NCBI RefSeq assembly: GCF_035582795.1
Contig: NC_134367.1
Location: 52,855,562 to 52,919,561, forward strand
Reading direction: 5' to 3'
From: Mycteria americana
Taxonomy: Eukaryota; Chordata; Aves; Ciconiiformes; Ciconiidae
DNA: 64,000 nt
The position numbers were made by a program, and so were the translations under genes. Below, one piece after another: positions 1 to 64,000 of this stretch; the first letter of the stretch is position 1, and each line of letters opens with the position of its first letter. Below the pieces are notes generated by a model that was not told the DNA's origin, did no database searches, and was given only the letters and a program-made list of their open reading frames with translations.

Positions 1-3000
1 GTAATACTGGATGAACTGAAAACAGAGGACTAAATTTGGTAAATTGCTGATGAGCAAACAATATGCAGTGATTATAGCTCATATTGGTCAGGTAGCAGGG
101 CACATAATACACTTTTAGAGAGAAAGAGGTAATAGAGAAGTTCTGCACATCTATATGAGAAACGACATTGAAAATAAAGATAAAAGATGGAGGAAAGCCC
201 CAGAATATGGGGAATTTGATTTCCCAGCTCAATCTGGTCATGCATAAAAAGCAGATCTAAGTGCTGTGCCGTGACCACTGCAGAGCTTTCGGTAGGCCAA
301 ATCCTGTAAAATCCCCTTCAGGAGCTCTTTCCTATATACAGAAGCTGTAAGGACTTAATTCAAGTGATACTAACTAAACAAGTTCAATTTTTGTGGTTTC
401 TCTTATATTGACTTAAAACTATTTTTATCTGTTTGTTTTATGGCTATACATTTCGACCATAAGCACAAATTAAGTTTGCCAACAGTCGCTCCATTCAGAG
501 TCTTTACTACTCCCCAGCCCTTCATCAAGTGACCTTTTGCAAAAGGCCATTTCCACCCACAGCTCTGCCAGCCTGCTCCAAAACAGGTCCCAAAAGTGTC
601 CAAGGGGCGAGCCAAGGAGCACCTACACAATTCCTGCCATTGATGGATGTGGGTGCACTAGCCTGCTGCTGGATGATGACAAGCAACAAGACATTGTATC
701 TTCACCTGTTCCAGCTATGCTGGGAAGGAAACAGCAGCCTGCTGCCTTGCTGATGGCTAAACAGATTTAAACATGCTAAAACCTTGACTGCACACAGCCT
801 TGGGTACTATACTTGCTATATTGATTTGGAAATCAATACTGCTAACCCCCTCGTGCAAACATATTTATAGCATTCTAAAGGGTTTTTTTCACTGATGTGA
901 TATTCTTATAAATTTATCTCTAATACAGTAAGTTGTTTTATCATCATCTACAGCAGGAAGTTGTGTTGCATCCTGAGCCAACATATAAGCACAAAAGAAG
1001 AGTTATCTTCTCTTATATTTATCTACATCTTTTCTTTATCTATCATCTTACAAGACCATTTTAATTTAATCTTATCTAATTATACTGTAATGTAAAATAG
1101 TGCAATTTTTAAGTAGTTCTAGGAGGCCTTTATTAGCCTAATGCAGTGAAAGGAACGCCAAAAAAAACCTACTGAGCAGGACCAAAAGAAGCTGCAACAT
1201 AGCTGGTAGGGACGGGCTGTAAGTTATTATGTTGTTCCCATGCTATGTGGCATGGAGTGTGCCACACTGAGGGGTGTTAATAGCCCCCCGCTGTAGCCAG
1301 GTCTCCCGAACGCCCTTTTGTGGCATTTGAAAGGATACAACTTGAAACGAAGTAAAGCAACAGAATAAATTGATAACTTCTGATATTAAAATCCTTCAGT
1401 CCCAACATTGTATTTATTACACAATATATTTCTAAGTGATGCTCCTTATTTAAAAAAATCCTCCTTGAGAAACCTGCTCAGAAGTCATTACTCTATGCAA
1501 ATATGTATTGAATGCATAAATATATAACATATAAAATTATTATATTTTTCTAATTGTAAGATTGCTTTAACAGGGGTAAGGCTGCTTACCTGCTTTGATT
1601 CTTCTATCTGTACATTCACTCTGTGGGTGTGCTTTATAGCAGTATTGCATGTTATCAGTTTTATAATTGGTGAATTACTGCCTGAAGTGTAACCTTCAGG
1701 TGCAGTTTAGCACCATGCCTTCTGTGTGTTTACATACCGTCGTAGGGGTCTGCTCTTTCCTTTCGGTTCACCTGAATCACGAGGTCCTCAGAACTTACCA
1801 TCCTGCTGAGTGGAGTGAGTTGTAAAACTCTGTACACGCACAACAGACCTGGAGAACCAGTACTTGCAGGCAAGTAGTGCATATTTGAGCACTTGCCAGT
1901 GCCTGTGGCCATATGATGGGCAAGTAATCCCATACTGTGGCTGTCACCCACCCAAGACCCTAATAGAGTAAGAACCGAACGCCAGTCTTCCCAGAGGCAG
2001 CGTCAGAGCTAGAGACTTCAGAAGTGGCTTAATACTTGGCAAAAGCTCCACCTAGGCACTCTACATGTCTTAGGAATGCAAATATTTTGCAGCACTCTGA
2101 GCCTGGTAGGAGGTTCCTTCTTTGTAATCTTATAACAAATTGAAATCCAATCATTTTATCCTGTGGGACAATTTCTGCATGAAAATAGCAAACTCAGATG
2201 TCTGTCTTAGTCAGAGGATTTGAAGCTTAAGCCATTCTGAAAGTTCCACTGTAATTAATATTAAAAAAAGAAAGAGCCTGCTAATATAAAAAATAGCAAG
2301 CCCAGCGTATGCAGACAAGGCATTTAATTTCTTGATTTAAATAATTTAGATACAGCATTAAAAAAATTTTAGATGAGACATAAGAAAGATCATACATTAA
2401 GACATGACTCTATCTACTTTTTCTAGCCGAGGTTCAGTTTACTAGAATAAAAACATTTTGACAGACAGGTACCAAAAAGAGGTGGCAGGAACTGATATCC
2501 TGATAATAATGGTATATTGTACAAGGGTATCGCAGAGTAGAGGCAAATTCTGGGACTGCACACTGACAGCCATAATTATTATTTAATCCTGCTGGAGTTG
2601 ATGGGATTACCGCTACCCTTCCCTGTTTTTCCTTTAGAATAACCTTGCATAACAGAGAGAGTTTGATGGAAAGTGTACATGTCTTCCCAGCTCAGGAATC
2701 AGAAACCCATGAGAAGGACCCTGAAGACAAACTACCCCTGAAGCAAAAAACTAGCGCTTCCTGTTAGAAGTCAGGACACAAAGAAAACTTGACATACACA
2801 CTGTCTCGGAAAAGGTTTGACAAAACACGACTCCATACCGTTCAGCAGCTCAAAACAATTGGTACTCTGGGTGGCTAGGCTGCAGTAGATCCCTGTGTTG
2901 CTACAGTTTCTTGCATAGTAGAGGCCACCTTGCACCATCATCTTTGTTGACAGAAAATATGGGAGTGGTATATCCCTTTTTTCCAAAACAGATGATCTCA

Positions 3001-6000
3001 ACTCCTGGCACAGTGCATTTGACTGCATTTCTCACTGCCCTGAGTTCAAATAGATCAGCGTGTGGCTGTGCTGTACCAGGGACCACAGACCCTGAGCCTT
3101 CACGTTAACTCAGTGAGATGCCTATCTGCTACTGCTACTGCATTTATGCAGAAAATGAGGGAACGCTCAGCAGCTGGCCCAAGGTGTGTCCCTGACAGAC
3201 ATAAATACCTTGTAGCCGTTTGCATAAAGTCTCACATACTGTGTTAAATCAGTACAGGGAGCAACATGCCCCAGAAGAGCTAAACAAACCCAATGCTCAG
3301 AGTGCCAAATTTGTGCAAAAGCTTTGCCATTCCTTGAAAGAAGTCCTTGAAAGAAGAAAGGAGGTAGGGTTTGACAGGAAGATAGTCTGTCATTTAACTG
3401 ACAGGCTTAAGGTGTTGTATGGGAGCCAGTTGTGACTTCCAGAAATTTAGCATGAAATCCAGCAAATAAGGAATTTGTTGTCTCTATTAATTTTTGAACC
3501 AATGTAGCACCTAAGCTGTCCGTAGGCATATTTTTAGAATGGTTTCAACCTTTCTATAGTCCCTATAGTCCCCCTATTATCTGCTGCAATTACATAGCAA
3601 AATTAACCACTTTAGTCTCATACTAAGAATGCTACTTTTGTATTATGTTTATTACATTATCTTATATACTGATAATAATCATACATACTCTTGCTTTTTT
3701 ATACTGGTGTTTTCCATTAAATGCAGTTGTGTCATTTAAAAAAATCAATAGCTGTATTATCTTTAGATTGCCTCATGTATTGTGGCACTGTAAGAAACTA
3801 GGTGTTGGAAATAAAATGTTAAGCCACCCAAAGCCACTGCAGTTAATCATATTTAACACCTGACTAAACTGGGCTCACCCAGAGCTTTTGGTAGGATTGG
3901 GAATAAACAATCCTGCTCAAGTAATTCTGTTGTATTACGTGAGAGCCCATTAATAGCTGCGGTTTCTATTAAAGCTGGATGTAATTCTAGAAGCCAAAGG
4001 CCCTGTTCAAGTTTAGGAATATTTTGTACCTCTCATTTCTCTGGTACAGCAGGTCTTGGAAGGGCCTACCATTTATTTTTTTATGACCTACAGACAGACT
4101 GACTATTGATCATAAATCTGTTTGCTTTCAATTAATATATCATCATGAGAGGCATACGAGAGGAGATTGCAGAGAGTACGCTTTGCTGGTCGACCTCCAT
4201 AGTGATGCCATAGCACTGAGTTGCTTTTATTTATTCTCTTGAACCTGTAATGAAAATGTACATACTCTACCACAATTAAAGTGTTACTTTTGTCATATTT
4301 ATCCATATTTCCACCGCCAAACTGATGTGAAAACTCAGCTTTTGTGTTGCCTGAATAACATAATTCCCCCAAACAACTCACACTTGAAATGGAACAAAAG
4401 ACCCACCTCTGAAGAGCAAGCAGAGAGCAGAGTGTTAAGGCAGGGCAGGCATCAGTGTGGAGAGCCAGGGGTTCTATGAAACAGGGTGGGATTAGAGAGA
4501 GATTCCCAAAGAGTCAAGATGAGTACAGCAAGGAAAGGCAACAGGACCTCAAGGATGTCCTACTGCATTTTACTCTAAAAGGTATGCTTCTTCCTTTGTG
4601 GCAATGCTCGAACTTGACTTTTTTCTCTTAAAAGGAACAGCCTTTTCTTTTTCTCTGTGGCTTAGCATAACAAAGGAACAGGCTTTTAATGGTAGCTTGC
4701 TTTTCTCTGGCTTTCAGACAAGCGAAAAATTCTGATTTCTTCAGAATATATATGTTACCCATAAAAAATGGCCTTTATATCCTCCTGGATCCTTTTTGAT
4801 CCCTCCACATAATTTTCTTAGGTTCCCATGTTTTTCTGATCTTCACTCTGTGAAGATCTGCCCTTGGATCCTCCCAGTACATATGGTTGGGAACCTGCAA
4901 CTGTGTGTACCTGGGCCTTTGTCCCTGCTGGGGCTTTACGGTGGTCATAACCACTGCTTCCTGTACTAAGGTTAACACTGACTGCACTGTTCCAGTGCTC
5001 ATATTGTAAGATCCCCTATATCAGTTCCCCCTTTCACAGGACTGACAGGCAATCCCCAGCAATTTAGCATCCCTGCAGCAATGCCTTTACACAGCAAGCT
5101 GTCTGGAAGGAGAAAGACCTTCCTGCAGGGAAAGAAGTCTCAGGAATTTCCAAATTCCTTCTCCTTCCTGTTACCAAGCAAATCTAACAATCTCGCCTTT
5201 GACAGAGGGTCCTAGAAAAACACAGCCTCCATAACTGCTGAAGGACTGATGCAGATTAAGGGGAAAAACGGGTTAAACAAGGGATAATACACTTCCAGAG
5301 CCGCTTTATTCCACAGAGAACGCTGACCAGGAGCATACACAGTAGAGGGACAACATCCTGGGGAGATCACAGGAAAAATGCTGTTGCTGAAAAACAATAT
5401 GCTTCAAGAAAAACAGAAAGGCAGATAGGTGCATCTGTTATCAATCAGCTCTTTAGACAACAAGTTGAGGAGCCGTGGAGCAAAAGAAACAAGCCTTCCC
5501 TCGGGCTCAAATTCCTCCTTGGAATTTCTCAAATGTCCATGGCTGCAGAGCTGTCTGTAATTCCTGGTCTGCCCTGCCAACAGCAGCTATTGCCAACCTC
5601 TTTACCAGCTTAGCAACCCAGCCAGGGAAACCGGCAAAAATTTGACTACCTGTACAGAAACCATAGTGGCTAACGAAGAAAAGACACACCTTGGCAGTAC
5701 ATTAACAGGCTTAGCCCATTAATCTAACAAAACAACAAAGCGTTGATCAGTTCCTGATTGTGTACATACTCAGTTATTGATTTTTGTTTGTTTGCTTTCA
5801 ATAAGCATATTTAAATTACAAAATTAACTTCCCCGTGAAGTTCCCTATAGTACCAATTCAGCTTTTCTCCCTGAGAATGTAAAACTCCAGAGTACATTAC
5901 CACTACACTGAGTGCTTATATACTAATGTTAAAAGCAATCAAACCCCAGCAGTTTCCTTAGCGTAAGAATGGGTTTACTTTGTAATGACAATGCTGACTG

Positions 6001-9000
6001 AATAGCAAAAGTTTCTGTAAAAACACTTGCATTTGAAGCTTGAGCACATGTCCTCCTACAACACCCTAGTTCTTAGGGCCCTCGGTTCTGGCTCCCAGCT
6101 CCCTCCTCATTCTTAGCTGCCCCAGGTATCCATGAACCTCGTCTCTAACTCCAGGCAGCCCAATCTGCCTTACCCTTTACTTGCCCTTCCTGACTTTTAC
6201 TGCAGGCAACATGGTTCCTGCCACTCGCCCCGCTGGCATCGCGCTCCCCTGGCAGTTCTTGCAAGGAGAGCAGAGCCTGAAGCGATGAACTCCTGGGAGG
6301 GGGGAAAGAGGGGGAGGGAACCTCAGGGAGAATGTTCTGGCCGTATAGAGAGTGCATCCATGTTGGTATTTTGGTTTGGAAGATCTTTTGTTCTGCAGAT
6401 CCATTCCTAGAGGCGCCATGTGTGTGGCAGCAAGAGCGGCAGCCCTCCAGAAGTACCCTGCATCAGTGCTGTATATTCTCTTTCCTTCCAAAATGTGTTC
6501 TTGTGCTCCTGGATATTTACAAACCCTCCCTCAGCCTCTGGACTCTGACCTCGAACCGAGGAGAATTCAGTAGTGAATGTAGTTAATTTGAAACCGATTA
6601 TTGTTTCTAAGGTCAATAATGGGAAAACTGGCTATCAGCAAACAGCCCTCCTGAGAACACAACTCTACAGGGATCTAATGTTTCCCTTAACCAAACAATG
6701 CCAGAGTAACTAACCTGATGTTTGCCTACTCAACCTGCCAATCTACTGCCGTGCTTTCCCTATTGCTTAAAGCAGCCCTCACAAAACCTGAACTAAAAGT
6801 ATGCAACAGTTACAACAGCATGCTTATTTCACTCAGACTAGGCTTAATAGGATGTGTTACTTGTGAATTTTAAGTAAGTCATCCAAATTCACCTTGCATT
6901 TGCTGAAACAAACATTGAATCTCTTCTTTTTGGTTTCTGCATTCGGGAAGCAGAGGCTAAGTTTCACTATCCACACTTCAATAAAAAACAGTCAAAGAAA
7001 AATGTTTCCTGTAAGTACTGTGTATCTTGCTTGATCAGCCAAGGTTTACCTCATGGACAAATATGCCCATTTGTATTCAGAGGATGCAGACACAGGATGG
7101 GTCCAACCTATTTCCCTACCACAGCCTCGTCATCCCCCGCTTCAGATTCCTCTGTTCCCCAGGCACCACCCTGATTCGTAATCTCAAGAAAGTAGGAGAT
7201 GCTTGATGATCTTGCAGACCTGCATGGCAACTGTTTTCACTGTGGATTTTCCAGCTCAATTGATTGCCCACTATCTGGTAAGCAGGCTAGCGTTGCTGAC
7301 TTCTAGAGCATGAACGCTATTTGCTTACCTGTCATCAGAGTGGTTCTCACTCTGGTGTCTCTTTGATGAAGGCCAGGGCCAGTACCTCTTCAGCATACAA
7401 TTTCATTTGTGTGGCGTTCTTCACTCTGAATTTCTTCCTCCTCTGCTAGTCACCCAAACCTGCAACACACAATTTCACTTCCTGGTGTGTTTTTTTAGGC
7501 CCAGAAACATTATTCCATAGCATGAAGTTACTTTTTCCTCCTCCCCAAAATTGCATCGTTGTTGTCCCATCACTAATCACCATTTTAGAAGGACTTACTT
7601 AAGTTCCACATATATGAAAGATATGCAAACCAGAAATGTAAGGTGCATTACCTTTTACAGATCTCATGCTGACGGCAGAGAGAAAACTGCAAAGTATGGA
7701 TTTTTGTTTAAAAAAAAAAGAAAAACTGTACTTCAGAAAACACTGTGCAATGGAGAATTGTGGGAAACTGATTCTAATATCTTGACACTGGAAAAATTCT
7801 GCGCAGAGGAGTGCAGTGCAAGTTACCAGAGGGAGACCTCTTCACATTTTGGTGTGGCTCCACCCAGTACAACCACACTTGGTGAAGCTGAGCAGCTATG
7901 ATGAGTGTACTCTGATGTTGCAGTGTCAGCTGTTGTAGGCTGACAGCATGCTTTCTCGTGTAGTCATATCTTTAAACTTTGGGATTGTCAATTACTCTGC
8001 TTTGAGTCGAAGTCTAGAGAACTAGCTCAGATGCAGACATCAGTACTGCAGACATCTAAAGTGAAATAATATGAATTCCAGTGCTGATGCTGTGAAGATG
8101 GAAAACAAATGCTCTCAGATCAATGTTCAGCAGGGGTCTTTGTTGCCTGTCTTTAAAAATTTTCTAAGAAACTTACTAATATTTTTCTCTCCAGTAAAGA
8201 TGCATCAATCTTTCAATCCCTGAAACAGAAAGGCATGCTTTTATGCAGCCATTTCATGCAGCACTCATGCAACATTCTTGGCAGCTGAAATAGATTATAT
8301 TAATAAAATAAATTATTCCATAGGTTATGATTTATTATAACATAGTTTGTAGTGTTCCTGAAAATGTGTAATAAAACTGTTGCTGGTGCTATACGGGCAG
8401 TTCAGTTCTCTGCTCTCTCTTCCCAGACTGGCCGTATAGTTTCACTGCCACCCTTATGCCTACTCTTCCAGTAGAACAAGTAGACCCTTTGGTGTACCTA
8501 GAAAATTTAATGAATCCTTGTCTAAAATAGGTCAGGTGATTCATGCCCTAAACCTACCTGTTCTTCTGCATTGACCACCAAGGGAAGCCCTGGGTGACAC
8601 ATCTTAGTTATCAACATCTGCACTGCATATGTAAAAGTTAAATGAGATTAATTTCTCTGGTGGTGTCTGTAATTGCTTCAGACATTTCATAGCAAAAACG
8701 AAATATATGACACCTTCCAAAGAGCTCAAATACATGTTTTTTGAAAGCCAAGAAAGGATTTGAAAGTTCTTTGACCAAAGAAAAATAGTGATCAGCCTTT
8801 TCATGAATCTTTTTGCCATGGAGTGATTAATGTCTTAAAACTGTCCACAAAGTAAATGCACACAAACACAGTTGAGAAGAACACACCAACAGGGAAAGGT
8901 GCAGAGATGCGGAGCAGATAATCTGAGGCAGAGGCAATAGGCAGAACCTGGACAGAACTTACTGAGGGTCTATATAAATAATATTTTCTAGTTTTCTGTG

Positions 9001-12000
9001 TAAAATTCAATATGGAAAGTTTCTCAAACTGAAATATGTCCTGTTCTAGGCTAGAAGATTAAACTGAGAAAACAGTAAAACTTCATCACTCTAGTAGTTA
9101 TGTCAAATGACATAGTGCTAGCATGCTGAATTACATTATTTTCCTGACATAAACAGACCTGGATACAAAGAAAGATAAAGAAATTCTTAGATTACCTGTC
9201 TAAATCTTGCCATTTCCCTTATAAAACTAGAGATTGAAGAGACTGTCTGAATTAACTTCTTGTCTAAATCACAGAAAAGAAATCTAAAATAATCTTTGTA
9301 CATGACGCTTTACAATTCAAAAAACTAATTTGAAGTTATTAACCTCTTGTACCCCAGCTATGGCGAGTGACTATGAGTCAAGAAAATCTGTACTGTCTCC
9401 TACCATTGTTCATGTATGTCACTCTTACTACAAGGAACAAGTTTCCTTGTTGGGGCCAAGTTTGGATATAGAGTATCCAGAGCAGAAGAGTTCTTCAGAC
9501 GAAAAGCCTTGAACGCCTTGCTGAAATATGAATTAAAGAGACCAGAGAGATGATAGGTAGGAGAATAAAAGAGATTTTTTTTTTTTAATGTACAATCAAG
9601 TTATGTTATATCTTGCAAGTACTAAGTTTAAAAAAAAAAATCAAATTATTCTGATTAAGTTGACTGTATTGCTTAAGATGTGCCTTTTTTCATAACCAGG
9701 CAGCATATATTCTGTAATTGCACACAGAATGAAATCACTAGTAAGAGATACTCTGTTCATCAAATGACAAAAAGGCTCCTGCACTTGCAGTTAGTAATAA
9801 GTGTATAAAAGTTCAATGTGTGTCTTCTACCACAATTGGCCTAGCTGGTGCACAAATGCAAAGCTGCAATCAAAGACAGTTGTGCAATTTAGACCTTAGC
9901 TAAAGGTCTTGTATTTTGCTTGTATTTTGAAAACGTAGAGGGAGGGGTAGTATTAAACTACTGAAGAAATATTTATGAAAAGTAAGGGCACAAAGTACAC
10001 TCTGGTTTAATCGAGGACTACTGATCCGTGGCAAAAAAAACAGAGTGCAGTCATGAAAAACTAATATTTTTTGCCAGCACCCTGTTGGATGTTGTGAACA
10101 GCTCCACTTATATACAACTCTATGTAAAAGCTTTGCCTTCCAGTCTCCAAAAGAGCTAGATTACCTTTTTGTATCATCCAAAAATATGGCCTCTGTCACG
10201 ATTTATCCTAGAGCAACTTTCAGAAATGAGTCACGACCTTTGTTTAAAGGTTTTATTTTTGAGATGCTGACACAAGCTTAGCTGTAGCATTGTCAACAGG
10301 GAACGCTACTACAGAGAGACTTAAATGACACTGTCACGTAGAGTGGAATAAATTATTTCAATTGTAAACCAGCTAATTATACATTAAATCTGGTATCTAC
10401 ACCTCTTTGTTATAAGCTTTTTCCTGCTGTGGATGAAATATAGCAGTGTGCATAAAGCCACATAAAGACCCATTTTGTTTTTATCATATCAGTATCACTC
10501 AGTGTCTTATTTTAAGATTTGTATTTTTATTCATGTGATAGCCTCATGTTTTCTTTTGGCTTCAGTTTCAGAGTTTTAAAATTTTGAACGTACACATTGA
10601 CAAATACCCCAGAGGTCAAATCCCAATTTATTAATGTCTGAAATCTCATTATTTTTGAACAAATCTCATTAGTTTAAGACCTAACTGGTGATTTTTTATG
10701 CTTAGGCTTATTAAAATTGATAATAATATAACCAATGTAAATCCCTTCTTTATATAAATGAGCAATTAGAAAGAATGTAAGCAATTACAAGCTATATAAA
10801 TATTTTTTCATTACTTTTGTGATAAATGTGATGAAATTTTCCCTGCGGAAGGCTGATTATAAATCAGTCACAATCAGATGTCTCTGCAGAAGCGACCAGT
10901 ATAAAGAGGAGACAGCCTGGCTTTCCTCAATCAAGTCAACTTTAATAAAGATCTCTTATGTGTTCATTTAGTATTTAAGTACAGTACATGCCAATGCAAT
11001 GAAATAATTTAACAAAAATATCTAATTTTTTGTGATGTTTCTCATTCTCTCACCATGGACGGATGGAGGGGAGAGGGTAGAGCAGATACAACATGAATTC
11101 CTATTGCAAAAATAAGCAGAATAAAATTTTGGTTTGACAAAAAAATCATAAATAAGAACAAAGGGCACACTTCATTTTCCTCCCTGGAACCCCTCTCTGA
11201 AGGTCAGTTCTGATATAGCTGACAATAGCTAATACTGTAAATTACCTTTTCTTCCTTTCAAAGGAGCTACGAGGAATCTGCCTTTCTCATTCTGTTATGC
11301 ATGCTAATACGTCTGTACATGAATAGCTTCATAGATTTGTGTACCTCTATTGACTTCAAATTAGTTTAAAAGTTAAGCATGTAAATGTTCGCAGGAGCAA
11401 GGCCTTTGTCTGCATATTGACTTCCTTTAGACTGGACTAAAATGACTGATATGACCAGGGGCGTTTGGAGATTGCAGAAGGGGAGAAAGGATGAGTTTTG
11501 CTTAGATATATGTAAGTTTTCTATTGACTGACAGCTTTGTTTTCAAGTGCCACAGGAAGACTGGGGTCATAAGGAAAGCCGTTGGTTTGCCTCATTTAGG
11601 AAGGCAATCTTGGATGTTTTTAGGATCAGAAATGGTAATTTTCTTGCTTTGTATTGGTGACTGCAAATCAACATTGCTTCAAAGATACAACTGATGCCAT
11701 GGGGCAGAATAAGGGAAGTTTAAGTGAGTCTTTTCATTTTCAGGAACACAACTGCAAAACATCTCAAGCAGCAGTTTCCAGGTACTTTTTAATTATCCAA
11801 ATGTAGGGATTGACACAAGTTTTTAGAACACTGGGAAAATAGCATCAATAAGAAAAAAGCAGGATTACCCAATTCTCTTTCTTCAGTCCCTCTTTGAAGA
11901 TCACCTATAAGAATATGGTTGAATAATATCATGCATTTAGTAAATTAGGTACAAATAGAAAGTGAAGTAGAGGGTAGCTACAAACTGAGCTAAAAGCATT

Positions 12001-12120
12001 TATAAGTAATCTTCACAGATAAACACAGAACATTTATGTTATAATCCTTACATTGTAAATTACATTCATTATTGTACTCAGTGCATTATATTAATTAAAA
12101 TGCATATGAAAAAGTGTATA
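1..12120. other. Intergenic DNA upstream of AMD1, no gene seen
   Basis: This is AT-rich sequence with no CpG island, no ORF that I recognise and no convincing exon. The longest open frames (for example 116 codons at 7,551-7,901) match no family I know and are of a length expected by chance. In human the next gene on this side is CDK19, transcribed away from AMD1. I looked for its conserved kinase N-terminal exon and did not find it, so its promoter probably lies further upstream. Only short A/T-rich simple tracts are visible. Regulatory elements may exist but cannot be called without alignment. Confidence 0.6.
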
Positions 12121-12129
12121 GGCATGATA

Positions 12130-13020
12130 GTCATTGCCTAACAAAGAGGAGTTGACACTAATGACAGAAGAGGGCTACAACAGATATAAAACAATTTGGT
12201 TAGGTCAAAAGTGATTTGGGGAAAGATGGGAAGAGCTTCTACTCCAAAAGTAAACAATATTCTCAATTTCAAAAGGACAAGCTTTGATAAAGAAGGGAAC
12301 TTATTCTGAAGTCAGGGACTGAGGAATTCAAATATTGAGGATAATATAATTATTTTAAGTGAAAAGGATAAAAGTATGTGGACTTTATGCCTCAAGAAAG
12401 TAGGGAAAGTTCTACTGAAGGGCTTCAGAGCTAGCTGAATAAATAACCACAAGCAAAACCCAAAACATTTACAAAATGGCAAAGAGGATTAAGCACAAAG
12501 GAAATGTTATCTGAGGGATCAAGAAAAGGAAGGACAAAGTGAGAATTGCCAAAAGTCAAGCTGAGTTAGACTTCCAAAAAGATATGAAAAACAAACAACA
12601 AAAAAGATTCTTCATCCCCATAAACAAAAGACAATAAAGAAAGGACTGTAGTTCTATGAAATATGAAATGGAGAGAGATGGAAGATAATCTTGGCAAAAG
12701 ATAAATTGCACTTTGCTATTGATCTGAAACGAATACTTTGCCTCGGTTTTTAACGAGTACAATGACTGATCATGGGAGCGAAGATAATGGTAGGAGTGTG
12801 TGGAAAAGCATCGTTCAGAACAAAGGTAGAGCAGAACTCAAGAAAATGAATGCAGCCTGTTCAAGAGACCGCATCTTCTCCACTCGATTCCTGAAGGGAA
12901 CTAGCACATGAGCTCGTGGGTCTATTGCCAGGTGAATGGAGAGGAGCAAATTTCACACCCATCACTGAAAAGGTGGCTAATTCCAGCAGTGGTGTTTTTA
13001 TAGCCCATCACCATGACATC
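12130..13020 (+). mobile_element. Ancient CR1/L3-like LINE remnant (ORF2 region between endonuclease and RT)
   Basis: The strand is purine-rich and lacks any long ORF, but its word order follows the linker upstream of the reverse transcriptase in old amniote CR1/L3-type LINEs. It has a stretch resembling 'ttgcctcggtttttaacgag' near 12,738, matching the family's 'tttgcctcagttttta' block. It also has a 'gaagggaactagcacatgag' segment near 12,893, matching the 'ctgaaagaactagcaaatga' block. Frameshifts and stops are frequent, so it is a molecular fossil. Boundaries are approximate. The identification is by recalled family pattern, not by alignment. Confidence 0.55.
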
Positions 13021-16000
13021 CAGGTCTGCAGAACACACATAAACTAGTAGCAATTACAATTTAGGCCAAAAGTGAAATTCCTAGCCTTTTTATTTCATTC
13101 ACCTGTTCCAAATGTGATTGAGTGATTATTCTATTTGCCAAATATTTGCTGCTGGATACGTAAGTTAAACTTTGAGAAGCTTCAGTAATTTCATGTTTTT
13201 AATAATACATAATATACACTGTCCAAGTATTAAATGTGTGCTACTTCTACTATTGCGATTTAATGTATACAGAATTTTACAAGACTTAGTTGTCAAAACT
13301 TTTTTTTTTTTTTTGTCAGCAATTGTCATTTGTCAGGAGATAAACTGCGTGGCAGTACGACACTTACAACTATCAGTCAAATCTGAACTAACTGCAGAGG
13401 AAACCATAATGGCATCCTGAAAAGGATTTCACAGAAAGACAATTCTTTGTATTTACTTTCCTCAGTTAATTTAGAAGGATATTTGCTGGTTGTAGACAAT
13501 AAATTCATTTATTCAGTAGAAAATAAACACGAGGTGCTTGAAATCACTGTTTTGAGCTAAAAATAGTTTGAGTTACTGAAAGATCATTGCTGCTTGTTAC
13601 TATAATGACACAATTTAGAATTTCTATCATGTAGAACAGTCCAGATTTGCTGAGAAATTCTGTTTCATGATTTTTGACTCTCTGAACTGTGAGGTTGGCT
13701 GCAGTTGCTGTCCTCTCCGTAAGCAGAAATCTGAGAAGTGGGGCAAGTAAATCAGCATGGGAACAGAGGAGCAGGGCCAGGTTGGCAATATTAGAGATGA
13801 GTGCTTTTGTTTTTAAAAGAAGGGAAAAAATGCCTTGAAAGTCATGCATTCTCTGTGCATGTACACTGGCTCTGTAGCAACTTGCTTTTCTGTTCTTTTT
13901 GTAGCAACCATCAAAACAACTGAGGAAGAGACCAAAAGTGCTCCTCCTCACAGCACACTACAGTTTTTGCTTCTCACGGTCACGTACCGGGGTTGCATAG
14001 AATTAGCGTAACATAACCTTTACATAAATATTAACAATGAATGTTCTCCTTCACAAAGAGCAAGCACGATTCTTTGCTGCAAGTTGGGTGGAGGACTGGT
14101 AAAGGTGGCTTTATTCCATATTTGAACCTTCATTTTTCTTGGCAATGCCTCTCACGTAAGTTGGCAGCTCTAAATTACTTTGCTGCCACAGCCCCCTATG
14201 GATCATTGCAGCAGCTCAAAATAGCTGTTCAAAGTGAGGAAACATCTACACAAGGAGCATTCCCTAGGGAGAAATTTTGAGAACTCTACAGCCCCTTTGT
14301 GCTACTGGGAAAGTGTAAAGAGACTGGATAAGAATACAGAATTCATCATTGTCCTTTCCGTACAATAAAACATTCATACTTTCTCATCTTTCTTTCTGGA
14401 CTTGATTATTTGTTGACACCAAGCTTGCCCTATTCAAGAATAAGGGTAAGAGCAAAGACTGCTTCATGCTAACTCTGTGAGCTCTGTGTTCTGCAATGAA
14501 AATGGGGAGCAGCTTCAGCACCATACAGGCTTGCATCTTGTTTCTGACTGCCCCAAAGCTCTGTTTTGGCATGCAGGAACTCTGAACCACTCTGACTGTT
14601 GGGCTTGGTTACACACCTAACATAAAAAACATGCAAAATGGAGTTGATATAGTTACAACAGTTTTTTACTATATACAATTTGCTCCTGCACACAGGGTAA
14701 TGTACCTGGGCAGTTACGGCCTGTTGCGCCAGCAGATTACTACAAACGAACCAGATCATAAACAATTTTTGGCCCTGTGTCTCACAATCATATGATGATA
14801 TCTGAGCCTTCCTGTCTTCCCGACCCTTCCTTCCTCCAGATTCAAATGTTTGACTAACGTTATTAAATCAATTTAAAAGCTGCTCTAGTTAAGTTACTGC
14901 AGCCCCTTTGAATGGGCATTTTCAAGCCCGATATTCCTTCAGCTCCTGTTCTGCCCTTTATCTCTGGGTAATCTCAGTTGTAAACATGAATTCAGCGACC
15001 ATCTTTCCAACGATGACTCACAGAACCTCCCTCTAATCCACAACAATCTCCTTCTGTCCTTCCTGAAACCTCAGCCTGTCTCTCAAACAATACTTTGTTC
15101 ATATCTAGTTGTCAGTCAAGTTCAAAAAAGAGCTTTCAGTGTTTCCCTCCTTTCTCTCCTCCACCTGTTTTGTGTGTATCTTTCAGCAATCCAGCCTCTC
15201 ATGAAGGAAGGCCTGCAGCTTCAGCATTAACATAAACCTCTTTTTAGGTGTTCATACCCATGCTCTCTGGCTTCAAATATACTACATCACCCTGCTACTT
15301 TTCTATCACATCAGACAAAGTACTGGTCTCTGTTTTCAAATTCTTTTACTGTTTCATCTTACTCAGCGTTGAGATAATTTCCCTCCTCATGTCAGCTGGT
15401 GGTACTGGGCTGTACTGTCCCTCGTTAGACTTCCAAACAAGAACTTCACACCATTTCAGAGGTTGTCCTTCACACTGAGAAGCTTCCTAGAAATAAAAAA
15501 GAATTTACTTCATTTTTTTAAATGTCATCCTCCTCTGCAGTGTCTTAGAAACATTCTTATGGGTGACTGGTGTGCCTTAAAACCAAGAGACAACAGTCAC
15601 AGCTAGTGGGTTAGGCCCACTCAGACTAGGGTCTGGTAGCAGGTGAGAAGACATTGAAGTCCTGAATTGGAAAAGTAAGAGACAGCACTAGTTGAAGGGG
15701 GCAGACGAGAGCACAGCCAGAATGCTGGAGTTTGTGCGCACGTGGTCCAAGACATGGGGTGAGGCCACATTACAGTCAAAGATCAGGAAGTCAGAGACTC
15801 CGTACTACACAGGATCCAAGACAAGAAAAAGACACATCTGGCTGGAGCAATGCCACACAGATCACTTGCAAACAGAAAGTACGATTGAGTACCTGACTGC
15901 AAACCAGGGACTAACGTTAAACTAACAGGAGGCAGGGCTAGGAGCTCTTATTATGGATCCAGAAACAAGGGCAGGGTGGGGCTAGTATTAAAAATAAACA

Positions 16001-16520
16001 GGGAATATGGCTGGGCAGAGTTCACAAACTCTCAGCTATAGTTTCATAAGCACTTTAAGCCGATATAACCCATCATGGCTACTGAAACAAGTGGTCCTAC
16101 ACTCCCCATCCATAATTTCTTGTGCATGCCCAAGCACAACCTCTTATTTATACCAACATAAGCATTTATGTAGCTGGGACGTGAAGTGGCTTGGGAAAGT
16201 GATGCAAGTTAAAGCTGATCACGATTAAAAACTATTAACCATGATTAAAACTAAGTAGTTAGCATTAAACCTGATGCAGTCCACTACATAGCCACGAAGT
16301 GCTTGTACTGGCACAAAGAAGGAGGCAGAAAGCAGGCAGAAATAAATGGTTGAGAAAGGAAGACCTTTTTATGGTAGTAACGACTTACAGAAAGTTAATA
16401 AAAAGCAGTGAAACCACAGCACTGGAGAACACATTTCTCTGCCAGCTATAAGGCTGCGTTAAGGGTACATACAGTGGCGACTAGCCACCTAGGGAATGAT
16501 TCACATCCAGCTGCCTTGGG
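13021..16520. other. Intergenic DNA, no gene seen
   Basis: This is AT-rich non-coding sequence. It contains a T15 run at about 13,300-13,314 and a minus-strand open frame of 135 codons at 13,544-13,951 that matches no family I recognise. The part around 15,540-15,960 is richer in G and C and lacks ORFs of note. It could be an old repeat, but I cannot name one. Confidence 0.5.
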
Positions 16521-16522
16521 AA

Positions 16523-16546
16523 TGACTCACTGACTCAGTTGAGTCA
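16523..16546. promoter_or_regulatory. Cluster of three AP-1 (TRE) consensus sites
   Basis: Three exact AP-1 heptamers lie in 24 bp: TGACTCA at 16,523-16,529, TGACTCA at 16,531-16,537 and TGAGTCA at 16,540-16,546. The last two form an inverted repeat around a GT spacer. The cluster is about 1.05 kb upstream of the predicted AMD1 start site. AP-1 (Fos/Jun) dimers bind this heptamer. That it controls AMD1 is inference. Confidence 0.5.
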
Positions 16547-16841
16547 CTCCTCTGCTGGTGGACAGAGCCCACTGCCTATTATGTTGTCCGATACTATCTC
16601 ACTGTCTCCTAGTAGGGACTCATTCATCTGTCCTCAGCCATCTGCTGCTGCTTGTCCCACGCTTTATATTGTAAGCTCAGTGGGGCAGATAGTATTTTCT
16701 GTTCTTCGTTTGTTCGGTAGCGAGGGTTTCCTTGGACTACAAAGTATTGCAATAGTGGACTATAAGGTATTATAATATTGATGAAAAATGTTTTAAACTA
16801 CCATAAAGCTGTTTAGTTTGCAACAATGTGTTCTAAATATT

Positions 16842-16856
16842 AAAAAAAAAAAAAAA
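16842..16856 (+). repeat. A15 homopolymer tract
   Basis: An uninterrupted run of 15 A residues sits just before base composition rises into the AMD1 CpG island. It has no other supported role. Confidence 0.9.
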
Positions 16857-17530
16857 TTGCAGGTAGGCAGGTATTTACCCATGCATATACACCCACTCCT
16901 CCCCGGCAGACGCTCTCTCTCCTGTGCAGCGCATTCGGCTGCACATGCTCTCCCCGGTCACTTGCTCCTTCTGCCACACACACACGTGTAAGTTCTTACT
17001 TCTTGGTCACGCACGCACAGCCCCTCGAAGGGAAGAGGGGAGCGGGAATTCCGTTTGAACGCTCAGTTAAGCCTCGTCTTTACTAGCTAGGAACCTACGT
17101 TCAGAAAGCGCAGAGGGAAAGAAGCGTTAGGTGCAGAGGGAGCACTGCAGCTTTGGCCCGGGAAGAGGCTTTATTCTCGGGCTTGCTCCTTGCTACGCGC
17201 GTACTCGTTTCGGGGTTTGCTCCCCCCGTCGTTTCTCGGCCATGTTCAGCCCTGCTCGCCCTCGCACCCCCCCCCCCGATCACTCACTACCGACCATAGG
17301 CCGAGCTTCCCCCCCACCCCCGGGGGCGGCGCGGCCCGACGCCGGCGCGGGAGCCACACCGCGGCCCCGGGCGCTGCCACTGCTCCGGCCGCGCCGCCGC
17401 CCGCTCTGCCCGCTCCCGCTCCCTGCGGGCGGGCTGCAGTGGGTGGGGCCAGAGGAACCGGCATATGCCTCGACAGGCGTCAGCGCCGCCCTATGGGAAG
17501 CGGAGAAGGGCGGGCCCGAGCGGCGGCGGC

Positions 17531-17581
17531 CCAATGGCAAGCACGATCCTACGTGATGCAGTTACCTGCGGGGTATAAAAA
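17531..17581 (+). promoter_or_regulatory. AMD1: AMD1 core promoter: CCAAT box and TATA box
   Basis: A CCAAT motif lies at 17,531-17,535 and a strong TATA box (TATAAAAA) at 17,574-17,581, with a GC-box-like GGGCGGG just upstream near 17,509. A TATA box places the transcription start about 25-30 nt downstream, near 17,604. This would leave the uORF start codon only about 13 nt from the cap, in agreement with the very short cap-to-uORF distance known for mammalian AMD1. The exact start site is inferred. Confidence 0.85.
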
Positions 17582-17616
17582 CGGCTGCCTGCGCGCTAGC
17601 CCCTCGCTTACACAGT

Positions 17617-17637
17617 ATGGCCGGCGACATTAGCTAG
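17617..17637 (+). CDS. AMD1: AMD1 upstream ORF encoding MAGDIS
   Basis: ATG GCC GGC GAC ATT AGC TAG encodes exactly the hexapeptide MAGDIS known from mammalian AMD1. In that system the nascent peptide makes terminating ribosomes stall when polyamines are high, which lowers translation of the main ORF. Here the peptide, the stop codon and the cap-proximal position are all preserved. The initiation context is AGTATGG: a +4 G but a pyrimidine at -3. Being so near the cap it would be read inefficiently, leaving room for leaky scanning to the main ATG. The peptide is an exact match; the mechanism is known from mammals and inferred for this species. Confidence 0.97.
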   Translation: MAGDIS

Positions 17638-17801
17638 CGCTCGCTCAACGCTCTTCTCTGTAACAGGGGAACACACGGACTGCAAGGAACCGAACCGAAC
17701 CGCATCGCCTGCCCGCCCGCACCCCCGCTCGGACTGTAACCCTCTCACACACGCTCACGCCGCATCCGCCGCCGCGCACTCCGGGTGGTTTTCGCTGGTT
17801 T

Positions 17802-17855
17802 AAAAAAAAAACAACCTTTTTTTTTTTTTAAATTAATATTAAAAAAAAAAAAAAA
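17802..17855 (+). repeat. AMD1: A10 / T13 / A15 homopolymer block in AMD1 leader
   Basis: Three homopolymer runs follow each other: A at 17,802-17,811, T at 17,817-17,829 and A at 17,841-17,855, joined by short spacers. In RNA the U run can pair with either flanking A run, giving two mutually exclusive A-U hairpins. The block sits in the otherwise GC-rich leader, between the uORF and the main ATG. Confidence 0.85.
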
Positions 17856-17996
17856 CCTAGAACGTGAAACCCGCCCGGGACGGACTGGGACCCGGCGGCG
17901 GCAGCGCGGCCCGTGCAGCAGCAAACGGTAGCGGCCGGGGGCGGTAGTTTGGTTGTCGTTAATTTCTGTGGTTGTTGGTTGCCGAGTTGTCTCACC

Positions 17997-18127
17997 ATGA
18001 AGGAGAACGGTGCACACTTCTTCGAAGGGACCGAGAAGCTGTTGGAGGTGTGGTTCGCCCGGCAGCAGCCCGCGCAGCAGGAGCCGCACCAGAGCAAGGG
18101 GTCCGGCGATCTTCGCACCATACCCAG
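17997..18127 (+). CDS. AMD1: AMD1 coding exon 1 (residues 1-44)
   Basis: The exon starts at the ATG in CACCATGA and ends in the codon for R44, with donor CAG|gtccgt. It carries the [15 protein letters not shown] block, whose F9, E10 and E13 belong to the substrate and active-site region. The following loop (residues 23-37) is Q/P-rich and five residues longer than in human AMD1. The exon lies inside the CpG island. Confidence 0.97.
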
Positions 18128-21100
18128 GTCCGTTAACGGCCGGCGTGGGGGGGTGCGGCGGTTGGGAGCGCTGCCCTTAACGTTTGGGGGACGGGAGGGG
18201 CCGGTGAATGGCCGGCGCACGCCGGGCCCGGGTGTGGTGGCGGCGGGCGAGAGTGTGCGAGAGGAGCGGGGCGGGGGCTGGGGGGTAATGGCTGTGCGCG
18301 GGCTGGCGGCAGCGCTGACGGGAGGCTGGTTCCGGGGTGGCTCGGCAGAGCCGTTGGTGGCAACGGCCGCGCGCGCGCGCGCGGCGGGCTCGGCTCCTGC
18401 GCGGCCGCCGAGCTGTCGGCCTCCTTCCTCCTCCCTCGGTGACAGCCCCGGCCTCTCCCGTCTGCCGGCGCAACGCCGCCGCAGCCGCGGGAGGGCAGGG
18501 GGGTGACCTTCCGCCGCCCTCCACAGACCCCCCTCAAGGCCGTAGAGGCAGGGAGCCTCCCCTCGTCCCGGGCGGCGGGGGGGGGTGGGGAGGGGTGGTA
18601 GTGGCGGGGACGGCGCGGCGCGGAAGCCATTCCGTGCCGCCACCTCGTGCAGCCCCGTGCGGTCCCTGCTGGCAACATGTGGCGGCAGGGAGAGGAGAGC
18701 CGGGCGTGTGCCGCGCCGGCCAGGAGTGCCGGCGGGGGGAGGCGGCTGGCGGAGTGTCGCAGTGCTGCTGGCGGCCGGGGGCACGGCAGCGGCGCCCACT
18801 CCTCTGCACCAAGCCCCCGCGCACGTTGCGGCTCCCGGCAGCTGTCTGGTAGTGGTTGGCCCCACTCGCAGCGGGAGCCGTGGAAGTCTTTTTACGGCGG
18901 GGCTTCATGCTCCCGCCGGCTTTGGGATAGGGGAAGGCTGGGAAAATCCCTGCCCGTTGAGACCGGCTGTGCTGCGGAGAGTGGGGGACAGGAATCTCGT
19001 TCCCGGAGCTGGAAGGGGAAAGGGGAGATCCCTCTTGCTGTCGCGACGAGGATTGATGGTTCCCTCACATGGCCGGTTTCGCAGCGACCTCTGGCACTGT
19101 GTAGCTGGACAGGTTCACAGAGCGGCTCTCACGGAGGGAAGCGGGCGGTACGCGGGAACCCCTCCCGTGTCTCCCTGTGGCGTGGTAGGCACCGGAGTGG
19201 GGCCGGCGGCGGGGGGGATGCCCCCCCGGAGTGTGGCTGGAGCCACGATTTACACGTGAGTCCCTTGGCTGGGCTCCCGGCTCCGCGGCCTCTTCCCCCA
19301 TTGACAAGTTCAGGCCAATGAGAGCCGGGCGCCGCGAAGGGGCGGGGCCGCGCCTGTCACCCAATGGGCATCTGCGGAATGTGCTGGCGCTTCTTTCACG
19401 GCCGCCCAGGGAGGAGGAAAGGCCCGAGGCCCGCGCGGCGCCCGCTGCACACGTGTTCCGAGCTCGGCCCTCTGCGGGGCGGCAGCTCTTCCCTCCCGTG
19501 CCCGAGGTACGCCTGCTCGGCCTTTGTTAGCGCAGTAGCCGATGGCCACCTGCCGGCACGCGGGTCATCTTTGAAGCCATGCTGGGCAATGAGATGTCTT
19601 TGCTGTAGCTTGCCAGTACAGTATTTTATAGCGGGCAGTCTGGAAAGACTGTAATACCTAGACTTCTGACTTGTGATAATCAGGGGTCCAACCGTAGATC
19701 TGCAGAAAATGACGTTCTGGCACAAGTGTCCTGGAAGTGTCATAAAATGGGAGTTGCAAGCTTGAAGTACAAAGCAAAATCTGCTTGTGGACCCAGAACT
19801 ATGTACAGGTTTATAGGAGGGACAAGATTGGTATGTAGATGTAATTGGCTGACATAGTTGAAAAACGCAGGCTTGTCTTAAGCATACAGGGCAAATTTGA
19901 AGGTTATCTTTATGTCAGTAGTTTACTATCAGTATGGTAAACTGTTCAAGTTTCCAGGTTCAGATGGTAGCTGGAAGATCTGGTGTTCTTAAGTGTATCC
20001 AGATCTGCTTCTGTACATCACTGTTATCCAGTGCTCTTTGGTCAGAGAGCTTGTCATGATGTATTGAATGTTTGAATATGGTAATGATGGTAGCATCTTC
20101 ATTCAAAGGCATACTTAGCATATGCTATTTGTCTCTTCCTTTGTTTTGGTGTTTCTCAGCAAATTTCCTGCGTGTATATATTGGTAGTTAGCTATCCAAA
20201 TATGTGAATTGCCAGTGGGCAGATAACTGCCTTTGCTGAAATAATGAATAGCCCATGTTGTGTGTGTGTATACATACACCACTAAGCTCATGTGTAGTGG
20301 AAGCTTCATTTCTGTCATGCCAGAAGCACTGCAGAATACATGTTTAGCTCTGACCTGTTGCTGTAATGGGTAGTTTGCTCATGTAACTTTCTGACTTGTG
20401 AAGATATTTAGAACTTTTTGAATAATGTGCTAAACATGGAAATCATCAGATGTGGTTATACAGGTCTTTGAGATTTAGCGGTATAGTAGATACCACAAGG
20501 TAACAACTTGTACAGTTAATGTGCAGGCAATCCTGGAAGACTGTTGCAAATCCTAGCTGAAATATGTGTAGATGATCTGAGTTACATAGGCACTTCAGGA
20601 TTCCTGTCGTGTTTGACTTTAAATGTGAAAGATTCCAAAAGTACTCGTATGACTTTGCGTTAATATGCTGTTTTGGACCCTACAGGTCTAGTTAGAGATG
20701 GCATTCTGCAAATGCTTTTGTCACTGACACATTCATGCTCTCTGGTGTTCTGTTTGTCAGTTCAGGCTCATGTTTACATAACTGCAAACAATTTTTAAAA
20801 CTGCTCAATGGCATTTAATGTAATTGCAAGGCAGGTACTGTGACAGTTCCTTTGTATGGTTTAGATATGGCTGTAAAGTTTTAATAGAGTAGATACAAAC
20901 TGTTAACTGTTGAACATGTGGTCTTTAACACGGTTTCAGAGCTGTGAGCAAGCTTTGAAGGCCTTTGTGTTAATTGGCTCTTAATATAAGATGTTAATTG
21001 AAGCTGTGTGCTTTTTTGGTAGGCAGCTGTGACATGCCTGAAAATTGCTGTTAACCTGTGTCCAGGAGTAGTTATCAGTGATGCTGTGTTGCTAGCATGA

Positions 21101-24100
21101 AGTGAAGCTTTATAAACAGTCTCTTTTAGAAAATTGTTGGAATGAAATTATTTCCTGCAGTTGATAGATGCAAATGAAAAAATTCTGAATACAATATATC
21201 CCACTACGTTAATTCTATAAAGGCAATTGAATAAGCTAGTTTATGTTGAACAGAACTTGAAATCAAAGCTGAAACTGTGGAACAATAGCTAACTTAGAAT
21301 CAAGTTGCAAACCAGTTGAGCTTTCCTTTTGTATTGTAATACCTGCTTAGTAGTGAAATGTGAGCCATTCATCTACTGAATAACTAAGCTGGTGTTCAAA
21401 GCTAAAAATTTCCATGTTGTGTGTGGTTGCTAGGGATTAGATATTTTTAAGTCTTTGCTAGATATTACCAGCAAAAAAAGGAAAAAAAGTTTAAGAACTG
21501 ATGCAATTAAGAAATTTTTCAATTTTTCCTCCTATGGCCAAGCCTGCTTTAGAGAAGAGTTTAGGTAAGTGCAAAGGATTTCAGAAAAGGCCTGTATGGA
21601 TTGTTTCAATATGTTCAGTAAAAGTCCCAACTGAAAACTTAAAGAAAAGCATTGAACATGGGCTTTACTTTGTTGTTAAGATTTGGGGGGTTTTTGGTCA
21701 TTTGCTAATCAGTTCTGCGAAAAGGTCTTGTGGTTGAAATGGTAGCAAGCATCTGAAGATGTCTATCCTACTCATATTCAAAAGTGGAATGAAGTGAACA
21801 TTTTTGTGGTCTCGAAATAATTGACTTTAACTTTAGTGCTTGTTCTCACTATGCTTTGTAAAGCACGTTTTTAAAAATAGCCTTAAACTATGTATAAAAA
21901 AGTAGGATTTGCTGAAAACATGATGAACATGCTGTGAGCCCTGGTGTTTGGTGGTGAGAGAGTAGTGCATTCACTGTCCCCACAGTAAAATCAGCTGTTG
22001 AGTCCTTCAGATGATGTGCAGCTATGCATTTCCCATCTCAAGGCTTATCATGATCTTGAATGTACAGATGTTTGAAACCATAGGTTAATGATGCAAGTAT
22101 TAAGAGTGCATATCTCAAGCATTCAATCCTGAAGAATACTCTGAAATTAAGCTTGTTTATGGACCCTTAATGTGCTTCCTATCTCTCTGTTATGTGGACA
22201 CACAAGAAACTGGAGAAAAAACAGTGCAGTAATGAGCAATATGGAGTGACACTGATGTGAGATTCTCATCCTGTGCTACGTGAAAACTGCCAAGCACCAA
22301 TACAGTCAAGCATCTGATATGAGTCCTGTAAATACTTGCTTTGTACTGTACCCTATAGCCTCAGTCAACTCACTGCCGCAGTGCCGCTGCACCTCTACCC
22401 CCTCCCCTGGGCCTTAGCACCATAGCAATGTTATCTGCCTGTTTTCTCAAACAGTGAAGATACAAGGAGGCTGGGCCATGAGCCCTATCCTGCTTACTCC
22501 TGCAGTGCTTTGGAACAAAACAGTGCGGAGGCTGGGAAGAAGGTGGGGTAGGCAGGATTGTGCCAGGATAAGGGCTTCTGTCACTATGTACTTGCTGAGC
22601 TTTTTTACATGGAGATGAAAGGTAATCTGGAGAACTTCATGTAAGAATTCAGTCTTCCCCTCATCAAAATTGGTACTCATAAACTAGATTTTAGCAAGCA
22701 AGTTCAAAATTACAGGTGAAGTATGTTTGCTTGTAACTCAGTTGTAATTAAAGAATGGTTTCACACAAAGGAAGCAAGCCCTTTTACGCTGACTGCTACT
22801 GATTGCAATACTGCTCGTGGGAAGTTAAGACTTACGTTGAAGGCATTTTGATATTTTCCTACCTTACCACTGAAACTGCTAAAGAATTTGGTTAGTCACT
22901 TTCTGTCAAAGATCTGGTCCCTTACACTCCGCAGAGCATCTTGTTAAAATACGTAGCTACTGGTATATTCCTAAAGGGGCTTTTCTAATGGCTGTTACTC
23001 AGCCAGGAGAACAGGAAGATTTGAGGCTTATGGTAGATACTTGCTGTGTTACAGCGTGTTCCTTCTGGAGAAGGTTACACTCAAACTTGCCCTGAATGTT
23101 GCCTGTAAGTCTTGTTGAAGCCCTGATAGTGCCTATTGGGGCTTATGCTTCCTTAAACGTCTTTGGCATCAAGGTATGTTTTGTCCTTCAATATGAGAGA
23201 CTTAGGAATACCCATCGAATATCTTTGGATGTAAAGGATGGAGTCACCATTCCATGTATACTGCTGTAACTGCAAGAATGACAAAAGGCCTGCAACAGGA
23301 GCCTTATGCAGCCTTTAAAGCACTATCTGTGGCCATCTTTGTGCCATTGCTGAAATACCTTGGTGTCATTTGGGAATGATTCTCTTTAGTAGTTGGCTCA
23401 GGACCTTCTAGGTAAGAAGTATCTTGTGAGGAGTACTGCTTGGAATCACTTTTGATGTGGATGCAATTTTCCATTCAGGTGTCTGTCTTTAAGTCAAAAT
23501 TAAGTGCATGTCCCTGGAGACTCTCTTAAGTTTAAGATATGGGAGATACACAGAAAGACTGTCTGCATCTATGTTCAGAGCATATAGAGGGTGTGTGGTT
23601 TTTGTGCACTCCACAGATAGTGCTGAAGTAAAATTATTGAGTTGCCAGTGTCTTGTGTCTAAAATCAGGGTGTGAACATAGTTCAAGATAATCTATCTTC
23701 AACAGCAATTTATAAACTAAGTTAATTCTCTAATAGGAAATACGCATCTGTCTGCAGAAAAATACACCAGCTGCTAGGAGGTGCTTTAAAAAGCTTGTGA
23801 TTTTTGTGTAGTTGGTCTGTACTGTATCTACCTGTTTCAGGATGCTTGAAACTAATGTTGCAACTCTGCTGACACTGATATTTAGCCAGCTTCCATGCTC
23901 CTCAGCTACAGGTCCTCTGCATAGGCAGGTTAAGCAAGGCATTGAGTTTGACTGTTCTGGATCATGGTATTGGTAGGAATTTGCCTACTTAACTGTAGCC
24001 TGCTAACAAGGTAACTGATTTATCTGTTGGCTCCTAAAAATACTTAGTAGGTAACAGGTGAGGGAATAAAAAGTTGCTCTGCAGTTGAACACTTGATTTT

Positions 24101-27100
24101 AAAACAAGGTCTTACAGTAAAGTAAAAGATTAAAATAGATATTACTTTGATTACTACAGACTTGTCAGCTGTTCTATTTTAATGAAAAGCTATGCAAGAG
24201 TATGTACAGAGCTGAAGCTGTCTTTAGGAGTTTCATAGGATTTCCTAAGAATTCCTGCCCTACTGTAAAACAACTTTTCCTCCCAGTGCTCTCTGGGCTG
24301 GGTACTGCTGGGTACTAGCAAGGTACTGTTACTTGGTGGGATGGGTTGGTGGGATGGTATGCTTGTGGAGGCTGTTAATTGCTGATAGGAACAAGTTCTT
24401 GATGTAGTTCATTATCTCTTTAAATTGCTGTTATTCCTGTCCCAGTTGACCTGAAACAGCAGTATTGTGCTACTGCCTGATATGCTTGACTCCTGTGTTA
24501 AGACCCTGTTTTACCCCTGAAGGTAAAGGCTCAGAATAGACCAATAACTTGCATTCAAAGGTAGGGTTTTATCTGGCAAGGAAAACTTGATTTATAGGTT
24601 ACTTATTCTTCATTTCTCAGAAATGTTAAACAAAGGAGCATACATGATGGTTTGGAACTTGGTTGAGAGGGACTGTTGACTATTCATTTCATTACACATT
24701 TTAAGCATATTTCCTAAAAATAAATTAAAATACTTCTCAGTTCTGGTAGGTCTTCCATACTGACATATCTGGGTGGCAGTTTGAATGGAAGTTACTTGCA
24801 CTGTGGTGTAACAAGTCCATGCTGATAAGGCACTAAACATTGCAACACAGGTACAGGAGTAGATTGCTAAACTTGTTTGGTTTTTTTTGCATGTTCTGCT
24901 AGTCAAATACAGAACAAGCAGCTTGCTACCATTCAAGCATGGACAGTTTTTCACACTTGTAGATGTATTCCATTTTGATTTGGTATTCTCTGAGCATGTG
25001 CAACCATTTAAGATGCATGGTGCTTGCCTATTGGAGAAACTACTTTCAGTAGGTGTCAGTTATTTGAAATTTCAGGAACAGGATCTTACAGCTTTGGAAT
25101 GAAGTGGGTAATAAGCCTACATAACAGCAAGGAACTGGTCTCAAATGCATTTTCAGTTTTGAGTTCCAGTGGATGCAGGTCTGCTACAGAACTTAGCTAC
25201 CAATGATTGCCATGCACCATATTCTATATGCTTGGCTTGAGTATAGGGAAGCAATCTCCAAAGTGTTTGGAATTGTCCTGATATCTGGCTATGGGAAAGA
25301 ATTTAGGAAATAGTAATGCAATCCACATACTTCCCATTGAAAGGGGAATTTTGAAGAGCAGAAGCCCATGATAGCAATTCATTAAGAATTAGTCTCTTTG
25401 GTTTCCCTTTCTCAGCTGGAGGCTTTGCTTCCCAGTTACAAGTTCACTCAGTTATGAAATAGGAAGTAATGTTTTCAAGTATTTCACAGTTACTAACTTT
25501 GAAAATTTTTACTTGACAAAATGGGATTAGCTGCAATACATGTACTGATAATCATTGAAATACTATTTTTAAGGTGGATTCTTTGTTTCCACTTTAAGTG
25601 GGGGTGGATGTTGCTTGTCTCTAACTAGTAATGCTTAAATAATTATACAGATTAAAGAAAAGGAAGAAATGCAAGAGTTAGACTTCTAGTGAACTCAGGG
25701 TACTTAGTACAAAGTAGTCCCAGATGTTCTTCCTTCGCTCTGCTTTACAATGGAAAATGTCAAATACTAAGGTCGTCTTGTTTAAATAGATTATACCGAG
25801 ATCAAATCCAGCATGTTAGTGGCCTTTCTGTAGTTTTCTGTGCTTAACTTTAAAATGCATACAGGTACAGGCCAGTATCTCTGTAAAACTTCTCCCTAAT
25901 GTGACCAAGTCTCATCCTGGGTGCTGCAACCCTTTGTTAGTCTATTTTATGTATGCTTCTGGATCAAGCCTGACATCTTGTGTGTTTCTCAACTTGTAGG
26001 CTTTCTTCTGTAATGCTACTCTAATCAGATCAACTGATGAATTTGCTTGTTATTCCTGTAAAGGCTGAACGCATGAACATTTTGCATATGCTTAGCTATC
26101 CTTTCTGTAGTGGAATAGTGACAAACTGAGCAAAGCTCAAATACGCAAAGGTCTTGTGCAATTGCAGGTTTCAGCCATAGTACCTAAATACCAACTATAG
26201 TACTAATGAGCATAACTAGGGACTTTCTTTGCATGGTAGACTTTGGACTTAATATGCAATATTGTATTGTTGGTAGTATGCTGTACTGATCCTTTATTGT
26301 TGGACTACTTGAACACCAGAATTGTTACATCTTCCTCTACTAATATGTGATTAAAACTTAAATGAGCCATTTCTCTGAAATGTCTGCACTGAATTGCACT
26401 GCAGTGATACTTAAAGAAAATTAAGGTTTTGCCTGTCTGACCAGGTAAGAAGCTTGTGAAGGCTGAGATGTGTGCTCTTGCAAAGCCTGAGGTAGTTACA
26501 TACACTTAGACAAGTACAAAATCAGATTTGTAGTAGTATACAAATGCGGGGTTACTGCAGCTCAGCATCAGGCAATGGAAGGGAACTCTGCCTCAGCTTT
26601 CATAAATGCTATGTCAGATGCTGAGTGTTTCTTTAATGGCGAATGAAATATCATCAGTAGTGGTGCTGGAATGATTTAAACAGTTATTCCACCATACTAA
26701 ACCAAAGGAACACATGACCTAGTTCAGTTTACAGGAAGAGTATAACAGGATGTTAGAGGGAAGATACTAAGGCTGGCAAATTCATGCAGATGTGCTGTAG
26801 CTTCCACAGAAAATGAAATCCTTCAGTTCTGTCCTCAGCAAAATGGCCTGATTGTCTAGGAGCATTTAAATAGGTATAATATAAACTATTTCGCTCTTAG
26901 GATTTACCAGGTTTTTCAATGATGAGCAGATGCTTGCATTTTCATACATAGTTGAGTATCAGGAACAGAGCTAAACCCAGTCAATGACATAAGCGTAGAG
27001 CTGAATAAATGTGTGGGACTTTATCTGAGCATTAAAAACAAGCTGTTTTTTTTATTTGACATGCAGATTTGAGTGGTCTGTGCTGTCATGTCTATAGTTG

Positions 27101-30100
27101 CAGAAGAGTATTTCATCAAGGTTCACTAATGGGGGTGGTAGGGAAAACCTCACTCTGATTTTAAGTATGGTTTTAAGTTTGAGCTCAGCGATATGACTAG
27201 AGTCATATCGCTGAGCTCAAACTTGTTCAGATGTGCCCTTAATTATGAGGAATTTTAAGATGCATAGGATTCTCTTAAACTAATTTTTTATAGCTTCAGT
27301 CTGATCTAAAAGGAGGCTATAGAGTGAGTTTGGATGTTAAGGATGTTCTGGTTGACACCTGTATAAATATACTGGTTTAGTGCAATATACACTTTAAAAG
27401 GGAAAATCCTCAAGTATTAGTAGTAAAGGTACAGAATTCAGTTTCAGGAGGCATTCTCAAGTGAGGGACAAATTAAGGCGTTTATTTGCTGGGGTGTTTA
27501 GAGAAGCAAAGAACATTTGGATATTTTCAGTTATGTGTACAGCAGAATCTAAAACTTCAACTTTGCAAATGGATCAGTTTTCTAGGGGGAAAGATTGGTG
27601 GCTGTTGGAGGAACCCTGCTGGTAGAATTAACAGTGAATGCTCTGTCCTGAAGTACAACTATAGAGCTTTTGCAGTGTCAATCAAGGGAGAGAGGTCTGA
27701 CTCCTGAGGAAGGATTAAGGCTGACAGTTATATGGGCAGCTGAGCCAATCCAATAACTTGCTTGGTGATGAAAAAATTGCAATTCTTCTGGTGCTCCCAG
27801 CTGTGAAGGGTCCTGTAGTTGTTCTGGCTCTACTGATGGGCAGCTTAGTTTTATGCTGGGTTAGTAAATTTCTTGGTTCATGACTGGTCTGAGCACAAGA
27901 GCCAGCACAAACCTGCAGGTGGAATATGCTGTGGGAAGGGAGGGATGGGAGAAGTAAGGCAGCTGGCAGTCTTGTAATTTTGCAACTTCAGGAAGCTGTA
28001 TCTGTTCCTGTCTGCTTTATAGTGAATTTGACTATATTGGATTCTACTAATCTGGTGTAGGCACAAGACTGAAGTGACAACCAAAGTAGTTTTTTGCAAG
28101 TCTGTCACTTCTCATGAGTACTTGGAAGTCTTTCGGCTTAATTAAGCCCTTTGATTTTTTTTCAGTTTCTTACTCAGTCTACAAGGAATTTTATTAATGA
28201 CAGTAAAGAACTGAAATATTAAACTTCTACCACTATAGTGAAATGTAGCACTGTAGCTTCAACTTGTGCTATGTGAAAATAGTTCAATTTTCTTTCTTGT
28301 AAGTGTAATAGTCCAAACTATTTGCTATAAGTCTTTTGTTATTTTCTAGAGGTAGAAGGAATTCAGGATCAAAGAGGAATTCAGGTCATTGAGATGTACT
28401 GGTTTTTGGGGCTGGTTTTCAATTCAGTTATGGACTTGAGTCTAAGCTGGACAAATAAAACATGTTAATCTTAACTTGCTGGTTTATTACTCTAGTAGTT
28501 GCCAATGACTACTGTGATGGAAGTACATGGAGATTCAACCTAAAGCATACCTTAAGTTTAACAATTAATTTTATCTTGGCACAAGTGGGATGCAGGACTT
28601 AAAGCTATCCTGACTTGCCTAGTTAGAAGCTTGGGGTTGCTGTTTGACAGTTGTCCTTGTGCAGCAGATTACACTAACAGATCTTGAGGAATACTTAGCC
28701 ACTGGGAGCTAAGAATTGGATATTACTGTATTGTGTTAGACAGTTCCTATATAAAAAGTCCTCGCCTTTCGTGCTGTCAGATCCAGCAACTCAAGACGAG
28801 GTATAGTCTTTTTGGGCTATACTTTTTACCTAGGGTTCCAGAAAGCTTTAGTTTAACCTGTTTGTGCTCTTCTATAATTTCTTCACAGGATTGAGTGGGA
28901 CAAACTTCTGGAGAATGTGCATTGTTTGATCATAAGTGTGACAAAAACTGACAAGCAGGAAGCTTATGTACTCAGGTAAGCCATTAGCTTATTCTTTTAG
29001 TCTCCAAGTGGTACAAAAGTTAAAGCTGTTGTATGGGATCCACTTGGCTGAGAATCCAATCTTGGGTTAAGATCCTGCTGTTCATGACTACAACTTGCAG
29101 GGTCTGCTAATCATAATACTATCATGCTTCTGTTCAGTAGCAGAAATGTCTTCATAGTTACCAGTGTTTGTCTTTTTTCTTTAAAAGGATTAAGGACAGG
29201 GCTGTGGTGTTTCTGTACCTGATCATTGAATTTTATCCAGGGATAAATAAGTCTACCCAATTAAGAGGTTTAGGATTACTTCAGCAGAACAGTGCATGTA
29301 AGTGTCACTTTTAGGTCAGCAAAAACTGTATCAGTAGATCGCTTTTAACTCCAGATAATGCAATCAAGTGGAACAACTCTTGCAGCTGAGCAAAGGACAT
29401 CAGTTTTAACTCCAGATAATGCAATCAAGGGGAACAACTCTTGCAGCTGAGCAAAGGACATCTGTAAAAAATGTAGCTTTCCTGAAATCTTGGGATTTGT
29501 GTTGTGCCCTTACAACTAACTGCTGCACTACTTTTGCCATGTGTTTTTCATCTTGCAAAATACTTTCATGCTCTTTCTACATGAACTTTACAGACACATT
29601 GACATTCTCTGTTTTACTTCAGATTACAGAAACTGAAGCTTTTCTACTCTGAAGGACTGCCTTGAGGGCAAGGTTGGGCTAAGAGCAAGCTAGTCAAAGA
29701 AACTGTGCCGAAGTCTTGTTTCCACAAGCTTCATGTATTTGAAACAAAATTCTGAAAAGAATGTAATTAGTTACAACTGCATCCTGGATGAAATATAACC
29801 TTTACTTTGAATTCTTAAACAGCATTCCAAACTGAGTTAGTTACTTAAGCTAGATTTATTCCCATTGTTCAGTTACTTGGTGAGAAGATACTTGTTATAC
29901 ATGTTTGTGTTCTGGCTCTAGTATCATTGCTAATCTCCAGTTCAGTGGGACTGTAGTTAACTATCTGACTTACAGAAATTAACTATACATAAACTGTATC
30001 TTATGCAAAAGGCATACTGTATAGCTGTACCTATAGTCTCATTGAGACTTCCTGTCCCTGTGGATAGGTGCTGATTTACCTCTTCCCAGTAGTCAGCTTT

Positions 30101-33100
30101 CCTAGAAGATGCAGCCAGACAATTTATGAAATTCTGTTAAGGCTTTTGCCTTTTTTGGGTTGAGTTTCTCATAAGCTTTATTTCAGCTGAGAAGGTCAGA
30201 TTTCAAGTCTGACCCTGTTCTGTGTCTGGGTTGAGAAATTAAATTCTGTGTCTACGTTGTGTACTCACTTCACAGCACATTTGTATTTCTCGAATAGATT
30301 GAGGATATGTAATGCACGTAGTACCTCTTCCTGTAGTGTGGTAGCTGTGTAATATCACGCTTGCAGCAGGTATTTGTTTTGGGAAATCATAACAGCTCTC
30401 AAATGTTAGCTAAAATCTATTGGTTTGATCCATTTGCCGAGCATGTTTATGTACCATATGCTGAATGTTCACTTACAGTAATGCATTTGGTTGGGATAAG
30501 AACAAAGATCTAACCATTCTCCCCTGGCTTGTTTAATATAGAGCACTTAATATATTTCTAACACTTTTTTTTTTTACAGTGAGAGTAGCATGTTTGTCTC
30601 CAAGAGACGTTTCATTTTGAAGACGTGTGGTACCACCCTCTTACTGCAAGCACTGGTTCCCCTGTTGGAGCTTGCTAGGGAGTACAGTGGGTTTGACTCA
30701 ATTCAGGTAAGGTGCCAGAAATGCTGCATATTCCTTAGAATGTACAAAAAGCTTTTTACTTTTTGTAATTTGAATATTTCAAATTCACTGGCTTTATTAA
30801 ATATTTTGAAACTTCCTTTGCCATTTATGTATGCTTCCCATAATGAGAAGATTGTAATATAAGATTGCTTGCTCTGCTCTAAGATTCAGCCTTCTATTTG
30901 CCTCTTAAAGGATGCTAACTTACAAATGCTATTGTGCTGAGTTAAGGTTACTTAAGGGTGAAAGACTTCCATGCCCATATTATCAGTGTTGAAGTCACTG
31001 ATGTTTTCTTGTGGAAAACAAATGTGGAAGTAGGCTGTCTCCTGTAGCTTACAAATTAAGCTAGGGATAACCATATGCCTCTGAAATGGAAATACAGGTA
31101 GCAGCGTTTTGACAATGAAAACATAGGTTCTGTGAAAACTTATATTAAATGCTTGCTTTTTTCTAGATTTTTAGATTCCAGGTGGACAGATATATTCAGT
31201 ATCTAAGGTGCGCTTTTATTTTTTTCAGAGCTTCTTTTATTCACGTAAGAATTTCATGAAGCCTTCCCACCAGGAGTACCCACATAGGAATTTCCAGGAA
31301 GAAGTAGAGTTTCTTAATGAAATTTTCCCAAGTAAGTTCATTAACCTTCAGCAAAGTTGCACAGCTTGTGAGGAGTGACAAGCAGTACAATACATGCGGG
31401 CTGCCAGGCCATTCATTCAGTAGTCCTTGCAGTTCTGTGGCCGGCACCAGCTTCATCTGCATAAAAATCAAAGGCTATAAATACTTATTTTCTGAATTTT
31501 TGACACTAACTTGCCAAGATCAAAACTTAAATCATACTAAACTTGACACTCAACACCTTGTCTGAACTGAGGTCATCTTCAGACTTCCAAATAGTGTAGT
31601 AATTCAGTCTGCAGAATCCAGCTGTCACTAACCCTAAAAGCCTCATTAAAAACATAAAATAGTAATTTAAGAACTAATACACTGAAGAAAAATGTAAGGT
31701 TTTCTCAGAAAAGTTGCTGCACTAAAGATTGAATTCAAACATTTAATAAAATCTAAAACATACAAGAATAACCCTGAATTTCAACTACTGGCAGAAAAGT
31801 AGTAGTACTTAAGTACTACTATAAGTACAGATAAGTACTTGGAGTACTTATCTGAGTTATTTGAAAATAAATGCTAATCATAAATTCATTAAATAGATGC
31901 TTAAGAGTACTAGGGTTTCTGTCTGTGCATTGCTAAAGCTGTAATCTGAATTTCCTGCTAGTAGGCTCTGAACTGGGGTGTCCAGACCACCTTCTGAGGG
32001 AGCCTGTTTTTCTGGTTATGGGCTTTACATTCCTGAAGTTAAATGCCTGCTTATTTGATACAGATGCTGACTGTATCAGTGAACCTCTTAGTGTTCTGTG
32101 AAAGAACTTCATTCTACTATCTTTAAATATGAAATGAAGCTATCTCTTGCATAAAGGACCAGCTGTGGTATGCTAACTGGAGACTTTTTTGTCTTTTCAG
32201 ATGGAGCAGCTTATTGCATGGGGCGTATGAATTCTGATTGCTGGTATGTGAAGACTTTGAAATCTTTGGGGCTTACAGTAAAACTTAACTTGGTGCTGCT
32301 AACATTTATTACATAAGTGGTTTGTATTTTATATAGGTACCTGTACACCCTGGATTTCCCAGAGAGTCGGATATCCAATCAGCCTGATCAGACACTGGAA
32401 ATTCTGATGAGTGAGCTTGACCCAGTAGTTATGGACCAGTTCTACATGAAAGATGGTGTTACTGCAAATGATGTCACTCGTGTATGTTTGCTTGAAAACT
32501 AAGCATTTTTGGGAATGGTGGAAACTGGGCAACAAAATGCTTAACTTACCGTTTAACACAAGGGTTATTTTTTTGGTAGGAAAGATCTCATAGAAAATGT
32601 CAGGTTAATCTTTTGGGAGTAAAATAGATTTGACTCTAGAATGTTTTTGGGAATATAACTTCACATTTTCAATGCCCCTGCTTTAATCTATTGAATGGAG
32701 CAATTTGCAGTGCTTTGGGTGATTGGAAGCTTATCCTCTGAAAAATGGAGGAATAAGAATAAAACCACAATTGAGTAACTTCTGCTGAAGGATGGAGATT
32801 ACGAGGAGTAAGACAGACTGAAGATAATGAATGCCAAGGGATTCTAGGTATCAAAATTAAGGTTTGATCATGGAGCCATTTGGATGGGGGGGGGTGGATT
32901 TCAGGTCTAAGCATAACTCAATGGTTTTGCCTCCTCTTCTCCTTTTTCCAAATGGGAAAGTCCTGTGACATGAACAAGTTTGTGACAAGTACATTGACTT
33001 CATCTGGTTTTCCATCTTAGGCTTTGATTCTCATACTGTATTTGCTGTTGAGATTTGGCTGTAGCTCAAGTACTGTGTGGGAAATCAAAGTGCTTGGGAT

Positions 33101-34517
33101 TGCACTTCATTCTAGAGTATAAAGAAGTATGTTCTCACTCCAGAGTAAATGTAAACAGCTGTCACTTTGTGGATACTGGTTGAACAGGAGCTCAGTTTTC
33201 CATTTTAGTTGCAGAAGCAATTATGTATTAGATTTCTAAGCTGTTCCCTCATCTTGGAGGTACGCAGCTTGGTCTGTAAGAGGCTAAGTATCTGATAACT
33301 TGCATGCAACTTGGCACTCAGTCACTTGATAAGTGACAGGATGCAAAGCAAGTTCATCTATAGTGGTACAAATTATCAAGCTGACTTGTTATTGGGAGAA
33401 CTCTGGTCCCTTGAATTGGTGTTCGTTCTGCCTTTGAGTTAAATCTAAACGAGTATATGGATGCATGATAAACTGAGTGGTGTAACTTTAACTTCTATTT
33501 CAGATGAGTGGAATTCGTGACCTGATACCAGGTTCTGTTATTGATGCTACAATGTTCAATCCTTGTGGGTATTCAATGAATGGGATGAAATCGGATGTAA
33601 GTTTTACACTTACTGATAGTTAATGTTAAAATAAATAGTAATTATTTGGTGGTGGTAATATATTTTTTTTTTTTCAGGGAACTTACTGGACTATTCACAT
33701 CACTCCAGAACCAGAGTTCTCTTACGTTAGTTTTGAAACAAACATAAGTCAGACCTCTTATGATGACCTGATTAGAAAAGTTGTAGAGGTTTTCAAGCCA
33801 GGAAAATTTGTGACAACCCTCTTTGTTAATCAGGTGAGTTTTCTTGCATTAGCTTGTCAGCTCCTGAAATGCATTTAGACACAAACAAAGCAAGGCTAGA
33901 GATTTTTTTGTTTTACTGGGGCATTAGTAGTTTCCAGTTCGTCTCTGTTTGGATGGTAGTTTCTTTGGAAAGTAAAAATGCTCTTCAGTATTGCTTTGGC
34001 ATGCACTAAATCTGATCTCCAGAAAAACTTCAGAAAGATAAGGCAGCCCAGTCTCAGTATTCTAAGGACTTTCTGTGCAGTTCTGTAGAGGCATACTTTC
34101 TTGCTTTGGCATTTGTCTGGATTTGGCTGCAGCTGTCAGTTGTAGAAGCATTGCTGCTGTTAATGGTGATGCTGCCAGCTGATGATTCATACTAAAAACA
34201 GTACCATACATAGGTAAGAGTCGCTGCTTGGGATTGAGACTTCCTGCAGCACTGTCAGGCATGGGTTTGAAGCATGTTGGTAACAGTATCACAAGAACCA
34301 CACAAAATACATATTGTGCTAGTCCACCTTTAAATGCTACATTTAAAAAAGTAAATTTCACTTTTTTGTCTTCTAGAGCTCTAAATGTCGTACAGTGTTT
34401 TCTTCTGCCCAGAAGATTGAAGGGTTTAAACGTCTTGATCACCAGATTGCCCAATTCAGTGATTATAATTTTGTTTTTACCAGTTTTACAAAGAATCGCC
34501 AGCAACAGCACAGTTGA
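17997..34517 (+). CDS. AMD1: S-adenosylmethionine decarboxylase proenzyme (nine coding exons)
   Basis: The gene encodes a pyruvoyl enzyme that decarboxylates AdoMet in the cytosol, supplying aminopropyl groups for spermidine and spermine. Nine exons with GT-AG borders join into 1,026 nt, or 341 residues: 17,997-18,127; 28,889-28,975; 30,580-30,706; 31,229-31,331; 32,201-32,243; 32,337-32,481; 33,504-33,596; 33,678-33,833; 34,377-34,517. The chain self-cleaves between E74 and S75 (in LSESSMF), and S75 becomes the pyruvoyl group (human S68). Other residues by family alignment are F9, E10 and E13 near the active site, C89 (human C82), C233, S236 (human S229) and H250 (human H243), plus putrescine-site D181, T183, E185 and E263. 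Compared with human (334 residues) there are two extra residues at the N terminus and five in the loop around 26-34. The ATG context CACCATGA is good. Translation is probably controlled by the MAGDIS uORF, and the stop is followed in frame by the readthrough tail. Confidence 0.97.
18368..18383. repeat. (CG)8 alternating dinucleotide tract
   Basis: Sixteen bases of uninterrupted alternating C and G lie in the first part of AMD1 intron 1, inside the CpG island. Alternating CG is the classic sequence for left-handed Z-DNA under negative supercoiling, which builds up behind or ahead of polymerase near an active promoter. Confidence 0.85.
18577..18595 (+). other. Potential four-tetrad G-quadruplex
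   Basis: Nine Gs are followed by T, four Gs, A and four Gs. This can be read as four runs of four Gs with single-base loops, a very stable quadruplex pattern. It lies on the non-template strand about 1 kb downstream of the AMD1 start site. G-rich non-template strands downstream of CpG-island promoters are also prone to R-loops. Confidence 0.6.
27175..27224. repeat. Perfect inverted repeat, 24-bp arms, 2-nt spacer
   Basis: The left arm (27,175-27,198) and right arm (27,201-27,224) are exact reverse complements across all 24 positions, separated by AG. The arms include the GAGCTC and ATATGACT words. The repeat sits in AMD1 intron 1, where its transcript would form a 24-bp hairpin. It has no transposon ends or target-site duplication that I can see. 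Confidence 0.95.
28752..28828 (+). ncRNA. Possible structured RNA element (three-way junction) before AMD1 exon 2
   Basis: The 77-nt segment can fold with an outer stem of 8 bp (28,752-28,759 with 28,821-28,828). Inside it is one arm with a 5-bp stem (28,760-28,764 with 28,797-28,801) that continues into a 5-bp stem (28,772-28,776 with 28,784-28,788). A second hairpin of 6 bp has a 6-nt loop (28,803-28,808 with 28,815-28,820, one G-U pair). It ends 60 nt before exon 2. It lacks clear snoRNA boxes or tRNA promoter boxes. It may be a splicing-control fold or chance pairing. Confidence 0.3.
28889..28975 (+). CDS. AMD1: AMD1 coding exon 2 (residues 44-73)
   Basis: Acceptor ttcacag and donor gtaagc flank 87 nt encoding the conserved strand that ends in [15 protein letters not shown], leading directly to the self-cleavage site. 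The reading phase joins R44 at its start and S73 at its end. Confidence 0.96.
29343..29464. repeat. Tandem duplication, two 61-bp units
   Basis: Units at 29,343-29,403 and 29,404-29,464 are near-identical; the clear internal difference is T versus G in CAATCAAGTGG/CAATCAAGGGG, and there is one further difference at the unit end. The high identity implies a recent duplication. It is in AMD1 intron 2 and does not touch an exon. Confidence 0.93.
30580..30706 (+). CDS. AMD1: AMD1 coding exon 3 (residues 73-115), carries the cleavage site
   Basis: A long T tract and acceptor ttacag precede the exon, and donor gtaagg follows. It encodes [20 protein letters not shown] and onward. The E74-S75 bond is the autoprocessing site that creates the pyruvoyl cofactor, and C89 corresponds to catalytic C82 of human. 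The exon ends with the helix leading into FDSIQ. Confidence 0.97.
31229..31331 (+). CDS. AMD1: AMD1 coding exon 4 (residues 116-150)
   Basis: Acceptor tttcag and donor gtaagt flank the sequence encoding [19 protein letters not shown] and onward, a conserved family block. The last base is the first base of the N150 codon. Confidence 0.96.
31800..31854. repeat. Two adjacent palindromes built on AAGTACTT
   Basis: A perfect 22-bp palindrome with no spacer (31,800-31,821) is followed by an inverted repeat with perfect 12-bp arms and a 3-nt loop (31,828-31,839 with 31,843-31,854). Both share the word AAGTACT, and the intervening bases also contain AAGTAC. The pair lies in AMD1 intron 4. Confidence 0.93.
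32201..32243 (+). CDS. AMD1: AMD1 coding exon 5 (residues 150-164)
   Basis: This 43-nt exon sits between acceptor ttttcag and donor gtatgt and encodes [14 protein letters not shown]164 is split across the next junction. Its small size agrees with the family pattern, and frame continuity with exons 4 and 6 fixes the borders. Confidence 0.95.
32337..32481 (+). CDS. AMD1: AMD1 coding exon 6 (residues 164-212)
   Basis: The acceptor atatag lies only 93 nt after exon 5, and the donor is gtatgt. The exon encodes [11 protein letters not shown] through [13 protein letters not shown]181, T183 and E185 (human D174, T176, E178) form part of the putrescine-binding site that stimulates processing and activity in animal enzymes. 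Confidence 0.96.
33504..33596 (+). CDS. AMD1: AMD1 coding exon 7 (residues 213-243)
   Basis: The exon lies between acceptor atttcag and donor gtaagt and encodes [20 protein letters not shown] and onward. C233 and S236 match human C226 and S229, the latter essential in autoprocessing. The exon starts with Met where human has Glu. Confidence 0.96.
33678..33833 (+). CDS. AMD1: AMD1 coding exon 8 (residues 244-295)
   Basis: The exon follows an 81-bp intron with a long T tract, and the donor is gtgagt. It encodes [20 protein letters not shown] and onward. H250 matches human H243, which is needed in processing, and E263 matches the putrescine-site E256. The segment after H250 corresponds to the P/E/S/T-rich region proposed as a degradation signal in mammals. 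Confidence 0.96.
34377..34517 (+). CDS. AMD1: AMD1 coding exon 9 (residues 296-341 and TGA stop)
   Basis: Acceptor ttctag precedes [20 protein letters not shown] and the conserved YNFVFTSF block. The protein ends in a Gln/His-rich tail and TGA at 34,515-34,517, followed by TTA. The C-terminal end is typical of vertebrate AMD1. Confidence 0.96.
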
Positions 34518-34895
34518 TTAAGAATGAAGAAAAAACGCAAAAAGAAATCCCATATAGAAGGTGGTGGTTGCTTTCTAGTTAATGATTCAGGGGGCCATGC
34601 TTTCCACTCCCACCACCTTGTAGTTGTGGAAAGCCCTAGGTGTAATCATAGTATAACCATTTTGAATTGTATGCATTATTATATCAAGGAGTTAGATATC
34701 TTGCATGAATGCTCTCTTCTGTGTTTAGGTACTCTATGCCACTCTTGCTGTGAAATTGAAGTGCATGTAGAAAAATCTTACTGTATGAAACTTTACAACA
34801 CTTGTAAAAATGATTCAGGTAGAATTACACACAGTATAGTTTTTCTCCAGGTATCACCAAAAATTCCCCACAGACAAGGCTTTCGTCCTCATTAG
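34518..34895 (+). CDS. AMD1: AMD1 readthrough 'tail' ORF (in-frame 3' extension)
   Basis: Directly after the AMD1 TGA the same frame stays open for 125 codons and then ends at TAG (34,893-34,895). It begins with a strongly basic LRMKKKRKKKS stretch, goes on to a Cys/His-rich middle, and ends in PHRQGFRPH. Published work on vertebrate AMD1 (2018) describes such an extension. Ribosomes that read through the stop translate it and stall near its end, and a queue of stalled ribosomes may then limit output of the mRNA. The position, frame and length fit that element closely. It could be read as 3' UTR only. An internal ATG at 34,524 exists but need not be used. Readthrough in this species is inferred from preservation of the frame. 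Confidence 0.85.
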   Translation, partial: LRMKKKRKKKSHIEGGGCFLVNDSGGHAFHSHHLVVVESPRCNHSITILNCMHYYIKELDILHECSLLCLGTLCHSCCEIEVHVEKSYCMKLYNTCKNDSGRITHSIVFLQVSPKIPHRQGFRPH

Positions 34896-36511
34896 ACTTT
34901 AGCCTCAACCTACTCACTGGGGACAGTTCTCTGTTAAATTGTCACTCTTTTCTTTTTTTTAATTGATCTTGTGATTTCAGTCTAAAACAGTTTCTGACAA
35001 ACTCTTACGATTTCTAATGAAACTGATTCCTAATTAACACTTTCATGTTTGGAGAAAGTTCTTAAAACAGTTACAAATTGTTTTGCTACTACAGGTGGTG
35101 GTTGATTTATTTTTAAATCGGACTGACTTTTCATGCTCTACTCAAGCTTATAGGAATTTGCTCAGCTATACTGTAGCACTGGGTAATGCATTGGTCTTTC
35201 ACCTCTAGAAACTTGGGTATCGGTACTAATGCAGGTTAAATTTCATCTTACCTTAATGCTCATTTATCTGTCCACATCCCCAAGCTGTCACACTGCTACA
35301 CAATGGCAGAATTTGAAGAAGGTCCAAGACTTGATAGGGGAAGAGCTGGGTGAGGGTGCAAGTGCTTTGGCATAGTTGTGTGACAGCTTTGCAAAGTGCA
35401 AGTTCATGTTGGCACCAGGTATTTTCTTTCCTAATCACCAGTTAAGTCAGACTAAGAAGCTGGTGCTCCTGAGCACTGGCAGGTAGATCTAGTGAAGGAG
35501 TGGAATTTGCCAGGCTGGGTGTGTTGGTTGGTTTGGATTATTCTCAGTAAAACCTGTGACCTACCACTTCTAACTGTAAAGAGTGCTTCTAAACTGGTCC
35601 AGTGTCACTTCATTTTGTTGTTCCAAGCAAAGCTAATGCCTCTATCTTGTGACAGTCCTGTGACATTGTTGTGCATGTGACTTATGTTGTATTTGAGTGT
35701 TGTGACTTCATCTGTTTTTTCCTCCTAATTACTAAGGTGGTTCCTCTTACTGTGACTTGAGGGCATTAAGTGAAGGCATAGAACAAGAACTGTCTGGGAC
35801 ACCTGGACAGAAGTGAAGTAGAATGCTATTCATAGAACATGAATAAGTGTGTAATTCAAAGTCACTTTAATGGGTATTGACTAAAATGCAGGCTTTAAAG
35901 AGCTGGCACACTTTCAGCTATGTTTGCAAATACTGGGATTTTAACAGCTGTGAGACCAGCATGTTAACTACAAAATTGAGATTATTTTTTTCCCCCCCTC
36001 TTGTCCTTGCAATGTTTTGACTCTTTCTGGTTTGACGCAATGGTTTTTTGTTCCTTCCGTATTTATAAATGAAGCACTTTTTCAGTGCTTCTAAACTAAA
36101 GTCTGCTTGGTTAGAAATCAAGTGGTTGGAACATTTTGAATTTTTTATTTTAAGCATATTGTTGATGTTCTTTACCAATGTTATCAATTACATGCTGTAA
36201 ATGGCACTAGTGCTTTTTGGTGTTAATATTGAGGACCAATATTTCAGTGTGGTTTTGTTCTTAAACATTGTCCCAGCTGACCTGACATTTGTTGGCTCGA
36301 GGTCCTTTAGACTGAAGATCCCTTTTCAAGTAATACTGAAATACACATTTTACAAATAGAAGCGTAAGCCTCGGCTATAAAAATGAAAGCTGTTGAATGG
36401 ATTATTGAACTATCTAGGGTGATCAGGATGGGGGGGGAGTATGGTGTTTATAATTTCTGTGGTGTTAGACTTTGATCATTTAAAAATATCTGTACCACAA
36501 CTTAATGCTTC

Positions 36512-36517
36512 AATAAA
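36512..36517 (+). terminator. AMD1: AMD1 polyadenylation signal AATAAA
   Basis: A canonical AATAAA is followed after about 15-25 nt by a GT-rich stretch (ttgtttgtagtg), the usual downstream element. Cleavage is expected near 36,535. The resulting 3' UTR length fits the long AMD1 transcript class in vertebrates. Confidence 0.8.
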
Positions 36518-39500
36518 AGTTGGCTTAAATTGTTTGTAGTGATGATCCAGCAATTCTACCCTTCACACTCTTCATGCTTTTTGGTACCAAATGGTTTAAT
36601 TCTGAAATAGGTTGATGTGTGTCTTGTCCTAAATTACTTTAAATTTACTTTGCCCTTGTAGGGGATGCATCTCAACTGTTACCATGTTGGTAGTTTAAAA
36701 TGAGACAGCATGTCAAAGGAAGCCAGATGAAAATGTTGTGCTGTTCTTGAGGCTAAAAATGTTTGTTTAAATGAACACACAAAGATTTGAGATCTGCTGT
36801 CTTCACCTAACCTGAATTTTTTCCTCAGCATTAAATATTTAAAGTAGTCCTCTGAGTTAAGACAACTCCTGCTTCTGCTGGTCTTAAGTAACAAACTCTG
36901 GCATACATTTATGGTACTTAAGCTTAGACTGACTTTGAGAATTCAAGGTGAAGTTTGTCTCTTAAGGTAATGTAGGCATGTACCTAATCTGGATAGTAAA
37001 CTAGACCAGAAGCTAGTGGCTAGGAATGTCAGTGCTAAGCAGATGCAACCAACATAACTGAAACTTCCTCAATTCCATGTGAACAGTCCTGCCGGAATAG
37101 CAGCTGCAGTTTAACCATACCTGCAAAGCTCTAACAATGCTGATATCCTGGAAAGTCACCTAAACAGGGAAAATGTGTTAGTGTTGAAGGCCTAATACCT
37201 TTAAATTATTCATGTCTGAATACAGGTTTCATTAGTCACCCAGAACCTCTTCTGTGATGCTAGACTTCTCTAATTGTGCTTTGGATATTAAATAGTAACT
37301 TCTAGTTATTTCAAGTACTTAACACTGTTGAAAATGCCCAACTAAGTCTTCTATGAAAAGAAGAAATTCCAGCTTACAGCATCAAGCGATCCTGTTTAAG
37401 TCTCAGCTATTATGTTAGCAGTAACCTACCTCTGAAGAACTGTTTTCTAGACTGACCTCCACAAAACTGAAGATTCATCTTAATGTTTCTCTATTTTTAA
37501 GTAACTTTGCCTGAAGATTGCAGGTTTCCTGTAAAATTACTTGTCATCTTCACATTTTTCACCTCGGGAGTATTCTTCAATAACACTCCTTTACGCTAGC
37601 CCTTCTCTCTTGTAAATGGTGCTGATAACTGACATGCGAATATGGTATCTACCTAATTCTGTCTGTTACAGCAACACAAATGCAAAGCTAGCTGTAGTCA
37701 TTAGCTGTGTTAGATGTTTGTATTTCTCATAAACCAATGGAGGAAATGGAACTGGCTGCAAGTCCACATCTCCACTTAATTTCTGTGAATAAATCAACGG
37801 AATAACCACTGTAAAGGGGTGGGAAGGGCTTTCTGTAGATCTCCTACTGTCAGCTGAATCCCATCCAGTCTTGTGGGTTTGTGAGGTCCAGCTTTAATAG
37901 TCTCTAACTTGATGCCACCTGTAGTATAGGGAGCACATCTTGTTCCACAAACTCTACTACTATGAACAAAGACCTGTGTGCTTTGAGAGGACACAGTCTC
38001 AGTGAAAACTGAGGTTCAGGAGAAGACACTGAATATATTGGTTTTTTTCTGGTGCTAGGTCACCTGTTTGATTCAGCAGTTTTAAAACTGAACTTGGCCA
38101 TTCTAGTTTTATCTCTGTGTGCCTAGGAAATGCTTTGTATTTCCCCTTGGTAGCCTGTCCTTCCTTCCATTTCTTGTGGACTTTCTGCATTTGAGCTCAG
38201 TCTGGAGTGATGAGTGCTGGGGTCAGTGTCCCAAGAAAAAGAAGAGGTGGGCTTCAAAGCTAATAGAAGCAATTGAAAGTGTGAGAAATGAAGATCATAC
38301 TGGTTGTTGCAAAGCTGGGGGGGGTCTCATCTTAGACTCTGTGGGGGTGGAGGGGCAGACTGCAGATAGCATGATTAGTCCAGGCAGGAGGATGAGGCAG
38401 TTCGGTGTGTCTGGGCACCCCAATGTAATTTCAACACAGGGTGGAAATAGAGTTGCTGCATTCAAGCCATTTGAATAGGCATTAAAAGCCACCAGCTTTC
38501 AGTCCTAGGCCTCCTAATATGTTGATGCTGAAGAGATCAATCTGCTCTAGTACTCAGATCTGAGTGCAGAATAACTCTAGGAACAGGTACTGGCTGCCAG
38601 TCTGGTGGCTGCTTTGGTGGTGCAGGATTACTTGTTGGCAGAGAAATGTTGAAGCCTCCCAACAGGGGCGGTGTAAACTCGGGTTTCCCTAGTGATAGTC
38701 CTAAAAGCAGTGCCACCAACACCTAAAGGCACAAGGCTTGGAAACAGTGCTGAGGATGTGCTCCAGAAGTGTGGAGGTCTCCCAAGCTGTACAGCCAAAA
38801 CTATGTTAGAGGTGGAAAAAATTGCTTCCAAACACATGTATAATCTGAAGCCTGTTAAAGTGTTAAAGCAGAGCCTGTGGCCAAAGCCTAGAAAGAACAG
38901 GATAGTTCAGTGCTGACCTGTTAAGCTCCCATGTGACCACAGTAATGACAATTCAGTAGAAAGTTAATGAACAACTGAGGAACTGCTCTGACTCAGCTAC
39001 ACGGAGCTAAGCAAACAGGATTCATACGTAAAGGGCTGCAGAGAATCACCTGCATGTTCTTAAATACTCTCAAGTAAAAAATATTCCAATTTGAAATGCT
39101 TGCACAGCCATGCTGTGAATTTACTTATAGACAAGCACTTGGAAGAGAACACTGTCATTAGAAAGCTACTGAGACAGGCATTTCCTGACAGTTTGTTCCA
39201 TTTGACTTTCAATTACATGTTTAACTTCAGGTTAAGTTATGATTGCACTTTTTCATCCTGCTTCATTTCATACTGTGGAATTGCTGGTGGTATAGTCCAT
39301 GGGGTATTCTGCATATTACTTGCAGTTCAGGCAGGCCTCTGCTGTTTGGGGAAGATTGGATTAGGGTAAAAATTGCTTATAATATTTGCTGTCGGTATAC
39401 CTCATGCCCACAAGAAAGCACTGCTGTAAACGAGGTTTAGCCAAATTTCAAGTTAACTGTTCAATTTTCTTTTATTTCTTGTTATATACTGTACTTACAA

Positions 39501-42500
39501 TACCAGAGCTGCTATTGTATTTAATAAAAAAAAAAAAATGAGCAGGCTCTAGAGAGTCTTGCTTCTGCAGCTGCCTGAGAGCTGTATCATACAAATTTTA
39601 CATTCTCTGTAATGTGCTTAGTTCTGCCTTTGGCAACTGCTATAAATTTTAAATATATATATACACAAGTATAATATGTAAAGTCACATTTAGGAGCAAA
39701 TCCAGACACATGAATACAATAACCTCAGCATTTTTCATTCCTGGATTAGCCAGAACGTGAAACCACATTGTTGCTATTATGTAGTTCCTAATGTGCATGC
39801 TTTACCTAATCCCTAACTTTATAATTATGTAATTTATAGCGTACCTGATATTTTCCTCACATATCTTTTTCTAGATTATATTTACTGTCTCAGTCCATCA
39901 CTCTGAATTTGTCCTAAAATACTAAGATTTCAAAATAGCATGCAAGGCATCTGCCCAGCTGAAGACATGCACTGGAACTACTGTTTTTTAATTCTGGAAG
40001 GATTAAGTGTGCCAGTGCAAGGTTCCTGGTGCTCAAACAAACCCAGAAAAAAATCCAGTTAGCCCTGAGAGAAGTCAAACTGGATCCTCAGTGACCTTTC
40101 CAGACACGCTAAGCAGCGAACAACATGTTCTGTGACTGCTATCCATTCGTTTAGCAACTCGCAGACTTCTACAGTCCTGAATGCAACCTGAGATACAAAA
40201 AGTACAACTTCTTCTTCCTCTCCTCCTTCCCTGCTATCCACTGAATTTTATTTTGCTTGCTCTTAAAGAGCGGCAGAAACTTAATTTAATTGCAATGAAC
40301 AGGAGTCCAGGTACAACTATCAGATTATCTGCAATATGTAACCTAATACTGGCTGACTTGCAATGATGTTTAATTTTTCATTTCTTTAGCAACATTTGAA
40401 GATTTATATACTTAGAAAACAAAAAATCATTGATTTATAATATGCAAAGTATATGACCTCAGAAAGCCTAAATTAGAAATCTGATTTTCAAAGTATTCTT
40501 GCACTACCACTTTTGCTCAGTTAACTGTTACATGCAATTTAGTCGACTCAAGTGTCACCTGTTAAACATACTTTGCGTAAATATGTAGTTGCTGGCACAT
40601 CAACTACTCTAAACTCATAAGCAGCAGCATGGGTTAGTTAAGATAATCTTTTTACTAAGCTAGTGAGATGCTTACTCCGATGCAAAACCGTAAGGCGTAC
40701 ACATGGCAGACAAACCACACCCACGGACTTATGCATGTACCTACACTTTCTAATGTTCTGCATCTGTTTGAGCAGAAACAAAGGCTTACTGAACAGGCTA
40801 CTCAAGATGAGCTCCATAGTGCTGGACCTTCTTTTGAAGGTCTCACTGGCCAAAAGTGGGTCTGTTCTTGAAGGTGAGTTATGAAAGCAGCTACCTCCCG
40901 TTTATAGCTTCTTAAATGGTTCGCTCAAAGTAAAGCTTTCATTATGGGTACAGTGCTTGATCGCAGTGATCCAGTTTATAATATTCGATTTAGACATTGC
41001 CAGTTAAGAACTGCAAGTTACCTGAGCTGCTGGTAGCCTGCTTATAAAACATGCCTACTAATAAAAACAAGACACAGCAGCCTCCCAGAGACTCTGAAAT
41101 AAATTCAGATTCCAGAAGCTGTGTGGAAAAAGTATCCAAACATTAGGAAAATACTGCTTCTGTCAACTTGCTATTCAGTTTCCTACACTCGAGAACAAAC
41201 GTGGAGGTAGAAAACAATGTGATACTCCTTCCAAACCACTTTTATAATAGATAATTAAATATTAGTTCATTCCATGATCAGAACTCCCAGACATCTATGT
41301 GTAAGATTTATGAAGCAAACCCCATTCTCTCTTTTAAACAAATACACTACTGAATATTAAAACTGGAAAAAAAATTAAACAGAAATAGTCTAATAAACCC
41401 TTTTTTTTTTTTAAACAGTTACATTTAGAGTTTTTAAGTAGCTCAGAGTACTCTCTATGAAACCATGCATTCATTTAACTCCCAGCTTATACTGCCATTG
41501 ATTAAAGGGGAAGGGATGGGGCACTGAGCGGTGAACTGTAAAGAATATTTACTCTTGTAAATTCAATCTGAGGGAGCTCAATGGAATGACTTATATGGGA
41601 GCACATTCCAAAATGGAAATGTAACTCAGTGCTACAGCCCTCAAGTATATCTTTCAAATTTCACGTTCATGTCAAAAGTAATGGTGCATTTTGAGTAAGA
41701 TGATCCTTAGCAACTGTAATTCAGAAATGCAAGGGGACTTTAAAACAAACTTCACTAAAAATAAACATAGCTTTTTGACTTTGAATAAACTGATAGCGTT
41801 GTTAAACCTGTTTGGCCACTTAAATGTCTCTTGAGCCACTAATACAGCTAAGTTACAGTTACGCAGACTGCATAGCTGTTATGCAATTGCATATTATATT
41901 TCATCTTTCTGAGAACATTTTTTGTATCTGGTTATAATGTGGTTGTGTTCATATTTCACAATTAAAAGGAAATTATTGTGCAAATGGATCACTGTAGGAT
42001 CCCTGCTTTATAACTACAGATATGTTGATACGTGCCTGTGCATTAGAAAGGTGCAAAGTTCTGGTTTAAGTTTGTAAAGTAGCCATAGAAGTGGAAGTTC
42101 TGACTCCACTGTTTTAATTCCCACCTGTTAAATTTCATTGTCTTACTTTATGGGCAAAAGCAAGGTTTCGGTATTTGTTTTACACTGTTAAAAATGCTGC
42201 ACCCACAAAGCTGTGAAAAGACAAGAGAAAACCAGCATAGGGTTGAACAGAGTTGTTAGTTGCAGTTACAGGGCTACATTCCATGCTCTTTCCTGTGTGC
42301 GGTCCTACCGTGGACAAGAGTTGCACAGATGTAATGGAACAAGACAAAACGCTCCCAGTGCATTTTTCTTGCTCGTAGACTTAGAGCAGTACGGTACCTC
42401 TTCTTCATCTGGTTCTTCCAGAAGAGACACTGGCCTCTGTGCCTGCCAGAGGTGGTTGTTTAAAATGCACCGAGTGACAGCTCCATCAACACACCAGCCA

Positions 42501-45226
42501 CTATAGCTTTACAGCCATCTCCAGTCCCTAAATCTGGACTTCTTTCTTTCAAAGAGGAACTTACTGTGTATGTCAGCTTCACTAGACTCATCTTTAACAG
42601 TACATGGTCTTAAGGGTTAGAAAATGTTTACGCAAATACAAGGTCAGATTTCCAATTACAAAGTTAGTTAGAATCCAGGCTACAAAAAGGTAGATAAAAC
42701 TAGACTATACTTAACTACAAGATTCCTTCTTAGCTGCTCTGGTATCCTGCAGCCAGAATCCCTAACAGCCTAGACAGCAGTAACATACATTTTCCACACT
42801 ATTTCAGGATGAAACTTAAAACTAACCAGAGGGCCTAAGCCCTTGAGGGCTGTTCTCTAATGGTAACCCCCTCCAAACTCACTGTCTTGTCTTTGTTAAA
42901 GATGTCTCTCTCCTGTTTTTATTTTGTGATGCCATTCTAAAGCAAAGATGGTGCTGCTGCATTATCTGAGAGGAGAGGGAAGAATGTGGTTTTATTCAGT
43001 TATTAAAGCATTTCCAATACTGTTATATCCTGCAAGGCACATATCATAAGGAGTACTCATTGCGTGTTCCTTTGATTAGACTTTGAGACTTGTGTTCTTT
43101 ATACGCTGTGTATTGCCTAAAACCACGTTATTAGCTAGGTTATAGATAGGTTGCTCTGTCCAAACCATCTTTCTCGTAGCCCAAATTTGCCAGTTTTAAG
43201 GGTTCTTATAGACATGTATTTTACAGACACATTCAGCTAGTGCAGAAGTTGGGGTTTTCTTCTTATTTGAAGATCTGATATTCTATTTTCTAATTCTTAA
43301 ATTTTATTTAGAGCGAAAACCTGATATAAAACGTAGTGTTGATAGAGTTGCTGATTTAAGTAAAGACCTAATTTATTTATTCCCCCAAACTTGTGAAATA
43401 CAATACTATGGAGGAAAAAAAAACCCAGAAAAATAAGATAAAGAAAACAACTCATTCCTGTTACAGAAGGTATGTTTTACCTAGGGTGCTGTAGTGAAAG
43501 CTGGCATATATAAGAACAACACAAAGCTACAAAGGCTTCAGGGTGTAATTGCTGAAGCTACAGTACCTACAACTGAAGGATACTGAGCATGAAGCTGACA
43601 GGACTAGTGAAAACAGTAAGGCAAACAAACAGCCGTCCTTGTAATTGTCTGTACTCTTCTATGATTGATACTGGTCTTAATGTTAGTATTTACTTTGTTC
43701 AGCTGTGCTTTCACTGGTTTTAGGCAGGTAATCAACTGTAAATTCATAGTTTTTAATATTCTGGTTTTAAGCTTGGTATAAAGTTTATTTGGAACTGTAC
43801 TCTGTTGTTAAGTGCCATGACATAGAAAAGCTGAACAATTTATATTTGTGCCTTTCAACTCTTCCATTTAATGTGCTGCTACATAACAGGAAGATATGTT
43901 TTCTGATTACCTGCTCTCTCAACATTGTAGTCTCTTAAATACTTCATTCCTGAAATATTTAAACTATGCAGACCACCCAGAAGGGCTCAGCAGACAAGAA
44001 GTTACAAACCAGTGATTTTCTCTTCAACTCCTCATGTTACTATGTCAAGCAGTAGGTAAGAAATGAATCAGCTACTGGAAAAAGGTATCTATTTTTATTT
44101 TTCATAAAGAAAATACTACAGAGACACATAGAAATCACATGTTTAAACCAGCTTTCATAAAACTGTCCTAACTCCTTTTTAAAGAATTGTAATCCTAGTT
44201 ATTCTTAATTTGGACAACTGCCATCTCATTGAGCCGCTGCTCAGTTTCTTACAGTAATAAAGCTTGACTATAGGATTTTAGTGTGAAAGCTGACCTATAG
44301 ATTACATTTGTTTCCTGATCTAACAGATCTCAATCAAGCAAAGGCAGGAGAGCATTTCATCTTATATAACATAAATATACTTCTTTATGTGCTAGAGAAA
44401 CATGCTAGTATTATTTTTAAGCATAGCACGTTATTATACATTTGGTTAACATTTGTTGAAACCTATGTATAATTACAACCACTGCTTGTCCAGGCCAAGA
44501 GTTCTCAAAATACATCATTGTCTAAAGTAAACACATGTACGAGTCTGTTCAGAAATCAGAAGGGTGTAAGTGCAGGGCACTGCTTGGTATGATTCTGTGT
44601 GTATTTATGTACGCATGTGTTTGTTAGAGAGAAGAACTAACATAGGAATATATACAGAAGGAACAGATAGCCAGCCTCAGTCACAGCCGGGCTAATAATA
44701 TGACTCTTAAAAGAAAAGCACATTGATAAAACTATTAGGTTGAGTGCTAACTGAAGAAGGTAAGTCTCCACTTGATTCCTTCCGTGTTCAGAGAAGCAGG
44801 ACTCTGTATACTGGTTTTTGCAATATTGTATACAAAACCCTGGGGAATTTGAAAGATTTGGGAAAAAGAATTAAATCACAAAAAAGAGATGGTTATGGAA
44901 ACAGGTGGTCAGTTCATACTGAATCTCTCAAAATACTCTTTATTTTTTCAGTTTAAGTGATGGTGACTCAAGAAATTAGTACAATGTCTGTATTCCACAT
45001 GTAATATATATTTTAGATACAAAATAAATATACACCTGTATATATTCTTATATAAATATGCAAACTATAAACAAACACACAAAATATAAACAATTCTAGA
45101 ATACCATTTTTGTAACAGTTTTTCAAGTTTTTTTATTTTGGAATCCATAATTTTCAAGATTGTTCAAGACTCTGAAGGCACTCTAAATTATTTTGATCAC
45201 TCCATCTGCAAATCTAACCAAATTGC

Positions 45227-45256
45227 CCTGTAGCAATAGAGCCTGTAGCAATAGAG
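45227..45256. repeat. Tandem repeat, two 15-bp units
   Basis: The unit CCTGTAGCAATAGAG occurs twice without change, followed by a partial third copy (CCTGAG). It is a small tandem duplication with no evident function. Confidence 0.85.
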
Positions 45257-45673
45257 CCTGAGCTCTGAGACAGTGTGATGTGAAGTTTCTGTTATTCCAA
45301 GAATCATATGTCCTGTACAATTTCTTAATGGACCTCTATCCTTCTGCAGAAAGATATATTTTTATGCATCCTGGGATGGAATGGGAAGATTTGAAGTTAG
45401 GCCTTTTTGCAGATGCTGGATCATTCCTTCCACCACCGCAGGGACCCTATAGGGATCTGAGGAACGGTTGCTTGTATGCTGATGAGAATACAAAGATGAC
45501 ACGTGTCTCCCCCTTAAAGAATACGCTGAGTGCAGCCAAGGTGCTGGGGAACCACACAGCACAAAGCATAAGTACAAGTTGCCATACAATCCAAAAAAGA
45601 CATGCAGGATTTTACTGTACTGATAAGCATCCTGAAATACAATTAAATCTGACATCATCTGAAACCGCCCAAA

Positions 45674-45697
45674 TTAAACAGACAACTGTCTGTTTAA
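45674..45697. repeat. Inverted repeat, 11-bp arms, 2-nt loop
   Basis: TTAAACAGACA and TGTCTGTTTAA are exact reverse complements separated by AC. It is a short isolated palindrome in intergenic DNA. Confidence 0.85.
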
Positions 45698-47998
45698 ACT
45701 CTTTAAGAACCAAATGGGAATGAGACATGACCTAGAGGTCTTCATCCTGAAACCTGGACTTCTGGACTTCTCGTGAGTCAGTAGGACTGCCTGCAGGAAT
45801 GGAAGCCCTTACTCTTTTCACGATCTTATAAACCAGTTATACAGTATGGAAATAAGGATATTCTACTTCACTTGACAGAAGCACCAGTGGCAACTAGAAT
45901 GTTAGGCAACGTGCAGAGGCTGAATGAAATGATCCTTTATTAGTAATGACTCTGACTCCCCAATATAATGAGGACTCTTTTCATAAGACAATCTTAAGGC
46001 TACATAAGAATAAATATATGTATCCTAAATTAGGTCAAGAGATCTGAACTACTCACCCTCTTCTGAGTAACCAAAATGACATTGATTAAAGTCACCAGCC
46101 TAAAGATGTAAAGGTAGAGCCTTTTTTGAAGTTTTTTGCTGTCTCCAGCAGTGAGACAACTCATCACAGTATCTCTTGTTTCAGTGCTATACTAGGATTA
46201 GTTTTATAGTTTCTAAAATTCTTGAGATCACTTCCTGAAAAACAGGATGCAGTTGGGGAATGCCAGAGCAGCAGTAAAGCCAACTAAATGAATCATTTAC
46301 TGCTGGTCGCTGTATCTGCTATTACAGGAGGAAGAGCTGATTGGAATAGCATAGAAGAAGGCAAGAGAGGAAATTATTTGTTGCTTCTAGTCACAAATTC
46401 AGGGCTGTTGCCTGCTGATTCTGAGCTGATTAGAGAAACTGAAGTAGAAGAGAGATGTTGGCAGTGACCACTGTTCTTGCTAGTGATGCCAGAACTGGCC
46501 ATTCTGTAGCTCTTGCCAAACACACAGTCCCTTCCCCAGACCAGTCCAAAGCTGGACTAGTATCAGCAGAATCTTTCCATCTGGATTGCTCCCAAAATGA
46601 GGATGACAGAAGGGTATTTGTAATGCTTGTCATGCTTTGCCTTGCCTTTTCTGGTTTCCAGAACAGCGATGGCTAAATGAGCTTAAAGAAACTGAGATGG
46701 TGCCAGTTACACATCATTACGTGTTTTAACACACTGGATATAAGGGAGGGAAAGTCTAAGGTGCTACTCTGTAGCTTCTACAATGGGAAAAACTTTTCTG
46801 CTTCCAAGTGACTGGGCATGCTTTCATGCACAGTGAAAGTGTACTATATTACAGAACTATTACTTAAAGACAGAAGGTCTTGGGGTTTGCCATAGTATCT
46901 TTTAAAAAACTGTCCCCTTAAAAAATAAGGTATTTTGGTATCTTAAAATCGGTACCTGGTGTTTTTTTCATAAAAACATATGTATCTAAATGCCAACATA
47001 AACTTATATTTGTTAAAACAGAAATCTCTTACTTCTTTGCAGGGGAATCCTGAGCCCATGATAGATAACAATGATGGACCTTACGGCTAAGGTGTTCAAG
47101 TCTGACGTTTGGAATGTCATGTTCAATCCTTTATGGAGGATAAAGCAATAATATCAGATCAAAACACAGATATGACAGTTTAAACTTACAGGCGTCTTCT
47201 CTTATCTCCTGTAATTCTGTTGCTCAATTACAGTGTGAAGGCCCTGGCAGATAAAGCAGTACGTAATAGCAATCTTTTTTTTTAAAACTGATGTAACACA
47301 TGTTCAGATGAATGTACTTTAGCATCAGTCACCATTCAATGAATGATATTTTATTCAGTATAAACTACTCAGAATGCAAGAACTACAATACAAAGTTATG
47401 AAATTCGTTACAAAAGAAGGTATTAGAAGCTCACCCACTGGGGACCTAGTACAAATACAACACACGCCTGTAAGAACAGAAATAGGAAAAGAAAGTCCTC
47501 AGTTAATTATATGTAGAGGGTATAATATATGTGTGTTGCTGCTGACTGTAAAAGATGATCCTAAGTGTAAACAACATGCTTTCAGAATCTCCAAGAGAGC
47601 AAATAAAGAAAGCTGAAAAGGCCAAGGCCAACAAGAATTCAATATTCTCCATTTTTATTATAGACCTGTATAGAGTGGCTCAAGTCTATCCACCATTCAG
47701 AAATCCACAAGAGACAGTATAAATTCTTCTCTTCTCAGAGCAGATTTCTACAGCAAGAAAAAAAATCAAATCAGCAGTAAGTACCGCTGAGGCATTTTCA
47801 GACAGCTAATAACTCCCTCCAGAGCTGCCTAGGTCCAATTTGGAATCTGAGCTGGCAATTGTATCTCCCTCTCTCAATTTCTTGCTGGGAAAAACCAGCT
47901 ATGCTTCCCTGCAAATGTAAGTAATAAAGGATGGTGAGGTCTTTAAGCCTTAAGGCTAAAAGATCTTTGGTTTAGAAAGATTGTTCATCTGCTTTTCA

Positions 47999-48014
47999 GG
48001 GGGGGGGGGGGGGG
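47999..48014 (+). repeat. G16 homopolymer tract
   Basis: An uninterrupted run of 16 Gs lies in otherwise AT-rich DNA. Such runs are length-variable and are prone to sequencing error. Confidence 0.9.
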
Positions 48015-49699
48015 AATCTTTAAAATTATGTTTTTAGAAAAGAATCTGCTCTGGTATAGTTTAGAAAACAGAAGTGTATATTCCTAAATATTGAAAATAT
48101 CATGAGCTTACTGTAAACTAAATGAGACAATTGTCAGCATTGACTTTTTTTTCTTAATAAAGGCAAAACTCTCATTGACAGCAGCTATAGAAATATAGAG
48201 AAATTCTCTCAAACTTCATTTCCTGACCTGCATTTCTGACTAGCTTACAAACAGACACAGTCATGTCTTTGCTCTGTTCACGCTTTGAGCCAGCTGGACA
48301 TAAGACCAGCTTCTTTCCAGAAATCATGTGGCCCCATTAGCACAGTTCTGAGCCCAAGCTAATATATCCTGCCTTGCAGCCAGCGTTATTAACTCAGGCT
48401 CAGCAACACACGAATCACAGCTACACAGCTGCTACCCTGGAGCTGGCTCCCAGCTGGCTGGTTCAGGGCACAGGCAGAGTGAACGTGTCACTGTCCGCAC
48501 CCATCCGTGTAGATACACCCTCAAATGACACTAGGCATCGTGTGCTGTAACAAAAGCTATTTTTAAGAATTGGTTCTCCAAATAATTTCACTTTAATTAC
48601 ATAATACAAACCATATTTGAAATGAAGCAACAAAATCTTATAGGATATGGTAGCATGAGTGTTTGTGTCAGCATAGCCACAGCAGTGTGGCACCTGAGCC
48701 AACTTAAAAAAACTGAACAGATCTATTAACTTGCTTTATTTTAAAATTTTTCATTATTGAAAATACACACAAAAATTCACATCTTGTCCTGTAGCAGGAA
48801 ACTGATCCTCTATAGAATGCTTCTACATTGCCATCTAATACTTGTGATCATGTAATTTCTGTTGTTGCATCTAAAGCATTACTCTCCTCTTAAAACAGCA
48901 ATAGATGTAAAACATTTTAAAAGATCCAACTGTCATGGGAAAGACTATCACGTTGCATTAGTTGCCTTGCTTTCCAAACACATTATCTATCAAACAATGA
49001 GGCGAATCAGGAAAGTAAGAACTACTGAAAGAATGCGGTCAACCATGACAATTTCCTTCCTTCAGCTTTTTGCTTGGCATTTCTGAACAGTATTCCTCAA
49101 GTGGTGAAAATGGTAAATGTGCTTTGCTATAGATTCAGGTCCTTCTTCCCCATTCATTACCCTCCCTTCCTCCTGAAAACAGAGGCAAGACATGCTGTCA
49201 GTGGGTCAGTGCACTGGCTTTGCACCAGACCAAGCCAACAACTCCTCGAAATTACTTTTCCAATAGCTTTAAAGGCTTAAAGTAATTCACAACAGTACTT
49301 TTCAGTCTTCCTACACAGAATTCCTAAAGAGCTCAATAACAGCCTTTTCCAGGTACTGATGCCTTCATGAGTAAAAGCAGTAATTGTAAGCATACCAAAT
49401 GTGATGGTATCTTAACTGACAATGGGATCTTCACAGGGATTTCCACCTCTCATTCTGTCATTTGCTGTGATTTATCTACTATGTTATATTCCTCTGCTTC
49501 TGTACAAGAGATAGTTGAGTTAAATAGCAGGAATGAAAAATGAAGCTACTAAACAGAATTTAGGGTTCATACAAGGGTTCATCTTTTGGGTCTAGCTAAG
49601 CTCAGTATACTGTCCGCAGCAGTAGCCACCTGGTGAAGAACACAAGTATATACAGTGTATTCCCAACTGTTCTCAGCTCAGTTGATGTCCTCAGCCTGA

Positions 49700-50430
49700 T
49701 ATGATTTGCCCATTTTTTAATCCCCAGTGGATCCCTCCTTCAAGTACTTGTCCAGCCTCCCATTGAGTTCATGTAAGTTTTTGCCTTTACAAACTTTGGA
49801 AAGGAATCTTAACAGGTTGACTGCCGTTTGGTTTGTCATTCTGAACCAAATATATAAGAGCCCAATACAGCCACACACTGAACTAGATCAAAGATCCACC
49901 TAGCCAGTACCCTTGTAACCTAAATCAGCTCATAGTGAATGCCTGGAAAAGAGCAGACAAATAGGCAGGACTAGCATGCAAAGGTATTTCACCTTGTAAA
50001 TCTCCTCAGTCTTCAGCAATATTTGGCTCAGGAGTTCCTTAGCCAGGGAATGGTTGCAATTCACCTGCCATTTTACCATCCAATCATTCATGTGCTAATC
50101 TTCACAGCAGGCTTTCATTTTTACAACCCTGAAAACACAGTGTTATCATCCAGCTTCAGTACCTCACTTTCCACTGCCATATTTTTTTTTAAACAAATAA
50201 TTTAGGAATATGTTTAACACTACAATTTTCCATGGAACTCCACTAATGATCTCCATTTTGAAAACAGACCATTTACGCCTACCCTTTGTTTCCCGCCTTT
50301 TAACCATTAATCAATCCATAAAAACAACTTCTTATCCTTGGCAGCTTAGTTTTTTTTAAGAACCAACAGATCTTCGTTTTGGTGCAAGACCATCAACTGC
50401 AAGTACATTAAGATCACTATTTCAGAATGG
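49700..50430 (-). mobile_element. Decayed CR1-like LINE pieces (RT segment and 3' UTR), minus strand
   Basis: Read on the minus strand, 50,230-50,400 follows the reverse-transcriptase block of CR1/L3-type LINEs. The strand encodes a decayed match to the segment around the 'WI..WL..R.Q.V..NG' and 'SGVP' motifs. The part at about 49,848-49,910 resembles the 3'-terminal 'gacctttggtctgacccagtatggc' region of the family in reverse complement. A further piece at about 49,705-49,835 resembles another part of the CR1 3' UTR, suggesting two overlapping copies or a rearranged one. All are heavily mutated. Boundaries are approximate and the match is by recalled pattern. Confidence 0.5.
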
Positions 50431-52320
50431 TTCTTCCATAAAAACAGTTCGAAGCGGATCATGCACAATGGTGATCAAGAATCAAGCCCAGAGTTAGTTT
50501 CTATCTTGTAGGTTCCCTAAAATTTCTGGCACCAAGAATTTTAGTCTCATGATTCCAATCAATATGACATTTACCTGGAATACTCAAGAGTACGTAGACA
50601 ATCTTTTCTGTTTTCTGCTTTTACAGTGTCTGTTTCCCTTATCAGAAAGTGGTTGCCACAATCTAGATACTACAGTCCTAAAGATGCATTTCCTATTTAG
50701 AATTCTTATAAGTTGTATATTACTTGTTTTTAAAGATATATTTTAACTCTGATTTCACTCAACATCCTTTAGCAGTGCAAAAGGCTGTTGTCACTTTCCC
50801 TACATAATTTATACACTGGTGTTACAGTGTTTCAGTGTTTATCCTCCTTCCCTGAAATGTCTAACATGCACGATATCACACTATCCTGATTTAAACTAGC
50901 TATTCTTATTCTCCTATTCTGGATTTGGAGGTTTTGGTGTTTATGGAGCAATAGATTTTTAGTATTTATAGAGCTGCACACACAGATAACTGAGTCAGTG
51001 CATCCTTCTGTTGGCTATGCAACTGGACTTATTTTTTTGACTACTCTTCACTATTTCCTACCTCATTTTTGTCAATTCTGTCCTGTTCTTTGAAGATATA
51101 GAATGCATTTATGATTTCACCCACATAGTATGAACTAACATTGAAAAAGCAACATTCTAACACCTTGTAGTAATATTACAGTAAGAAAACCAAATTCATA
51201 TAGCATTTACCCTCAGGCTTCAGCAATATGATTCTTACTTTTTATACTGGGTGAGAAACACTTTCTGTAGGTCAGTGGGCATACCTACAAAAGCGCCAAA
51301 CTACCAGGAATTCCAAATTGCTGCCAAGTTACACCTCAATAAAAGCCTACTGAATTAAGGCTCTGATGTTTCTAATGCAGATTGACTAATAAGTATTTTT
51401 TATTTCCTGCACCGCAAACCACTTTGGCAGTTCTTGAAGCGTGTACAAAATGTTTTTAACAGCACTTCACTAACAAGCAAAGCAGTGTTCATGTACAAGG
51501 AAAACAAAACACAATTCAATAAAAATATTTCACTTTAATAAAAAGTAAGCCCTGGGAGCATTGATCAAAATCAGAAAATAACTATGAAACAAAAATAACC
51601 TTCTGCTTTTACATAATTGTATGCAAAAAAAAATTCCAAGTGCCTTTTATATCAGTTCATTTTAAACATACTTTAAACAAATACGGACACGCCAGCTGAG
51701 ATTAAATTAAGAGCTTGGCCCTGAAAAATAATGAGTATTCCCAGTGACCTTTGAGGTCAAGGGCATTCAACTGCTTTCAGCCCAACAGGCATAAGAATTT
51801 ACATCTTGGTGTCTCAAATAACTGATGCCAAATAATCTGAGGTCATGTAAAAAGATTCCAAACATCAACATTTCATAAATTAGCAAGTCAATTCTATAGA
51901 TAGACATCCTCTTCTGATCCAGCTGGATAACAGGTAAACATCATTTACTCCCTGTTTGTTACCACCTGCTTCAGAAGATTATCACCTGCTGAGTTATACT
52001 GGGAGGGATCCCAGTTTTAGGACTCCATGCAGGACACTGCAGCAGTTCTCAGCTCTGCCACACCACTCTCCTCCTGCCCCATCACTCACAGACACGAAGA
52101 TGCATTCCTCCCACACGTGAATACAGCACCAAGTTCCCTCAGGATGTTCCCACTGCTCTTCCCCTTATATGCTCCAGGACATGATACCGGCAGGAGAGAA
52201 CTCTTCACTGGAAGGATGGAGGAGTTGAAGCTCTGAGCCTGCTGTGTGCAGGAGGCAGCGTTCATTACTTTTAACCGCTAAGCCCTTTTCCCCTGAGGAA
52301 AAGACAAGATGACAAAATGA
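50431..52320. other. Intergenic DNA, no gene seen
   Basis: This is AT-rich non-coding sequence between two LINE pieces. The only item of note is a nuclear-receptor-type half-site cluster at 51,745-51,765. There is no recognisable ORF. Confidence 0.5.
51745..51765. promoter_or_regulatory. Nuclear-receptor half-site cluster
   Basis: TGACCT, three bases, then AGGTCA form an everted pair, and AGGGCA follows the second half-site directly. AGGTCA is the core half-site of many nuclear receptors. It is a candidate site only, far from any promoter in the window. Confidence 0.25.
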
Positions 52321-52321
52321 G

Positions 52322-54415
52322 CCATCTTTGGCCTCTTCAAGGACTCTTGGTGGACTCCAATGGGATAAGGCCCTGGAGGGAAGAGGGGGCCCAGGAAACC
52401 TGGTTAATATTCAAGGATCACCTCCTCTGAGCTCAAGAGTGTCCATCCCAAAGAGTAGGAAGTCAGGCAAAAATGCCAGGAGGCCTGCATGGATGAACAA
52501 GGAGCTCCTAGCCAAACTCAAACACAAAAAGGAAGCATAGAGAAGGTGGAAGCAAGGGCAGGTAACCTGTGAGGAACACAGAGACATTGTCTGAGCATGC
52601 AGGGATGAGGTCAGGAAAGCCAAAGCCCAGCTGGAACTGAAGCCACTGAGGGATGTCAAAGACAAGTGCTTCTGTAAGTACGTAAGTGACAAAAGGAAGG
52701 CTAGGGAAAATGTGAGCCCACTGCTGAATGGGGTAGTGGCCCCGGTGACACAGGACATGGAAAAGGCGAAGGTACTGAATGCCTTCTTTGCCTCAGTCTT
52801 CATTAGCAAGACCGGCCTTCAGGAATCCTAGGCCCCAGAGACCAGGAGGAAAGTCTGGAGCAAGGACAATGTACCTTTGGTGGAAGAGGATCAGGTCAGG
52901 GAATACTTAAGCAAACTGTACATACGTACGTCCATACGCCCTGATGGGGTGCGTCTGATGGATGACTATTGAGGGAGCTGTCTGGTGTCATTGCGAGGCC
53001 ACTCTTTGGTAATCTTTGATTGATCGTGGTGACTGGGAGAAACGCCTGAAGATTGGAGGAAAGCAAATGTCACTCCCATCTTCAAAAAGGGCAAGAAAGA
53101 GAACCCAGGAAACTACAAGCTGGTCAGCCTCACCTCAATCCCTGGGAAGGTGATGGAGCAGCTAATCCTGGAAACCAGGCACACGAAGGACAAGAAAGTC
53201 ATCAGGAGTAGTCAGCATAGCTTCACCAAGGGGAAGTCACACTTGACCAACCTGATAACCTTCCAGAATGAAATGACTGACTTGGAGAGTAGTGGATATT
53301 GTCTACCATGACTTAAGGAAGGCTTTAGACAAGCTGTTGAAGTATGGGCTGGATGAGCAGACAGCACGGTGGATTGAAATCTGGCTGAATGACTGGGCCC
53401 AGAGCATGGTGATCAGTGGCACAAAGTCTAGTTGGAGGCCAGTAACTAGCGGTGTACCGCAGGGGTCAATACTGGGTCCAATCCTGTTTAACATCTTCAT
53501 TAATGATCTGGATGATGGGGCAGAGTGTGCCCACAGCAAGTTCGCTGATGACAAAAAACTGGGAGGAGTGGCTGATATGCCCGAGGGTCATGCTGCCATC
53601 CAGAGGGACCTAGACAGGCTGGAGAAATGGCCTGACAGGACCCTGATACAGTTCAACAAGGGGAAGTGCAAAGTCCTGCATCTGGGGTGGAATAACCCCA
53701 GGCATGAATATACGAACGGGGTCACCCAGCTGGAAAGCAGCTTTGCAGAAAAGGACCTTAGGTTCCTGGGGGACAGCAAGCTGACAATGAGCCAGCAATT
53801 AGCCCTCATGGCAAAGAGGGCTAATGGTAGCCTGGGCTGCATTTGGAGGAGTGTTGCCAGCAGGTCAAAGGACATGACTCTTCCCCTCTACTCAGCACTG
53901 GTGAGGCCACACCTGGAGTGCTGAGTCCAGTTCTGAGCTCCCCAGTACAATAGAGATATGGACATGCTGGAGAGAGTCCAGCAAAGGGCCACGAAGATGA
54001 TTAAGGGACTGGAGCATCTCACATATAAGGAAAGGCTGAGAGCTGGGACTGTTCAGCCCAGAGAAGAGAAGGCTCGCAGGGATCTTATCAATGTATATAA
54101 ATACCTGGAGGGAGGGTGCAAGGAGGACAGAGCCAGGCTCTTCTCAGTGGTGCCCAGTAACAGGGCCAGAGGCAGTGGGCACAGACCGAAACACGGGGGG
54201 TTCCCTCTGAACATCAGAAAACACTTTTTTACTGAGGATGAGGGTGACCAAGCACTGGCACAGGTTGTCCAGAGAGCTTGTGGAGTCTCCATCCTTGGAG
54301 ATATTCAAAAGCCATTTGGTCATGGTCCGGGGCAATCATCTGTAGGTGGCCCTGCTTGAGCAGGGGGTTGGACCAGATGACCTCCAGAGGTCTCTTCCAA
54401 CCTCAACCATTCTGT
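52322..54415 (+). mobile_element. CR1 LINE, 5'-truncated, inactivated
   Basis: About 2.1 kb of a chicken-repeat-1 family retrotransposon, lacking the 5' UTR, ORF1 and most of the endonuclease. It starts in the linker before the reverse transcriptase (CCTCTTCAAGGAC region) and runs to the CR1 3' end, 'gttggaccagatgacctcca' then 'attctgta'. The largest intact frame (53,292-53,924) has the RT motifs SGVPQGSILGPILFNIFIND and SKFADD, so the catalytic FADD survives. Upstream of these, about nine codons are missing where intact elements read KAFDTVSHDIL. Stop codons and frameshifts split the rest, including a second frame at 53,958-54,359. As usual for CR1 there is no poly(A) tail or clear target-site duplication. 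It cannot move by itself. Confidence 0.95.
53292..53924 (+). pseudogene. CR1 reverse transcriptase fragment (210 codons)
   Basis: This open frame within the CR1 copy covers the middle and C-terminal part of the reverse transcriptase: DIVYHDLRKALDK, GLDEQTARWIEIWL, SGVPQGSILGP, FNIFINDL and FADD. It ends at an in-frame TGA after LVRPHLEC, where intact elements continue. A deletion near the start removes the end of the conserved KAF block. The N-terminal fingers region and endonuclease are absent from this frame, so no working enzyme is expected. It is a remnant, not a host gene. Confidence 0.85.
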
Positions 54416-57400
54416 AATCTCACAGGCTATTACTTTGCTTAAAAAATTTAAATGTGTGGTTTAAGATGAACTACCACATCAGGAGTGGTATCTTCCTGTT
54501 GTCCAGCAGTGGCAGAAGCTGGAAGCAGTAGCATGTTCAGCTGAAACAGCTGGGCCCAGAAGAGGACCCTTTCGAATTCTGAGCACACCAGCTTTAGCTC
54601 AAAGCCACCTAGTCCAATAAGACACAGAACAGCTCAGTGAAATGCACTATCTCAGCTGCTGAATGGGTATATAGCATGGATCTTCAAAAAAGTTTTTTGA
54701 ACACTCCCCCGTGCTGCTTCTCCCATACAGGACAGCATGCTCTGGGGGAATGGCAGAAGTGGTGCCATTTGCACTGTATGCACATATAAGGCAGGCATAA
54801 GAGGGCTCTCAGTAAGAAGCACCCATCCTTGCCTGCCTCTTCTTTACCTCCAATTCCCCAGCCCTTCCCAGCTCAATTCCCCTTTCACAGCTGAGATGCA
54901 ATAGGTGCAATAGCTCTCACATGCTGCTTCTCAACTTTCCATGCTCCTACCATGACAGACCTCACTCTGAGTGTCTGTAGAAATGAAATGGAAGAGACTG
55001 GGGAAGCAGAGGACAGGTAACAAGCCCCTGGGCAGACTAACTGCCTTGAATAACAAGTGGGTCTATGACACCTAGACTGGTATGAAGCCTCCAGACTCCT
55101 GAGCACAGAACTCGGGGAACATCTAACCCCTTTTTTAATCTCCTACTATGGTGGCATCTGATTCCAGCTGCTAAAAGCAACGCAGAAGCCCAGCAAACTG
55201 CTGTAGGATCACGTGTGCCCGAGTCTCCCTCCCAGCTCCTCTTCTCCCTCCTCTTACTGTGCTCTTACTATGCTCATTCCACTACAACTGGAGTGAGACC
55301 ATGTAGATTAAGAACTGGTGGAACAGAAAGGTCTCCTTCACTCAACTTCTTCCTTCCCTCCCTCCTGCTGTACTGCATCCCACTCCATAGTCTTAGACTA
55401 GACATAGTAAACAGAATAAGCACTGTAGAAATAAAGCACCCCTTACTTTACCCTACTCTTCTCTAATTGTGCTTTGTCTAATCAGGTTACTAGGATTTCC
55501 TTACATGATCTTGAAGGAGCTTTTTGAAAAGACAGAGGCACAGATACAAAGGAATCCAGCAGGTCTTTTTTGGTTTTTGGTTGGTTTGGGGTTTTTTTAG
55601 CAACACCTATGAGCTGGTTTGGCTTGCAAATTCCTAACTGAAGAGGTTCAGCAATGTAGCTGCAGGGAAATGGAAATCATCTTCTGTAATACTATCAGCA
55701 AATTACCTTTGTTCCAGGGCTGATATACCTTTTGTAACCCTGGCTAGAGCCAGAAATACACACTAGTCTCTTACAAGCTTTCTTCTGCATCTCTCTGCAC
55801 CTTACAACATTGTATTATTACATTTAGCCATTTCACGTGGTAACATTTTACTGAGGAGTCTCTTCTGATATTCACAGGCAATCACCTTTTGTCACATCAT
55901 CAATTTTAGTTACACTGCCAATTTAAAATAAGCCTAGAAACTACAACACCCTTCTCCTGAGGCAGTCAATTCAGCAAATAATACAGATACATAGACTATA
56001 TATAGTGTGTGTATGTATAAATGCAGACATATGATCTATTATCATTTTTTAAATACTAAATTCTGTGTTTTTTCACTACATAATACAAAAGGTTTTCAAC
56101 CAGAGGCACTCACAGCCTAAACAGACAGACAAAACTCAAGAACTTAAACAAAGACTCTATCTTACCCTGTGTTTTTACAAAACATTTAACCTTTTACTTA
56201 GATCGACTAGTGCCAGGGCCTCACAAAGAAAGTAAATGTTCAGGAGGGAATGGAGAAACGGCGATTGCCTTTCTGCAAACGGACTGAGAAGGAATTCCAA
56301 GCATGAAGATAAAAATCAAAAGAAAATGGAAAAATGAGACAAAGTAGAAAGCCAGAATTTATTCATTATGTGTTTCAGTGAACTTTCTCTGATTTCCTGT
56401 AATGTACTTTAACTGCAATAATGTTTATTTGCTAAAATAGATAGTCCATGTCTCTAATCCATGAACTTCCACAATTAAATTTTGCAAAACACACAAAGAT
56501 AAAATATGCATTAACATGCTTAAATTGCAAGTGAACCCACTGAAACTAGTGCATACATATTACGTACGTAGATCTCAAACACGATCACTTATTTTAAATT
56601 TACCATTTGGTCACCACTGACTCAAACTGACCTAAATTCCATGTAGGTACTTGCCTCTGGCAGCATGCACACATAAATCTGTTCAAACACTGACAGGATT
56701 GTTAGCTGAGGCCTCAGAAACCCAAACCCTGGATCCTCAAAACATGTAGTTCCATATTTATCTCATCAAGCAGTTCAATCTCCTGGGCAGACTCTGAGGA
56801 CAGTCTCTTAAAAGAGATAAGTTGTTGAAATACTCTTGCCAGGATATGATAGACCAAGGCAAACCACTAATGCCCATGTCAAGTTTAGCCTGACAATGAG
56901 GTAGTCTCTTTTAAAATACATTTGGCACTAATGCACCGAAAACTTCCCATCATCCAACTGCACACCCTGACTCATGATAACTAGGAGACTGAGATGACCC
57001 CGGATACTACATGACACTTAGGCTGGTATAAAAGCAAACAAATGTACTGGTTCCTTCATCAGCAGTTCATGCCAGTCTATGATTTACACAGGCTGATCTG
57101 GCACACATTTATGTTCTTGTAAGGGCTTTCTGTAGTTTTAGTTAAGTTACTTAACCTCCTCCCATCTATAAAAAGAGAATGATGGTATTAATGTAACATT
57201 ACAGAAGTACTGTGAGTCCTGACAATTAATTTTTAAATATATATTCAGAATAGAGAGTTTATTCTGCTATACTCAGGCAGAACTTTGTTAAAACAACAAC
57301 AATTTTATCTAAAGACAGGCAGACCTGGTGCAAAAATGTAATTGCCAAATATAGCAATTTAATAAATAGAAACCAGTAGTTAAGAACTATTAAAAGACTG

Positions 57401-57930
57401 GGTTTACTACACAGGTACTCATATTATACAGCATAAGATCAACATTCTATCAGCATAAGATATACAGCTAAAGTTACCAACATTTGCATACAGCTTTAAA
57501 AGTTAGAAGCTCATTAAAAACATCTATCAGAAATGTTGAACAAGCTCTCGAAGCATAATTTTATTTATCTATCTCCTTCTAGTGGCAGAACATGAAATCA
57601 AATACTCAAAACCTTATTTTTGTTATTTTCTAAAACCCTTAAATACAGCAGTCCACACTAAGCAAATGATACAAACTATTATTTTAAAATATCTGATAAT
57701 TAACACTTGTAACATACCAAACATCTGTTCCACAGCTCTTATCCCCTGCATTCAAAATTCAAGCCTTTGCAATTTGCCTGGCTAAAAGGTAACATGCCCC
57801 AGCATCTTTTTCTGTATTTAGAACTAATCCAAATTTATAGGCTGTTCTTACCAAAGCAGTATGCAATATTCTAAAACAAGCTCTAAGAAAATAATAATTA
57901 AAAACATGAAGCTTAACAGAAAATGGCATG
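54416..57930. other. Intergenic DNA, no gene seen
   Basis: This is AT-rich sequence after the CR1 copy, with a T/G-rich low-complexity patch at 55,567-55,600 and an AT/GT simple patch at about 55,995-56,022. There are no recognisable ORFs or exons. Confidence 0.5.
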
Positions 57931-57939
57931 AAGTCTGAT

Positions 57940-58445
57940 GCTGGCTTCCCAAAGAAAAATCCTGCTAAACTTACTTGATATGTTTAAAATCAGTGATTTT
58001 TCTAGGAAAATGAGAGACGCATCACATTACACATATCTGGACATTGTTAAATACTTGATATGGTGCTACGCTGACATTTATGTTTATCTTATCTTAAGAT
58101 GGAGGTTAAGTAGAGGCTGGAAGAAAATCTACAGTGAACTCCCTTGGGATCAGTTTTTATTTAACATTGTAATTAATGACTTTGACACAATGAGTAGGAA
58201 GACACTTTTGGCACAAAATCAGAAACATAGCATACAGAAGGAAAACAAGGGAGAATTACATTACAAAAAACAGTATGAGACCGAGGATTATGGAGTGCAA
58301 CATCCTGCACTTACAAAGAAATAAATTAACACATTATCTCAGAAATCCTTATCAGATGGAAATCAGACAGAAGTATACTTGAACCTGTCAAGATAACTAG
58401 AAGGCATCAGGCACAGGCCATGAAAATAGCAAATACAATTTAACC
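57940..58445 (+). mobile_element. Decayed CR1/L3-like LINE fragment
   Basis: Near 58,140-58,190 the + strand encodes ELPWDQFLFNIVINDFD, a shortened and mutated form of the RT block GVPQGS...LFNIFINDLD. Downstream, 'gagtgcaacatcctgcactt' (about 58,293) and 'ggccatgaaaatagcaaata' (about 58,417) follow the order of later RT-region blocks in these LINEs. The open frame at 57,938-58,324 is a by-product of this remnant. The 5' limit is uncertain. Confidence 0.45.
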
Positions 58446-59224
58446 ATGCACAAAGCAAAACGCTTCCCTTTCTTCCACTGAAGAAGGGTCTGGCAAGATT
58501 TAATCTGCCATGGTGCGTGCATACAAGGCTAGCACACAAGAAGGGAGATGACTGGAACAGGTGCAGAGACGGGCTCTTAGGACGAAGAGGGAAACCAGGG
58601 CTCTGTCTAGCAGGGATGATGCGCCTTGTTCAACCCGGAAAAGGAGGACTGAGCAACGGGGCGTGACTCCACTCAGGCAAACTGCCGGGTCTGGAAAACC
58701 TCGGAGGTGGAAAGCTTGCGGGACACGAAGCCCGTTTGCAAGAGAGCTGCTCAGGCCCTGGAAGGCGCTTCCTGACCCCGCCGCCCCGCCCCAGCCTAGC
58801 CCCCCGGGGAGCCCTCCTCCTCCCGGGCCGCCACTCCTCCTTTCCCCCGCCCCCTTGCCGCTGCCTGTCCCTCCTCCCGCTCCCACAGCCCCCCATCTTA
58901 CCCCCAACACGCACCCCGTGGCCGAGCTTCACCCTCTTCCCCGGGGCCCTGCGCGCCGCCGGGCACCCCGGCACCGCCACGCTCCAGCCACGCTCCAGCC
59001 CCTCCCCGCCCCCCGCCGCCAGGGGACGCTCCTCACGTCCCGCCGCTTAACGGTCTCTCACGCACGCGCCCTACTCCCGCCTCCTGCTGGGGGCGGCTGG
59101 CGCGAGCGGCAGCTCGCGGGCGGGGGAGGGGCCGCCGCGACCGTTGGCGCCGTTTTCCAGCCGCCGCCGAAAGGAGGGGAGAGAAGCAGCGCGGGCGGGA
59201 GGGGGGCGGGACTGGTCGCCCTCT

Positions 59225-59260
59225 AAGATGGCGGCGCCGGGCCCACGTGGTGCGCGCTGA
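59225..59260 (+). promoter_or_regulatory. YY1-like element overlapping a possible 10-codon uORF
   Basis: AAGATGGCGGC at 59,225-59,235 matches the YY1 consensus. If transcription starts upstream of it, the ATG at 59,228 opens a ten-codon frame (MAAPGPRGAR, stop 59,258-59,260), 34 nt before the GTF3C6 ATG. If transcription starts within or after the motif, it is only a promoter element. The start site decides between the two. Confidence 0.5.
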
Positions 59261-59294
59261 GGCGAGGCGGGGAAGCGGGGCGTTCACTGGCGAC

Positions 59295-59354
59295 ATGGCG
59301 GCGGCAGGGACCACGGAGGATGGCGAGAGGAAAGATGAAGCAGAGGAAGACGAG
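59295..59354 (+). CDS. GTF3C6: GTF3C6 coding exon 1
   Basis: The exon starts at ATG in the CpG island and encodes an Ala-rich then acidic stretch ending EAEEDE. Two in-phase donors are possible, GAG|gtggag at 59,355 or GAG|gttggt at 59,361, neither close to consensus. The second would add VE. The first gives the more family-like junction EEDE-EQL. Confidence 0.75.
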
Positions 59355-62300
59355 GTGGAGGTTGGTGGATGCCGGCATCGGGACGCGCTGCCCCGGCGTT
59401 CCCCTTTCTTGGAGCACCGACAGGGGAAGGGACGCGGCCCGGCCGGGCCGGCCCCCCTCGGGGCGTGTCCCGCCTGTGACCCGGCCCGGCCCCCTCTCCC
59501 TCCGCCGGCGCTGAGGGGGCCGGGGCAGGCTGCTTCCCCGGTGGCAGAAGGGGGTCCTGCGCCCGCCCTCCTATGGTCCGCCAGGGCCAAGCACCTGCTG
59601 CGGGGCTCCAGTGAAGGAGGGGGTGGCCTTTCTCCTCTCACCGTATCTCTGCAAGGTCTCCCCTGACCCCCGGGAGCCGGTACCTGCGGTCCCCCGTCGT
59701 GCCGCTGCTTGCAGGAGGGCCGGCGGGGCAGGCCGGACGCGTGAGGAGAGCCGGGCGCGGGGGCCGCCGTGGCTGGCCCCGGGCTGGCGACGGCATCGGG
59801 CACAGAGCAAGCGCGTTCCCCTGGGCCTGTCGGGTTTCTCTGCCCCCGCAGCGGTCGTGTCCCGAAAGCCGTATCGTTATGACTATTTTACTTAAGGGTT
59901 TCTGGAAAACGGCGTTATCAGAAAGCACTCTTCAGTTTAAGTTCCTTCCTACCCCCATAACATCCGAAAATACAAACTATTGCTCATGTCATACTGTGCA
60001 TATTCATGGGTGTTTAGTTGATGATGATTCTTGAAAGCTCTTTTTGTCCTCGAATAAAATATTTTTTTCAAGGTGGCTATTTTTTTGTTTGTTTTTGCAT
60101 TTTCCTCACCCAAAATTGTAAGGAATCGTAAACAGGAATTTACTTCAAAGTAATATGTTATAAAGAGTTAAAAGTAACCATTTCAAGCAACACGTTGCTT
60201 AGCTTAACCTCTCACTATGGTGTCTTATTTAGCTAGGTACTCAAGCTTTGGAAAAATCTCTTTTTGGAATATGTAACTGGTCATATTGTTATAATTCATA
60301 AATCATTTACCCATATTGATCCTCATTTTTCAAGGATGAAAAAAGAGCTCCCTTCCTAGCTAGGAAGAAAAGGCCAGGAAATTCAGGTGTGAAACAGGTG
60401 TCTGATGAAGTAGTGGGTCACTGCGTTTCCCTGGGTATTGCAATGTCTGTCTGCCATTTTCTCTAGACAAAATGCAGAATAAGGCAGATTTGGGGTCTCT
60501 TTGTTCTGAAGGTCTGGGTCTTTGTATGCTGTTCTTTTTTTGGGGGGTTGTTTGTTGGGGTTTTTGGGGGGCTTTTTTTCCTGAGTTCAGAAATATCAGT
60601 TACAGATGCACGTTATAAACTTATCTTGTAGGAGCAACTGGTCATGGTGGAACTATCAGGAATTATTGATTCAGACTTCTTAGAAAAATGTGAAAACAAA
60701 TGCAAGATTTTGGTGAGTGATTACAGCACAATAGGAAAGGGGTAAGTCAGTATGCATGTGAACAAGGGACTGAGGCTGTTTCTAAATTCTTTGAAGTCAA
60801 TAACATTTAGATCAGATCTTTGATAGAGAATTATGTGCACTTTCTTGGCTGTATTTGGCTGCGTGTTGTGGCCTCTATTTCAGAAATGGTATATGGTCTT
60901 TGAATATAGTATTATGTATATATAAGGAAATATTTTCAGAAGTGTTTATAAGCTAGGACCATTATCCGCTCTGATATCAAGCTCTAAGTTAATTTCTTTT
61001 TAAATTATGTATTTTACACCTTCAAAAAAATATCGTTAAGCACACTTCTTCAAATAACTTGAATACAGCTTACAGGTGAAGCCAAAATCTTTCTGAATTG
61101 CACTGTATTTACAATGGATTTTTTTGCAGATACTGCCTGGCAAGTTCAAGTGTTGTAAATGTAAAGGATAACTGGGTATTAAGCATTTGGTAAACAGTTT
61201 TGGATGTTGTTTGCTTCACTGTGAGGTTATTGTAAGAATCTGGCTTACCTGACCTTTTCCTTTTGAGTTGTTTAATCGCTTTCTCTGTATGGGACAAATT
61301 TTATTTGCCCTTCAAAACCTATGTGGACTATGAGAGCTGTAGAGATAGTACAAGTACTACTGAATTGCAAATACTTTCTGAAACTAGACCTTTATTATAG
61401 ACTGAAAATATGGAAGAGAACATCTCAGAGTATGCCACTGATCAGAATATATGTGAGGTGATAAAGTGAAAATCTCAAATGTAGAAATACAATCAAAATT
61501 CATAAATTATCCATCACTGGATGGATGTGCTTTTATAAGCAGATTTGCTTCCTGGATCTGACCTAAGTCGCTTCAAATGTGTTACACAGATGATTCATTA
61601 CTGGTGGCTGAATGGCTACGTATTCTTCAATAGTGTTAATGGGATTCTTTTAAATTTTGTGCTTTGAGATTCTCTTGTAATGTTACTAGAAAAACTTATA
61701 AGTATCTGTACTGTATCCTACTTGTATCCAAATCTACCTGCACTCACTTCACAGAGTAAGCATTCCTTGAGATTTTTCAACTGTTGTTAAAACACCAATA
61801 AAAGATTCTGCTTTGTGTTACGCTGTTCAGCAAGTTTTCTGTGATGCTGGTCACATAAGGGGAAGACGAGTCTCCATTTTTGCATAGTCCAAAAAGGAAT
61901 GCAAATCAGCCAAAGAAATAAAGTTTGAATATTAAAAACCTTGATACTGTTGCCTAGTACTGATGTGTTCATTTTTTAATTAATTTCCTGTAGTAAAAAA
62001 AAAAAACAAAACATGTTCTACATGTTAGCTTAATGCTAATGATGTTCTCAACTTATGCAGCAGAAAAAGAGTCCTAGAGCTTAAATCTTGCTGATCTTAG
62101 ATCCTTCTGTTTTTTAAAAGTACAAGAGGAAAACTGCACAAATTCCTATTAACCTGTGTGATATTCTGTATTTTACGCAATTTGCCACATAGTGCCTCAT
62201 CTTCAAAACTTTCAACATGTGTTTTATCTTCATGTCTGAAATAATGTTGATGTTCACGATGTACTATTAAAAGACATTTTGCCTTAATTAGTGTATTCTG

Positions 62301-63628
62301 TTCAGGCATTAATTTTTATCAAAATACAGTTTATAGGTATATCTTGTATTAAGAATAACGGGAACCTGGCCTGTGTATTTGGAAAAGCTCTGCTGTAGAG
62401 GAAGGGAATGAGCTGATAGAACTGCTGCCTTACTCTCCCACTCCTTTTAAAAAAAAAATGAAATTAAATAACAAGAATTTCCAACTTTGTCACAATGTAG
62501 ACACACAGTAACCACAGAAGCTTCTGTAACCCTGCAGTTGCGCTTCTGGTGCTGGTGTAATGCTTTATGCCAGACTCCTTCACCTTGTGTATTTTCCAAA
62601 GGCTTCTGAAAGTTGTTCCACTTTGTAGAACTTGTATTAAGTGGAGCTTAGAAAATAACATCTTTTTTTCATGCAAATACGTATATTTTTATTTGTTAAT
62701 TTAAAATGGAGGTTAAATTAATTTCCTAGAGGAAATAACAGCACTTTAAATTTATTTACTGTAACCTAAATAGACCATTAGCTGCAGTTTGATCTAAATT
62801 TCTTTGATCCTTTTTAAGATACTAGAGCATTTTCTATACCAGTTCAGCATTGTTGGTTTTGTTGTGATTACTAGAACAGTATTATCTGGTATATTCTTTG
62901 TATTTAATATACTTAAAGTAACATGTATGATGATAGACTGAAAAATTATCATTATGTTTTACTTTTTTTAACAGTACACTGATTCTACAGCAAGATTGGC
63001 TAAACCCTTTGTAACAGTTGTTATCACTGCTTAACTAAGCCTCCTATAAAAATGGAAAGAAAACTCCTTCTTCCCCCACCCCTGATATTTAACATTACAA
63101 TTGACCTTGAGGTCTTCTGCAATGACTAAAACTACTTTTATTACATTTTTTTGAGGACTAATAAATATTCATTTAATTGCATGTCTTGCCATTCTTTCAG
63201 GAGTCTGCTACCTTCTGTAAAATCATATCCTCTGCAGAACTCTCTTATCTACTTCCATAAATCCTGTTTTAAAGATGTACTTTTCTTCATATGAAGCTGA
63301 CAGTTGGAGAAAGCTTTACAGTCTGGAATCCATTGCTTTTCTCCAATACCAAAACAAACTTTTTATTTTATATTTACCATGATATGGAATACTTATTTTA
63401 CTGTTATTACCTTATGTTGTTTTGGGGGTTTTTTTTGACTATCTTTTTAAGGAATTGCTGTAATCTGGATTCTGCTGTATCTGTCTTGTCTGGTCTTACA
63501 GCAAGAAATTTGCCTGGGCTAATAGAGACCTGACATCTGTGCAATTTTGTCCCTCTTTTTGTAGGGAATAGAGACAGAGAGGCCCATTTTGCAAGTGGAC
63601 AGATATGTATTTGCAGGAGAATATGAAG
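59295..63628 (+). CDS. GTF3C6: General transcription factor IIIC subunit 6, first three coding exons (partial)
   Basis: The gene encodes the small TFIIIC35 subunit of TFIIIC, the factor that binds the A and B boxes of tRNA-type genes and recruits TFIIIB and RNA polymerase III in the nucleus. Exons: 59,295-59,354 (or to 59,360), 60,632-60,712 and 63,565-63,628. Together they give about 68-70 residues: an acidic N terminus (MAAAGTTEDGERKDEAEEDE), then EQLVMVELSGIIDSDFLEKC and GIETERPILQVDRYVFAGEYE. These follow the human protein nearly residue for residue and form the start of the TFIIIC subunit 6 beta-barrel domain, which in the family pairs with GTF3C5. The rest of the gene lies beyond 64,000. 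The ATG context is GCGACATGG, with +4 G. Confidence 0.95.
59361..60631 (+). other. GTF3C6: GTF3C6 intron 1
   Basis: The intron passes from CpG-island sequence to AT-rich sequence near 59,860. It contains a T/G-rich low-complexity stretch at about 60,534-60,580 just before the acceptor region. No other feature is seen. Confidence 0.8.
60632..60712 (+). CDS. GTF3C6: GTF3C6 coding exon 2
   Basis: The 81 nt (27 codons, phase 0 at both ends) between acceptor cttgtag and donor gtgagt encode EQLVMVELSGIIDSDFLEKC followed by ENKCKIL, a close match to human GTF3C6. Confidence 0.96.
60713..63564 (+). other. GTF3C6: GTF3C6 intron 2
   Basis: A 2.85-kb AT-rich intron with T-rich tracts. I see no RNA gene, transposon or extra exon in it. 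Confidence 0.85.
63565..63628 (+). CDS. GTF3C6: GTF3C6 coding exon 3
   Basis: Acceptor tttgtag precedes 64 nt encoding GIETERPILQVDRYVFAGEY and E, with one base of the next codon before donor gtagga. In human the next residue is Asp, which fits a G left at the junction. The following exon is outside the window. Confidence 0.95.
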
Positions 63629-64000
63629 GTAGGAAAAATGGTGTAGATACAATTGCTCCTTTTTCATGTGACCCAAAAAACTTTCTTAAGGTCAGTTAAT
63701 TGCACTGAAAATGGAGAAACATGGTCCTGTGAGGCACTGAAGTTCCAGGTGGTGTTTGTATAACACCATATAGAGCAGCACCAGTCTGAGTTCACTGCTA
63801 AATTAGCCATGCATCCATGCTACTTACTGGAAAGTATGCCTGGAAGCTGACTCTGGGGTGCACCAGCTGGTATTTCTGCAGGGAAAAATGTGGGACATAA
63901 AATGCCTTAAAGTAAGTGCTTGTTGTCTCCTGTATAAGCAGGACTGATATGTTGTGCAATCTGTAGTTCTCCCATTTGCCTTACGGTGACAACATTGGTC
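63629..64000 (+). other. GTF3C6: GTF3C6 intron 3 (start)
   Basis: Non-coding sequence after the exon 3 donor to the end of the window. No further exon matching GTF3C6 is visible. Confidence 0.8.

Follow-up and report, generated by a model that had tools for sequence, protein, structure and literature searches.

An ortholog of the AMD1 C-tail arrest peptide, with its clamp and hook residues in place, follows the AMD1 stop codon of Mycteria americana

The AMD1 gene of Mycteria americana is followed, directly after its stop codon, by an open tail of 125 codons that is very probably orthologous to the AMD1 C-tail arrest peptide of vertebrates, an element on which ribosomes reading through the AMD1 stop codon would proceed to a second stop codon and stall there. 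Our analysis was carried out on a window of 64,000 nucleotides (contig NC_134367.1, positions 52,855,562 to 52,919,561 of assembly GCF_035582795.1), and all coordinates given below are counted from the first letter of this window. Published work is cited by PMC number.

The locus contains a complete AMD1 gene on the plus strand, comprising nine coding exons that extend from 17997 to 34517 and encode a protein of 341 residues. The first eight coding exons are located at 17997–18127, 28889–28975, 30580–30706, 31229–31331, 32201–32243, 32337–32481, 33504–33596 and 33678–33833, and the last, at 34377–34517, terminates with the TGA at 34515–34517; all eight introns have GT and AG borders. The encoded protein matches the Pfam family SAM_decarbox (PF01536, E = 1.5e-128) and shares 296 of 332 aligned residues with the human enzyme, which, together with the nine-exon coding sequence, establishes the gene as AMD1, as an earlier note on this DNA had proposed. 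The bird protein is seven residues longer than its human counterpart (341 versus 334), and five of these residues form an insertion following RQQP in the N-terminal region encoded by exon 1 (17997–18127).

The tail itself occupies 34518–34892 on the plus strand, in frame with the coding sequence and within the same last exon, such that no intron is needed. Its 125 sense codons begin with LRMKKKRKKK, end with PHRQGFRPH and are closed by a TAG at 34893–34895, the predicted stall site; each of these features is as the earlier note described it. Because the first AATAAA 3′ of the tail lies only at 36512, the tail is plausibly part of the mature mRNA. A minus-strand frame of 151 codons at 34062–34517, which overlaps the last AMD1 coding exon and the upstream intron in antisense, was also considered; a Pfam search with it gave no hits with E up to 0.01, and it is probably a chance occurrence.

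The identity of the tail was established by comparison with the human peptide. In a search against solved protein chains, the tail matched the AMD1 C-tail of structure 9q7q with E = 2.5e-6, and the other six of the seven listed hits had E values of at least 0.041. Alignment of the last 49 residues of the bird tail with the human C-tail gave 37 of 49 identical residues and one in-frame gap of a single codon, using as the human reference residues 78–127 as printed in PMC13025110, which places the bird's first 76 tail residues outside the comparison. Agreement is highest toward the C-terminus, with 11/11 identities over the last 11 residues and 16/17 over the last 17, and 7 of the 8 positions located 22–29 residues before the tail stop differ from human. 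The residues assigned to the clamp in human, Phe, Arg and Lys, are found at −4, −7 and −11 from the bird stop, corresponding to human positions 124, 121 and 117, and the hook Arg is found at −3, corresponding to human position 125. The respective codons (AAA for K(−11), AGA for R(−7), TTT for F(−4) and CGT for R(−3), counted back from the TAG and assigned by comparison with PMC13025110) lie within 34860–34886 on the plus strand. The tail stop is TAG in the bird and appears to be UAG in human as well, since the alternatives tested there were UAA and UGA (PMC13025110). The parts of the element and its conserved residues are thus demonstrated in this locus, and with the 9q7q match, the 37 shared residues and the four stalling residues in place, the orthology proposed by the earlier note is supported.

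To place this level of identity in context, we compared it with that of the enzyme. The last 49 aligned residues of the coding sequence are identical to human at 38 of 49 positions, and conservation in the compared part of the tail (37/49) is therefore similar to that at the C-terminal end of the enzyme, though lower than over the coding sequence as a whole. For birds and mammals, the neutral divergence is of the order of one change per site or greater. When the 49 bird codons were mutated at random with one change per site, a mean of 8.3 and a maximum of 17 of the 49 residues were retained (2000 runs). A simulated fall to 37/49 takes 0.12 random changes per site, and because half of such runs (2000) gain no new stop codon, the stop-free state of these 49 codons is weak evidence unless the divergence time is taken into account. 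The 12 differences between human and bird were not significantly conservative, with 6 of 12 scoring positive in BLOSUM62 and the observed sum reached in 21.8% of simulations. Only 1 of the 12 differences falls within the last 17 of the 49 positions (hypergeometric probability 0.026; a count this low arose in 3.2% of simulated runs), in a stretch that was chosen after viewing the alignment. A protein search of the bird's own assembly (1.35 Gb) with the tail returned, among the best 12 candidates scored, only the AMD1 locus, matched in two pieces whose break is an N stretch in the searched copy. A short-pattern scan for relatives of the tail in viral and prokaryotic contig collections matched 139 and 437 stretches, respectively, none of which was confirmed; given that these collections are viral and prokaryotic by description, this result is uninformative with respect to conservation.

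The earlier note had further argued that the position and length of the tail match the described vertebrate extension, and that a random frame of this length would rarely survive. The position indeed agrees; in length, the correspondence with human is inexact: the bird element spans 381 nt from TGA through TAG, compared with 384 nt and 127 residues for human (PMC13025110), a tail that was termed a 125-codon ORF in a 2022 paper (PMC8831848). A single missing codon would account for the difference between 381 and 384 nt, provided that the residue inserted at the first stop codon is part of the human count; the human sequence KTFYYM corresponds to KSYCM in the bird, one codon fewer. With respect to chance, the stop-triplet frequency of the local sequence gives a probability of 3.5e-4 for 125 open codons, and among 30,000 sequences generated by second-order Markov models, 15, 9 and 5 stayed open over this length when the training stretch was the tail, 34896–36000 and an intron, respectively. 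The other two plus-strand frames across the tail contain 12 and 11 stops in 126 codons each, and the three minus-strand frames contain 8 (of 127 codons), 7 and 4 (of 126 codons each). The rarity claimed by the earlier note is borne out under these models, but is less pronounced empirically: at least 125 open codons follow 21 of the 6820 stops on both strands of the window, the tail itself being one of the 21, in a count that omits stops within 16800–20000, the stretch of 63% GC that holds the AMD1 promoter. Eight of these 21 long frames are located in a GC-rich stretch at 58.5–59.9 kb (71% GC). For this reason, the length of the open frame alone is suggestive only.

Codon usage did not support the view of the earlier note that the tail is not typical of an untranslated region. 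Scored with a model trained only on the AMD1 coding sequence of this locus, the tail resembles non-coding DNA: its score of −0.284 is equalled or exceeded by 44.7% of 2000 intron pieces (mean −0.287, sd 0.092), and among the six frames it takes fourth place, behind frames scoring −0.190, −0.202 and, on the minus strand, 0.002. A Pfam search with the tail gave no match at E up to 1. Length and composition by themselves would not make the case for the tail; homology does. Both the non-coding codon usage and the equally long frames after other stops in the window would fit a tail that is an untranslated 3′ UTR frame left open by chance, yet the 37/49 match to the human peptide, which includes all four arrest residues, argues strongly against this explanation, as does the one difference in length within the aligned part, which amounts to exactly one codon. 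We consider a chance frame extremely unlikely.

Conservation could also reflect a function of the 3′ UTR at the RNA level, such as structure or binding sites, with the open frame as a by-product. Other regulators could act on the RNA that lies between the TGA and the TAG, and a miRNA regulates one site somewhere in the human AMD1 3′ UTR, according to a study of a variant in this UTR (PMC6153495). Against this stand human alanine-scanning data, by which stalling by this peptide is reported to operate at the amino-acid level (PMC13025110), and the RNA itself: the window contains no Rfam family at gathering score, and the 129 nt around and after the TGA (34512–34640) show no notable structure, folding no better than shuffled sequences (z = −0.41; matched by 66 of 200 shuffles). 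An RNA-level origin of the conservation is accordingly very unlikely. The same folding result, along with a T as the base following the TGA, agrees with the concern of the earlier note that the stop context may favor only low readthrough.

Orthology with the C-tail arrest peptide, the reading we favor, allows the published human mechanism to be mapped onto the bird sequence. The human peptide holds a base of the exit tunnel in a clamp formed by Lys117, Arg121 and Phe124, and its Arg125 reaches into the peptidyl transferase center and blocks the GGQ motif of eRF1 (PMC13025110). Replacing clamp residues with alanine lowers the ratio of stalling to release three- to fivefold, the same change at the hook results in release, and stalling is independent of the identity of the stop codon and of the RNA 3′ of it (PMC13025110). 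The same paper describes the C-tail and its stalling as universally conserved across vertebrates, and reports ribosome profiling peaks in most of the species that have data (PMC13025110). By analogy with these human and vertebrate data, we infer readthrough and stalling in this animal, and with them any effect on AMD1 output. A minor fraction of ribosomes would read the AMD1 TGA as a sense codon and continue through 125 further codons to the TAG, where they would stall: the rRNA base in the exit tunnel would be gripped by Lys(−11), Arg(−7) and Phe(−4), while Arg(−3) would enter the peptidyl transferase center, keeping the GGQ loop of eRF1 out. The bird tail is expected to stall because K, R, F and R are positioned at the human distances from the stop and because the human stall depends neither on the stop codon nor on downstream RNA.

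The source of the ribosomes that feed the stall is less certain than the stall itself. An in-frame ATG at 34524–34526 on the plus strand, 6 nt past the TGA and with an A at −3, is by its sequence a possible reinitiation start, and reinitiation is therefore a live minority alternative, in which ribosomes would terminate at the TGA and resume at this ATG to produce a free stalling peptide of 123 residues without extending AMD1. Consistent with such a product, the C-terminal 50 residues of the human tail stall in lysate when fused to a tag, and the AMD1 body is thus not needed for the stall (PMC13025110). In human cells, on the other hand, the stalled peak rises under G418, a drug that promotes readthrough, and the authors interpreted this as supporting readthrough (PMC7089771). 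On balance, we regard exclusive reinitiation as unlikely. It is distinctly unlikely, too, that in this lineage the stall is fed by reinitiation at ATG 34524 as well as by readthrough, the tail then being in part a free downstream ORF; were this the case, stalling would be uncoupled from the leakiness of the stop codon. Readthrough of the TGA remains our preferred source.

What the stall is for is contested even in human, where ribosome queueing, mRNA decay and product disposal have been considered and queueing was proposed in earlier work. Wangen and Green report that no queue was seen and suggest no-go decay (PMC7089771). According to a follow-up from 2022, the disproportionate drop in reporter signal belongs to the IRES vector with a readthrough context and is not peculiar to the AMD1 tail; in a vector without the IRES, the AMD1 tail was still inhibitory (PMC8831848).

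The 5′ end of the gene carries the second known stalling peptide of AMD1. The MAGDIS upstream ORF (ATG GCC GGC GAC ATT AGC TAG, translated MAGDIS*) is intact at 17617–17637 on the plus strand, and its pattern occurs once in the window and in 0 of 100 shuffles. A TATAAAA box at 17574–17580 on the plus strand, whose first base precedes the MAGDIS ATG by 43 nt, is a putative promoter element judging from its sequence. With a transcription start about 30 nt past TATAAAA, the uORF would begin within about 15 nt of the cap. The uORF of human AMD1 likewise starts that close to the cap. The MAGDIS stall is reported to be spermidine-dependent (PMC13025110).

Two further observations concern the remainder of the window. 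At 60650, 3′ of the 71% GC stretch at 58500–59900, lies a frame containing ELSGIIDSD, which we take to be a motif of GTF3C6; it is the only one found of nine GTF3C6 and CDK19 motifs looked for. The frame and the GC-rich stretch suggest the AMD1-GTF3C6 neighborhood that is known in human. A remnant of a reverse transcriptase, presumably from a CR1 LINE, spans 53033–54359, with an RVT_1 match of E = 7.1e-13 in 53277–53921 and a weak RVT_1 match, below the curated cut-off, in 53033–53308.

The element described here is not new, and is a well-preserved bird ortholog of the described vertebrate tail. Among the literature matches listed, no paper dealt specifically with the AMD1 tail in birds; the published vertebrate-wide claim covers birds. 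Among known systems, the XBP1 arrest peptide is not known to depend on readthrough. It resembles the AMD1 tail in being a nascent peptide that remodels the peptidyl transferase center, but differs in conformation and contacts (PMC13025110). The MAGDIS uORF provides a second peptide-dependent stall on the same mRNA; unlike the tail, it is a separate element of six residues in the 5′ leader. Both peptide stalls of AMD1, MAGDIS and the C-tail, are intact in this one locus, which leaves the overall picture unchanged. The closest relative is the human C-tail (PMC13025110, 9q7q), with which the bird tail shares the gene, the position after the stop codon, the spacing of clamp and hook, 37 of 49 residues and the TAG stop, and from which it differs in being one codon shorter in the compared part and in 12 replacements among 49 residues, the human element being characterized experimentally and the bird element known from its sequence. 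The bird adds a sequence that keeps the residues identified in human by cryo-EM and alanine scanning but departs from human at 7 of the 8 positions lying 22–29 residues before the stop, a pattern that fits the proposed mechanism.
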